A stretch of 48,965 bases of DNA from an uncultured beta proteobacterium (GTDB lineage Bacteria > Pseudomonadota > Gammaproteobacteria > Burkholderiales > Burkholderiaceae_C), in NCBI GenBank assembly GCA_903853895.1, contig CAINUX010000060.1, positions 1 through 48,965 of the forward strand, read 5' to 3'. The notes under the pieces are model-generated. The model was not told the DNA's origin. It was given only the letters and a program-made list of their open reading frames with translations, and did no database searches. Positions 1 to 48,965 of this stretch are shown piece by piece. The position numbers were made by a program, and so were the translations under genes. Every line of letters begins with the position of its first letter. Within the stretch, counting starts at the first letter, position 1.

Positions 1-43
1 ATTTAATGGTCGAAAGCAATTTCTGCCACCCAAAGGATAAATC

Positions 44-295
44 ATGGTCGTCATTCGACTCGCCCGTGGCGGTGCAAAAGCACGCCCGTTTTTCAATATC
101 GTTGTGGCTGACAAGCGCACACGCCGTGATGGTCGCTTCATCGAGCGTATTGGTTTTTACAACCCCATCGCAACTGCCAATGAAGAGAGCATCCGAATTG
201 CGCAGGATCGTCTGACGTACTGGCAAGGCGTGGGCGCCCAGGCTTCTCCCACCGTGGAACGCCTGATCAACCAAGCAGCCAAGAAGGCAGCTTAA
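44..295 (+). CDS. rpsP: 30S ribosomal protein S16
   Basis: Small-subunit ribosomal protein that binds 16S rRNA during 30S assembly. The 83-residue product starts [16 protein letters not shown], the typical S16 N-terminus, and has the usual S16 length. A purine-rich ribosome site (AAAGGA) sits just before the ATG. It is the first gene of the conserved rpsP-rimM-trmD-rplS order, with 49 nt to rimM. Only 43 nt of upstream sequence is present, so its promoter is outside the window. Identification is secure. Confidence 0.97.
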
Positions 296-344
296 TAAGC
301 CACTGTGCCGAGAGGAGTGCGCTACGCTCTCCCATTGGCACCCT

Positions 345-914
345 ATGCGTATGCTCACCGGACTCGAAGCTGCTGAATTGCCAGCGGATGCCATTGAAGT
401 CGGACGGATTGCGGACGCGTGGGGCGTCAAGGGTTGGTTCAAGGTCCTGCCCTACAGCGCCGATCCTGAGGCGCTTTTTTCTTCCAAGCGCTGGTTTTTG
501 CTGCCCACCGAGCGCGGTGTGCAGACGTTCGCGGGTGTCGCCCAGCTGTCCGTCAAGGAAGCCAAGGAACACTCCGATACCGTCGTCGCCACTGCCCATG
601 GCATGGACGACCGCACCGCTGCTGAGGCCCTGCGCGGCTCCCGCATCTTCGTTTCCCGCTCCAGTTTTCCAACTGTCGCTCAGGATGAATACTATTGGGT
701 CGATCTCATTGGTCTCGATGTGGTGAATCGCCAGGACGAAGCCCTGGGCGTGGTCAAGGAGTTGCTTTCCACCGGAGCGCAAACCGTGCTGGTGATGGAG
801 TATCAGGAAGACGGTAAGACTTGTGAACGCATGATCCCGTTTGTGGCCGCCTACGTCGACGATGTGGACCTGAAGGCACGCCGCATCCGCGTGGACTGGC
901 AAACTGACTACTGA
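345..914 (+). CDS. rimM: Ribosome maturation factor RimM
   Basis: RimM assists late 30S maturation through contact with S19 and the 16S head. The 189-residue product has the N-terminal RimM motif [16 protein letters not shown] at about residues 18-33 and a C-terminal PRC-barrel part with [11 protein letters not shown] and [13 protein letters not shown]. It lies between rpsP and trmD, 10 nt before trmD, as in most proteobacteria. An ATG two codons downstream (residue 3) could equally be the start. A long reading frame on the opposite strand (267-1058) is a shadow. Confidence 0.95.
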
Positions 915-924
915 GTCCAGGCGC

Positions 925-1671
925 ATGCGCTTCGATGTCGTCACTCTTTTTCCCGAGCTTTTCACCCCATTTCTGACCGTTGGCATCACTCGGCGCGCCT
1001 TTGAGTCCGGGCAGGTAGACGTCCAGTTTTCCAATCCGCGGGACTTTGCCACCGGCAATTACCGCCGCGTGGATGACAGACCATTTGGCGGTGGCCCCGG
1101 CATGGTGATGTTGGCGCAACCCCTGGAGTTGGCTCTTGCGCACATTCGGTCCCAACGCAATGACGGTGCCCCGGTTGTGCTGTTCTCACCCATTGGCAAG
1201 CGACTGGACCACGCAGCGGTTCAGCGCTGGTCCGGCAGTTCGGGTGCCATCCTGGTCTGCGGCCGTTATGAAGGCATTGACCAGCGATTCATTGACACCC
1301 AGGTGGACGAACAGATCAGTCTGGGAGATTTTGTGTTGTCGGGTGGCGAAGTTCCGGCCATCGCATTGCTGGACGCCGTGGCGCGCCTGCAGCCGGGCGT
1401 CTTGTCGGACGCGGATAGCCACCACCAAGACAGCTTCAATCCGTCGCTGGATGGCCTGCTGGACTGCCCGCACTACACGCGCCCGGAAGAATGGGACGGT
1501 CACCGCGTCCCCGACGTCTTGTTATCCGGCCACCATGGCCAGATTGAGCGCTGGCGGCGTGACCAGCGCCTGCAATTGACCGCAGTGCACCGCCCTGACT
1601 TGCTGGAAGTGGCGCGTGGCGCGGGTCTGTTGAGCCAGCAGGACGAGGCGTTTCTGGCCGGTCAGCGTTGA
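925..1671 (+). CDS. trmD: tRNA (guanine-37-N1)-methyltransferase TrmD
   Basis: Transfers methyl from S-adenosylmethionine to G37 of tRNAs, which prevents frameshifting. The 248 residues match the family's length. [13 protein letters not shown] opens the protein. The trefoil-knot SAM-binding sequence [14 protein letters not shown] and the [10 protein letters not shown] loop are present near residues 108-145. It is the third gene of the conserved rpsP-rimM-trmD-rplS operon. An extended -10 promoter for rplS begins within a few bases of its stop codon. Confidence 0.97.
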
Positions 1672-1674
1672 ACT

Positions 1675-1683
1675 TGCTATAAT
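1675..1683 (+). promoter_or_regulatory. Extended -10 promoter for rplS
   Basis: A consensus TATAAT (1678-1683) is preceded by TG one base upstream, giving an extended -10. No good -35 hexamer is seen at the expected distance, which is usual for extended -10 promoters. It starts 4 nt after the trmD stop and would give rplS its own transcript with a leader of about 90 nt. Assigned by pattern only. Confidence 0.55.
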
Positions 1684-1776
1684 GGCAGACTAACCAATCC
1701 TCTGTACGGCCAAAGTGGCATCTTGCACGCTTTGCACCATCCGGTGTCGGCGCATACACGATTACGAAGGAAGAAC

Positions 1777-2148
1777 ATGAACCTGATTCAAACACTTGAG
1801 CAAGAAGAAATTGCTCGCCTGGGTAAAACCATCCCTGATTTCGCCCCCGGTGACACCGTGGTGGTGAGCGTCAACGTTGTCGAAGGTACCCGCAAGCGCG
1901 TGCAGGCCTACGAAGGCGTCGTGATCGCCAAACGCAACCGTGGCCTCAACAGCGGCTTCATCGTGCGCAAGATCTCCAGCGGTGAAGGCGTGGAGCGTAC
2001 GTTCCAGACCTACAGCCCGCTGATCGCCGGCATCGAAGTCAAGCGCCGTGGTGATGTACGCCGCGCCAAGCTGTACTACCTGCGCGACCGTAGCGGCAAG
2101 TCGGCACGTATCAAGGAAAAACTGCCAGCCAAGAAGACCGCGGTTTAA
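1777..2148 (+). CDS. rplS: 50S ribosomal protein L19
   Basis: Large-subunit protein at the 30S-50S interface. The start [20 protein letters not shown] has a clear ribosome site (GAAGGAAG) just upstream, so I prefer it to an in-frame ATG at 1723. The product is 123 residues, normal for L19, with the conserved [19 protein letters not shown] and [16 protein letters not shown] segments. It is the last gene of the ribosomal/tRNA-modification block and is followed by an intrinsic terminator. Confidence 0.97.
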
Positions 2149-2169
2149 TACCAAGACGTGTCTTCAGCG

Positions 2170-2203
2170 AAACCGCCCGGCGCAAGCTTGTGGCGGTTTT
2201 TTT
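2170..2203 (+). terminator. Intrinsic terminator after rplS
   Basis: AAACCGCC (2170-2177) pairs with GGCGGTTT (2192-2199) across a 14-nt loop and runs into seven T (2197-2203). It ends the rplS transcript. The next gene's ATG begins at 2204, directly on the last T, so the terminator occupies the space where a ribosome site would be. Confidence 0.85.
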
Positions 2204-2881
2204 ATGACTGTGTTGCCGTCCTTTGACCCACGCCAGGTTCCGGTGATCGGTGTTGACCGTCACCTGCCAAAGGTGCAGCCGCGCGCTCTGCAACCGCAGG
2301 CGCTGGCGCAGCGCTTTGAAGCAGCCCATAGCTGGACGCCCGAATTGCTGGCCGAGCCTCGCTTTTCAGAGCGGCCTGCTGTGCATGCGTCGGTGCTGAT
2401 TCCGCTGGTCATGCGGGACCAGGGCCTGACCGTGTTGTTGACCGAGCGCACCACCCATCTGTCCAGCCATTCCGGGCAAATTGCTTTTCCTGGCGGCAAA
2501 GCGGATCCGGACGATTCCAGCGCGGTGGATACCGCCTTGCGCGAGGCGCAGGAGGAAATCGGCCTGGATCGCAAATTTGTGGAGGTGCTGGGCACGTTGC
2601 CGATCTATACGACCGGCAGCGCCTTCATCGTGACGCCGGTGGTGGCACTGGTCCACGCTGAGCATATGGTGATCGCCAATCCGCATGAAGTTGCGGATGT
2701 CTTTGAAGTGCCTCTGGACTTCTTGATGGATCCCGCCAACCACCACCGCCATGCGGTCGAATGGGCGGGCGCTCGCCGCGAGTGGCTGTCCATTCCGTAT
2801 ATGGATGCCAAGTCCGAGCGCTTCATCTGGGGTGCAACCGCCGGCATGCTACGCAATTTTTACCGGTTCCTGCTGGACTGA
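2204..2881 (+). CDS. NUDIX hydrolase, CoA pyrophosphatase (NudL-like)
   Basis: Predicted to cleave coenzyme A to phosphopantetheine and adenosine 3',5'-bisphosphate. The 225-residue product has the CoA-pyrophosphatase signature LLTERTTHLSSHSGQIAFPG followed by the Nudix box, with key residues in GGKAD...LREAQEEIG (about residues 96-120). The start MTVLPSFDPRQ is the only ATG giving a full N-terminal region, but it abuts the rplS terminator T-run and lacks an ordinary ribosome site. Translation may be leaderless or rely on GGCGG from the terminator stem. It is followed 29 nt later by the CobD/CbiB-like gene. Confidence 0.88.
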   Translation: MTVLPSFDPRQVPVIGVDRHLPKVQPRALQPQALAQRFEAAHSWTPELLAEPRFSERPAVHASVLIPLVMRDQGLTVLLTERTTHLSSHSGQIAFPGGKADPDDSSAVDTALREAQEEIGLDRKFVEVLGTLPIYTTGSAFIVTPVVALVHAEHMVIANPHEVADVFEVPLDFLMDPANHHRHAVEWAGARREWLSIPYMDAKSERFIWGATAGMLRNFYRFLLD

Positions 2882-2910
2882 GCTGCGCAGGCAGTCGCTA
2901 TGATTGCCCC

Positions 2911-3831
2911 ATGAGTTTTCTCTCCATTCTATTTGCGCTGCTGTTGGAGCAGGCACGGCCTCTGGGGCAAGGCAATCCCGTTCATCTGGCGGTTCGCAAC
3001 TGGGTGCGCTGGGTGGTTCGCAGTCTGGATACCGGCAAGCCGCACCACAGCTGGCTGGCGTGGTGGGTTGCAGTCGTCGCCCCTGCGGTGGTTGCCTGTG
3101 GTGTCCATTGGCTGCTGGTGTGGTCACTGGGGTGGATTGCCGCGGCGGTGTGGAGCACTACGATTTTGTACGCCACCCTGGGATTTCGTCAGTTCAGCCA
3201 CCACTTCACCGTGATCCGCGATGCGCTGCTGGCGGGCGAGGAGGATGTGGCGCGGCAACAGCTGGCGCTGTGGATGCGCATGGACGTCAGTGCCTTGCCG
3301 CGCAGCCAGATTGTGCGGCATGTGATTGAGCACTCCGTTTTGAGCGCCCATCGACATGTGTTTGGCGTGTTCGCCTGGTACTCCTTGCTCGCTGCAATGG
3401 GACTGGGGCCGGCCGGCGCTGTGTTGTACCGGATCGGTGAATACTTTGCCAGCTATGCGAACCGGCCCAATCGCCCGTCCATAACCCCGTTGAGTGATCC
3501 GCTGAAAGCGGCAGCAGATATTGCCTGGCATGTCATGGATTGGGTGCCTGCCCGCATCACGGCGCTGGGTTTTGCTTTTGTTGGCAGCTTTGAGGAGGCA
3601 GTGGACAGCTGGCGCCAACACGAAGCCCAGTTTCCTGGAGACAACGACGGCGTGATCCTGGCCGCAACCGCCGGGGCGGTCAACGTCAAGCTGGGCGAAC
3701 CGGAAAGCCCGGGCGCAGGGCAAACGCCACAGCCCGTACACCTGCGTGCGGTGGTCGGGCTGGTGTGGCGCACCGTCGTGATGTGGATGGTGTTTTTGGC
3801 GCTGCTGTCGCTGGCGCGGCTCTTGGGCTAG
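2911..3831 (+). CDS. CobD/CbiB-family membrane protein
   Basis: Integral membrane protein of 306 residues with several hydrophobic segments, e.g. MSFLSILFALLLEQARPL, WWVAVVAPAVVACGVHWLLV and VFLALLSLARLLG. The family includes adenosylcobinamide-phosphate synthase CbiB/CobD and the AmpE-like proteins. No other cobalamin gene is nearby, so a corrin role is not supported here and an AmpE-like or unknown role is possible. Its stop codon overlaps the convergent rsgA stop by 2 nt, leaving no room for a terminator. Confidence 0.75.
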   Translation: MSFLSILFALLLEQARPLGQGNPVHLAVRNWVRWVVRSLDTGKPHHSWLAWWVAVVAPAVVACGVHWLLVWSLGWIAAAVWSTTILYATLGFRQFSHHFTVIRDALLAGEEDVARQQLALWMRMDVSALPRSQIVRHVIEHSVLSAHRHVFGVFAWYSLLAAMGLGPAGAVLYRIGEYFASYANRPNRPSITPLSDPLKAAADIAWHVMDWVPARITALGFAFVGSFEEAVDSWRQHEAQFPGDNDGVILAATAGAVNVKLGEPESPGAGQTPQPVHLRAVVGLVWRTVVMWMVFLALLSLARLLG

Positions 3832-4787
3832 TACCGTTTCTGGGACAGCTCTGCAAATAGACTGCTATATATCTTGTAGCGGTTCGTGCTGATTTCGTGA
3901 GGGCCAGCGGGTAAATAGCCGTCAGACGCCTTTTGTAAAGCGGCAATCACACCGCAGCCCGGCTCATGCAAGTGACTGCAGTTGTAGAACTTGCAGTCGC
4001 TGGCGTGTGCCTTGATGTCGGGCATCAGGCTGGCCAGGTGCATCGGCTCGATGTGGTTCAGACCGAATTCCTGAAAACCGGGTGAGTCGATCACCGCCGT
4101 GGTCTTGGCGGTATCCACCCAGTACAGCGTGGTACTGGTGGTGGTGTGCTTGCCGGAGTTCAGTGCCGTGGAGATGGCGTTGGTCAGCACCTGCGCGTCT
4201 GGAATCAAGCGGTTGATCAGGGTGCTCTTGCCCGAGCCGGACGGACCCAGTACGAGCGTGGTTTTGCCCGCGAGCACGGCATCCAGGTGGTGTTCGGTGT
4301 TGGGGATGTTGTCCCCCTTGGGTTTAAGTGCCATCGGCAATATGGTGTAACCCATGTCGCGGTACACGCCCATGCGCGCCCAGGCACGCTGGAAGGGCTC
4401 CGCCAAGTCACTTTTGTTGAGGGCGATGATGGGACGTATGTGTTCGGCTTCGGCCGCAATGAGTGCCCGCGCGAGCTGGCTTTCCGAAAATTCAGGCTCC
4501 GCGGCGATCAGGATCAGCACCTGGTCCAGATTGGCGGCAAAAGACTTGGTGCGGATTTCGTCCTGCCGGTAGAACAGGTTGCGCCGCGGTTGCACCTTTT
4601 CGATGGTGCCTTCGTCCTCACTGGCTTGCCATAGTACGTGGTCACCCACGACGGTCTGGCTTTTCTTGCCGCGCGGATGGCAAATCAGGCGCCGACCGTC
4701 CGGGGTTTCGACCCACACGTGGCGACCGTGCCCCGCAATAACGAGACCGGTTTCCAAAGGGGAGGGCGTTGCCATGGTTGCTGGCAC
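3828..4787 (-). CDS. rsgA: Ribosome small-subunit-dependent GTPase A
   Basis: Circularly permuted GTPase that checks 30S maturation. The 319 residues contain an N-terminal OB-like part, the G4 motif NKSD, then G1 GPSGSGKST and G3 DSPGF. The order G4-G1-G3 is diagnostic of this family. The C-terminal zinc-binding set CKFYNCSHLHEPGC is intact. The gene sits directly downstream of the M48 peptidase (adjacent at 4787/4788), so the two probably form a transcript. Its 3' end overlaps the convergent CobD/CbiB-like gene. Confidence 0.95.
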   Translation of the reverse strand: MPATMATPSPLETGLVIAGHGRHVWVETPDGRRLICHPRGKKSQTVVGDHVLWQASEDEGTIEKVQPRRNLFYRQDEIRTKSFAANLDQVLILIAAEPEFSESQLARALIAAEAEHIRPIIALNKSDLAEPFQRAWARMGVYRDMGYTILPMALKPKGDNIPNTEHHLDAVLAGKTTLVLGPSGSGKSTLINRLIPDAQVLTNAISTALNSGKHTTTSTTLYWVDTAKTTAVIDSPGFQEFGLNHIEPMHLASLMPDIKAHASDCKFYNCSHLHEPGCGVIAALQKASDGYLPAGPHEISTNRYKIYSSLFAELSQKRY

Positions 4788-6074
4788 TCAGTGCGTCGCA
4801 CCGAGGATGCGCCCCAAGCGCTCCGTCGCGGGCGGGTGGGAGTAGTAAAACTGAACGTAGACCGGGTCCGGCGTCAGCGTCGATGCATTGTCTTCAAACA
4901 GCTTGAGCAGGGCACTCGCCAGGGCTGGGCCGCTGGTCTGCGTCACGGCATAGGCATCGGCCTCGAACTCATGCTTGCGCGACATCTTCGCGAAGACTGG
5001 GCCTATGAAGGTGCCCAGCAGGGGGAACACCATCATGAACAGCAGCAGCGCCAGGGCGTCATTGGGGGCACCCAGGTTGGGCACAACCCCCAGGCCGGTA
5101 AAAAACCAGACCTGTTGACTGACCCAGCCCAGCGCAAAGAACCCGACCAGACTCAGGGCAAACATCGCGATGATGCGCTTAACCACGTGCCGGTGCGTGA
5201 AATGTCCCAGTTCGTGGGCCAGCACCGCGTCCACTTCGGGTGGGCTGAGTTGTGCCAACAGGGTGTCAAAAAACACGACACGTTTGGAGGCACCGAAGCC
5301 GGTGAAGTAGGCATTGGCATGGGCACTGCGCTTGCTGCCGTCCATTACGAAGAAACCCTTGGAGGTGAAGCCACACCTGGCCATCAGCGCCGTTACCCGC
5401 TCTTTGACCTGCGGATCTTGCAGTGGCTGGAACTTGTTGAATAGCGGTGCAATCCAGGTGGGGTAAATCAGCAGCGCCAACAGATTGAAACCCATCCATA
5501 CGCCCCAGACCCAGAGCCACCACCACGCTCCTGTTGCCCCCATCATCCAGATCACCAGCGTGATAAATGGCAGTCCGATCAGAGCGGACAACAACAGGGA
5601 TTTGGCAAAATCCTGCAGCCACAGCGTCAATCGGGTTTTGTTGAAGCCAAATCGCTCCTCGATGACAAAGGTCTGGTACAGCGTAAGAGGCAAGTCCAGC
5701 AGACCGCCGATGGCCACAAACGCGGCCAGCAGCGCAACTTGCTGGGCGAGGTGGTTGTTGAGTAGGCCTGCGAACAGTTGGTTCAATGCTGACAGGCCAC
5801 CCAACAATGTCCAGACGATGGTTAGCGCCGCACCCCAGGCCAGCTCCAGCAGGCCAAAGCGTGCCTTGGCGATGGTGTAGTCGGCGGCCTTCTGGTGGGC
5901 AGGCAGCGTTATTTTTTCAGCAAACGCGGCGGGCACCGCACCGCGATTCTGGGCCACATGGCGAATTTGGCGACTGGCCAACCAGAATTTCAGCATCAGG
6001 CTCATGGTGAGGGCGAGCGCAAAGGCAATGGTCGTGGTCAGAGAGGCGGAGTTACCGGCAAAGAGATCATTCAT
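4788..6074 (-). CDS. M48 family (Ste24/CAAX-like) zinc metallopeptidase
   Basis: Membrane-bound zinc protease of the Ste24/HtpX clan. The zinc motif HExxH is seen in [14 protein letters not shown], with a downstream glutamate in [11 protein letters not shown]. Several hydrophobic segments span the N-terminal half and the region after the active site. I place the start at [12 protein letters not shown] (428 residues), which matches the family's length. Longer in-frame extensions would run through the divergent orn gene. The gap to orn is 37 nt, so both promoters must be very compact or overlap coding sequence. Confidence 0.9.
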
Positions 6075-6111
6075 GGCGATGGAGTTTAGGTCATCAGCGA
6101 CAATCGCCCGC

Positions 6112-6684
6112 ATGGACGAACCCAACACCACCCCACTCAGCAAATCCGACAAAAACCTGGTTTGGCTCGACTGCGAGATGACCGGCCTCGACCCCGACGT
6201 CGAGCGCATCATTGAAATCGCGGTCATCGTAACCGGCCCCAATCTGGAGTGCCGCACCGAAGGCCCCGTATTGGTGATCCGCCAGAGCGATGCCCAACTG
6301 GACAAGATGGACGCCTGGAATAAGGGCACCCACGGCAAGAGCGGCCTAATCGATAAGGTCAAGGTATCGACCGTGACCGAGGAGCAGGCGCAGGATGAGC
6401 TGATTGCATTCCTTAAGCAGTATGTGCCTGCCAACGGCTCACCCATGTGCGGCAACTCCATTGGCCAGGATAGGCGGTTCCTGGTCAAGTACATGCCCAA
6501 GCTGGAAGCTTTTTTCCACTACCGCAACCTGGATGTCAGCACGCTTAAGGAACTGGCCAAGCGCTGGCGACCCGACGTCCATGCGTCCTTCAAAAAGCAG
6601 CAGCGCCACACGGCGCTGGCTGATGTGCACGAGTCCATCGATGAGCTCGAACACTACCGCCAGCACTTTTTGAAGCTCGCCTGA
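6112..6684 (+). CDS. orn: Oligoribonuclease
   Basis: 3'-5' exonuclease that degrades short RNA oligonucleotides, including pGpG from c-di-GMP turnover. The 190-residue product begins [20 protein letters not shown] and carries the DEDDh exonuclease motifs: DCEMTGLD (ExoI), [11 protein letters not shown] (ExoII) and [14 protein letters not shown] (ExoIII). An in-frame ATG at 6004 would add 36 residues unlike the family, so I reject it. It is divergent from the M48 peptidase gene. Confidence 0.95.
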
Positions 6685-6911
6685 TCGACCGCTTGAAAAA
6701 GAATTAGGTAGAAACCCGAATCCATGGCATAATCGAAGGCTGCGCTACAAACAGTAGTGCATTTGTACATCTCCCTTCATTCACCGGGTCCGCCTATTTG
6801 GGCCCCAAGCGCTGGAAAGTATTCAGACGCAGGTTCCGTTTGATGGTTGATGTTTTTTAACCATTGACGGAGCAGTCGCATACCCTGCGGCACTCGCGTG
6901 TGAGTAAAACC
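6685..6911 (+). other. Intergenic leader before the DEAD-box helicase
   Basis: About 227 nt without a credible gene. A -10-like CATAAT lies near 6727-6732 but I find no convincing -35. If transcription starts there, the helicase mRNA has a long leader of roughly 170 nt. Long leaders are known for cold-shock DEAD-box helicases, but no known leader motif was recognised. Confidence 0.35.
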
Positions 6912-8807
6912 ATGACTGACGCTTTTGAAGTGACAGGTGCCTTTGCGCCTGCCGAAATTTCCACTAACCCCTCTTTTGCCAGCGACGCTGTAATGACAGC
7001 CGACGCCAGCACCGATCTCGATACGCCTGAAGTCCCCGAAGCGCCAGAAGCACCCAACGGCTTCGTGCTGCTGGGTCTGGCGCCTGAACTGGTGCATGCC
7101 GTTAAAGATCTGGGCTACACCCAGCCGACATCGGTTCAACTGAAGACCATTCCCCTGGCCCTGCCCGGCGATACCGATGGAAAAACTGCAGCCAAGTACA
7201 TCGACCTGATGGTTTCCAGCCAGACCGGCAGTGGCAAGACAGCAGCTTTCCTGTTGCCCGTGTTGCACACCTTGCTGAAACAACAGGCACAGGCTGAAGC
7301 CGACGAACGCGCCGCCTTTGAGCGCGAAGTGGCTGAAGCTGTGGCCCGCGGCGAAGTAGCCCCCAAGCGTTCCAAACGCAAAGACCCGACCAATCCCCGC
7401 AACTTCAAGGCACCGGCGCCCGGCGCCTTGATCGTCTGTCCGACCCGCGAACTGGCCCAGCAAGTTGCCAATGACGCGATCGACCTGGTGCAGCATTGCC
7501 GCGGTCTGCGCATTGCCAACATCGTGGGTGGCATGCCCTACCAGTTGCAAATCGCCAAGCTGCAAAACGCCAACCTGGTGGTGGCCACGCCGGGCCGTCT
7601 ATTGGACCTGCAACGCTCGATGCAAATCAAGCTCGACCAGGTGCAATTCCTGGTCGTTGACGAAGCCGACCGCATGCTGGATCTGGGCTTCTCCGACGAT
7701 CTGGCTGAAATCAACCAGCTCACTATCGCCCGCAAGCAGACCATGATGTTCAGCGCGACCTTTGCGCCACGCATCCAGCAGTTGGCTGCCCGCGTGATGC
7801 GCGAGCCCCAGCGCATCACTATCGACAGCCCGCAGGAAAAGCACGCCAACATCAAGCAGGTGCTGTTCTGGGCCGACAACGCTCACCACAAGCGCAAGCT
7901 GTTGGACCACTGGCTGCGTGACACGACCATCAACCAGGCCATCGTCTTCGCCAGCACCCAGATCGAGTGCGACGGCCTAGCCAACGACCTCCAGCAAGAC
8001 GGATTTGACGCCGTGGCCCTGCACGGTGCCCTGAGCCAGGGCCTGCGCAACCGCCGCCTGATGGCGCTACGCCAGGGCCAGGTGCAGATTCTGGTGGCGA
8101 CGGACGTGGCCGCCCGCGGCATTGACGTGCCCACCATCACCCACGTGTTCAACTTCGGCTTGCCGATGAAGGCCGAGGATTACACCCACCGTATTGGCCG
8201 CACGGGACGCGCCGGACGTGATGGTTTGGCCGTCACCTTTGCCGAAGTGCGTGACCGCCGCAAGATTTTCGACATCGAGGCCTACACCCGCCAGCACTTC
8301 AAGTCCGAGACCATTCCAGGTTTGGAGCCACAGCAACGCTTCCCCGAGTCCCGTCCCGGTACCGGTGCTAGCTTTGGTGGCCGTGGCAACCACTTTGCGG
8401 ACCGCGCACCGCGTGACCGCAACTTTGGCGGCAGCGCTGGTGCTGCGCGCCCCAGCTTTGGTGGCAACCGTGGCGGCAATCCTGGCTTTGGCGACAGAAA
8501 TGCGGCAGGCCCTCGTGATGCGGGCCCAGACAGCTACCAAAACAATAGCGGATTTGGTGGTGGCAACCGTGACAACGGCCCCCGCGATGGTGGCGATAAC
8601 GGTGGTTTCAACTACGCCCGCAAGGGTGGCTTCAACGACCGCTTTGCCGGTGGTGGTCGTCCCGATGCTGCTCCCCGCAGTGGTGGCGATTTTGCCGCAG
8701 CACGCAAGCCAGCCTTCAGCAAACCCATGGGCGTGAAGCCCGGCAATGCGGGCAAGGTGTTTGTGCCACGTGACGCCAAGAAGCGTGCAGCCCGTACGTT
8801 TGATTAA
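6912..8807 (+). CDS. DEAD-box RNA helicase with glycine-rich tail
   Basis: ATP-dependent RNA helicase, 631 residues from the ATG. TTG (6864) and GTG (6900) are possible upstream in-frame starts, and no strong ribosome site decides between them. Motifs in order: Q motif (TQPTSVQLKTIP), I (SSQTGSGKT), Ia (PTRELAQQ), II (VVDEADRMLD), III (FSATF) and VI (HRIGRTGRAGR). A charged insert of about 50 residues lies between motifs I and Ia. The last 160 residues are a Gly/Asn/Arg-rich low-complexity tail of the RNA-binding or condensate-forming type, ending in a basic segment. Probable roles are ribosome assembly and RNA turnover at low temperature. An intrinsic terminator follows. Confidence 0.93.
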   Translation: MTDAFEVTGAFAPAEISTNPSFASDAVMTADASTDLDTPEVPEAPEAPNGFVLLGLAPELVHAVKDLGYTQPTSVQLKTIPLALPGDTDGKTAAKYIDLMVSSQTGSGKTAAFLLPVLHTLLKQQAQAEADERAAFEREVAEAVARGEVAPKRSKRKDPTNPRNFKAPAPGALIVCPTRELAQQVANDAIDLVQHCRGLRIANIVGGMPYQLQIAKLQNANLVVATPGRLLDLQRSMQIKLDQVQFLVVDEADRMLDLGFSDDLAEINQLTIARKQTMMFSATFAPRIQQLAARVMREPQRITIDSPQEKHANIKQVLFWADNAHHKRKLLDHWLRDTTINQAIVFASTQIECDGLANDLQQDGFDAVALHGALSQGLRNRRLMALRQGQVQILVATDVAARGIDVPTITHVFNFGLPMKAEDYTHRIGRTGRAGRDGLAVTFAEVRDRRKIFDIEAYTRQHFKSETIPGLEPQQRFPESRPGTGASFGGRGNHFADRAPRDRNFGGSAGAARPSFGGNRGGNPGFGDRNAAGPRDAGPDSYQNNSGFGGGNRDNGPRDGGDNGGFNYARKGGFNDRFAGGGRPDAAPRSGGDFAAARKPAFSKPMGVKPGNAGKVFVPRDAKKRAARTFD

Positions 8808-8826
8808 TTGCGTTTGACGCTCAAAT

Positions 8827-8853
8827 AAAAGGACCCTGGGGGGTCCTTTTTTT
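8827..8853 (+). terminator. Intrinsic terminator after the DEAD-box helicase
   Basis: GGACCC (8831-8836) and GGGTCC (8841-8846) form a perfect stem with a four-base loop. An A-run lies before the stem and seven T after it (8847-8853). The A-run lets it act in both directions, so it may also end the convergent dehydrogenase transcript, whose stop is at 8862. Confidence 0.9.
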
Positions 8854-8861
8854 GTCGGGGA

Positions 8862-9731
8862 TCAGGACATGCCGTTGCGGCTGGCCAGTTCCACAAACAA
8901 GCCGGCGTGATCGAGGTCTGCCAGGCCGTGCTCGATGCCTTGGGCATACAACTGCTCGAACAAGGCCGTGATCGGTGCGTCAAAACCTACTTCCTGGGCA
9001 GTGGACAGCGCGTTGCGCAAATCCTTGAGCTGGACGGACATCTTCCCGCGTGGCGCAAAGTCGCGTTCCACCATCCGTTGGCCATGGACCTGCAGTATGC
9101 GGCTGTCGGCGAAACCGCCGGTGATGGCTTCTTTGACTTTGCCCATGTTGGCGCCGCCACGTTCACACAGCAAAAGCGCCTCTGCCACGATGCCAATCGA
9201 TGCGCCCACAATCATCTGATTGGCCAGTTTCGTGAGCTGCCCGGCGCCGGTAGGCCCGACATGCGTTGCGCGGCCAAACACATCCAGTATAGGCAGCGCG
9301 CGCTCGAAACTGCTGGCCTTGCCACCAGCCATGATTGCCAGCGTGCCGTTGCCCGCGCCTATGGTGCCGCCCGAGACCGGTGCGTCCAGATAGGTGATGT
9401 GCAGCTCGCTCAATCGGGCAGCATGGTCGCGTGCTTCGACCGGCTTGATGGATGACATGTCCACCACCAGGCTGTCCGGCTTCATGGCGGCGGCCGTACC
9501 CAGGTCAAACAGCACATGGCCAACGACGGCCCCATTGTCCAGCATAGTGATGACCAGGTCAGCGTCTTGAACCGCCGCTGACGGTTGGTCGTGCACGATC
9601 GCTCCAGCACTGGCAAGGCGCTGCGCCTTGCCCAACGTGCGATTCCAAACGTGCACGGTGTGCCCCGCTTCGCACAGGCGGCGCCCCATTGGAAAGCCCA
9701 TGAGGCCGATACCTAACAGTGCAATTTTCAT
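8862..9731 (-). CDS. NAD(P)-dependent beta-hydroxyacid dehydrogenase
   Basis: Member of the 3-hydroxyisobutyrate dehydrogenase / tartronate semialdehyde reductase family, 289 residues. The Rossmann motif GIGLMGFPMG is at residues 7-16. The substrate-binding signature DAPVSGG is near 116-122, and the catalytic lysine lies in GQLTKLANQ. The exact substrate cannot be read from sequence, and GarR-like 2-hydroxy-3-oxopropionate reductase is an equal possibility. It is divergent from nosZ across a 344-nt region and otherwise unrelated to the neighbouring genes. Confidence 0.88.
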   Translation of the reverse strand: MKIALLGIGLMGFPMGRRLCEAGHTVHVWNRTLGKAQRLASAGAIVHDQPSAAVQDADLVITMLDNGAVVGHVLFDLGTAAAMKPDSLVVDMSSIKPVEARDHAARLSELHITYLDAPVSGGTIGAGNGTLAIMAGGKASSFERALPILDVFGRATHVGPTGAGQLTKLANQMIVGASIGIVAEALLLCERGGANMGKVKEAITGGFADSRILQVHGQRMVERDFAPRGKMSVQLKDLRNALSTAQEVGFDAPITALFEQLYAQGIEHGLADLDHAGLFVELASRNGMS

Positions 9732-10075
9732 CTGGTGTTCCTAAGCAAGTTGCCAGAATACCGCGTCGATACGCGATCGCGTGCCCGGGCGGGCGTATTT
9801 GCTGTCAGATGCCTGACGGGGCAGGAATGCAGTCCTTGTTGAGCAAACCTTGCATCAAACCCACTTTGTGGCCAATTTTCGCCTAGAAGTTGACGCACAT
9901 CAAAGAACTCCGCAAGCCGTTTGCCATGCGTCCAAAACCTAATCTGTCTTAGTTTTTTTTTTGACCAAACGACCTACGATCGCGCTCGCTAGATACCCCC
10001 AACCGCAAGTAATGTAGTGGTTTGTGCGGGCATCCCTGATTTGACGATGAGTGTTTTCAACTTGGAGAGAAGCAT
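9732..10075. promoter_or_regulatory. Divergent regulatory region upstream of nosZ
   Basis: A 344-nt gap between the dehydrogenase gene (leftward) and nosZ (rightward). It contains an FNR/DNR-type box (9890-9903) and a run of ten T at 9953-9962. A purine-rich ribosome site (TTGGAGAGAAG) precedes the nosZ ATG. No ORF or known riboswitch was recognised. It is probably the main promoter region of the nos locus, because no comparable gap occurs for the next 16 kb. Confidence 0.6.
9890..9903 (+). promoter_or_regulatory. FNR/DNR-type anaerobic box
   Basis: TTGACGCACATCAA matches the FNR/DNR consensus TTGAT-N4-ATCAA at nine of ten fixed positions. If the activator binds at the classical -41.5 position, transcription would start near 9938, leaving a leader of about 138 nt before nosZ. 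This suggests induction by low oxygen (FNR) or nitric oxide (DNR/NNR type). The site is seen; its function is inferred. Confidence 0.7.
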
Positions 10076-12367
10076 ATGAAACGATTGAACAAAACGGCTA
10101 TTTCCCTGGTGGTTAGCTGCATGGGCTTTGGCGCTTCGGCGGTGTGGTCAGCAGACACTTTGCAGGACGTGTTGAAAGAGCGAGGCCTGAGTCAACAGGA
10201 CTTGCTGGCGGCAGCCAAGACCTATGTGCCAACGGGTAAGCGCGACGAGTTTGTAGCGTTTAGCTCGGGTGGGCAATCCGGGCAGGTGATTGTGTATGCC
10301 ATTCCCTCGATGCGCATTTTGAAGTACATCGGGGTGTTCACACCCGAGCCATGGCAAGGTTACGGCTTTGACGAGAGCTCGAAAAAGGTCCTGGCTGGCG
10401 GAAAGATTGACGGCAAAGACATCACTTGGGGTGATACCCACCACCCCGCTATCTCCGAAACCAACGGCGAGTACGACGGCCAGTTCCTGTTCATCAATGA
10501 CAAGGCCAATCCTCGCTTGGCGGTTATCGATCTACGTGACTTCGAGACTAAACAAATCGTTGTCAACCCGGTTTTCAAGTCAGAGCATGGCGGTGCGTTT
10601 GTTACCAGTAATACGGAGTATGTGATGGAGGCTGCACAGTATGCAGCGCCATTGGAGAACAAGAAGTTCTACCCGCTCGAAGAGTTCAACGAAAAATACC
10701 GTGGCGGTGTGACCTACTGGAAGTTTGACCGCAAGGAGGGTCGCCTGGATCCCTCGAAGTCTTTCTCCCTTGAGTTGCCACCCTATTCACAAGACTTGTC
10801 AGACCTTGGCAAAGGCGCATCCGAAGGTTGGTCGTTCACCAACTCATTCTGTTCAGAGCGCTATGTTGGCGGCATCGAAAAGGGCCGTCCTCCGTACGAG
10901 GCAGGTTGTTCCGCCAAAGACACTGACTATTTGCACGTGATCAACTGGAAAAAGGCTGCCGAACTGGTAGCAGCCGGCAAGGCCAAGAAGATCAATGGCC
11001 ATGATGTGCTGATGATGGAAACCGCCATCAAGGAAGGCGTGTTGTTTCTGATTCCTGAGCCCAAATCACCACACGGCGTAGACGTGACCCCTGATGGCAA
11101 GAACATCATCGTGGCCGGCAAGCTCGACACCCATGTGTCGGTCTACAGCTTCGAGAAGATTCAGGCTGCTATTAAAGCTGGCAAGTTCGAGTCCAAAGAT
11201 CCGTACGGCATTCCGGTGATTGCCATGAAGGACGCCGTCGCGACACAGGTTTCCCTGGGCTTGGGTCCATTGCATACCCAGTACGACAGCAAGCCATGTA
11301 TCGCCTACACCTCGCTGTATGTGGACTCACAGGTTGCCAAGTGGAACTACTGCGAAGGCAAGGTGCTGGACAAACTTAGCGTGCACTACAACATTGGCCA
11401 CTTGATGACCATGGAAGGTGACTCCACCAAGCCTGCCGGTAAGTACCTGGTGGCCATGAACAAGCTGGCCATTGACCGCTTTGTACCCGTTGGTCCGCTG
11501 CATCCGCAAAATCACCAGCTGATCGACATCAGTGGAGACAAGATGCAATTGCTCTACGACATGCCATTGCCTCTGGGTGAACCGCATTACGTGGTTGCGA
11601 TTGATGCCAAGAAGCTGAAACCCGCCGTGCGTTACAAGGTGGGCACTGACAGCCGTACCGACAAACCACACACGGGAGCGACCAAGGCAGGTGAAGAACG
11701 CATTGTGAAGAAGGGCAACAAGGTTGAAGTATTCGGCACCTTGATCCGTTCGCACATCACGCCTGAAACCATCGAAGTCGAAGTCGGCGATGAAGTGACC
11801 ATCAACCTGACCAATCTGGAACGTGCCCAGGACGAGACCCACGGCTTCACCGTGAGTACCTACAACGTGCATGCATCCATTGAACCCGGCAAGACCGTTG
11901 CGGTCAAGTTCAAGGCTGACAAGGAAGGCGTCTACCCGTACTACTGCACCGAGTTCTGCTCTGCGTTGCACTTGGAGATGCAAGGGTACTTGTTGGTCAA
12001 GCCAAAGGGTTGGAAGCCCACCAAGACAGCCGGTCTGGCTGCCCAGAACTATACGGAAGCCGACTACAAGGCGACTTTGAAGAAGGTGGCTGACACCCAG
12101 GCCATCATTGACTCCGTGGTGGCTTATATCACCAGCGTCAACTACAAGGACTTCCCTGAAGTCGTGGCCATGGTGGAAGACGCGTTTGATCAACTGGGCA
12201 AGACCAAGGACATCAAGGCCAAGCACGAAGCGGCTTCCGCCAAGAAGGATTGGGAGAACGCCAATCTGTGGGCCGAGCAGGTGTGGCAATACCAGGTGAA
12301 GACAGCCGACCTGGGATTGCGGGCCAAGACCTTCCTTGAGCAAAACGGTGCCAAAAAAGTCAAATAA
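10076..12367 (+). CDS. nosZ: Nitrous-oxide reductase, clade II (Sec-dependent)
   Basis: Periplasmic multicopper enzyme reducing N2O to N2. The 763-residue protein has a Sec-type signal (MKRLNKTAISLVVSCMGFGA, cleaved near VWSA) with no twin arginine, which marks the atypical clade. The beta-propeller supplies CuZ histidines, including H122/H123 in GDTHHP and others in EHGG, PHGVDV, LHTQYD, IGHLM, QNHQ and EPHYV. The C-terminal cupredoxin has the CuA set C624, C628, H632, M635. About 110 residues follow the CuA domain (from about 650). They are Lys/Ala-rich, predicted helical, and lack a CXXCH haem motif, unlike the haem-bearing NosZ of some Campylobacterota. First gene of a long co-oriented locus. 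Confidence 0.96.
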   Translation: MKRLNKTAISLVVSCMGFGASAVWSADTLQDVLKERGLSQQDLLAAAKTYVPTGKRDEFVAFSSGGQSGQVIVYAIPSMRILKYIGVFTPEPWQGYGFDESSKKVLAGGKIDGKDITWGDTHHPAISETNGEYDGQFLFINDKANPRLAVIDLRDFETKQIVVNPVFKSEHGGAFVTSNTEYVMEAAQYAAPLENKKFYPLEEFNEKYRGGVTYWKFDRKEGRLDPSKSFSLELPPYSQDLSDLGKGASEGWSFTNSFCSERYVGGIEKGRPPYEAGCSAKDTDYLHVINWKKAAELVAAGKAKKINGHDVLMMETAIKEGVLFLIPEPKSPHGVDVTPDGKNIIVAGKLDTHVSVYSFEKIQAAIKAGKFESKDPYGIPVIAMKDAVATQVSLGLGPLHTQYDSKPCIAYTSLYVDSQVAKWNYCEGKVLDKLSVHYNIGHLMTMEGDSTKPAGKYLVAMNKLAIDRFVPVGPLHPQNHQLIDISGDKMQLLYDMPLPLGEPHYVVAIDAKKLKPAVRYKVGTDSRTDKPHTGATKAGEERIVKKGNKVEVFGTLIRSHITPETIEVEVGDEVTINLTNLERAQDETHGFTVSTYNVHASIEPGKTVAVKFKADKEGVYPYYCTEFCSALHLEMQGYLLVKPKGWKPTKTAGLAAQNYTEADYKATLKKVADTQAIIDSVVAYITSVNYKDFPEVVAMVEDAFDQLGKTKDIKAKHEAASAKKDWENANLWAEQVWQYQVKTADLGLRAKTFLEQNGAKKVK

Positions 12368-12410
12368 CTTAATGCAGTTCATTTGAGCTTCTTTGTGCAG
12401 AGGCCATAGT

Positions 12411-12443
12411 TACGGGTTGAGTGCCATGGGTACTCAACCCGTA
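12411..12443 (+). promoter_or_regulatory. Strong intercistronic hairpin between nosZ and the first cytochrome
   Basis: TACGGGTTGAGT (12411-12422) and ACTCAACCCGTA (12432-12443) are perfect 12-nt complements around a 9-nt loop. No T-run follows, so it is not a standard terminator. It could protect the 3' end of a nosZ mRNA fragment, or reduce read-through so that NosZ is made in excess of the downstream products. Confidence 0.6.
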
Positions 12444-12461
12444 GTTAATTCAAGGAAAACC

Positions 12462-12788
12462 ATGAAGACAAAATTGCTATTTACAGCGACGCTGCTGGCG
12501 TTCGCATCGGGTACAGCCCTGGCCGATGGTGCCGCGCTGTACGCGGAGAAGACGTGCATTGCCTGCCACGGCAAAGAAGGCAAAAAGCCAATGACGCCGA
12601 CCTTCCCCAAGCTCGCTGGACAGAACGCCGCCTACATGGAGCAGCAGATGCGTGACATCAAGACTGGAGCGCGTGCCAACGGGAGCAGTGCAGCCATGAA
12701 AGGCGTCATGGTCAACCCAGAGGGAGTGGAGCTTGTGACGGACAAGGACATTAAAGAGATGGCTTTGTATCTCTCCAAGCTTAAATAG
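12462..12788 (+). CDS. Small monohaem cytochrome c of the nos locus
   Basis: Exported class I-type cytochrome c, 108 residues. A Sec signal ends at GTALA/DG. The haem site CIACH (C32-H36) follows, and a methionine ligand is likely in the KGVMVNPEGV region. The ATG at 12462 has a ribosome site (CAAGGAAA). Clade II nos clusters commonly carry two cytochromes (NosC1/NosC2) thought to pass electrons from the quinol dehydrogenase to NosZ. This is the likely NosC1 equivalent by position. The order differs from the Wolinella type, where the cytochromes lie after nosG. Confidence 0.88.
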   Translation: MKTKLLFTATLLAFASGTALADGAALYAEKTCIACHGKEGKKPMTPTFPKLAGQNAAYMEQQMRDIKTGARANGSSAAMKGVMVNPEGVELVTDKDIKEMALYLSKLK

Positions 12789-12824
12789 TTTGCCCCTTTT
12801 CCTTAAATATTCTAGGTAACTGAT

Positions 12825-13565
12825 ATGAAAAAAATTCTTGCGTTGGCACTCGCTCTGGCTTTAGCTCCTGCGCTCGGTCTGGCTGGCCCGCCTGCGGCCA
12901 AGCAGGCGGGTATTGAGGCGAAAGACTACAAATGGAACGCCCAAGAAGGCGAAAAAATTGAAGCCCTGAAACTCAAGGGTACCGCCAAGGATGGCAAAGA
13001 AGGTTATGAAGTGTGTGGAGCCTGTCACCTTCCTTCCGGTGCGGGGCGCCCCGACGGCACGTTCCCCCAACTGGCCGGGCAACACACGACGGTGCTGATC
13101 AAACAAATGGCTGACATACGGGCGGGCCTGCGTGACAACCCGACCATGTATCCGTTCGCCAAAGAGCTGACGGACGCTCAGGAACTGGCCAATGTCTCTG
13201 CATACATCGAGAGCCTGTGCATTCCCGCAGTACACGGCATGTACGAAGGACCGGACGCTGCGAAGCAGATCGCGGACGGCAAGGTCATGTATGAGAAAGA
13301 ATGTATTGAATGCCACAAGGCCAATGGCGAGGGCGTCAAAGACAAGTTCTATCCGGTTCTTGCCGGTCAGCATTACAAGTACCTGTTACGGCAAATGACG
13401 GAAATTCGGGATGGGCACCGTCGCAATGCGAATCCCGACATGGTGACCATCATCAAAAAGTATGACAACCAGCAACTGGTTGCAATTTCCGCATACCAGG
13501 CCAGCCTGACCATGCCCGGCTCCATGTGCAAAGCCGTTGCTGTCAAGCCTGCCAAGAAGAAGTAA
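12825..13565 (+). CDS. Dihaem cytochrome c of the nos locus
   Basis: 246-residue exported cytochrome with a Sec signal (MKKILALALALALAPALGLA) and two haem motifs, CGACH (C64-H68) and CIECH (C160-H164), in tandem class I domains. Methionines in NPTMYPF and NPDMVTI are candidate axial ligands. The spacing is that of c4-like dihaem proteins. It is clearly related to the dihaem cytochrome at 32344-33000, with the same domain plan and similar sequence around both haems. The predicted role is electron transfer to NosZ. NosB follows after 9 nt. Confidence 0.88.
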   Translation: MKKILALALALALAPALGLAGPPAAKQAGIEAKDYKWNAQEGEKIEALKLKGTAKDGKEGYEVCGACHLPSGAGRPDGTFPQLAGQHTTVLIKQMADIRAGLRDNPTMYPFAKELTDAQELANVSAYIESLCIPAVHGMYEGPDAAKQIADGKVMYEKECIECHKANGEGVKDKFYPVLAGQHYKYLLRQMTEIRDGHRRNANPDMVTIIKKYDNQQLVAISAYQASLTMPGSMCKAVAVKPAKKK

Positions 13566-13574
13566 GCAATTTAC

Positions 13575-14567
13575 ATGCAAGACCAGACCAAACAGAATCG
13601 CCTGATCACGGTCCTTACCCTGGTGGCCTTGGTGGCCATGATCAGTGCCTTTTTTGCTCCAATCTGGTGGGTCTCACTCACCGCGCCCAACTATCCGAAA
13701 GATGCCTTCCCGGACGGGATTCGCATCCACTTTCACTTTGATGTGGTCAAGAATGGTTGCAGCGCTGTGGGTGCCAGCACCCGCATGGGATCAGAAACCA
13801 TGCAGGCCGACATGGGGCCGGATTCCGAGCGCTACAACCCGATTCTGGATGCCAAGAAAGACGTCAACAAAGACGCGGCCGGTCTGGATTGTGTGCATGA
13901 GATGAACACCATCAACCATTACGTTGGCATGTTCCCCATTGCAACGGGTGCACCGGTCGAGAAGCCGTTGGCCAAGTTCTTCTTTGGTTTTTTTGCGGTG
14001 ATGTTGCTGGGCTTCATAACGCCAGAGGGCAAGCGCCGCCTGCTCGTCTTGGGCAGTGGCTTTTCGGCAGTTGCAGTCTGGATGCTGGTACACCAATTTG
14101 CGCTGGGCCACCTGGCGGAGCACGTGAAGAACTATATGGCCGAAGCGGCCACCTTTTTCAACGAGCCCGCACGCATCAAAGTGTGGGGAGACAACGTCAC
14201 CCTGTACAGCCAGATCGCCATGGGCGGGCTCATCGCTGCGATGGTGGCTGTGGTCATTGGTGTTGCCAAGTTCCGTCGGTTCGTGTTGCTACTCGTGTTG
14301 GTTCCCAGCTTACTGCCGCTCTATTTTGTGATTGAGTATGCAGGGTGGCTCTGGTTTTTTGGCCACAACATGCACGCCTGGGGTGCGTTCACGGTCAAGC
14401 CGTTTATGCCGACCTTGTTTGGTGAAGGCAAAGTCGCGCAGTTTTCCACCTACTCGTACCCGTATTGGGGCTATGGATTATTGATGGTCGTGTTCGTCTG
14501 TTTGACTCTGGCGATGTTGATGCGCCGGCGGCAATTACGTGAAGCGGATCAAGGTCTTGGGGCATAG
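13575..14567 (+). CDS. nosB: NosB-like polytopic membrane protein
   Basis: 330 residues with about five to six membrane segments: one at the N-terminus (LITVLTLVALVAMISAFFAP), then a periplasmic loop of about 110 residues with two cysteines, then a bundle from about residue 135 to the C-terminus. Position (after the nosZ/cytochrome genes and before nosD), size and topology agree with NosB, a membrane protein specific to clade II nos clusters and of unknown biochemical function. The assignment rests mainly on context. Confidence 0.7.
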   Translation: MQDQTKQNRLITVLTLVALVAMISAFFAPIWWVSLTAPNYPKDAFPDGIRIHFHFDVVKNGCSAVGASTRMGSETMQADMGPDSERYNPILDAKKDVNKDAAGLDCVHEMNTINHYVGMFPIATGAPVEKPLAKFFFGFFAVMLLGFITPEGKRRLLVLGSGFSAVAVWMLVHQFALGHLAEHVKNYMAEAATFFNEPARIKVWGDNVTLYSQIAMGGLIAAMVAVVIGVAKFRRFVLLLVLVPSLLPLYFVIEYAGWLWFFGHNMHAWGAFTVKPFMPTLFGEGKVAQFSTYSYPYWGYGLLMVVFVCLTLAMLMRRRQLREADQGLGA

Positions 14568-14568
14568 C

Positions 14569-15945
14569 ATGGTGGTCAAACGCTGGTTGATCGTTCCAAC
14601 CCTGTTGTTGGGCATGACCAGCCTTTTGGTGGCTCGGACCACGGATGTGGATGACGACAGCAATCGCCCGCCCGCGTTGGGCGCCACCGCCGATCTGTCG
14701 ACTGCGCCACGCGTCGGCGTGGACCGACCCAAGCCCACGTTTCCGCTGTACGAACGTGACAAACGCGTCCACGGGCTCAGGCCATTCCAGGCTTTGGTAG
14801 ATGCTGCAAAAGCGGGTGATGTGTTGCGTCCTCCGCCGGGCAACTACGCCGGGCCGGTCGTGCTGACCAAGGTGTTGACGATCGAAGGCGGGGGCGCCGT
14901 CACGATTGATTCTGGTGACCGTGGCACCGTATTTTCGGTTCAAGCCGATGGCGTGGTTCTGCGGGGCTTGCATTTGACCGGCTCCGGTGACTCTCATGAC
15001 ACCGACGACTCGTGTCTGGATGTCCGAGGCCATCGCAATGTACTGGAAGACTTGATCATCGACAATTGCCTCTTTGGCATCGATCTGAAGCAGTCCAATG
15101 ACAACGTTCTGCGCAAAAACAAGATTCGCTCCAAACCGGTTGACCTGGGTGTGCGCGGTGACGGACTGCGCCTGTGGTACAGCCATCGCAATCTGGTTGA
15201 AGGCAACGAAATATCGGATTCGCGCGACATGGTGGCCTGGTATTCAAATGACAACATCTACCGGCGCAACGTGAGTACGCGCAGCCGTTACTCCATTCAT
15301 TTCATGTTCGCCCGCGACAACATCGTGGAGTACAACCGCTTCTATGACAACGCTGTTGGCGTGTATTTCATGTACACCGAAGGCGGCATATTGCGCCACA
15401 ACCTGATATCGCACGCAACCGGTGCCACCGGCATGGCGATTGGCTTCAAGGAAGCCAGCAACACCCTGATTGAGGGGAATGAAGTCATTTACTGCGCGAT
15501 TGGCATCGGGTCTGATCTGTCACCGTTTCAACCGGACAGCAAGATATGGGTGAAAAACAACCGGTTTGCATTCAATGGCATTGCGGTGCAATTCACCAGT
15601 GAGCTCGGTGGAAACGTTTTGACGGACAACCTCTTTGAAGGCAACCTGACCAACGTGGTACAGGCCGGGCGCGGCAAGGCCGGTCTCAATGAGTGGACAG
15701 GCAACTACTGGGACGACTACAAGGGCTTTGACCGTGATGGCAATGGCATGGGCGACACGCCGTATGAGCTGTATGCCTATGCCGACCAGATCTGGATCGA
15801 ACTCCCCATGGCACGCTTCTTCAAGACAGCCCCGGTGATGGAGTTGCTGGATTTCCTGGAGCGTCTGGCGCCTTTTTCGTCACCTGAGTTGACGCTTAAG
15901 GATGCTGTGCCGAAATTTGTCAAACCAAGTTGGGTTCGAGGATGA
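14569..15945 (+). CDS. nosD: NosD, periplasmic copper-maturation protein (copy 1)
   Basis: Parallel beta-helix protein of the carbohydrate-binding/sugar-hydrolase fold, needed with NosF/NosY for CuZ assembly. 458 residues from MVVKRWLIVPTLLLG, which is a signal or anchor sequence. A GTG start at 14539 would overlap nosB and is less likely. The helix repeats run from about residue 80 to 400. The typical C-terminal block MELLDFLERLAPFSSP is present. The stop codon overlaps the nosG start (ATGA). A second NosD is encoded at 23116. Confidence 0.93.
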   Translation: MVVKRWLIVPTLLLGMTSLLVARTTDVDDDSNRPPALGATADLSTAPRVGVDRPKPTFPLYERDKRVHGLRPFQALVDAAKAGDVLRPPPGNYAGPVVLTKVLTIEGGGAVTIDSGDRGTVFSVQADGVVLRGLHLTGSGDSHDTDDSCLDVRGHRNVLEDLIIDNCLFGIDLKQSNDNVLRKNKIRSKPVDLGVRGDGLRLWYSHRNLVEGNEISDSRDMVAWYSNDNIYRRNVSTRSRYSIHFMFARDNIVEYNRFYDNAVGVYFMYTEGGILRHNLISHATGATGMAIGFKEASNTLIEGNEVIYCAIGIGSDLSPFQPDSKIWVKNNRFAFNGIAVQFTSELGGNVLTDNLFEGNLTNVVQAGRGKAGLNEWTGNYWDDYKGFDRDGNGMGDTPYELYAYADQIWIELPMARFFKTAPVMELLDFLERLAPFSSPELTLKDAVPKFVKPSWVRG

Positions 15946-16796
15946 CCGATAGCGAAACGCCCAAGCCTGACCGTCCGGCAAAAGCCACGAGATCTAAAAT
16001 GACGCGGCAGGATCGGCGTCGATGGATGCGGTCTGCGCTGCTTGCCGGTGGCGTGTTCGGCGCTGCCTTGTCTGGTTATCTGCCGTTGGCCTATGCACAA
16101 AAGAAGCGGCTGCGACCACCTGGTGCATTGGACGAAAAAGATCTTTTGGGTTCCTGCATCAAATGCGGGCAGTGCGTGCAGGTGTGCCCGGTGCAAGCGA
16201 TCAAACTTGCGGACCTGGTGGATGGTTTTGGCGTGGGTGTGCCCTACATTGATGCCCGCCAGCAGGCGTGCGATTTCTCATGTGATGCCGTTCAGTGCAT
16301 ATTGGCTTGCCCTACAGGCTCACTAGCTTACATTAAGCCGCCGTTTCTTCCGGTGCGCGCGGGTGCTGTACTCGCAGCCAAGCCGGTGTTGCTGGCCAAG
16401 GAAAAAGATCCTGAGCCAACCCTGAACTTGAAGGAGCGCATGGGTGTGGCCCGTCTGGTGCGCCCGGAGTCGTGCCTGGCCGTGCAGGGCAAGGGCTTCA
16501 AAGGTCAAACACGCGGGCCCTCATTCAAGGGCCGCATGCGTTACATGTCGGTCGATCGCTGGAAACCGATTGCAATCGCCGACCACCCGTACGATGTGCC
16601 GCAGTGCAACCTGTGTGTGAGCGAGTGCCCGGTGAAGGGCGCGATCAGCATCGAAACTTTTGTCGGCAGTGACGGACGCAGCCGCAGCCAGCCCATGGTG
16701 CACGAGCCATGCGTGGGCTGTGGAGTGTGTGAGATGGTGTGCCCCACTGAGCAGCCCTGCATCGTCATCGAGGCGCGTGAGGAGTGGAAAACATGA
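15942..16796 (+). CDS. nosG: NosG, NapG-like polyferredoxin (quinol dehydrogenase subunit)
   Basis: Periplasm-facing iron-sulfur protein that with NosH is thought to oxidise quinol. The 284 residues begin with a twin-arginine-like signal (RQDRRRWMRSALLAGG). Four [4Fe-4S] motifs follow: CIKCGQCVQVCP (72-83), C110/C114/C119/C123, CNLCVSECP and CVGCGVCEMVCP. This layout equals NapG of nitrate reductase systems. The ATG overlaps the nosD stop, and its own stop overlaps the nosH start, which indicates translational coupling. A TTG at 15930 is an unlikely alternative start. Confidence 0.92.
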   Translation: MTDSETPKPDRPAKATRSKMTRQDRRRWMRSALLAGGVFGAALSGYLPLAYAQKKRLRPPGALDEKDLLGSCIKCGQCVQVCPVQAIKLADLVDGFGVGVPYIDARQQACDFSCDAVQCILACPTGSLAYIKPPFLPVRAGAVLAAKPVLLAKEKDPEPTLNLKERMGVARLVRPESCLAVQGKGFKGQTRGPSFKGRMRYMSVDRWKPIAIADHPYDVPQCNLCVSECPVKGAISIETFVGSDGRSRSQPMVHEPCVGCGVCEMVCPTEQPCIVIEAREEWKT

Positions 16797-17773
16797 GTGA
16801 TCTGCATCGCCAGCGTTTCTTTGAACAGATTGCCATCATGTTTGGCCGTGAGCCCAAAAAGCCGGTCGAATTTACGGAGCGGGCACAGCAGGTGCATGAG
16901 CTCAAACGCATGGCCAACAAGACCGAGGTGCGCGCTGCCATCATGGCGGCGCACGAAAAGCCGCATGGCAACACCTGGCGTAACCGCCGCTGGACCTTCC
17001 TCATCGCGATCAACCTGTTTTTTGTGGTCTCGTTTGGTTTTGATATCCAGATTCTCGAGGGCTCGTTGACGGCCTCGCGCTTGATCGGGTTTCACCTGAT
17101 CGACCTGAACTCTGCATTGCAGGTGATGTTGGCGCACAAGCACATCATCGTCAATTTATTGATTGGAACCATGACCGTCCTGTTTATCTGGATACTGCTG
17201 GGCGGTCGCACCTTTTGTTCATGGGTTTGCCCGTACCACCTGGTTGCCGAGTGGGCGGAGAAGCTGCACCTGTTTTTGGTGCGCAAGAAATTCGTGACTG
17301 ACCAGAACATGAACCGCCGGTTGCGCACTGCGTTCTGGCTCATCTTTGCGTTGGCAACTTTCGGCTCTGGTTATACCGTTTTCGAGGCGATTTCACCTAC
17401 CGGCATTTTGTCGCGCGCGATGATTTATGGGCCAGGTGTGGCGCTCTTGTGGGTTGCGGCACTGTTGTTGTTTGAGATCGTGATTTCCCGCAGAGCCTGG
17501 TGTCGCTATGCATGCCCCATTGGTTTGACCTATGGCGTTGTGGGTATCCTGTCGCCCGTGCGCATCAAGTACAAGCTTGATGGCTGTTTCCACGAGGGCG
17601 ACTGCCGCAAGGTCTGCCTGGTGCCCCATGTGCTGGAGACCGTGGTGAAAGGGCGCGCAGTGGATACTGAGGTTGTGCTGGGCCCGGACTGCACCCGGTG
17701 TGGTTTGTGTGTGGATACTTGCCCCACTGGGTCACTGACCTTTGACATCAAGGGCTTGTCCAAGCTCCTTTGA
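16793..17773 (+). CDS. nosH: NosH, NapH-like membrane quinol dehydrogenase
   Basis: Integral membrane partner of NosG, 326 residues. Four membrane helices are visible (near FLIAINLFFVVSF, IVNLLIGTMTVLFIWILL, AFWLIFALATF and VALLWVAALLLFEIV). Cytoplasmic CSWVCP and CRYACP motifs and C-terminal ferredoxin clusters (CHEGDCRKVC; CTRCGLCVDTCP) are present. The architecture is that of NapH, which in Wolinella is linked to menaquinol oxidation. Start at ATG 16793, in ATGA overlap with nosG. There is no nosR anywhere in the window, as expected for clade II systems. Confidence 0.92.
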   Translation: MSDLHRQRFFEQIAIMFGREPKKPVEFTERAQQVHELKRMANKTEVRAAIMAAHEKPHGNTWRNRRWTFLIAINLFFVVSFGFDIQILEGSLTASRLIGFHLIDLNSALQVMLAHKHIIVNLLIGTMTVLFIWILLGGRTFCSWVCPYHLVAEWAEKLHLFLVRKKFVTDQNMNRRLRTAFWLIFALATFGSGYTVFEAISPTGILSRAMIYGPGVALLWVAALLLFEIVISRRAWCRYACPIGLTYGVVGILSPVRIKYKLDGCFHEGDCRKVCLVPHVLETVVKGRAVDTEVVLGPDCTRCGLCVDTCPTGSLTFDIKGLSKLL

Positions 17774-17817
17774 CGGTCGCTTGCCGCAAGTTTATTTGTT
17801 CTGACTGAGTAGACACC

Positions 17818-18678
17818 GTGATCCGTTTTCAAACCGTTACCAAAACCTTCCGGCGCGCCCGGATTCTTGACAACATCGATTTGCAGGTGGACTTGGGGGA
17901 GCGCGTGGCGCTGATCGGCTCCAACGGCGCTGGCAAGACCACGCTGATTCGTTGTCTGCTGGGTGAATACGTCCACGACGGCACGGTGCTGATTGATGGG
18001 CGCAACCCGCGCGACCAGCGGACCGAGGTATTGGGAATGATTGGCTTTGTGCCCCAACTGCCACCCCCTCTCAAAATGCCTGTTGGCCAGCTGATCGAGT
18101 TCTCTGCAGCTTTGTGTGGCACAGCGCCGCAACGTATTCACGAGATTGCGGACCGCTTGGGGTTGGACTTGAGCGGCATTTTGACGCGTCCCTTTGTCAA
18201 GCTTTCTGGCGGCATGAAGCAGAAGCTGCTGATCGCCATTGCCTTGGGGCGGGACGCCAAGGTACTGGTCATGGACGAGCCCGCTGCCAATCTGGACCCC
18301 CAGGCACGCAAGATTTTCTTTGAACTACTGGCCGAGCGTGCCAGCAGTGCCACGATGCTCATCTCCAGCCACCGCATCAATGAAGTCTCGTCTCTGGTCA
18401 ACCGCGTGGTGGAACTCGACATGGGCAAGGTCGTGCTGGACGACACGGTGTCAGACGATGTTGCACTATCGGGCATGCTGCGCGCGCACGTCATCAGCAA
18501 ACGCCAGGAGCCCGCGCTTGCCAAGGCCCTAGGGTTGTGGGACTTTCATGCACTGGACAATGACATGACCGAGTGGGAAGGACTCGTGGCAGGCCCCGAC
18601 CGACTGCGATTCCTGGGCATGGTGTCACGCTATGTATCGGTGGTCAACCACGTGTCCATTACCGAAATTGAACCATGA
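17818..18678 (+). CDS. nosF: NosF, ABC transporter ATPase
   Basis: ATPase of the NosFY transporter that supports copper-centre assembly with NosD. 286 residues with a GTG start. Walker A GSNGAGKTT (34-42), signature LSGGMKQKL (129-137) and Walker B with DEPAANLD (153-160) are all intact. The stop overlaps the nosL start (ATGA). The 44-nt gap after nosH is one of the few spaces in this part of the locus, and I see no clear promoter in it. Confidence 0.94.
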   Translation: MIRFQTVTKTFRRARILDNIDLQVDLGERVALIGSNGAGKTTLIRCLLGEYVHDGTVLIDGRNPRDQRTEVLGMIGFVPQLPPPLKMPVGQLIEFSAALCGTAPQRIHEIADRLGLDLSGILTRPFVKLSGGMKQKLLIAIALGRDAKVLVMDEPAANLDPQARKIFFELLAERASSATMLISSHRINEVSSLVNRVVELDMGKVVLDDTVSDDVALSGMLRAHVISKRQEPALAKALGLWDFHALDNDMTEWEGLVAGPDRLRFLGMVSRYVSVVNHVSITEIEP

Positions 18679-19199
18679 GACGACGTGCGTTGTTGCTGCA
18701 TGGCTTGGCTTTAACGCCAATGGCGTCCGTGCTGCTCGCCGGGTGTGGGGACGACAAGGACTTGCCCAATGGTATGGCGGTGTTCAAATGGGACCGCGAC
18801 ACCTGCACGCGATGCAAGATGGCGATTTCCGACCACCGGTTTGCGTGCCAGATCAGGGGTGGCCCCAAGGACACGGTCTTCAAGTTCGATGACATTGGTT
18901 GTGCCGCCACCTGGCTCGCTGAAAAAGGCAAAGAGTACCCGTGGATGGCCGATGCCACCACCCGCATCTGGGTAGCGGAGTTTGCCAGCGCGGGCAAGAA
19001 CTGGCTGGAAGCCACTGGCGCGCACTATCTAAGCGGCAAGACATCGCCCATGGGTTACAACTACGCAGCGTACGCGCTGGCCCAGAGCGGCAGTATTTCC
19101 TTTGACGCCATGGGCCAAAGAACCTCCTCGACCTGGCCAGCCAATTGCCATCCGGGCAGTGCAAGGACGGCCTCTGCCGCCTCTGTCCTTTCGAAATGA
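18675..19199 (+). CDS. nosL: NosL, copper-binding lipoprotein chaperone
   Basis: Outer-membrane-anchored Cu(I) chaperone supplying copper to NosZ. 174 residues. The signal peptide ends in the lipobox LLAGC with lipidated C24. The copper motif CTRCKM (C44, C47, M49) fits the family. The C-terminal 30 residues after FDAM are Ser/Ala-rich and variable. It lies between nosF and nosY rather than at the end of the cluster. Confidence 0.93.
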   Translation: MRRRALLLHGLALTPMASVLLAGCGDDKDLPNGMAVFKWDRDTCTRCKMAISDHRFACQIRGGPKDTVFKFDDIGCAATWLAEKGKEYPWMADATTRIWVAEFASAGKNWLEATGAHYLSGKTSPMGYNYAAYALAQSGSISFDAMGQRTSSTWPANCHPGSARTASAASVLSK

Positions 19200-19215
19200 A
19201 CGAAGATCTGACACG

Positions 19216-20043
19216 ATGAAACAACTCTGGCTGACGGCCAAACTCGATATGGCGGAATCCCTGCGCGCGCGCTGGTTCCTGATCTACACCCTGGTCTTCG
19301 GCGGCATTGTGGCACTGCTGTTTCTGTTCGGCCTGACCGAGTCGCGCGTGCTGGGCTTTATCGGCCTGTCGCGTTTGCTGGTGACCTATATCCAGCTCAC
19401 CATGGCTATCCTCCCGATCTTTGTGCTGATCACCACCGTGCGATCGGTGGCCGGTGACCGTGAGGCCGGTGTTTTTGAATACCTGTTGTCATTGCCGGTG
19501 TCGCTGGGCGCCTGGTTCTGGGGGAAGATTCTGGGGCGCTACCTGGTGATCTTTCTGCCGGTTTTTGGGGCGATGCTGATGGCCGTGGTGATTGCACTGG
19601 TGCGGGGTATCCCGGTGCCATGGGGCATCTTTGGTTACTACACGGCTCTGCTGGCCGTCATGGCGGCATGCTTTCTGGGCATTGGCATGCTGATCTCATC
19701 ACTGGCGCGCAGCACCGACATGGCGCAGGGCGCTGCCTTCATGGTCTGGCTGACCTTTTTGCTGTTCCTCGATCTGATCTTGCTGGGCGTCATGATCCAG
19801 GGCAAGGTTGCTCCCGAGATCGCCGTCATGATGGCTCTGGCCAATCCGCTGCAGGTGTTCCGCACTGCGGCGCTGGCGCTGTTTGATCCGCAACTCATCG
19901 TGCTGGGGCCGTCGGCCTTCGTGATTCTGGATACGTTTGGGGTGCTGGGTTACAAGATCTTTGCGCTGGCCTATCCGCTGGCTTTGGGCCTGGCATCGGC
20001 CGCGGCGGGCTATGTGTTTTTCCGCCGCGGGGATCTGCCGTGA
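19216..20043 (+). CDS. nosY: NosY, ABC transporter permease
   Basis: ABC-2-type permease of 275 residues with six predicted membrane helices, starting MKQLWLTAKLDMAESLRARW. It pairs with NosF, and the pair is thought to hand a sulfur species or energy to NosD for CuZ formation. I chose the ATG at 19216 because an upstream frame extension overlaps nosL and is non-hydrophobic. The stop overlaps the GTG start of the TlpA-like gene (GTGA). Confidence 0.92.
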   Translation: MKQLWLTAKLDMAESLRARWFLIYTLVFGGIVALLFLFGLTESRVLGFIGLSRLLVTYIQLTMAILPIFVLITTVRSVAGDREAGVFEYLLSLPVSLGAWFWGKILGRYLVIFLPVFGAMLMAVVIALVRGIPVPWGIFGYYTALLAVMAACFLGIGMLISSLARSTDMAQGAAFMVWLTFLLFLDLILLGVMIQGKVAPEIAVMMALANPLQVFRTAALALFDPQLIVLGPSAFVILDTFGVLGYKIFALAYPLALGLASAAAGYVFFRRGDLP

Positions 20044-20618
20044 CGCCTGGTGCCATACCCTGCCAACTTGCCAAAGTCGGCATGCTGGCTCTGCTGATGG
20101 GGCCACTGGCAGCAGTCCACGGCGCGCCTGTCGCTGCTCCAATAGCTGCACCAGCAACCGCGACACCGGTAGATGGCGCTGCGTTGTTTGCGGCCGCGCT
20201 TATCGATCTGGATGGACAACCTACGACCTTATCCAAGTACCGTGGCAAGCCCTTGATCGTCAATTTCTGGGCGCGCTGGTGCGGGCCCTGCAAGGTCGAA
20301 ATCCCCGAGCTGGTCAGTCTGCAAAAGCGCAATTCCGGTGTCGAAGTGCTGGGCCTGAATCTGGAGAACACCCCCGCAACGGTGCGTGACTTTGCCTATG
20401 CCTACGACGTCAACTATCCCGTGTTTTTGACCCGTGAGCCTGGTCTGGCGTTGATGCGGGCCCTGGGTAACCAGAAGACCGTACTGCCTTTCACCGTGGT
20501 GCTGAATCGCCATGGAGACATCGTCAGCAGCCATATTGGCGCCATGTCGCGGGAAAAGCTGGATGCAGCCGTCGCCGCCGCTTTGAAGCCGGTGCCGGAG
20601 CCAAAGTCGGTGCCATGA
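20040..20618 (+). CDS. TlpA-like periplasmic thioredoxin
   Basis: Exported thiol-disulfide protein, 192 residues with a GTG start. The N-terminal hydrophobic signal or anchor is followed by an Ala/Pro-rich linker. The thioredoxin fold has active site WCGPC (C81, C84) and the cis-proline segment VLPFTVVLNRHG. In this context it probably keeps NosZ CuA cysteines, NosL or cytochrome c haem-site cysteines reduced. It overlaps both nosY (GTGA) and the methyltransferase gene (ATGA), so it belongs to the same transcript. Confidence 0.85.
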   Translation: MTPGAIPCQLAKVGMLALLMGPLAAVHGAPVAAPIAAPATATPVDGAALFAAALIDLDGQPTTLSKYRGKPLIVNFWARWCGPCKVEIPELVSLQKRNSGVEVLGLNLENTPATVRDFAYAYDVNYPVFLTREPGLALMRALGNQKTVLPFTVVLNRHGDIVSSHIGAMSREKLDAAVAAALKPVPEPKSVP

Positions 20619-21352
20619 CTACCGAGCACGATATCAACCAGAGCTTTGGCCGCGAGGCGGTCCACCAGGACGAGCGCCGCGCACGCATCCGCACCGTGTT
20701 CAACGCCGTGGCACGACGCTATGACCTGATGAACGACCTGATGAGCATGGGCATTCACCGCCTGTGGAAGCGCACGCTGGCGCGGCGCGTGCGGCGCGTG
20801 CAGGGCAGGGTGGTCGATCTGGCGGGCGGTACGGGAGATGTGGCCCGGCTGCTACTAGGCCCCGGGCGGCAGGTGACTGTGTGTGACCCCAGCCTGGCCA
20901 TGATGCAAGTGGGCCAGCAGCGCACACAAGCCGAACGCATCGAGTGGTTGGCCGGAGAGGCCGAGCACTTGCCGCTGGCCGACGCCAGTGTGGACCTGCT
21001 GACCGTGTCGTTTGGCCTGCGCAATGCCACCCACCTGGAGCGCGCGCTGGCCGAGGCCCTGCGCGTGCTCAAGCCCGGTGGCAGCTTTGTCTGCCTGGAG
21101 TTCTCCACCCCCGCGTTCTGGCTGGCGCCGCTGTACAACCTGTACTCGTTTCTGGTGATTCCACGCCTTGGTGCGGCCATTGCGCGCGAACCCGTGGCCT
21201 ACCAGTACCTGGTCGAATCCATACGCCGCTTTCCGCCCCAGCAGGGCTTTGCCGACATGATGCGCGCGGCAGGGTTTGCCGACGTTCACTGGGAGAATCT
21301 GTCGTTCGGCATTGCCTGCCTGCACTTTGGAACCCGTGCCCATGAAAGCTGA
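20615..21352 (+). CDS. UbiE/MenG-family quinone C-methyltransferase
   Basis: SAM-dependent methyltransferase acting on demethylmenaquinone or the ubiquinone precursor. 245 residues with the family blocks VFNAVARRYDLMNDLMSMG (28-46), SAM-binding DLAGGTGD (68-75) and YQYLVESIRRFP near 197. It is translationally coupled to the TlpA gene upstream and overlaps the MenA-like gene by 11 nt. Beside a MenA homologue, methylation of demethylmenaquinone is the more likely reaction. Whether this is the genome's only UbiE cannot be told from the window. Confidence 0.88.
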   Translation: MTTEHDINQSFGREAVHQDERRARIRTVFNAVARRYDLMNDLMSMGIHRLWKRTLARRVRRVQGRVVDLAGGTGDVARLLLGPGRQVTVCDPSLAMMQVGQQRTQAERIEWLAGEAEHLPLADASVDLLTVSFGLRNATHLERALAEALRVLKPGGSFVCLEFSTPAFWLAPLYNLYSFLVIPRLGAAIAREPVAYQYLVESIRRFPPQQGFADMMRAAGFADVHWENLSFGIACLHFGTRAHES

Positions 21353-22256
21353 TCGCCCGCCAAGCCTGTTGGCACGGCCTGGCCAGGGCCTGCTGGTCTG
21401 GTGGACGGCGATACGCCCACGCACGCTGAGCATTGCCGCAACGCCTGTCATCGTCGGCTCTGCGCTGGCCTGGGCCGACGGATCGCCGCCCGCGTGGGCC
21501 GTGTTGCTGGCCACGCTCGCGTGTGCGCTGCTGATACAGGTGGGCACTAATTTGCACAACGACGTCGCCGATTTTGAGCGCGGCACCGACCGGCCCGACC
21601 GGGTCGGCCCCTTGCGCGTGACGGCCGCCGGCTGGGTGCAGCCCGCCAGCGTGCGCAGTGCCGCGCGGGCGAGTTTTGGTCTGGCGCTGGTGCTGGGCCT
21701 GTATCTGGTGGTGCAGGGCGGCTGGCCGATTCTCCTGGCGGGGCTCGCGTCTTTGTTGGCAGGCTGGTCGTATTCGGGCGGTGCCCGCCCCATCTCGCAT
21801 ACGGCCTGGGGCGAGGTGTTTGTGCTGGTGTTCTTCGGTCTGGTGGCGGTGGCCGGTAGCCACTGGTTGCAACACGGTGATGCCTACCTGGACGCCTGGC
21901 TGTGTGGCGCCACCATTGGGCTGCCTGCCGCCGCTGTTCTGCTGGTCAACAACTTTCGCGATGTCGAGAACGACCTGCGCAGCGGGCGGCGCACGCTGGC
22001 GGCCCACATGGAGGATGTTGGTTCGCAGCGCGCCTACGCGGCCATGGTCCTGTTGCCCTTTGCAATGGTGGCGCTGTTAGCGCTGCACGGACGCCCCGGT
22101 GTGCTGGTGGCCGCACTGGCCATCCCCTACGCGTGGTCATTGTTACCACGGCTGCGGCGCAGTGCAACGGGCGCGCAACTCAATGCCCTGCTGGGCGCCA
22201 CCGCGCGGCTAGGCTTGCTGTTGGGCGTATTACTGACGGTGGGGGTCTTTCTGTGA
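21342..22256 (+). CDS. MenA-like 1,4-dihydroxy-2-naphthoate polyprenyltransferase
   Basis: UbiA-superfamily membrane prenyltransferase, 304 residues, about eight to nine helices. WWTAIRPRTLSIAATPVIVG at the N-terminus is typical of MenA rather than UbiA. The first Asp-rich motif is NLHNDVADFERGTD (70-83) and the second is NNFRDVEND (203-211), with a conserved GWSYSGGARP segment between. The expected reaction attaches a polyprenyl chain to dihydroxynaphthoate to give demethylmenaquinone, the substrate of the preceding gene. The start ATG at 21342 lies inside the end of the methyltransferase gene. Other men or mqn genes are not in the window. Confidence 0.85.
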   Translation: MKADRPPSLLARPGQGLLVWWTAIRPRTLSIAATPVIVGSALAWADGSPPAWAVLLATLACALLIQVGTNLHNDVADFERGTDRPDRVGPLRVTAAGWVQPASVRSAARASFGLALVLGLYLVVQGGWPILLAGLASLLAGWSYSGGARPISHTAWGEVFVLVFFGLVAVAGSHWLQHGDAYLDAWLCGATIGLPAAAVLLVNNFRDVENDLRSGRRTLAAHMEDVGSQRAYAAMVLLPFAMVALLALHGRPGVLVAALAIPYAWSLLPRLRRSATGAQLNALLGATARLGLLLGVLLTVGVFL

Positions 22257-23113
22257 GACCGGACGTGGTGCAAACGCTGCTGCCCCTGGCGCTGGCGTTC
22301 ATCATGTTCTACCTGGGTCTGACTCTGGTGGTGGCCGACTTTCGACAGGTGGCGCAGCGACCCAAGGCGCTGGCGGTGGGGCTGGTAGGGCAGGTGCTGT
22401 TGGTACCCCTGGCCGGGTTTGCAGTTGTCCGATTGAGTGGGCTGGACCCGGTGATGGCCGTGGGCCTGATGGTGTTGGCGGCGTGCCCCAGCGGGGTCAG
22501 TTCCGGCCTGTTGACCCATCTCGCGCGGGGCGACACGGCGCTAGCGATTTCGTTGACGGCGGTCACCAGCCTGGCATCGGTGTTGACGCTGCCACTGGTG
22601 GTGGGCGCGGCCTACCAGGTTTTCATGGCCAGCCCGCTGGCAGTACAGCTGCCGGTGGCGGCCATGGTCAAAGGCATCTTTGTGCTCACCACCTTGCCGG
22701 TGTTGCTGGGCATGGTCTTGCGCTGGCGTTTTGCGGCAATGGTTATGCGCGTGGAGCCCACCATCGGAAAAGTCACCACCACCCTGTTTGTGTTGATTGT
22801 GCTGAACACCTTCTGGGACCAGCGCCAAGTGCTGCTCGACAACCTGCCGACGCTGGGCCCCGCCGTTGTTGTGCTCAATGTGCTGATATTGGCTGGGGCG
22901 TACGCCCTGTCCCGAGTGACCGGTTTGACGCGGCGTGATTGCATCGCGGTCATCACCGAGTGCGGCTTGAAAAATTCTGCGCTGGGCATTGTGGTCAGCC
23001 TGCAGTGGTTGCACCAACCGGCCATGAGCGCGCCCAGCGTGGTCTATGCGTTGTCGATGAACGCCTTTGCGCTGGCGTTTGTCGTGCTGATGCGCAAAAC
23101 CGTGAAGTGGTGA
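22253..23113 (+). CDS. Bile acid:sodium symporter (BASS) family transporter
   Basis: 286-residue polytopic protein with a GTG start overlapping the menA-like stop (GTGA). It shows repeated membrane segments and the family features ACPSGVSSGLLTHLARGDTALA and ECGLKNSALGIVVSLQW. BASS proteins move organic anions (bile acids, pantoate, 2-oxoacids) with sodium. A role in nitrous oxide reduction is not known to me. Its place between quinone genes and a second nosD suggests transport of a quinone precursor or another anion, which is speculative. Confidence 0.82.
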   Translation: MRPDVVQTLLPLALAFIMFYLGLTLVVADFRQVAQRPKALAVGLVGQVLLVPLAGFAVVRLSGLDPVMAVGLMVLAACPSGVSSGLLTHLARGDTALAISLTAVTSLASVLTLPLVVGAAYQVFMASPLAVQLPVAAMVKGIFVLTTLPVLLGMVLRWRFAAMVMRVEPTIGKVTTTLFVLIVLNTFWDQRQVLLDNLPTLGPAVVVLNVLILAGAYALSRVTGLTRRDCIAVITECGLKNSALGIVVSLQWLHQPAMSAPSVVYALSMNAFALAFVVLMRKTVKW

Positions 23114-23115
23114 CC

Positions 23116-24330
23116 ATGCAGCGCGTAGCCTGGCTCGTTTTGGCTCTGGTCTGCACGCTGGCCATTGCGTCGGCCAGCGCCAGCGCGCCATCGCTGCAGG
23201 CATTGATCAATGCCACACCTAGCGGCGCAACCTTGCGGCTGGAACCCGGCGTCTACACCGGGCCGGCTACCATCCGTGTGCCCATGGTGGTGGAAGGCGA
23301 CCACCACGCGGTGATCCAGGGCAACGGCCGTGGCACCGTGCTCAGTGTCGAGGCGCATGACGTTACGTTGCGCGGCCTGCGCCTTCAGGGTAGTGGGGAC
23401 TCGCATGACGGGGTCGATGCCGGCTTGCTGCTGCAAGGCAATGGCCATGTGGTGGAGGACAACGACTTTGAAGACGTGCTTTTCGGCATCCACCTGAAGG
23501 CCGTCAACCGCGCGCGGGTCTTGGGCAACCGGGTGACAGGCAAGGACCTGTCCATGGGCCTGCGCGGTGATGCCATCCGGCTGTGGAACAGCCATGACAA
23601 CCGGATCGAAAACAATGCGTTTGTCCGGGCGCGTGACCTGACCTTCGCCAACTCACCGTACAACCGCATCGTGGGCAACCGCTTTACCGACGGGCGCTAC
23701 GGCATGCATCTGATCTTTTCGCCGCATCTGCATATCGAGGGGAACACCCTGACCCATACGGGCACCGGCATCGTGGGCCTGTACTCTGCGGATCTGACCA
23801 TTCGTAACAACCACATCGCCCACGCGCTGACCGACGGCGGCGCCGGTATTGTCATCAAGGAAAGCCCGGGTTCACGGGTGGAGTACAACCAGATACTGCA
23901 CTGTGGTGTGGGCTTGAAGGCAGATGCGTCGCTTGATGCGGGCAACGCACTGGTGGTGCGGGGCAACCTGTTCGCCCACAACATCATTGCGCTGTTTTTC
24001 TACGGTGAAGTGGGTGGGCACCAGTTCACCGGCAACCGCTTCGACAGCAACCTGACCACGGTGGCCGTTAGCGCGCCGGGCGTGGCCAGTGCCAACCAGT
24101 GGCGGGACAACACCTGGGACGAGTACCAGGGCTTTGACCGCAACCACGATGGTGTGGGCGACACCGCGCATGAACTGTTTCTGTATGCCGACCGCATCTG
24201 GATGGAGACCCCCATGGCAACTTTTTTCCGAAACTCGCCCGCGCTGGAAATGCTGGATTTCTTAGAACGCCTGGCACCGTTTTCCTCACCTTACCGCCTG
24301 CTGCGTGACCCGGCGCCCCGCATGCACTAA
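23116..24330 (+). CDS. Second NosD homologue
   Basis: Exported parallel beta-helix protein, 404 residues, signal MQRVAWLVLALVCTLAIASA. It shares with the first NosD the block GSGDSHD near the helix start, the FDRNHDGVGDTAHEL segment and the C-terminal MLDFLERLAPFSSP. It lacks the first copy's N-terminal 50-residue extension. The start is 2 nt after the transporter gene. A role in metal-centre maturation is likely by homology, but why the locus needs two copies is unknown. Its direct partners here are the Sco and flavoprotein genes, not NosF/NosY. Confidence 0.9.
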   Translation: MQRVAWLVLALVCTLAIASASASAPSLQALINATPSGATLRLEPGVYTGPATIRVPMVVEGDHHAVIQGNGRGTVLSVEAHDVTLRGLRLQGSGDSHDGVDAGLLLQGNGHVVEDNDFEDVLFGIHLKAVNRARVLGNRVTGKDLSMGLRGDAIRLWNSHDNRIENNAFVRARDLTFANSPYNRIVGNRFTDGRYGMHLIFSPHLHIEGNTLTHTGTGIVGLYSADLTIRNNHIAHALTDGGAGIVIKESPGSRVEYNQILHCGVGLKADASLDAGNALVVRGNLFAHNIIALFFYGEVGGHQFTGNRFDSNLTTVAVSAPGVASANQWRDNTWDEYQGFDRNHDGVGDTAHELFLYADRIWMETPMATFFRNSPALEMLDFLERLAPFSSPYRLLRDPAPRMH

Positions 24331-24377
24331 CGTCGCACAACTGCGCGCCCCATTTTTCTGTTCCAAGGACACTCAAC

Positions 24378-24746
24378 ATGATGAAACCAACCCTTACCAC
24401 CATCGCCGCCCTGTGTCTGACCAGCTTGGCCGTACTCAGCCCGGTGCAGGCGGCCGATGCCGACCAGGGCCTGGCCCGGGTTACCGAACTGGCGCAAGTG
24501 AATGGCCAGGCACTGGCCTGCCAGGACATGGATACGGTCGCCAAAGCCAAGAAACTGATGCTGGCCCACGCACCCAAGACACCGCGCTTTGGTAGCGCGT
24601 TTGAAGAGGCCACCAATGCGAGCTACCTGGCGCAGGTGCGCGGCACCGCGCCGTGCCCCGCCGCCGCCGCCTTTGCCAGCAAGCTCGATGCGCTGGCCAA
24701 GGCGCTCCAGACGGACTTGCCCGCGGCATCGAACGGAATGAAGTGA
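24378..24746 (+). CDS. Small exported protein of unknown function
   Basis: 122 residues with a clear Sec signal (LAVLSPVQA/AD). The mature part is helical and Ala/Lys-rich with only two cysteines (in LACQDMD and TAPCPAA), which could form one disulfide. There is no CXXCH haem site. A ribosome site (CCAAGGACA) precedes the ATG, and the next gene starts 1 nt after the stop. I do not recognise the family. Context (between NosD2 and Sco) points to a periplasmic accessory protein. Confidence 0.75.
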   Translation: MMKPTLTTIAALCLTSLAVLSPVQAADADQGLARVTELAQVNGQALACQDMDTVAKAKKLMLAHAPKTPRFGSAFEEATNASYLAQVRGTAPCPAAAAFASKLDALAKALQTDLPAASNGMK

Positions 24747-24747
24747 C

Positions 24748-25377
24748 ATGCCGATCATGAATCCGGGCGCGAGCTTGGGTGCGTGCGCACTGGTGCTGGC
24801 ACTGTCGGTGGCACCGGCCGTGTTTGCGCAGAGTGACGTGGCCAGCACGCCACCACCGACAGACGCGTCTGCCCAGGCGATCTCCACGCCGCGCTATTTG
24901 CTCATGGCGCCGAACGGGCGTTCGGTCACGTCCGAAGACTTTCGGGGCCGCCTACAGCTGATCAGCTTTGGCTTCACCTCGTGCCCGGATGTGTGCCCAA
25001 CCACGCTGCTGGAGATGACCCATGTGCTGGCGGCGCTGGGCGCCAAGGCACAGTACCTTCAGCCCATCTTCATCACGGTGGATCCGCAGCGCGACACGAC
25101 GCAGGTGCTGGGCGCCTATACCGCGGCCTTTGATGCGCGCATCCTGGGGTTGACCGGCCCCCCCGCCCTGGTACAACGGGCCGCCGCCAACTTCAAGGTG
25201 CGCTTTGAAAAGATCCAGGAGCCCGGCGCCAGACCCGACGTCTACACCATGGACCATTCGGCCGGCATGTTTCTGCTGGGACCTGATGGCAACCTGGTGG
25301 CCAAGTTTGGCTACGGCGCACCGGTGGCCGAGATCACCGCACGCATCCAGTACTGGATGACTGCGGCGGGCCTATGA
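24748..25377 (+). CDS. Sco1/SenC-family copper chaperone
   Basis: 209-residue exported or membrane-anchored protein with a thioredoxin-like fold. Copper ligands are seen as CPDVCP (C79, C83) and H170 in YTMDHSAG. Sco proteins load CuA of cytochrome oxidase. Here a role in loading CuA of NosZ is likely from context. An N-terminal hydrophobic segment precedes a Pro/Thr/Ser linker. The stop overlaps the flavoprotein start (ATGA). Confidence 0.9.
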   Translation: MPIMNPGASLGACALVLALSVAPAVFAQSDVASTPPPTDASAQAISTPRYLLMAPNGRSVTSEDFRGRLQLISFGFTSCPDVCPTTLLEMTHVLAALGAKAQYLQPIFITVDPQRDTTQVLGAYTAAFDARILGLTGPPALVQRAAANFKVRFEKIQEPGARPDVYTMDHSAGMFLLGPDGNLVAKFGYGAPVAEITARIQYWMTAAGL

Positions 25378-26687
25378 AGCGCCGCGAACTGCTGGGCCTG
25401 CTCGGTGGCGCGGGCCTGGGGTGGTCGGCGTTGTCCGGCTCTGCCTTGGCAGCGTCGCCTGCAAACGAGGCCGGCAGGCAGCGCGTGGTCATCGTCGGCG
25501 GTGCGTGGGCGGGTCTGAGCGCGGCGCGCGAATTGCGCCTGCGTGCGCCCGAGCTGGACGTGCTGGTTATCGACCGCGAGCCCGTGCTGCGCGCGCTCCC
25601 CTTGAGCACCCCGTGGCTGGTGGACCGCACGCCCGAGCGCATGCCCGGCCTGGACCGCTCCGTGCTAGCCGCTCAACTGGGCTACCGCTTTGTGGCGGCA
25701 GACGTGCAGCGCATCGACCGCGCGCAGCGCAGCATCGTTACCGCGCAGGACGGCACGTATGCGTATGACTGGCTGCTGGTGGCAACCGGCGTTTCCTACG
25801 ACTACAGCGCGTGGTTTGGCGCCGATACCCAGGCGGCGCAGGCCGCGCAAGCCTTGTACCCCGCAGGCTTTGTGGCCAGCGAACTGGATTTGCTGAAAGC
25901 ACGCCTGCAAACTTTCACCGGCGGCAACCTCCTCATCAACGTGCCCGCGTCGCCCAACCGCTGCCCTCCCGCACCCTATGAGCGCGCCATGCTGCTGGCA
26001 TGGTGGTTGAAGAGCCGGCACATCAAAGGCAAAGTCACCGTGCTGGACGCCGGCGGCGGCATGCCGCGCTTCACCCGCCTGTTTGGCGAGCGCTACCCCG
26101 ACCACATCGACTTTCAACCCCACACCGCCATCCGCGCGGTCGATCCGTTCGCGCGCACCGTGTCTACCGACGACGGCGACGTGCACTTCGACCATGCGAT
26201 GCTGCTGCCACCCATGCGCGCCAGCGCCGTCGTGGAGCAGGCCGGTCTGTTGGGCCAGGACGCGCAAGGCAAGCCCACGCGCTGGGCTGGCGTCGACCCG
26301 CTGCGCCTACGCGCACTGCAGGACGAGCGGGTGTATCTGGCCGGTGACCTGCTCGACACCGTCTCGCCGCTGTTTGGCCACTATCCCAAGACAGCCCACA
26401 TGGCGACCCGCCTGGGCGTGGCAGCGGCCCAGCAAATTGCGGCGCGCAGCCGGAACGGCGCCAGCGCCACAGAGCCGCCGCTGAACTTGCCGCACAGCGT
26501 GTGCCATGTGTGGCTGGATGCCGACCCGGCCGAACAACTGCGCATTGAGACCCAGTACCGCCTGCGCGGCGATGGTCTCATCACCCAGGCCGTGAGCCAG
26601 CACGACAACCCGCAGCCGCGGGGTGAGGACCTGCAGTGGGGGCTGGGGTTGGTGGCCGATGCGTTGGGCGCGAAGCCTGGGTCATAA
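25374..26687 (+). CDS. FAD-dependent oxidoreductase, flavocytochrome c sulfide dehydrogenase-like
   Basis: 437-residue periplasmic flavoprotein with a twin-arginine signal (MKRRELLGLLGGAGLGW). The FAD dinucleotide motif VVIVGGAWAGLSAAREL begins at about 38. A second FAD contact is LLVATGVSYDY, and YLAGDLLD lies near 321. C197 (NRCPPAPYER) and C377 are candidates for the redox-active pair of this family. No cytochrome subunit is adjacent, so the acceptor would have to be another cytochrome of the locus. Sulfide or other thiol-type oxidation and a redox role in maturation are both possible. Last gene of the nos locus. Confidence 0.83.
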   Translation: MKRRELLGLLGGAGLGWSALSGSALAASPANEAGRQRVVIVGGAWAGLSAARELRLRAPELDVLVIDREPVLRALPLSTPWLVDRTPERMPGLDRSVLAAQLGYRFVAADVQRIDRAQRSIVTAQDGTYAYDWLLVATGVSYDYSAWFGADTQAAQAAQALYPAGFVASELDLLKARLQTFTGGNLLINVPASPNRCPPAPYERAMLLAWWLKSRHIKGKVTVLDAGGGMPRFTRLFGERYPDHIDFQPHTAIRAVDPFARTVSTDDGDVHFDHAMLLPPMRASAVVEQAGLLGQDAQGKPTRWAGVDPLRLRALQDERVYLAGDLLDTVSPLFGHYPKTAHMATRLGVAAAQQIAARSRNGASATEPPLNLPHSVCHVWLDADPAEQLRIETQYRLRGDGLITQAVSQHDNPQPRGEDLQWGLGLVADALGAKPGS

Positions 26688-26708
26688 AATACCCAAATTG
26701 GGTTATTT
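26687..26708. terminator. Weak dyad at the end of the nos locus
   Basis: ACCC and GGGT flank AAATT within an AT-rich imperfect palindrome that begins at the last base of the flavoprotein stop. The stem is short and the following T-run is interrupted. It may be a weak bidirectional terminator between this gene and the convergent hydrolase. Low confidence. Confidence 0.3.
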
Positions 26709-26805
26709 AATGCCTGTTTTTCACATTCGCGACGCTATTTATGATAAAAAGTGCCTCTAGCCCTCGTGCAATATGACTGTATTGCTATTAATAGAGTAGC
26801 ATTGT

Positions 26806-27888
26806 TCAAAACACCGTCTTCTCAAATCGCGCCAAGATCGCAGCGTTTTGCCCTGACCAACGGTCCAGTGATCCCGTGTCTTTGGCCTGTAGCCAGTTCA
26901 GAAATGCCAGTGCCAGTTGGCGGGTGGCGACCTTTACCTTGGGATTCAGCGCCACGCCGCCCGTGCCCATGCGGTCGGTGAAGATGCTGTGCGAGCCGTC
27001 CTTGAACACGGCCAGCACTTTAGCGGCCTGCGTGGTGACGCCGGTTGCCTGGTAAAGCGCCAAGCGGTCTGCCACGCCGGAGTTGTAGCCAGGGATTTGA
27101 ATATCGTCGGCCGTGGCGGTGATGTGCAGCGTGGGCACGTCGATGCCTGACACGATTTTTTGGGGATCACCCAGGCCATAAAACGGTGGTGCCGAGATCA
27201 ATATGGCGGCGCTGAAGCGCGGGTCTTTGGCGAAGACGGTGGTGCCATTCACATCCACTGTGGCCCCGGCAAGCAGCAACGTGGTGTTGGCACCATACGA
27301 GTGGCCTGCTGCCACCAGACGCTGGGCGTTGATGACGCTACCCACCGGCTCGATCAACATGTGGTCCAGCGCAAACTTGACATCATTCACCCGCTGCAGC
27401 GCCTCAGTCTCTTGCGCGGCGTCTGACAAACGCGAGACGATGGCCAGTGGATTGCCGCGCCAAATCTGGCGGTCGCTGCCCACGTGCTGCACATGCAGGC
27501 TGGCATAGCCGTGGGCGGCAAAGTAACGGCCCAAGTAGCTGTAGCCATCTTTGGAGCCCCCAATGCCGTGCGAAAAAACCACCAGTGGCACGGCACCCGG
27601 TTTCAACGGCCCCACCGGCAGGTAGAGCTTGGCGGGTACGGCGCGGTTGCGGGCGGCATCAAACCAGTCAAAGGTCTGGACGTTGAAGAGGGCCGGGTCG
27701 ACCGACAACGCCTCTGCGGTCGCCACGGCCTCTGGTTGGGATGTGGGGTCGGTGGTTGCCGATGGGGCGGCCTGTGCACAAAACACGCCCAAGCTGAGCA
27801 CGCCCAGCGCGATCAAGCGTTGCAACTGCAGTTTCAATGATGGACTGCCCAGTTTCACGGGAGCGGTTGGTGGTGGTGCGGGTGCCAT
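26806..27888 (-). CDS. Exported alpha/beta hydrolase
   Basis: About 360 residues when started at MAPAPPPTAPVKL; upstream ATG codons at 27930 and 28053 are possible and no ribosome site decides. A hydrophobic export segment (LIALGVLSLGVFCAQA) is followed by an alpha/beta hydrolase fold. VVFSHGIGGSKDGYSYLG forms the oxyanion region. The nucleophile elbow is GHSYGAN, and the candidate catalytic acid and histidine are D in TATADD and H in DGSHSIF. It resembles dienelactone-hydrolase, PAF-acetylhydrolase and chlorophyllase-like enzymes. The substrate is unknown. It is convergent with the nos locus and divergent from the DUF3616 gene. Confidence 0.82.
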   Translation of the reverse strand: MAPAPPPTAPVKLGSPSLKLQLQRLIALGVLSLGVFCAQAAPSATTDPTSQPEAVATAEALSVDPALFNVQTFDWFDAARNRAVPAKLYLPVGPLKPGAVPLVVFSHGIGGSKDGYSYLGRYFAAHGYASLHVQHVGSDRQIWRGNPLAIVSRLSDAAQETEALQRVNDVKFALDHMLIEPVGSVINAQRLVAAGHSYGANTTLLLAGATVDVNGTTVFAKDPRFSAAILISAPPFYGLGDPQKIVSGIDVPTLHITATADDIQIPGYNSGVADRLALYQATGVTTQAAKVLAVFKDGSHSIFTDRMGTGGVALNPKVKVATRQLALAFLNWLQAKDTGSLDRWSGQNAAILARFEKTVF

Positions 27889-28076
27889 ATCGGCACAGTT
27901 TGCCCCATTGGCGGAGTCAAGGTCCGGCATGGGGTGGCATGGGCGTCCAGGCGGTGGGGATAAGGCGGGGGACTTGCACCACCTCGACGGGATAAATTCA
28001 CACTCCACGGCTGTAGCCCGCCGCGAGCCCTGGTCCGCAGGCCCTCTTGGCACTGAACTTCAGGAGATTTCACCCC

Positions 28077-29165
28077 ATGCCCAACACCCGCAACAACAAT
28101 GCTGTCCGCCTGGAATTCACCCCCGGCTCTCTGGTTCAATCCAATTTGTCGGGTGCCGCCTTCACCGGCGACTGGCTGTGGGTGGCGGGCGACGAGGCCT
28201 GCGGCATCGACCGTCTGCGCCGACTCGACCCTTTGGGAAGCGAGACGCTGCGTTTTGGTGAGGTGCGTGACTTCCCGCTGGCCGATCTGCTGGACCTGCC
28301 CGGCCAGGCAGAAGAAGAGGCAGATCTGGAAGGCATGGCCGAGGCCGACGGTTTTTTGTGGGTGGTGGGCTCACACGGCCTTAAGCGCAAAAACGCCAAG
28401 CCCGACCGGGACAACGCAGAAAACGCCAAGCGCCTGGCCAAGACCTCGCTCGACGGCAACCGGCGCCTGCTGGCCTGCATCCCCATCGAGGTCGATGCCA
28501 GCGGGGAACCCCGCCTTGTGCGCAAAGCCCAAGACGGCCGCAAAGCATTGCGCCTGAAGGGCGACGCCAAAACCAATGTACTCACCCAGGCGCTGGCCGA
28601 TGACCCGCACTTTGGGCCCTACATGGCGATCCCTGGCAAAGACAACGGCTTCGACATCGAAGGCCTAGCGGTGGATGGCAACCGGATGCTGCTGGGCCTT
28701 CGCGGCCCGGTGCTGCGCGGCTGGTCGGCGCTGCTGGAGATATCGGTGGAGGCCCGGGGCGACCACTTGCGGCTGGTGCCGCTGGACGACAGCGGCATCC
28801 TCATTCGCAAACACTTTTTGCAGCTTGACGGGCTGGGCGTGCGCGACCTGCACTTCTCAGGCGACGACCTCTACATTTTGGCCGGCCCGACCATGGTGCT
28901 CAACGGCGAAATTCGCGTCTTCAAGTGGCCTGGCGCGCGCCCCGTGCTGGCAGCCACCCGCGAGCCGGTGCGTTTTGAGTCCGCGCTAACTGAGTCGGTC
29001 TCTTTGCCCCACGGCCGTGGCACCAACCGGGCCGAGGCCCTGTGTGACTTACCACCCGCGTTGTCGGGCGGCAAGCCCAGTTGGATCGTGTTGTACGACG
29101 CGCCGGGTGCCGATCGCCGGGACGGCGAGTACACGGTTTTTGGTGACCTCTTGCGACACGATTGA
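28077..29165 (+). CDS. DUF3616 domain protein
   Basis: 362 residues from the ATG following a ribosome site (CAGGAG). Segments such as DLEGMAEADGFLWVVGSHGL, FDIEGLAVDGNRMLLGLRGP and VRDLHFSGDDLYILAGPT repeat in the manner of a beta-propeller, consistent with DUF3616. No signal peptide, so it is probably cytoplasmic. Biochemical function unknown. A small dyad (CGACAT/ATGTCG at 29192-29210) follows the stop. Confidence 0.8.
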   Translation: MPNTRNNNAVRLEFTPGSLVQSNLSGAAFTGDWLWVAGDEACGIDRLRRLDPLGSETLRFGEVRDFPLADLLDLPGQAEEEADLEGMAEADGFLWVVGSHGLKRKNAKPDRDNAENAKRLAKTSLDGNRRLLACIPIEVDASGEPRLVRKAQDGRKALRLKGDAKTNVLTQALADDPHFGPYMAIPGKDNGFDIEGLAVDGNRMLLGLRGPVLRGWSALLEISVEARGDHLRLVPLDDSGILIRKHFLQLDGLGVRDLHFSGDDLYILAGPTMVLNGEIRVFKWPGARPVLAATREPVRFESALTESVSLPHGRGTNRAEALCDLPPALSGGKPSWIVLYDAPGADRRDGEYTVFGDLLRHD

Positions 29166-29259
29166 GCGCGTTCCCCACCGCTTGCGTGCCACGACATGCA
29201 ACGGATGTCGGGCAAGCCAGTGCAGTACGATCCAACTTGGTTTAACAGAGGAGGCGCAC

Positions 29260-29646
29260 ATGAAGAGAGTCACTGGGATCGGAGGAATATTCTTCAACGC
29301 GAGCGACCCGGTCGCCCTGCGCGCTTGGTATACGCGGCACCTCGGAATCGACGTCCAGGAATGGGGCGGCACGGCGTTTACGTGGACCGACGCAGCGGGC
29401 AATGCGACCAAGGGAACGACTGTGTGGTCCATCGGCGCCGCCGATGGTGAGCACTTTGCACCCAGCAAGGCGACCTTCATGGTCAACTATCGCGTCGAGG
29501 ACCTGGCTGCTGTACTTCAGGCGCTTCGCGAAGAAGGATGCAACGTGTTGGAAAAGATGGACGACTCCGAATACGGCAAGTTCGGTTGGGTCATGGATCC
29601 TGAGGGCAACAAGGTCGAACTGTGGCAGCCACCTGCGGGACAGTGA
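29260..29646 (+). CDS. VOC (glyoxalase/bleomycin-resistance) family protein
   Basis: 128-residue single vicinal-oxygen-chelate domain: GIGGIFFNASDPVALRAWYT at the N-terminus, YGKFGWVMDPEGNKVELWQP at the C-terminus. The terminal glutamate in VELW is a usual metal ligand. A strong ribosome site (AGAGGAGG) fixes the start. The substrate cannot be predicted. It heads a short run of four co-oriented small enzyme genes. Confidence 0.88.
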   Translation: MKRVTGIGGIFFNASDPVALRAWYTRHLGIDVQEWGGTAFTWTDAAGNATKGTTVWSIGAADGEHFAPSKATFMVNYRVEDLAAVLQALREEGCNVLEKMDDSEYGKFGWVMDPEGNKVELWQPPAGQ

Positions 29647-29665
29647 GCTCCATGCCTGAAAACAA

Positions 29666-30196
29666 ATGCCGACGCCTGACTTTAACGCCAACCGGCCTGT
29701 TCTCGACATCCGCACAGCCACAACCTCAGACGCCACCGCAATTTGCGAGGTGATCCGGCGATCCATCGTGGTGTGTTGTATTGCAGACCATCGCAATGAT
29801 CCAAACGTTGTGTCGGCGTGGCTCCAGAACAAAACCCCCGCCAACACCGTTGTGTGGATCGGGTCGGTTGATGCCATTGCGTTGGTAGCCGTGCGTGGTA
29901 GTGATCTTGTCGGCTTTGCGCTGTCCAATCGCGATGAACTTGCCCTGTGCTATGTCGCACCTGAAGCGCTTCACCAAGGTGTAGGCAAAGGACTTTTGCG
30001 CGTCATCGAGTCGCGCGCCTTGTCACGCGGTGTGTCCACGCTTCGACTGGACAGCACTCGGACAGCGCGCGATTTCTATGTGCGTAACGGTTTCAGCGTT
30101 TCTGGCCCGGCCCAGGTTTGGGCGGGCATGGAAGGGACGCCCATGCAGAAGCAATTGATGGCTGATCCTTTGCTGCAACCGACGTCCAATGGCTAG
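29666..30196 (+). CDS. GNAT-family N-acetyltransferase
   Basis: 176-residue GCN5-related acetyltransferase. The acetyl-CoA loop is seen in VAPEALHQGVGKGLLRVIES, preceded by the beta-strand ELALCYV and followed by LRLDSTRTARDFYVRNGF. It begins 19 nt after the VOC gene and overlaps the NUDIX gene's first ATG. The acceptor substrate is unknown. Confidence 0.85.
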   Translation: MPTPDFNANRPVLDIRTATTSDATAICEVIRRSIVVCCIADHRNDPNVVSAWLQNKTPANTVVWIGSVDAIALVAVRGSDLVGFALSNRDELALCYVAPEALHQGVGKGLLRVIESRALSRGVSTLRLDSTRTARDFYVRNGFSVSGPAQVWAGMEGTPMQKQLMADPLLQPTSNG

Positions 30197-30662
30197 AGTG
30201 CAAGGCATGAAACATCGAATTTCCGCTGGCGTCATCGTGGAGAACGAGGGGCGCATCCTGATGGTCCGCCATCGCAAGGCGGGCGAATATGACTTCTGGG
30301 TTGCACCCGGCGGTGGTGCGGAGGGCGATGAAGACCTCTATGCGACGGCAATACGGGAAGTTTTTGAAGAATGTGGCCTGCACATCGAGCCACTCCAGAT
30401 CGCCTACATCGAAGAGTTCACCCGGCCACAGACCAGAGAATGCAAGGTCTGGTTCACGGGGCGATTGGTCGGTGGACGCCTCAACAGTTCAGCGCCGGAA
30501 GCTATGCGCGAACACATTGTTGAAGCTGCATGGCTGAGCCCAGATGAGTTCGCTGGCAAAACCGTGTTTCCTCCGATGCTCCTAAGCGAGTACTGGAAGG
30601 ACAAGGATCTGGGTTTTGCCTTTCCGCGCTACGTTGGGTTGCGCCAGATGGAGTTCTACTGA
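30189..30662 (+). CDS. NUDIX hydrolase
   Basis: 157 residues from ATG 30189, or 151 from ATG 30207, which has AAGG 5 nt upstream and is a good alternative. The Nudix box runs from WVAPGGGAEGDED to REVFEECGL (about residues 37-64) with the REVFEE catalytic core intact. The substrate (a nucleoside diphosphate derivative) cannot be told. The stop overlaps the next ATG (TGATG), so it is translationally coupled to the second acetyltransferase. Confidence 0.87.
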   Translation: MARVQGMKHRISAGVIVENEGRILMVRHRKAGEYDFWVAPGGGAEGDEDLYATAIREVFEECGLHIEPLQIAYIEEFTRPQTRECKVWFTGRLVGGRLNSSAPEAMREHIVEAAWLSPDEFAGKTVFPPMLLSEYWKDKDLGFAFPRYVGLRQMEFY

Positions 30663-31198
30663 TGGTGCGTCTCCCCGAAGCCCTCGTCACGGCCCGCTTG
30701 CACTTGCGCTGCCCGGTCATGGACGATGCGGGCGCGATCTTCCGCTCCTATGCGCAAGACCCCCAGGTCTGCCGCTTCATGGTTTGGGTGCCACATGCCT
30801 CGGTGGCAGTCACCCAGGACTTCATCGCGTCTTGTTTGGCAGCATGGGCTACTGGAAGCCGCAAGGCCTTTGTTATCACAGAGCTCGGAGAGTCGGAGCC
30901 CATAGGAATGCTCGAAGCCAGAATGCAGGGTTCGATGGTTGATATCGGCTATGTTCTGGCAGCCCAGCACTGGGGGCGTGGATTCATGCCCGAGGCCATT
31001 CAATCGCTCACTGCGGTGGCCCTCCAGAACCCGGAAATTTTTCGCGTTCAAGCATCGTGCGACACCGAAAACACTCCGTCGCAACGCGCGCTTGAAAAGG
31101 CAGGGTTCGGCCGAGAGGGGCGCATGGAGCGCTACACGGTCCATCCCAATATTTCTGCCGCGCCCAGAGCGAGTTTCATGTATGCGAGATGCAGGTGA
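30662..31198 (+). CDS. GNAT-family N-acetyltransferase, RimJ/RimL-like
   Basis: 178 residues. Starts LPEALVTARLHLRCP as RimJ/RimL-type enzymes do. The acetyl-CoA binding loop is in GYVLAAQHWGRGFMPEAIQS, and the C-terminal part has NTPSQRALEKAGFGREGRME. Such proteins acetylate ribosomal protein N-termini or small amines. Last gene of the VOC-GNAT-NUDIX-GNAT run and convergent with the DUF411 gene. Confidence 0.86.
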   Translation: MVRLPEALVTARLHLRCPVMDDAGAIFRSYAQDPQVCRFMVWVPHASVAVTQDFIASCLAAWATGSRKAFVITELGESEPIGMLEARMQGSMVDIGYVLAAQHWGRGFMPEAIQSLTAVALQNPEIFRVQASCDTENTPSQRALEKAGFGREGRMERYTVHPNISAAPRASFMYARCR

Positions 31199-31269
31199 TG
31201 CATGAAGGGATGAGCAGTCAACGATGCGGCGCTGGCTTCCACGCAATACCGATTTTCAATGCCCGGACT

Positions 31270-31797
31270 TCAATGCCGCGCGTACACGCTGGTGCGCCCG
31301 TCCATGCCCACCAGCATCGTGTTGAACGCTTCGCGCCGAATCTCCTTGGGCTGCCCTGAAGTGTTGTCGAGGATGGTGCAGGCGGTGTCGCAAATCGGGT
31401 TGTAGCTCTCGCGCCCGGGCGCGCCGCGCGGCAGGCCAGGTACGGCCAGGCCCCGTGCGCGGGGTTGCTCCTTGAGCAGCAGCAGGATGTCTTCGGCCGG
31501 CACATGGCCTTCGACAAAATAACGGCCGATCTTGGCCGTGTGCACCGACTCCAGTTTGGAGGGCACGTTCAACCAGCGTTTGATCTTGGGCATGTCGGCC
31601 TGCAGTTTTTCCTCGATGGTGACCACGAAGCCGTTCTGGCGCAGGTGGTCGGCCCAGTCGATGCAGGCTAGGCAAGGGCTGGGAGCATAGACGACCACGG
31701 CGGGCAGAGCTAAAACAACAGGATCGGCCGCATGGCTGGCCGTGGGAGCCAGCAGGGTGGCCAGCAGCCAGGCCAAAGGCGCAGTCCAGCGGCGCAT
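31270..31797 (-). CDS. DUF411 (metal-associated) exported protein
   Basis: 175 residues with a Sec signal ending SHAADP. The DUF411 pattern is clear: VVYAPSPCLACIDWADHLRQ with a CxxC pair, IKRWLNVPSKLESVHTAKIG, YFVEGHVPAEDILLLLKEQP and GLAVPGLPRGAPG. This family is often found beside copper-handling genes and is presumed to bind metal. A C-terminal insert with two further cysteines (PICDTACTI) is present. The ATG overlaps the stop of the ankyrin gene (TGATG). Last gene of the operon. Confidence 0.85.
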   Translation of the reverse strand: MRRWTAPLAWLLATLLAPTASHAADPVVLALPAVVVYAPSPCLACIDWADHLRQNGFVVTIEEKLQADMPKIKRWLNVPSKLESVHTAKIGRYFVEGHVPAEDILLLLKEQPRARGLAVPGLPRGAPGRESYNPICDTACTILDNTSGQPKEIRREAFNTMLVGMDGRTSVYARH

Positions 31798-32321
31798 CAG
31801 CAGCCCTTGACCGTTTTACCGGCCTTGCAGCCCTTGAGAATCCACAGCGAAATTTCACCAGCGATTTCATCCGCGCGGACCTTGCGCGCCATGCTCAACA
31901 CGTCACGTCCGTCATTGGTTTTGAGCATTGGGTCAGAGCCGGCATGCAACAGCAGCATGGCGTTATCTTTGCGCGTGGTGAACGCCGCCATGTGCAAGGG
32001 GGTGCGGCCGTCGGAGTCGCGGGCATTGGGGTTGGCTCCTGCTGCCAGCAGCGCCTTGAGTGGGCCGCTGTCGCCATTCATGGCCGCGTAGTGCAACGGT
32101 GTGGCGCCTAAGGGGGTGCGCACATCACGGTTTTGCGCGGATGCTTTCAACAGACCTTCCACGTCCTGGCGCGTGCCCATGCGTGCGGCGTCGTGCATGG
32201 GGGTTTCATTCATGCCCGACAACGCGTCAGAGGCTGGCTGGGTTTGCGCCCAGGCCATGGGAAGTGTGAAGCCGATGAACAAGGCCACCAGCGCCGATTT
32301 CAAAATCAACAATCGTTTCAT
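31797..32321 (-). CDS. Exported ankyrin-repeat protein
   Basis: 174 residues from MKRLLILKSALVALFIGFTL, with ribosome site GGTGGA. After the signal (AWAQ) come about three ankyrin repeats: ETPMHDAARMGTRQDVEGLL, TPLHYAAMNGDSGPLKALLA and TPLHMAAFTTRKDNAMLLLH, ending in a Cys-containing tail (KGCKAGKTVKGC). A protein-protein interaction role in the periplasm is likely. It sits between the dihaem cytochrome and DUF411 genes in one operon. Confidence 0.87.
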   Translation of the reverse strand: MKRLLILKSALVALFIGFTLPMAWAQTQPASDALSGMNETPMHDAARMGTRQDVEGLLKASAQNRDVRTPLGATPLHYAAMNGDSGPLKALLAAGANPNARDSDGRTPLHMAAFTTRKDNAMLLLHAGSDPMLKTNDGRDVLSMARKVRADEIAGEISLWILKGCKAGKTVKGC

Positions 32322-32343
32322 GCTGTTTCCACCGTGCAATGTG

Positions 32344-33000
32344 TCAGGGTTGACCTGACTGGATTAGCGTCAAGTAGGCCAGAATGTCTTGCAGGTCCTG
32401 GGCCTTAAGCTGGTTGAGTATGCCGACCATTTCCACTTCATCATGCGAGCGCTCGCCTTTGACGAAGGAAGTCATCTGCTTCATCAGGTAGCTGCTGTAC
32501 TGGCCCACCAGGCGCGGAAACTTGCCACGGCCCATGCCGTCCTTGCCGTGGCAGGCAAAGCATTCCTTGCTGTAAATCTGTTTGCCATTGTCCAGGTCAC
32601 CCGGTGCGCGGGGAATGATCATGACCTTTTCCATGGCGGTCAGGCGGGTCAATGCGTCGTCGTCGGGCTTGAAATCGGGCCATTGGGTAGGAAGTTCGAT
32701 GGCTGCCAGGTAGGCCGAGACGTCTTCCACATCCTGGTCCGACATTTCCCTCTCTTGGGTATAGGGGAACATGGGCAGGTTGATGCGGGTGCGGTTGCGA
32801 AAGGATTTGAGCTGGTCGGCAATGTGGGCTGCGCGCTGCCCGGCGATGCGGGGGTATTCCCCCTTCTTGCCGCCCTGGCCGAACTCGCCGTGGCAACCGG
32901 CGCAGGTGGCGTTGATCTCCTTGCCTTTTTCAAGATTCTGGGCACTGGCGAACGGTGCCGTGCAGGCGAGTAAGAGGCAAAGCAGCAGTGTTTTCATCAT
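32344..33000 (-). CDS. Dihaem cytochrome c (c4-like)
   Basis: 218 residues with a Sec signal (LLLCLLLACTAPFASA). Haem motifs are CAGCH (C33-H37) and CFACH (C147-H151). Likely methionine ligands are in LPMFPY and VEMVGIL. The protein parallels the dihaem cytochrome of the nos locus (12825-13565) in both domains, so the two are probably paralogues. Starts at 33000 and 32997 are both possible. An FNR-like box lies about 90 nt upstream. It heads the operon with the ankyrin and DUF411 genes. A role in anaerobic respiration is inferred. Confidence 0.88.
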   Translation of the reverse strand: MMKTLLLCLLLACTAPFASAQNLEKGKEINATCAGCHGEFGQGGKKGEYPRIAGQRAAHIADQLKSFRNRTRINLPMFPYTQEREMSDQDVEDVSAYLAAIELPTQWPDFKPDDDALTRLTAMEKVMIIPRAPGDLDNGKQIYSKECFACHGKDGMGRGKFPRLVGQYSSYLMKQMTSFVKGERSHDEVEMVGILNQLKAQDLQDILAYLTLIQSGQP

Positions 33001-33083
33001 GGGTCCGGGGCCAACCCCATCGGCTTTCGAGGTTGGCCATTGTGGCCCGGATGCCACCGCTGCGCATTGAAACAGGATAAGTT

Positions 33084-33097
33084 TTGACCTACATCAG
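33084..33097 (-). promoter_or_regulatory. FNR/DNR-like box upstream of the dihaem cytochrome operon
   Basis: On the plus strand TTGACCTACATCAG, matching TTGAT-N4-ATCAA at eight of ten fixed positions. Its centre is about 90 nt before the cytochrome start on the minus strand, which suits an activator site at -41.5 with a leader of about 49 nt. It resembles the nosZ box and suggests shared anaerobic or NO control. Confidence 0.5.
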
Positions 33098-33331
33098 CAG
33101 GTGTTCGAATCTTATACGGAACGAAACACTACATGAGTATCCCAATTCATTGCAAGCAATGGTCATATTCAATGATCTAGTGCGCTGGCACTAGATTTAT
33201 AAAAAGTAGAACACATTTCCATCTAGTGGCAGCTTACTACAAGCCAGCGCATATCAGCCCTCCTAAAGGAGGCGCAATAACACTGTCTATCAAAGGTGGG
33301 GCGGAGAACCTAAGCAGGGGATACGGCCTGC

Positions 33332-33373
33332 GGCCTAAGCCCATTGCCGAACATCTGATGTCGGCTTCAGGCC
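33332..33373. repeat. Imperfect inverted repeat in the MCP upstream region
   Basis: GGCCTAAGCC (33332-33341) and GGCTTCAGGCC (33363-33373) are complementary with one bulged base across a 21-nt loop. An inner partial pairing GCCGA/TCGGC competes with the outer stem, so two alternative folds exist. Function unknown. Confidence 0.4.
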
Positions 33374-33667
33374 AACAGCGGGTGCACAGATTTGCGATCT
33401 GCCACCTCTAAACCGGTCGTTCGAATTGACCGCGCTATTCCCGACAAGTGAAGATTCGATAATGGCAAAAACACACAAGGCTTGACTCGCCGCTTTGAGT
33501 GGCCTAGGGAAAACCCTTCACAGCGATGTATAGATTCATTTGTTTGATGTAACACAAAGTCCCGTGACCCAGAAGGGCTGGATCATTACCCGGTAGTTGT
33601 CACTACAACTTGGCCTCGGTTGCGCTTATCTGCGATCGTCAATTCAATAAAAAAAGGGAGACTCACC

Positions 33668-35416
33668 ATGCCACTCAATGACTTGCGTATATCCGTGCGG
33701 CTGATGCTGGGCTTCGGCATCTTGGGCTTATTGATCGTGCTTTTAGGAGGCCTTTCGCTGTTCAAGACGAACGAGGCAGATAGTGCTTTTAAGTCTGTCA
33801 TCAATGAGCGCGTTCCCCGGATGATGATGATGGATGACATCAAATCCAACGTCTACGAAATTGGCCTCTCATTGCGCAATATGGTCGTAGTGTCCGAGCC
33901 TGCGGATATTAAAAAGCAGGTCGACAACGTAATGGCCAAACGCACGGCCATCGCTGAATTGGTAATGACTCTGCAATCCCAAATCAAAACAGAGAAGGGC
34001 CAAGCACTGCTGGTCAAAATTTCTGAGGCCCGTGGCGGGTACGTTGACACTGGAAATAAGTTTATCGAGATGGTGCAAGCTGGAAAACAAGACGAAGCCA
34101 AGCCGTTTTTGCTGGGCACGGTGCGCCCAACGCAACTGGTCTACTTTGCAGCCATTGAGGATTTGGTGAAGTTTCAACAAGAGCTTATGCAGGAAGCCGG
34201 GGGGCGGGCCAATGCGGCCGTGTCCTCCATCACCACAACGATTTGGTCGGTGGGTATTTTTGCCATTCTGTTCGCCTGCGTCATGGCGCAGTGGATCATT
34301 CGATCGATCACCACACCCATTAATCTGGCGGTTGATGTTGCTCGCACAGTGGCCAATGGCGATCTAACCCAGCAGTTCGATTCCAATGGAAATAACGAAA
34401 CTGCACAGCTGATATCCGCCTTGAAGGAGATGCAGGCCGGTTTGGTCAAGGTGGTCGCCAATGTACGCAGCGGCTCAGAAGGCATCGCCACCGCCAGTGC
34501 CGAAATCGCCCAGGGCAACAACGACCTGTCCGCCCGCACCGAGCAACAGGCAAGCGCACTCGAAGAAACCGCTGCTTCTATGGAAGAACTGAGCTCCACC
34601 GTCAAGCAAAACGCCGACAGCGCCCGCCAGGCCAATCAACTTGCAATGAGCGCATCGTCAGTCGCCGTGCAAGGCGGTGTGGTGGTCAGCCAAGTGGTGG
34701 ACACAATGAAAGGCATCAACGAAGCCAGTCGCAAAATTGCCGACATCATCAGCGTGATTGACGGAATTGCCTTCCAGACCAATATCTTGGCCCTCAATGC
34801 GGCGGTAGAGGCCGCCCGCGCTGGCGAACAGGGCCGCGGATTTGCCGTGGTGGCCTCTGAGGTGCGCAGCCTGGCCGGGCGCTCGGCCGAAGCCGCCAAA
34901 GAGATCAAGGCCCTCATTGGCACCAGCGTAGAGCGCGTGGAACATGGCACTGCTTTGGTCGACCAGGCAGGCTCTACCATGACCGAGGTGGTGGACAGCA
35001 TCAAGCGCGTGACCGACCTCATGGGCGAGATCAGCGCCGCCAGCAATGAACAATCCCAGGGTGTGGATCAAATTGGCGAGGCAGTAACCCAGATGGACCA
35101 GGTCACTCAGCAAAACGCTGCACTGGTAGAGGAAATGGCGGCCGCTGCATCCAGCCTGAAAGGTCAAGCACAAGACCTCGTTCAGGTCGTTGCTGTGTTC
35201 AAGTTGGACGCTAACCAGCATGATCCACGGGTAGCACCACGGGCCAATTCGTCGAGGCCGTCGGGAGGTGGTATGCGCCAAATGCCACTGGCTCACAAAC
35301 CTGTTGCCAAGTCGCTGGCCTCAAAGGCGCCATCCCCGTCCCGCACTGTGCCCAAGGCATTAGCCAAACCCGTATCGCCGGCTGCGGGTGGCGATGACAG
35401 TTGGGAAACCTTTTAA
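33668..35416 (+). CDS. Methyl-accepting chemotaxis protein
   Basis: 582-residue transmembrane chemoreceptor. First membrane helix at about 9-30 ([20 protein letters not shown]), a periplasmic four-helix-bundle-type sensor of about 160 residues, second helix near 190-212 ([18 protein letters not shown]), then HAMP. The signalling hairpin tip [20 protein letters not shown] is canonical. The C-terminus ends in WETF after a flexible Pro/Ser/Lys linker, like the NWETF pentapeptide that tethers CheR/CheB in high-abundance receptors. The ligand is unknown. The ribosome site AAAGGGAG and the hydrophobic N-terminus fix the start at MPLNDLRIS. Confidence 0.94.
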
Positions 35417-35448
35417 GAGCGCAATTCGTTTAACACGTAGGAATTGCC

Positions 35449-35661
35449 ATGGAAGGGGAATCGTCTAAACCAGAGTCCAATGAACAGTTAAGCAAATTGG
35501 CTGACGCATTGGGCGATATTCGCGACTCTTTGGTGACCGTCTCGATGGCATTGACGGACTTGGTGACCGAGACACCGTCACCTGCAAGAGACGAGGTCAT
35601 GGTGGAAGTAGAGCGTTATCTATGCCGGATTCGTGAAGCACATAAACGGGATTTTGATTAG
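35449..35661 (+). CDS. Small acidic protein downstream of the MCP
   Basis: 70 residues, acidic and helical (LSKLADALGDIRDSLVTVSM), no signal or membrane segment. A modest ribosome site (TAGGAA) precedes the ATG and the gene lies 32 nt after the MCP stop, so co-transcription is likely. I do not recognise the family. Codon use looks ordinary for the window. A real gene is likely but not certain. Confidence 0.5.
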   Translation: MEGESSKPESNEQLSKLADALGDIRDSLVTVSMALTDLVTETPSPARDEVMVEVERYLCRIREAHKRDFD

Positions 35662-35873
35662 AAATCAGTGCCCATCCGTTGGTTAGGAAGTAATTGAGCT
35701 TCTCGATACCGGGCATTGACGATCGGCAGCTATCGCTGCAAAGCGGGTGCAGAATCTGCTCCATTGCTGACGTCCGGCAAGAGGACATCCAAATACCTGT
35801 TTAACAGGAAAGGGGGGGGATGTTTCGGCACTCGGGAACCAGGGCACCAACAGCATCAGGACACGCCAGCTTT

Positions 35874-38105
35874 TCAACAGCCGTACCGCTTCGCTACATG
35901 GGCTTCGCCCATCAAAACCCTTGACCGTAGGCTAAACCCCGTTGTTCGGGTGATACGGCGTGCAAGCGCCATTTCCAAGGCCATTGCGTCACCCACCAGA
36001 ATGACCAACTCGCGTGACCTGGTTATCGCCGTGTAAATCCACTCCCTCGTCACGAGACGCGAAGCCTCAACCGCAATCACCACAGCTTGCGAGCCACTAC
36101 CCTGCGCCCGGTGGCAGGTGATTGCATAGGCCAGTTCAATGTCTGCCTCTGCCGCCTGCGGCAAGCTCCTGGGCTCTCTGTCCCCGTCCCACCAAATGGC
36201 CACTTCAGACCCAGCGATGGAGTCCACCACCCCCAAGAGGCCGTTGAACAAACCATCCTGATACCGGTTGACGGTTGCCACTACGGGGTCGCCAACCGCC
36301 ACTGTTGCCAAAGGCCCAAGCCTTCGGGTCGACGTGGTCGTGCTTCTGGCTTCGAGTGATTCACCTTCGTTGATGGCTTCTACAGTGGCCTTTCGTGCTG
36401 CAATCACCATTAATTCACCCGTGGCTCGCAATTTCCGCTGCACTCGATCCATATCCCCCGTGGGGACCAGAAATACCCCCTTGGTCTGGCCAGACCATGT
36501 ACCCAGTCGCGGCATTTGTCCTTGTCGAACCGAAGCGGCCACCTTGGGTATGTCGCTGTCGGCGGCCTGCCTAAGCACTTGAGTAAGCCTTGCAACACGA
36601 CTGCCCTCGGCGACCACATCATGGAAGACCCGACCGATCCCCACCGGTGGAAGCTGTCCTTCATCACCTGCGAACAATAGCCTTGCGCCTTCAGGCAGGA
36701 GGCTGAGTAATTTGTGCAGACTGGGGGTATCGAGCATTCCGGCCTCATCCACCACTAGCAAGGACTTGGAAGTGAAGTCCACATCGGAGGTCGGTCGATT
36801 GAAGGCGGGGTTTCCTTCCTGCACCTTCTGACGCTCTAGCATGCCAATCAATCGGGCGATGGTGTAGGCCAACCGAGGTCGTGCAGAAGTCGATGCGCCT
36901 TTGGAGAGCGTCAGTGCGGCTTTACCAGCCAAAGCACCCATCACCACATCACCACCCAAACGCTCCCAGACTGTCGAAAGAACCTTCATCACCGTGGTCT
37001 TGCCCACCCCAGCACCGCCTTGCAATGCAGCTACTGGTAGTGTCAGCAACCGCACCACGGCAGAATGCTGTTCATCGGTGAGGGTCAAACCGGTTTCCAG
37101 CTCGGCGTCGTAGACCGCTGAATCCAAGGCCTGTCCGGACGGAATTGGCACGGTTGGAGCTGTGTTTTCCATGGCGAGCAATGCTGACACAACCTGATCC
37201 TCCAGCCACGCGGCACCGGGAGCCCGCAGCAAGTGCCCTATTCGGCGTAATGAGCCGTTTTCTGCGGCGAGGGCAAGGGTTGCTTCAGGGTCGACGCCGC
37301 GCTTCTCTAGGAGGCTCTTGACCGCTTCTTCTGTGGCAGCAGTGTCACCTTCGCTCAGCAACTCACGCCAGACGCTTTGGAGTGCCCCCATCAACCGGGC
37401 AGGGTGAGTATGCAGATCGGCACCTTCGCCGGTACTCCTGAGAAGTCGTTGCCCGATCCGATCCGCAGGCTTCCAATCCATCAGACATGCAGAAACATAG
37501 GGGTTGCGCTTGAGCCGGCCCACGGCATCAAAGCCCGCCATGAAGCGCCAGAGCTGACTGGCGATTCTGGATTCATTCACACCCAAGGTTTCGAGGAAGG
37601 TGAGGAATTGCACCTCGGCAGATCGCATCTGATCGGCACCGGCTTGGTTTGCCACAGCAGCATAAAGCTGCGCGGTGATTTTGGCAGCCAGAGCGGGTTT
37701 GCCAGGTTCAAGCAGCTTGGCCACTTCATCGACCCGACTGACGTCACTAAGCAAAGCTTGAAGTTCATGTCCAAAGGCGGAGACTAGGCGCTTGGCACGG
37801 GTATCACCAATATTGGGTAATCTTTCCAGCCATGGCCCCAAGAGGGAGCCAGGCGTTACCACCCGCTGCATGTGCTTGCTGTCGATTTGCACCACGGTCT
37901 TACCGAACCGATCGCGATGCTGATTGATCAGGCCTTTGACCTGGAAGGCATCACCCGGCAGCGGCTGAGTGTCATTACCAGCAAACTTGACCCGTATGGG
38001 CTGTCCGTCACTGAGTCGCCCGCCGAAGATGCAGCCACGATCCAACTGGGAAAGCACTTTCTCCACCACCACGGTGTCATCGAACGGGTAGGCAGAACCG
38101 GTCAA
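35874..38105 (-). CDS. RecD2-like ATP-dependent DNA helicase of the element
   Basis: 743-residue superfamily 1B helicase. The N-terminal part looks like an OB-type domain (FGGRLSDGQPIRVKF), then helix-hairpin-helix (LPNIGDTRAKRLVSAFG, 96-112) as in RecD2/TraA relatives. Motif I is GGAGVGKT (363-370), motif II VVDEAGMLD (451-459), motif III GDEGQLPPVG (480-489), and a C-terminal HRAQGSGSQAVVI (665-677) with YTAITRSREL. All ATPase residues look intact. Last gene of the recombinase operon. It could unwind element DNA or process recombination intermediates. Helicases are not usual partners of tyrosine recombinases. Confidence 0.85.
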   Translation of the reverse strand: MTGSAYPFDDTVVVEKVLSQLDRGCIFGGRLSDGQPIRVKFAGNDTQPLPGDAFQVKGLINQHRDRFGKTVVQIDSKHMQRVVTPGSLLGPWLERLPNIGDTRAKRLVSAFGHELQALLSDVSRVDEVAKLLEPGKPALAAKITAQLYAAVANQAGADQMRSAEVQFLTFLETLGVNESRIASQLWRFMAGFDAVGRLKRNPYVSACLMDWKPADRIGQRLLRSTGEGADLHTHPARLMGALQSVWRELLSEGDTAATEEAVKSLLEKRGVDPEATLALAAENGSLRRIGHLLRAPGAAWLEDQVVSALLAMENTAPTVPIPSGQALDSAVYDAELETGLTLTDEQHSAVVRLLTLPVAALQGGAGVGKTTVMKVLSTVWERLGGDVVMGALAGKAALTLSKGASTSARPRLAYTIARLIGMLERQKVQEGNPAFNRPTSDVDFTSKSLLVVDEAGMLDTPSLHKLLSLLPEGARLLFAGDEGQLPPVGIGRVFHDVVAEGSRVARLTQVLRQAADSDIPKVAASVRQGQMPRLGTWSGQTKGVFLVPTGDMDRVQRKLRATGELMVIAARKATVEAINEGESLEARSTTTSTRRLGPLATVAVGDPVVATVNRYQDGLFNGLLGVVDSIAGSEVAIWWDGDREPRSLPQAAEADIELAYAITCHRAQGSGSQAVVIAVEASRLVTREWIYTAITRSRELVILVGDAMALEMALARRITRTTGFSLRSRVLMGEAHVAKRYGC
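35893..35901. repeat. Candidate left direct repeat of the element
   Basis: GCTACATGG, identical and in the same orientation as 44762-44770 in the core site at the guaC end. It lies inside the last codons of the helicase gene. The surrounding bases do not form the full inverted repeat seen at the other end, and the 7 nt before it differ. It is only a candidate attachment half-site. Confidence 0.35.
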
Positions 38106-38599
38106 TCGATTACTCCCACCATCATTCCCGAGTGGATCACATCAAGTTGGGCCTTGAGACGTGTGTTTTCAGCCTTGAGTGATTCGTTCTCAATAACGAC
38201 GTCACGCAGCTTTTCGAGGAGTTCAGCAGTGGCAGACTGGGCCTCCACGGCAGCTTGGGCGCTGGCCTTGGCAGACTGGGCAGTCCGAACCATGCGGTCC
38301 TTGAGTGCTTTGTCGGCAGCATCAACCAAAAGCCTGGAACCAATTGGCATCAAGCCTTGTCCCTCAGCTACCAGATTGATCAGGCTAGTGAGTTCCTGTC
38401 GCTCATAGAGGTACTTTTCTTGGGTCTGCTTGAGGTCAATGGCCTGTGCCACCGCGCGCACGTTTACCTTCCCGTCAGGGGTGGAGGGCAGGGTCGGAGT
38501 ACGCTGTTCCTCGGGCATGGCAAGGAATGCAGCCTCCATGCGCTCAAGATATTGCTCTAAATTTGCCTTCACGTTGGGGATGACGGATGGGCGGGGCAT
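38102..38599 (-). CDS. Small coiled-coil protein of the element
   Basis: 165 residues without membrane segments. The N-terminal 60 residues are mixed; the C-terminal 55 residues (VVIENESLKAENTRLKAQLD) have a clear heptad pattern, predicting a dimeric coiled coil. A proline-rich start (MPRPSVIPNVKANLEQYLER) resembles the small TnpC/DUF6262-like partners of Tn554-type recombinases in plan, though I cannot confirm homology. The ATG shares one base with the preceding stop (TAATG). Its stop overlaps the helicase start (ATGA). Confidence 0.75.
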   Translation of the reverse strand: MPRPSVIPNVKANLEQYLERMEAAFLAMPEEQRTPTLPSTPDGKVNVRAVAQAIDLKQTQEKYLYERQELTSLINLVAEGQGLMPIGSRLLVDAADKALKDRMVRTAQSAKASAQAAVEAQSATAELLEKLRDVVIENESLKAENTRLKAQLDVIHSGMMVGVID

Positions 38600-39105
38600 T
38601 AGCGATTTCCTTTCGGGAAGGGCGTGACCTTGCTGGCAGCACCGGCGCGCATCTGCTCCAGAAGGGCGTCGTATTTGAATTTCAACTCCGCCAAAGCCTT
38701 TTGTGCGTCTTGCAACTGCACCTCTGCATCTTGCAGATCCAGTTCCGTGGCGATGTGGACGTCTTGCAAGGCAAGATATTTGTGGCGCCAGTCTTCTGCG
38801 CGCTCAAAGGCAGAGCGTTGGACGTTCTTGCGCCCGACGACTTCCGTTTTTTTCAGCGACTCGACCCAGGCTTTGACATGCCTGCCCAGTTCCTTTTGCT
38901 TCGGGGCGAACAGGGTGGTTTCCGATATTTTGGCGCGCCGCGCCACCTCGTTCATGCTGACAGCTCCCCCGTTTTCGGGGTAGATGCCGTTGTTGGCCGC
39001 CATCTCCTTTCGGATGGTCACCATCGCCTCACGCACCTTTGCTTCCACTCCTGCTGTTCGTGCCTCGCCGCGCAGGCGTGCGGCCTCTTTGTGCGTTTCG
39101 CTCAT
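38599..39105 (-). CDS. Coiled-coil protein with helix-turn-helix-like segment
   Basis: 168 residues from MSETHKEAARLRGEARTAGV; an in-frame upstream extension would lie inside the recombinase gene and is rejected because the ATGA overlap fits the operon's pattern. Residues 48-75 (AVSMNEVARRAKISETTLF) read like a helix-turn-helix of the kind in TnpC/KfrA-like or TetR-like proteins. Residues 115-152 form a long amphipathic coiled coil. Likely a DNA-binding accessory that orients or regulates recombination. Confidence 0.75.
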   Translation of the reverse strand: MSETHKEAARLRGEARTAGVEAKVREAMVTIRKEMAANNGIYPENGGAVSMNEVARRAKISETTLFAPKQKELGRHVKAWVESLKKTEVVGRKNVQRSAFERAEDWRHKYLALQDVHIATELDLQDAEVQLQDAQKALAELKFKYDALLEQMRAGAASKVTPFPKGNR

Positions 39106-41243
39106 GTGGCGGCCTCCAGAATTGCCCGTACCCCAGGCTTGGCACGCCACTTTGCACCGATGTCGTCGTAGCGCTTGAGTTCCTGATCCAACTGCTTCTT
39201 GTTGTGCGCAAAAGGGAGCCAATCGTTGCTGGCGATGCTCTCCTGCGCGTGCTGCACCAGAATGGGTATGACTCGCTCGGTGTCACGCCTGCCGGTCTTC
39301 TCCTCAATGTGGTTCCTGCACTCTGTCTGGCAGTTGCCCGCGACTATCGCGCCCTTCTTCTTGCTACACAGTCCGACTTCTTCGGCGGTCTTCGTGCAGA
39401 TCACATGTGCACTGATGAGGCGTGCACTCTCACCGTTATTGGTCAACAGCACCGAGAGTTCACGCGCAGTATTGACTCCCCATTCCTTGCCGGTGCGATG
39501 CAGTTCTTCCTCATAGGCTCGCACAGAGTTTCGTAGTACCGGTGCACCGCCACCGCCATGTCCGCCATAAGGTAGTCCGCTGGGATCACGCAAAGCTGCG
39601 TGCATATCCTCTATCAGTGCCTGGCCACGCATGATCCGCAGCTCTCGCGTGATATCGTCGACCTCCTTGGCGAAGGCCCGGTCTGATTGCATGTAGCCCA
39701 GTGTCGTGGTCACATCATCGTGGCCGAGCAGCAGCATCAAGACTTTTTGACTGCCGTCGATGGCTAGGCCAGCCAGCCGCGCAAGGGTCTTGCGGAAGCG
39801 ATGCGGGTGTAGGTTCTTGCCTCCTGGCTTATTGGTTAAACCGATGCGCAAGGCAAGAGTTTGAAGGTTTTCTCCATAAACTTCTAGTTTTTGTGTCGCG
39901 TCTGAATTACTACTTGCACCGAGCGATGCCCACAAATGGGTGCGATCGCTAAAGGCACCCTCCATCTCATCGGTATATTTGATGATTCTGGCTAGGCGCT
40001 CGCAAGCCTCAACGAGCTTCACTTGCTGAGCGAACACATCTACCAAGAAATCCGGAATCGGCCATTCGCGTTCCTTCCCAGAAAGGGCGCGTGAGGCTTT
40101 GTACGTCTTGCCGTTGGCGTAGGGCTGACCATCCCGTGCGAACTCCACGCAATCGCGCCCAAGCGTTGCCACCTCGCCCATGCGCGCAGCCATGACCAGC
40201 AGTGCCATCCAGATGTGTGCGCTTTGCAGAGAGACGGCCAAGGATTGGACGCTACTCCAATTTTTTGGTGGCCACTCGGCGTGGTCGTGTTGTAAGGGAT
40301 CCGAACGAAGGTGTTTTCCGCGGTCGCTGCCATGCTTAAGGATGAACGGAGGTTTTTCAATCAACTGTCCGTTACGGTCATGCCAACTGTTGGCCGCGAA
40401 GTAGTTGATGACGCGTCGATTAATAGATTGGTTGTTGGCATTGACGGTTCCAAGTAGATCCGGGAGGTTCTCCAGGAGATGGATCAGGTTTGGGCCCAGG
40501 TCCTTGATCAGCCACAGCACTCGCGGGCCCATAGCTGCCAGGTAGTCATCCGGGATTGGAGGGAAAGGAATGCGTTTTTTCTCTGGTTGGCGTCTGTGCG
40601 GTATACCGAGCACCGCGGTTGACTTGCCCTTGAATTCCCGCGCTTCAGGCGCATCGGACCAGAAGCCAAGACTGCGCAACTGAGTCAGACGTTTAAGTTC
40701 GTTACGCATGTTTGCGTTTGCCCAGCATGTACGCAAATCTTCTGTCGTTAAGGCGGAGGTGAACTCTGTGCTGGAAGGGGCCGTGCTGTCCAATCTTGAG
40801 GTTGCCCCAAGTGCAACCAGTTTGGCGAATTGCCAATTCATTAATCGAGAAATCGTGCTCGCATCCAGCGATTTGAATTTCGCCGTTCCAGCCAATCCTG
40901 CAGGTCCCATACGCATGAGCAGAGCTAGACGAGTTAACCACAGCACGCCTTCATCCAGAAGAGCGTCGAGAGCAGATGATTCTGACGTCTCATTGGGCAT
41001 GTAAGAGGCAATACGCCGGCGAAGGTCAACGCGACGCGAGTAGTTTGCCATATGTGGAACCATTGCCTCTGGGGTCTCCCAAATGCCAAACGTCACGCCG
41101 TGCCCCAGCATTGTCTGGCAGCGCCGGGCGCTGTCTATATCGAGGTTCTGCAAGCTTTCCAAAGGGAACAGCGCCTGTGCCTGGCTAAGCGTAATAGCTT
41201 GATAAGATGACAACGCCAAGGGCATATTATCTGGTGCGCTCAT
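39102..41243 (-). CDS. Large tyrosine recombinase (third of the trio)
   Basis: 713 residues with an intact tyrosine-recombinase catalytic set: R354 (MAARMGEV), a lysine near 379-382, H481-x-x-R484 (HPHRFRKTL), H508 (LLLGHDD) and nucleophile Y517 (TTTLGYMQS). About 340 residues precede the catalytic domain, much longer than usual. A C-terminal extension of 190 residues has C616, C626, C638 and C642, a possible zinc site. The start overlaps the stop of the middle gene by 4 nt. Likely one of two catalytically active recombinases of the element. Confidence 0.85.
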   Translation of the reverse strand: MSAPDNMPLALSSYQAITLSQAQALFPLESLQNLDIDSARRCQTMLGHGVTFGIWETPEAMVPHMANYSRRVDLRRRIASYMPNETSESSALDALLDEGVLWLTRLALLMRMGPAGLAGTAKFKSLDASTISRLMNWQFAKLVALGATSRLDSTAPSSTEFTSALTTEDLRTCWANANMRNELKRLTQLRSLGFWSDAPEAREFKGKSTAVLGIPHRRQPEKKRIPFPPIPDDYLAAMGPRVLWLIKDLGPNLIHLLENLPDLLGTVNANNQSINRRVINYFAANSWHDRNGQLIEKPPFILKHGSDRGKHLRSDPLQHDHAEWPPKNWSSVQSLAVSLQSAHIWMALLVMAARMGEVATLGRDCVEFARDGQPYANGKTYKASRALSGKEREWPIPDFLVDVFAQQVKLVEACERLARIIKYTDEMEGAFSDRTHLWASLGASSNSDATQKLEVYGENLQTLALRIGLTNKPGGKNLHPHRFRKTLARLAGLAIDGSQKVLMLLLGHDDVTTTLGYMQSDRAFAKEVDDITRELRIMRGQALIEDMHAALRDPSGLPYGGHGGGGAPVLRNSVRAYEEELHRTGKEWGVNTARELSVLLTNNGESARLISAHVICTKTAEEVGLCSKKKGAIVAGNCQTECRNHIEEKTGRRDTERVIPILVQHAQESIASNDWLPFAHNKKQLDQELKRYDDIGAKWRAKPGVRAILEAAT

Positions 41244-43351
41244 ACCAACTCTAAGAGGTCAGGTGAGGAAGCCCAGGGCAGGCCGGGCACGTAATGATCT
41301 CCTGCGGCAATCGCCTGTGCCCATTTCTTGCGAGCCGTCAAGCCTTGGTTCAGATCAAACTTATGTAGTGCCATTAGGTTGTTCTTGAGTTCAATTTCAT
41401 ACATTTCCTCAATCCATGTTTCTATTGGCAGATATCCCTGTAACGCCCGCAGTTCCTCGGCGCGCATTGCGATGCCATTCAGCGATTCGGGCAAAAGCAC
41501 GGCGTTTTCCAGGCACAAAAGGCAGCGCTGCACATCACAGTCTCTGTCAACAGTTGCCTTTATTTGAGAGGGTGGGTGGCGAGCATCCTTGCACGCCACG
41601 TTCATTCGGCTCTTTGGCAAGGTACGCGCCTCGGCGAGAAGCTTTTCCTGTTCAGGCGTCAGAGCCCCGTATCGGTACAAATGGGTGAGGATTGTCAAGT
41701 CGACCCGTCCTGAGTCCAGTTCTTCCACCAGAATGTTGAGGAAACGCCGCGCGGCGTCGCTCGCCTCCTGGTTCAGGATGTTGGTGTCAGAATAGCCACG
41801 GGAGGTGCCCAGCCGAGAATGGTTAAGTGCTTTCTTTACGTGGAGCATGTTGCCGTGGCTTGCGCGGTACACATAGTCGGCAAACCAAACTCGGAAGTCT
41901 TTCGCCGCGACATGGGGAACAGGCGCAAGTAGCTCTCGCCTGCTTTCTGCACGTCGAACATTGGTGGCTGCCCGCTGTATGTTCGTCAAATGAACCACCT
42001 CGTCTAAAAGAGTTGCCTGCTTTCCATTAACTTGGCCGCACTGCGAGGACTTTTCGTGTAACCAACTGACATTTCTACTTCGGTCGACATACAGCCACAC
42101 GCTGCGCACTCCCTGCTCCAGAGTGCTCACCTTTGAAAACTGTGACGTGCGCGCTGAGTAGGCGGCATCGTCCAATTGCTTATATTTGAGCTTTTCTTGT
42201 TCGAGTTGCTGCTTGATAATTTGGCGCAATGGCTCCACACGCATCAGGTAGGTTTTGATCAGGTGGCCTGGGCCGTCTAGTGTCTTCCATTGACCAGTCA
42301 CAATTTGTTCTTTGCCACCTGCACGTTCCTTTTCTCCAACCAGCTCGTAGGTCTCCGCGCTCAGCACGAAGCGCCGGTGGGGATCGTTGGGGTCATCTTT
42401 AAAGTGGTCGAACAGGAACTTCTTTGTGGCGTCCAGGGTCGTGAGCGTCGACGGGTTCCATCCGGTGCATACTAGGCACTGATGCCACACGGCCTCTGCA
42501 TCCCAGTGATTTGGAAAGACGGACTCCCGTAAAGACATTTTGAAGTGTCCATTGGTATTGAGCGCCCAGGAAGGTATGCGATCGTGCACATCATCAGGTG
42601 TCGGTAATACCTTGCTGGTTACTCGCTGGATATGGTGCATGTACCTTACGTTGCGCCACAGTTCGACTTCCTGTGGGGCGTTTGGATTTGGGTCGCTTTG
42701 ACTGAGCCTGTCGGAGCTTTCGAACCGCTGTAGCACCTTGCGGCATGTACTCCTGATTGCAAAACGGACTGCATTGCGGTGCTCCTGCTGCGGGATATGT
42801 TTTTGGGTGTCCGAGTCTTCGGGTGATTCCCAGTACGTCCGACGGAAACTGAGGGCCAAGCGGGTGTCGTCGACGAGGCGACGGAATAGTCCGAAGCGCT
42901 GACGGCCCATTCCGCTGCGATGGGCATATTCGCAATGCAACTGCGTTAGTAGACAGGCATCCTCGACCCGTGTCATGGGTTGGCCAGCCTTCGTTGCTGC
43001 CTTCTCAACTGCATCGAGGACCCGCCACCATTCGCGTAGCGCCTTCACGTAAGACTCTACGGTTTGACTTGCGGCATACGCAAGCGATTCTTCGATTGCG
43101 GGCACCAGTTGGTGGATGAGTTCTGGCCGACCGGAGAACGGTATGAATTTCATTCCGCCTCCATTCCTGTTGGTTGATTTTTCCTGGCCCGTGGCGAACG
43201 CGTGCAGGTTAACTTCACAGGGCTCAATCTCATGCTGTGTCCAGAACACCAGTGGATCGTCAGACTCTGGGGCGTCAACTCTGACCGGAAATGCCAGCGC
43301 AACGCCCGCGTGCTCCTTCAGGTGATCTTTGTTATAGGTGCGGATGCTCAC
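41240..43351 (-). CDS. Degenerate tyrosine-recombinase-like protein (middle of the trio)
   Basis: 703 residues. The C-terminal half keeps the shape of a tyrosine recombinase but not all residues. The arginine I position is in CLVCTGWNPSTLTTLD with N299 in place of Arg. HxxR is replaced by K484-D-F-R487. H511 and Y520 (ALNHSRLGTSRGYSD) remain. A Cys cluster (C587, C605, C610, C613) follows, suggesting a zinc-binding tail like that of the 713-residue partner. The likely role is a structural or DNA-binding partner in a mixed recombinase complex. The reading frame is open and overlaps both neighbours by 4 nt, so it does not look like a decaying pseudogene. Confidence 0.75.
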   Translation of the reverse strand: MSIRTYNKDHLKEHAGVALAFPVRVDAPESDDPLVFWTQHEIEPCEVNLHAFATGQEKSTNRNGGGMKFIPFSGRPELIHQLVPAIEESLAYAASQTVESYVKALREWWRVLDAVEKAATKAGQPMTRVEDACLLTQLHCEYAHRSGMGRQRFGLFRRLVDDTRLALSFRRTYWESPEDSDTQKHIPQQEHRNAVRFAIRSTCRKVLQRFESSDRLSQSDPNPNAPQEVELWRNVRYMHHIQRVTSKVLPTPDDVHDRIPSWALNTNGHFKMSLRESVFPNHWDAEAVWHQCLVCTGWNPSTLTTLDATKKFLFDHFKDDPNDPHRRFVLSAETYELVGEKERAGGKEQIVTGQWKTLDGPGHLIKTYLMRVEPLRQIIKQQLEQEKLKYKQLDDAAYSARTSQFSKVSTLEQGVRSVWLYVDRSRNVSWLHEKSSQCGQVNGKQATLLDEVVHLTNIQRAATNVRRAESRRELLAPVPHVAAKDFRVWFADYVYRASHGNMLHVKKALNHSRLGTSRGYSDTNILNQEASDAARRFLNILVEELDSGRVDLTILTHLYRYGALTPEQEKLLAEARTLPKSRMNVACKDARHPPSQIKATVDRDCDVQRCLLCLENAVLLPESLNGIAMRAEELRALQGYLPIETWIEEMYEIELKNNLMALHKFDLNQGLTARKKWAQAIAAGDHYVPGLPWASSPDLLELV

Positions 43352-44751
43352 TCGTTGTCCCCCTGGTCAATGTCTTCATCAATGAGCTGCTCCATATAGC
43401 TCTCATTGAAGTTCATGTTCACACCCAGACGGTCCGAAACCCATTGCAGGTAGATCATGGTGGTCTCAAGCGAGACGTGCCTGAGTTGGCGCTGGATCGT
43501 CAACTGGATGAATCCTTCGATGTTTAGCGTTAAAAGTTTTAGCGCAGAGGGATCTGCATTGTTCTTTATGGCGGATTCAACCAAATCCTTTTGCTCTTCA
43601 AGGTGTTTCCACAACATGCTGCAGGCCCAGAAGTCCCGCGCCAAGTGAGGCGACCAGCCATGCGGACGTTGAGCGCTTTTACTTCTCCAGAAATCGTATA
43701 TTTTCTGCCCGGTGTAGCGCTCACCAGTGGCTGGATTGAGAAACAAATGAACAGCGTTGATGCGCAGGGTTTCCGCCTCACGGACGTTTTTTGCTTTGCG
43801 CAGTGCAATCGTCAGTGCCTTGGGCCGAACCTTTTGACGGTACTCGTGAAGCTTGAGCGCCATTGGCATGGGTAGGAGAATGTCGCCCTCGGGGCCAATC
43901 TTATCGCCATGGTCAAGGCCGTAGTCGTGTCCCTTAGTCTCGTATCTCAACTTGACACATACGGCCTGATGTTCGAGTGGTCTGTCTTGATTGACGATAT
44001 CCCACTCATCTGTGTCTAGTGGCAGGGTATCCATACGCCATGCCGCTGCCTCCGCACGGCGTACGGCGGTTTCAAGGATGAGTTCAGCAATGAGGCCTTC
44101 AACAGCGCATTTTTCACGAACCCGCGTCAGCCACGCACCAATCTCCCGTTCATCGGGAAACCCAAGCCGTCGCTTGCTTTCCCTGACTTTCCCGCGCCGT
44201 GTTTCAACGGTCTTGGTCGCCCGAGCCCCGCTGCTCTCACGTTTGTCGACTACGAACGTCTTACGAACCTTCGGGATATGAAATGGTTCGCGCAGCCCTT
44301 TATCAACCGTCCATTGCAAGAACATGCAAGCAATTTCAACTCGTGAGTTGACTGTTTTTGCAGCTAATCTAGTGTTGTCGCGGGACCAACTGCCGGTACT
44401 CATTTCTCCCTGGTAGCCTTGGATCAAGTCGATTTTGTAATCGGCCTTGAGGGGGTCTTTGCCACGGGCGTGGCAATACTCAAGGTAGTTGGACAACCAG
44501 TGCGCGTAGTTGTGCATGGTGGCTCTGGTCGGCGGCATAGTTGATGCCTGCTCAAGCCCGCGCGTCCCGGCACTCCATTCGCCCAAGCCTAGATCAATGA
44601 GAAATTGATTGGCGATCCGGTGATAGCCGGGACGGCTATCCATGATGAAGGGGAGATGGGCGACCCGCCCGAAACCTCTACCTTCAAGGAATTTTTGAGA
44701 TGGATAGACCACCCGATAGGGATAGTCAGTAGTGTGTTTTGAAACTTCCAT
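43348..44751 (-). CDS. Tyrosine recombinase/integrase (first of the trio)
   Basis: 467 residues with all catalytic residues visible: R231 (ETAVRRAEAAAW), K273 (YETKGHDYG), H369-x-x-R372 (WSPHLARDFW), H425 (LRHVSLETT) and nucleophile Y434 (TMIYLQW). A core-binding (SAM-like) domain covers about residues 70-165, followed by a basic linker (TKTVETRRGKVRESKRR). An insertion of about 100 residues lies between Arg I and HxxR. The start codon is inside the left arm of a perfect inverted repeat, so binding of the recombinase there could repress its own operon. First gene of the element, reading away from guaC. Confidence 0.9.
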   Translation of the reverse strand: MEVSKHTTDYPYRVVYPSQKFLEGRGFGRVAHLPFIMDSRPGYHRIANQFLIDLGLGEWSAGTRGLEQASTMPPTRATMHNYAHWLSNYLEYCHARGKDPLKADYKIDLIQGYQGEMSTGSWSRDNTRLAAKTVNSRVEIACMFLQWTVDKGLREPFHIPKVRKTFVVDKRESSGARATKTVETRRGKVRESKRRLGFPDEREIGAWLTRVREKCAVEGLIAELILETAVRRAEAAAWRMDTLPLDTDEWDIVNQDRPLEHQAVCVKLRYETKGHDYGLDHGDKIGPEGDILLPMPMALKLHEYRQKVRPKALTIALRKAKNVREAETLRINAVHLFLNPATGERYTGQKIYDFWRSKSAQRPHGWSPHLARDFWACSMLWKHLEEQKDLVESAIKNNADPSALKLLTLNIEGFIQLTIQRQLRHVSLETTMIYLQWVSDRLGVNMNFNESYMEQLIDEDIDQGDNE

Positions 44752-44770
44752 GTAGTCTCATGCTACATGG
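44748..44770. repeat. Inverted-repeat core site, candidate attachment site
   Basis: CCATGTAG (44748-44755) and CTACATGG (44763-44770) are perfect complements around the 7-nt spacer TCTCATG. Extending to 15 nt per arm (44741-44755 and 44763-44777) gives 12 of 15 complementary positions. Two binding arms around a 6-8 nt overlap region is the classical tyrosine-recombinase crossover layout. It lies between the guaC stop and the first recombinase gene and includes that gene's start codon. Confidence 0.65.
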
Positions 44771-44784
44771 AACTTCATTTTAAA

Positions 44785-45771
44785 TCAACCTAAAAGGTTT
44801 GCCCCTGTAGCGCCCGCGTTGTCGCCACCCAGGGTGACGTAGTTCACCTTGCGGATATCCATCAGCTTCTTACCGCCCGAGTAGCTAATGGAGCTTTGCA
44901 CGTCCTGCTCCATTTCTATCAGGGTATTGGCAAGCTTGCCCTTGATAGGCTCCAGAATGCGCTTGCCCTCGACGTGTTTGTACTCGCCCTTGTTGAAGTC
45001 GCTGGCAGAGCCGTAGTACTCTTTGAACAGCTTGCCGTCCACTTCGACCGTCTGGCCGGGGCTTTCCTCGTGGCCTGCAAACAGGGAGCCGATCATCACC
45101 ATGGTGGCGCCAAAGCGGATGCTCTTGGCAATGTCCCCATGGTCACGGATTCCGCCGTCGGCAATGATGGGCTTGGTGGCCACGCGGGCGCACCACTTGA
45201 CGGCCGACAGCTGCCAGCCACCGGTGCCAAAGCCGGTTTTGAGTTTCGTGATGCAGACCTTGCCGGGGCCAATGCCGACCTTGGTGGCGTCGGCTCCCCA
45301 GTTCTCCAGGTCAATCACCGCCTCGGGCGTGGCCACGTTGCCGGCGATGATGAAGGTGCTGGGCATCTTGCCCTTGAGGTAGATGATCATGTCGCGCACG
45401 CTGTCGGCATGGCCATGGGCGATGTCGATGGTGACGTACTCGGGCGTCAGGCCCAGCTCGGCCAGTGTGTCTACCGTGGCGTAGTCGGGTTTTTTGACCC
45501 CCAATGAGATCGAGGCATACAGCCCCTTGGCCTTCATGTCTTTGACGAACTGCACGTTGTCCAGGTCGAAGCGGTGCATCACGTAAAAGTAGCCGTTTTG
45601 CGCCAGCCATACGCATGTGGCTTCGTCGACAACAGTCTTCATGTTGGCTGGTACTACGGGAATGCGAAAGCGTCGCCCACCCAGTTCTACGCTGGCATCG
45701 CACTCCGAGCGGCTCTCCACGCGGCACTTGCGGGGTAACAGCAGGATGTTGTCGTAGTCAAAAATTTCCAT
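44785..45771 (-). CDS. guaC: GMP reductase
   Basis: NADPH-dependent conversion of GMP to IMP in purine salvage. 328 residues of the IMPDH/GMPR barrel family without a CBS insert. The active-site loop [11 protein letters not shown] has catalytic C173. NVATPEAV and [19 protein letters not shown] are family features. The length suits the short (Bacillus-like) GuaC type. The last 18 residues after NYV are unlike what I recall of the family, and the element begins within 15 nt of the stop, so the 3' end may have been rebuilt by integration. No terminator separates it from the recombinase genes. Confidence 0.93.
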
Positions 45772-45836
45772 GGTCCAAGCTCCTGATCAAATGAAACGCC
45801 AAACAAAGAATAGGCGCTTGGACGGGACCCGGCCAT

Positions 45837-45869
45837 AAAAAAACCGGGTCCCAATTGCTTGGGCCCGGT
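45837..45869 (-). terminator. Intrinsic terminator upstream of guaC
   Basis: Read on the minus strand: ACCGGGCCCAA pairs with TTGGGACCCGGT (one bulged base, four-base loop) and is followed by seven T, which are the A-run 45837-45843 on the plus strand. It ends the chalcone-isomerase-like gene's transcript, so guaC has its own promoter in the 65 nt before its start. Confidence 0.88.
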
Positions 45870-45909
45870 GACCGATTGTATACAAAATCGGCGGATGTGG
45901 GAGGTTTTG

Positions 45910-46506
45910 TCAGATATGCCCGAGCAGGGCATCTTTGAGTTTCGCATCAGCAGGAGCTTCGCCCATCCAGACGCCCATGGCGGCGCGGAACAGCTCAGGC
46001 TCGCGCATGGGGTCGCCTTGCATCTTGCCGCCAATGTAGATCACCAGACCGGTAATCGGAATCCAGTCCATTGTCATGACCTCACCGGGTTTCAAAACAC
46101 GGTTGGTCTTGAACACATTGCCGATGTTCATCATGCCTGGAATCAGCTTGGCCATGTCGCCCTTGGAAGACGAGGCTTCGACGCTGCGACTCAGCATCTT
46201 GAGGATCGGGCCAGTGTCGACCTCGCGGATGGCGGTCACGACCAACCGCTTGGGACCGGGCGTGGCACTGAGTGCATCGAGCGTGGTGAACTTTTGTTTG
46301 GCGTAAATCCGGGCCGAGTAATGGGGCGTTTTGCCATTCGAAACAATGCCCGCACCGTTGAGCAGCAGGGTGTTGTTGTAGATCGTCAGGCTGTCTTCGA
46401 ACTTGACGCCGCCAATGTCCAGCGTGGCTGCATAGCCGTGGGATGCCAAGAGCACTGAGGCCAAGGCAACTTGAAGAAATCGTAAAAGTCTGGAAGAGAA
46501 TGTCAT
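45910..46506 (-). CDS. Chalcone isomerase-like exported protein
   Basis: 198 residues with a Sec signal (FLQVALASVLLASHGYA/AT). Segments FEDSLTIYNNTLLLNGAGI, YSARIYAKQKFTTLDAL, KRLVVTAIREVD and GGKMQGDPMREPELFRAAMG match the bacterial chalcone-isomerase-like domain. These bacterial relatives lack proven isomerase activity and their function is unclear. Monocistronic, with a strong terminator behind it and a 126-nt gap to the divergent helicase gene. Confidence 0.85.
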   Translation of the reverse strand: MTFSSRLLRFLQVALASVLLASHGYAATLDIGGVKFEDSLTIYNNTLLLNGAGIVSNGKTPHYSARIYAKQKFTTLDALSATPGPKRLVVTAIREVDTGPILKMLSRSVEASSSKGDMAKLIPGMMNIGNVFKTNRVLKPGEVMTMDWIPITGLVIYIGGKMQGDPMREPELFRAAMGVWMGEAPADAKLKDALLGHI

Positions 46507-46632
46507 TCAGCGTAGAGCCTTAACATGGTAGAGCGGGGCCATGATACTGGCTGGATACCGCTTTTGGCGGCCATTGGGGAAGACACCTAGACGTCTGAAA
46601 CAGCGTTGACGCACGCCTTTCTACAATTGGGT

Positions 46633-48965
46633 ATGTTCTCTACCCCTGCTGGCGCTGTCACGGCGTCGTCCCCCCTTCTTTCCACACTCAATTCCGAGCA
46701 GTGTGCGGCCGTTACCTTACCTGCAGAACACGCACTGATTCTGGCCGGAGCCGGGTCGGGCAAGACGCGAGTGCTGACCACGCGGATTGCCTGGTTGTTA
46801 CAGAGCGGTTACGTAGCCCCGGGCGGTATTCTGGCTGTCACGTTTACCAACAAGGCGGCCAAGGAGATGATGACGCGCCTCAGTGCCATGTTGCCAGTGA
46901 ATGTGCGTGGCATGTGGATCGGTACCTTCCATGGCCTGTGCAACCGCTTCTTGCGTGCGCATTTCAAAATGGCCAACCTGCCGCAGGCCTTCCAGATTCT
47001 GGACACGCAGGACCAGCTCAGTGCGATCAAGCGCCTGTGCAAGCAAAACAATATTGACGATGAGCGTTTTCCGGCCAAGCAGATGCAGTGGTTTATCAGT
47101 GGCTGCAAGGAAGACGGACTGCGCCCCAATATGGTGGAGGTGCGCGACGACGAGACCCGGCGCAAGGTCGACATCTACCAACTGTATGAAGAGCAGTGTC
47201 AGCGCGAAGGCGTGGTCGACTTCGGCGAACTGATGCTGCGCTCCTACGAGTTACTACGCGATAACGATCCGATTCGTGAGCACTACCAGCGCCGATTCCG
47301 CCACATCCTGATTGACGAGTTCCAGGATACCAATAAGTTGCAGTACGCCTGGATCAAGATGTTGGCCGGGCAGGGCAGCGATGCCAGCCCCGACACCCCC
47401 GGCGGCGCTGTGATCGCCGTGGGCGACGATGACCAGAGCATCTACGCCTTTCGCGGCGCGCGCGTGGGCAATATGGCCGACTTTGTGCGCGAGTTCAACG
47501 TGCAGCACCAAATCAAGCTGGAGCAGAACTACCGCAGCTACAGCAACATCCTGGACTCGGCCAACGCGCTGATCAGCCACAACAGCAAACGCTTGGGAAA
47601 GAACCTGCGCACCGACCAGGGCCCCGGCGAGCCGGTGCGGGTGTATGAGGCGCCCACCGACTTCGCCGAGGCGCAATGGATGGTGGAAGAAATGAAGCAG
47701 TTGGTGCGCGACAACGGCACCGAGGCCGGTTACGCGCGCAAGGAGATCGCCGTGCTCTACCGCAGCAATGCGCAAAGCCGGGTGATAGAAACCGCACTCT
47801 TCAACGCCGCCATGCCATACCGCGTGTACGGCGGGCTGCGCTTTTTCGAGCGGGCCGAAATCAAGCACGCGCTGGCATACCTGCGCCTGCTGGAGAATCC
47901 CAATGACGACACCAGCTTTATGCGCGTGGTGAACTTTCCGGCCCGTGGCATCGGTGCGCGCAGCCTGGAGCAACTGCAGGACGTGGCGCGGGCCACCGGG
48001 TGTTCCTTGCACGATGCCGTCAGCGCCGTGCCGGGGCGCGCTGGTGCCGCAGTGGCGGGCTTTGTCGCCAAGATCGATGTGCTGCGCGAGCAAACCCAGG
48101 GCATGAACCTGCGCGACATCATCGCCCAGATGCTGGAGCACAGCGGACTGATCGACCACTACAAGGCCGACCGCGAAGGCGCCGACCGGCTGGAGAATCT
48201 GGACGAATTGGTCAATGCCGCAGAGAGCTTTGTCATGCAGGAAGGCTTTGGCCGCGATGCGGCCGCCATGCTGGTGGCAGGTGCGGGCCAAAGCCCGGTG
48301 AGCCAGGGGCTGGACCCGGATGCGACCGACTTGGCACTTGCGGGGGATGTGATCGGTGATACCGGTGAAACCCTGTCGCCGCTGGTCGCCTTTTTGACCC
48401 ACGCGGCACTGGAGGCGGGCGACAACATGGCGCAGGCCGGGCAGGACGCCATCCAGTTGATGACGGTGCACTCCAGCAAGGGCCTGGAGTTTGACTGCGT
48501 GTTCATTACCGGCATGGAAGAGGGCCTGTTCCCGCACGAGAACTCGATGAACGACCGTGACGGCCTGGAGGAAGAGCGCCGCCTAATGTATGTGGCCATC
48601 ACCCGGGCGCGCAAGCGCTTGTACCTGAGCCACTCGCAGTCGCGCATGCTGCACGGCCAGACGCGCTTCAACATGAAGAGCCGCTTTTTTGAAGAGTTGC
48701 CCGAGGCCTGCCTGAAGTGGCTGACACCCAAGCACCAGAACTTTAGCCGGGGCTGGAGCGCCGATACTGCTATGCATTCAGGAGCGGCTTACTCCAGTTC
48801 TACGGGGGCTACCGGCTCATTGGGCCAAACCGTTCCGCGCCGGGATGCATCCCAGCACGGCCTGCGGTTGGGCATGTTGGTGTTCCACGCCAAGTTTGGC
48901 GAGGGCACGGTGCTGACGCTGGAAGGTGCGGGGGACGATGCGCGGGCTCAAATCAACTTTCCCCG
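46633..48965 (+). CDS. UvrD/Rep-family DNA helicase (partial, runs off window)
   Basis: At least 777 residues with no stop before the window end. ATG at 46633 gives MFSTPAGAVTASSPLLSTLN. Superfamily 1A motifs: I AGAGSGKT (38-45), Ia TFTNKAAKEM, II DEFQDTN, III GDDDQSIYAFRGA, IV QNYRS, V TVHSSKGLEFDCVFI and VI YVAITRARKRLYLSHSQSR. The partial C-terminal segment resembles the UvrD/PcrA tail (VFHAKFGEGTVLTLEGAGDD), so UvrD (mismatch and excision repair) fits better than Rep. Only the last residues are missing. Confidence 0.93.
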   Translation, partial: MFSTPAGAVTASSPLLSTLNSEQCAAVTLPAEHALILAGAGSGKTRVLTTRIAWLLQSGYVAPGGILAVTFTNKAAKEMMTRLSAMLPVNVRGMWIGTFHGLCNRFLRAHFKMANLPQAFQILDTQDQLSAIKRLCKQNNIDDERFPAKQMQWFISGCKEDGLRPNMVEVRDDETRRKVDIYQLYEEQCQREGVVDFGELMLRSYELLRDNDPIREHYQRRFRHILIDEFQDTNKLQYAWIKMLAGQGSDASPDTPGGAVIAVGDDDQSIYAFRGARVGNMADFVREFNVQHQIKLEQNYRSYSNILDSANALISHNSKRLGKNLRTDQGPGEPVRVYEAPTDFAEAQWMVEEMKQLVRDNGTEAGYARKEIAVLYRSNAQSRVIETALFNAAMPYRVYGGLRFFERAEIKHALAYLRLLENPNDDTSFMRVVNFPARGIGARSLEQLQDVARATGCSLHDAVSAVPGRAGAAVAGFVAKIDVLREQTQGMNLRDIIAQMLEHSGLIDHYKADREGADRLENLDELVNAAESFVMQEGFGRDAAAMLVAGAGQSPVSQGLDPDATDLALAGDVIGDTGETLSPLVAFLTHAALEAGDNMAQAGQDAIQLMTVHSSKGLEFDCVFITGMEEGLFPHENSMNDRDGLEEERRLMYVAITRARKRLYLSHSQSRMLHGQTRFNMKSRFFEELPEACLKWLTPKHQNFSRGWSADTAMHSGAAYSSSTGATGSLGQTVPRRDASQHGLRLGMLVFHAKFGEGTVLTLEGAGDDARAQINFP

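Follow-up and report, generated by a model that had tools for sequence, protein, structure and literature searches.

The closest known relatives of the locus described here appear, from sequence comparison, to be the SE elements of other bacteria, such as SE-6945 and SE-6283, in which genes for a catalytic recombinase (IntA), a degenerate protein (Tfp), a large catalytic recombinase (IntB) and a small auxiliary protein (Srap) follow one another. As published, these elements carry 6 bp of host sequence at attL and 6 bp of foreign sequence at attR, and the 2023 survey reports them from Gammaproteobacteria only, having found none in Alpha- or Betaproteobacteria (PMC10214605). The GInts (ginABCD) are described as having two catalytic integrases and a degenerate third protein, GinC (PMC5385486, PMC10214605), which is without the first Arg (PMC5385486); they occur in Betaproteobacteria (PMC10214605), with cargo starting at the core/cargo border (PMC5385486). 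The recombinases of the RIT archetype measure 315–410 aa, and Tn554 has two recombinases, a coiled-coil factor and a 6-bp footprint (PMC10214605).

The operon and its SE-like core

The window, meaning the whole stretch of 48,965 nucleotides that was analyzed, derives from an uncultured beta proteobacterium of the order Burkholderiales and contains an operon of six minus-strand ORFs (Table 1), successive members of which overlap by 4, 4, 4, 1 and 4 nt; the six genes and their 1–4-nt overlaps agree with an earlier sequence-only reading. This arrangement is not due to chance, since six further loci from Burkholderiales (L042, L044, L045, L046, L047, and L051) have the four-gene core (R1, R2, R3, and CC1) in identical order. 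More diverged four-gene cores are found in L049 and L050 (L036 is a repeat of L047, and L034 of L050), and another divergent core in the genus, L075, is cut at the contig start.

Table 1. Positions of the element, its genes and its termini in the window.
Feature	Position	Strand	Details
Displaced guaC 3' end	33088..33105	-	right flank of empty site; guaC resumes at 33105
Whole integrative element	33106..44810	-	~11.7 kb, from motif C (guaC side) to right end with 6-bp footprint
attR 6-bp footprint	33106..33111	-	foreign to guaC; 4 of 6 positions unlike the attL 6 bp
Motif C', right terminus	33112..33126	-	family left-end motif on opposite strand
MCP gene, cargo	33620..35416	+	methyl-accepting chemotaxis protein, named from translation; inside element bounds
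70-aa ORF, cargo	35449..35661	+	no assigned function; from sequence and translation
HEL, RecD2-like helicase, second cassette gene	35874..38105	-	743 aa; TIGR01448
CC2, first cassette gene	38102..38599	-	165 aa; predicted helical
CC1, Srap-like auxiliary protein	38599..39105	-	168 aa; 93.1% with SE Srap
R3, IntB-like large tyrosine recombinase	39102..41243	-	713 aa; R354 K382 H481 R484 H508 Y517; Cys 616/626/638/642; 96.4% with SE IntB
R2, protein at Tfp position	41240..43351	-	703 aa; N299 at first Arg; HxxR without His; C-x4-C-x2-C motif
R1, IntA-like tyrosine recombinase	43348..44751	-	467 aa; R231 K273 H369 R372 H425 Y434; 97.2% with SE IntA
8-bp inverted repeat, 7-bp loop	44748..44770	.	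spans R1 start codon; read from sequence
guaC, GMP reductase, target gene	44785..45771	-	NCBIfam GMP reductase match
Motif C, left terminus	44797..44810	-	gives guaC its new last codons; shared left-end start motif, aligned by eye
attL spacer	44811..44816	-	6 bp of guaC adjoining motif C; matches native guaC of relatives

The claim that the operon encodes three tyrosine-recombinase-family proteins holds fully for two of them. The full catalytic set (RHRY) is complete in 11 of 11 R1 sequences covering all positions and in 10 of 10 R3 sequences, the broken R1 of L048 aside, and PHROGs assigns R1 and R3 to integrase families and HEL to a helicase family, with CC1 giving one weak match to a family of unknown function. 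R2, by contrast, matches no recombinase profile of either NCBIfam or Pfam at E ≤ 1 and is missing two catalytic residues: the first Arg is Asn in all 11 sequences and none of 10 has the His of HxxR, with the second Arg and the Tyr retained in 10 of 10, the Lys retained and the second His usually so. Its predicted fold (pLDDT 74, pTM 0.49) superposes poorly overall (TM-score 0.22 by query), and the nine best matches in the PDB are all tyrosine recombinases, only the first of them with E < 0.001; that first match is 5JJV, a structure also named for Tfp in PMC10214605. On this prediction R2 is folded like a recombinase, and its active site is degenerate.

In profile comparisons with Hhalign, R1 pairs with IntA, R3 with IntB and CC1 with Srap, in gene order and with the probabilities entered in Table 1, against at most 11.4% for role-swapped pairs (profiles built without the partial or broken sequences R1 of L043 and L048, R2 of L040, and R3 of L041 and L048, and the SE set without L064, whose genes are split). 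The R2–Tfp match is not significant at 0.7%, and R2 is ∼120–135 aa longer than the six Tfp sequences used. A C-x(4,5)-C-x2-C motif, picked after the alignment had been viewed, is present in nine of 10 R2 and six of six Tfp sequences (spacing x4 in R2, x5 in Tfp), is absent from every R1, R3, IntA and IntB sequence of the profiles, and is shared by the second gene (2/2) of an operon from Paraburkholderia. R2 resembles Tfp by position and Cys motif only; Tfp is reported to be without RHRY, whereas R2 keeps the second Arg and the Tyr.

The suggestion that the locus combines features of RIT, Tn554 and GMT elements is not supported. RIT elements also have three recombinase-type genes in a row, but their sizes and fourth gene differ from those here, where the proteins are of 467, 703 and 713 aa and the active site of R2 is degenerate, and Tn554 (TnpA/TnpB/TnpC) shares the two recombinases, coiled-coil factor and 6-bp footprint but offers no counterpart of R2, both comparisons being by description only. 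The proposed search with Gmt profiles was run, and membership of the GMT family (GmtY/GmtZ/GmtX) is rejected because the window's proteins, R1–R3 among them, match no NCBIfam Gmt profile at E ≤ 1, the same library finding all three in L035.

Sequences related to the element are infrequent in the genome samples searched, for which the counts depend on a filtered first look and include the element's own genome: R3 in two of 300 genomes of the order, R1 in one of 369 of the class by single-sequence search and in four of 61 of the genus by profile (one weakly), and the CC2 profile in one of 399 of the order and two of 398 of the phylum, the second being a 52-residue match (E 9.7e-4). Among plasmids, R1, R2 and R3 each match Microvirga VF16 only and CC2 matches Acidiphilium only; HEL matches 1901 records, the best being Acidiphilium (37.7%). 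A phage origin was rejected, as R1 has no match in phages; viral contigs scanned with the CC2, R1 and HEL alignments gave no match for CC2 and R1 and a single distant helicase for HEL (L055, 28%).

Insertion at guaC

That the operon belongs to an integrative element is borne out by an empty site, a displaced target-gene end, and relatives of R1 at guaC in L041, L043 and L052. The proposed comparison of empty and filled sites could be made, as the native guaC 3' end is kept in 27 of the 29 same-genus guaC loci returned, one of the 29 (L004) being an empty site. At the filled site the C-terminal EHLLM of guaC is replaced by ATGANLLG, and the pattern of the displaced end has its sole match at 33088–33109, with two mismatches (0.01 expected), which places the insertion, on sequence comparison, in the 3' end of guaC. 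The span 35874..44770, previously taken as the whole element, is only its operon, and the view that it lacks cargo has to be given up, as the element extends leftward to ∼33,106 and holds the MCP gene and the 70-aa ORF, followed by the displaced guaC end.

The 6 bp at attL in L041, L043, L052 and L008 vary in the same way as the native guaC genes, and the window element has host bases in these six positions and six foreign bases at attR, the same pattern as in SEs (one element bounded at both ends, its native site inferred from relatives). C' is the best match to the left ends of five relatives among 23,378 element positions. SEs have imperfect terminal inverted repeats C/C', and the window's own pair is weak by comparison, agreeing at 7 of 19 positions; its motif C is also a weak match to the other left ends. 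Motif searches, one with an exact 10-mer over four genomes, gave no assignable right ends in the relatives. A shortened 8-base motif has one further match elsewhere in the window, and the right end of the element is lower in GC. The inverted repeat at the R1 start is a possible operator or recombinase site.

Gene order, catalytic residues, profiles and the 6-bp footprint make SEs the nearest known kind, and both have a specific target and a similar size (11.7 kb against a published SE median of 15.7 kb). The window element has the CC2-HEL cassette as an addition, and falls outside the published host range, its relatives being mostly Burkholderiales, although a gammaproteobacterial host is the reported range of SEs and not a mechanism. 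Literature matches, mostly titles and abstract beginnings, mention no helicase in SE or GInt elements and no guaC as their target.

The CC2-HEL cassette and competing readings

The RecD2-like helicase of the sequence-only reading is present, HEL aligning over nearly the whole of TIGR01448 (E 1.2e-77), with a score of 262 bits, roughly half of what the curated threshold (500) asks for; it differs from RecD2 also in being carried on an element together with CC2. CC2 is predicted to form long helices (pLDDT 68, pTM 0.29), and its profile likeness to CC1 (probability 21%) is suggestive only.

The borders of the cassette are sharp, at the CC2 start and the HEL stop. CC2-HEL is 80–88% identical to the cassette of one element whose core is only 32–48% identical, and the sister cores of Piscinibacter L051, with the helicase, and Hydrogenophaga L045, without it in the stretch examined, are 78–86% identical. 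The isolate Piscinibacter defluvii SH-1 has the cassette, which was not found in the stretches examined of Duganella sacchari Sac-22 and Hydrogenophaga sp. IBVHS2. Of the eight related cores, six showed no cassette in the stretch examined, which suggests that the core can do without the helicase. In the GMT operon of Acidiphilium multivorum plasmid NZ_CP041717, the same CC2-helicase pair is placed between gmtZ and gmtX and joined to its neighbours by 4-nt overlaps; it is missing from the four other GMT-type operons inspected (of 145 further plasmid records with a GmtZ-like match). These comparisons indicate that CC2-HEL is an exchangeable cassette, inherited separately and standing apart from the shared core.

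There is somewhat less than an even chance that CC2-HEL is ordinary cargo, for example for defence or maintenance, with no part in recombination. The sharp borders and the absence beside related cores would agree with this, as would its place at the core/cargo border, where GInt cargo begins. PADLOC gives RecD-type and candidate-system matches for HEL alone, and its top profile (type IV RecD, E 1.5e-50) may point the same way, though this is probably a generic helicase match, and for CC2 PADLOC gives nothing at E ≤ 0.01. Further arguing against simple cargo, the pair is coupled by 1–4-nt overlaps in the window and recurs in two different recombinase operons, here and in Acidiphilium.

It is unlikely that the locus is itself a GInt with the helicase as its first cargo gene, even though three integrase-type genes and a small gene, cargo, a lower-GC right end, Betaproteobacteria among the hosts and one member without the first Arg are common to both. 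In GInts, going by the published descriptions, the degenerate protein is third, whereas here that protein comes second and all catalytic residues are present in the third, and gene order and the three profile matches fit SEs.

Vertical inheritance of the cassette with all cores, with frequent loss and an evolution so slow that it only looks recent, is quite improbable. HEL is 68–80% identical among three Burkholderiales cassettes, with cores at 32–48%, and its fourfold sites are at expectation for the window and L051 (28% identical, 29% expected) and for L044 and L051 (29%, 28%), as slow evolution would have it. Between the window and L044, however, fourfold sites are identical at 43% in HEL (n = 334) against 27% expected and at 52% in CC2 (n = 79) against 30%, compared with 30/27 in R1, 26/25 in R2, 23/25 in R3 and 33/28 in CC1; these are raw percentages, and core genes of other distant pairs deviate by up to 9 points (R3 of L042 and L051, 35/26). 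Decay to an immobile remnant, which does happen, as the guaC copy in L052, its R1 truncated after 64 residues, illustrates, is very unlikely here, the six window ORFs being open, the catalytic residues of R1 and R3 kept and both ends present.

Proposed movement and meaning

Comparison of the sequences shows how the element is built and where it inserts, its empty site and its footprint, the homology of three core proteins at profile level and the separate history of the cassette. The element is probably an integrative one of SE-like type, in a host from the Burkholderiales, with catalytic R1 and R3, degenerate R2, auxiliary CC1, and a separately inherited CC2-HEL that assists. For its movement and strand bias, and for the roles of R2 and HEL, we infer the following course. 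R1 and R3 would be the two catalytic tyrosine recombinases, with R2 as a degenerate recombinase-fold protein at the Tfp position and CC1 as a Srap-like auxiliary factor, and together the four would recombine C and C' by a 6-bp staggered exchange. The resulting circle would take along 6 bp from its former left flank, and once it had inserted at the 3' end of guaC these 6 bp would stay at attR. CC2 and HEL, which appear translationally linked to the operon, would most likely act after the first strand exchange, in unwinding or strand displacement for replicative circle formation, and in this way the helicase would take part in movement.

Copy-out is the presumed mode of SE movement, and we know of no enzymes that act after the SE single-strand exchange. 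A more tentative idea, and a rather doubtful one, is that CC2-HEL might be a portable module that unwinds DNA when tyrosine recombinases move an element by replication (copy-out), swapped as a unit between SE-like and GMT systems and providing strand displacement, a step that is assigned to unknown host factors in SE models.

The new part of this element appears to be CC2-HEL as an exchangeable cassette. These findings would extend SE-like elements beyond the Gammaproteobacteria, their limit in the 2023 survey, and point to a helicase cassette that has had a history of its own and is found in two separate multi-recombinase element families. The pair of closely related cores in Piscinibacter and Hydrogenophaga, one with and one without the helicase, makes its role directly testable.

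An integrative element at the end of guaC

The region had been read from sequence as an integrative element, which is supported by comparison of empty and filled sites. The native end of the GMP reductase gene guaC, EHLLM, occurs in 27 of the 29 same-genus guaC loci returned (L003-L031), the exceptions being L008, with an altered end resembling the window's, and L011, which is cut by its contig; the window's guaC ends in ATGANLLG. Its displaced native end was found as a single pattern match (0.01 expected). In L004, guaC aligns from window position 44811 onward, followed by 46 unaligned bases containing the native gene end and then an in-line match to 32699-33081, and this locus is, judged by alignment, an empty site. 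Together with the displaced guaC end, it sets the bounds of the element given in the table. The GC content over 33104-44810 is 55.1%, versus 59.9% in the remaining window, dropping to 40% at 33100-33199. The suggested absence of cargo was not borne out, as an MCP gene and a 70-aa ORF lie within these bounds.

Past its element-type guaC end, L008 (genome G022) continues with unlike sequence, and its contig stops 162 bases on. A broken copy lies at guaC in L052 (L052:5338-6549), where the left end is present and R1 similarity is over after 64 residues. Elsewhere in the window, the stretch from the empty-site flank to a garR-like reductase, the gene that directly follows guaC in L003, holds a nos (nitrous-oxide-reductase) type cluster along with other genes; this region seems to be a difference separate from the element.

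Features of the element and the neighbouring region
Feature	Window position	Size	Remark
Element	about 33106-44810	11.7 kb	
R1, R2, R3 (recombinase-type)		467, 703, 713 aa	minus strand
CC1 (Srap-like auxiliary)		168 aa	minus strand
CC2 (coiled-coil), HEL (helicase)		165, 743 aa	minus strand
Displaced native guaC end	33088-33105		
Inverted repeat	44748-44770		8 bp, 7-bp loop
garR-like reductase	8862-9731		
nos-type cluster and other genes	9731-33057		named from translations read
NosD-like genes, two	14539-15945, 22939-24330		named from translations read

Operon proteins and their relatives

The proposed six-gene operon is present, its adjacent genes overlapping by 1-4 nt, with guaC as upstream neighbour of R1. 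HEL proved RecD2-like as suggested, covering the RecD2 profile almost fully (protein 39-720, profile 28-703 of 713, E 1.2e-77), though below the curated cut-off. Scanning the genome collection with an R1 alignment returned 13 loci, most of them in Burkholderiales and with Microvirga also represented. The claim of three tyrosine-recombinase-family proteins holds for R1 and R3, with catalytic residues complete in 11 of 13 (exceptions L043, cut, and L048, broken) and 10 of 11 sequences (exception L041, cut), and less fully for R2, in which Asn replaces the first Arg (11/11) and the HxxR His is absent (10/10 covering it). R2 retains Lys, the second Arg and Tyr in all ten sequences extending that far, and the second His in nine. 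The nine best PDB matches of its predicted structure (pLDDT 74.3, pTM 0.49) are all tyrosine recombinases, with E < 0.001 for the first alone (XerH, 5JJV) and low TM-scores.

Against profiles from six plasmid operons of strand-biased circularizing integrative elements (SEs), SE-6945 among them, hhalign probabilities were 97.2% for R1-IntA, 96.4% for R3-IntB and 93.1% for CC1-Srap, 0.7% for R2-Tfp, and at most 11.4% for role-swapped pairs. A Paraburkholderia plasmid operon gave 30%, 9.5% and 67.6% for its first, second and third genes against R1, R2 and R3. A C-x(4,5)-C-x2-C motif, picked post hoc from the alignment, occurs in R2 (9/10), Tfp (6/6) and Paraburkholderia second proteins (2/2), versus 2/2000, 7/1200 and 5/400 shuffles, and in none of the remaining protein sets compared. 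On two Paraburkholderia phytofirmans plasmids (L057, L063) there is a four-gene integrase operon that partly resembles R1 and R3 by profile and whose second protein has the Cys motif. The CC1 and CC2 profiles resemble each other weakly (21% probability), and CC2 could be a distantly related, Srap-like paralogue.

The helicase cassette among related cores

Eight R1-R2-R3-CC1 cores had loci extending beyond CC1, of which about 5 kb was covered. CC2-HEL is present in L044 and L051 and absent within that distance from L042, L045, L046, L047, L049 and L050; tblastn with CC2 and HEL (E <= 0.1) gave no match in those six, nor in 14 further loci (L036, a repeat of L047, seven SE, four gamma-mobile-trio (GMT) and two Paraburkholderia). 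Two SE-type operons on enterobacterial plasmids (L058, L062) lie close to a gene annotated as DEAD/DEAH-box helicase family, without a tblastn match to HEL at that threshold.

The window and L044 are 88% identical in CC2, 80% in HEL and 32-48% in the cores, and their nucleotide similarity begins at the first base of CC2 and extends to the last bases of HEL; outside it there are two patches only (40 and 49 bp). L044 and L051 share a single nucleotide match, from one base ahead of CC2 into HEL, and the match between L051 and L045, whose cores are 78-86% identical, stops 13 bp beyond CC1, 7 bases into CC2. Fourfold-site identity between the window and L044, observed/expected, is 43%/27% in HEL (334 sites), 52%/30% in CC2 (79 sites), and 30/27, 26/25, 23/25 and 33/28 in R1, R2, R3 and CC1, a descriptive comparison in which core genes of other distant pairs deviate by up to 9 points. 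HEL comparisons involving L051 are at expectation. From the fourfold-site excess between the window and L044, with the cassette-limited nucleotide similarity, the two most likely have a later common origin for the cassette than for the core.

On the Acidiphilium multivorum plasmid NZ_CP041717, a CC2-HEL pair (33% and 38% identical) is flanked by gmtZ and gmtX, joined by 4-nt overlaps. This operon is of GMT type by profile, with GmtX scoring above its cut-off and GmtY (1.2e-87) and GmtZ (3.3e-128) below theirs. It is a single case: among 145 further records matching a GmtZ-like protein, four GMT-type plasmid operons were inspected, and none has the pair. By these sequence comparisons, the helicase cassette is one with a history of its own.

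Termini, mechanism and classification

At the left junction, 6 bp as in native guaC precede motif C, and in L041, L043, L052 and L008 these 6 bp vary in step with the native guaC genes. The right junction reads motif C', 6 bp unlike the left 6 bp at 4/6 positions, then guaC again. C' matches the left ends of five relatives, whose motif was chosen by eye, at a mean of 8.4/10, the top score among 23,378 places within the element. By contrast, C of the window itself is atypical, with a mean of 6 that 46 places equal, and C and C' are identical at 7/19 positions. SEs leave the attB 6 bp at attL and a copied 6-bp fingerprint at attR after integration (PMC10214605). The target is not absolute, since the insertion in L040, whose R1 is 82% identical, lies in an aminotransferase-like gene. 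An inverted repeat (see table) covers the R1 start codon, with similar repeats ahead of R1 in L041 and L043, and is possibly an operator or recombinase arm site.

Following the SE model, and from termini and homology, R1 and R3 would most likely perform the cutting and joining at C and C', staggered by 6 bp, and R2 and CC1 would assemble or orient the recombination complex. The circle formed would carry the left-flank 6 bp and then integrate at guaC, whose reading frame would be closed by about eight element codons. Because the cassette is operon-coupled in two recombinase families, we infer that HEL with CC2 may act on the single-strand-joined intermediate.

The element is classed as SE-like and not as a strict SE, as R2-Tfp homology and the C/C' inverted repeats are putative, strand bias is a prediction from the SE model, and GInts (ginABCD islands) were compared by description; it lies outside the reported SE host range, and carries a helicase cassette.
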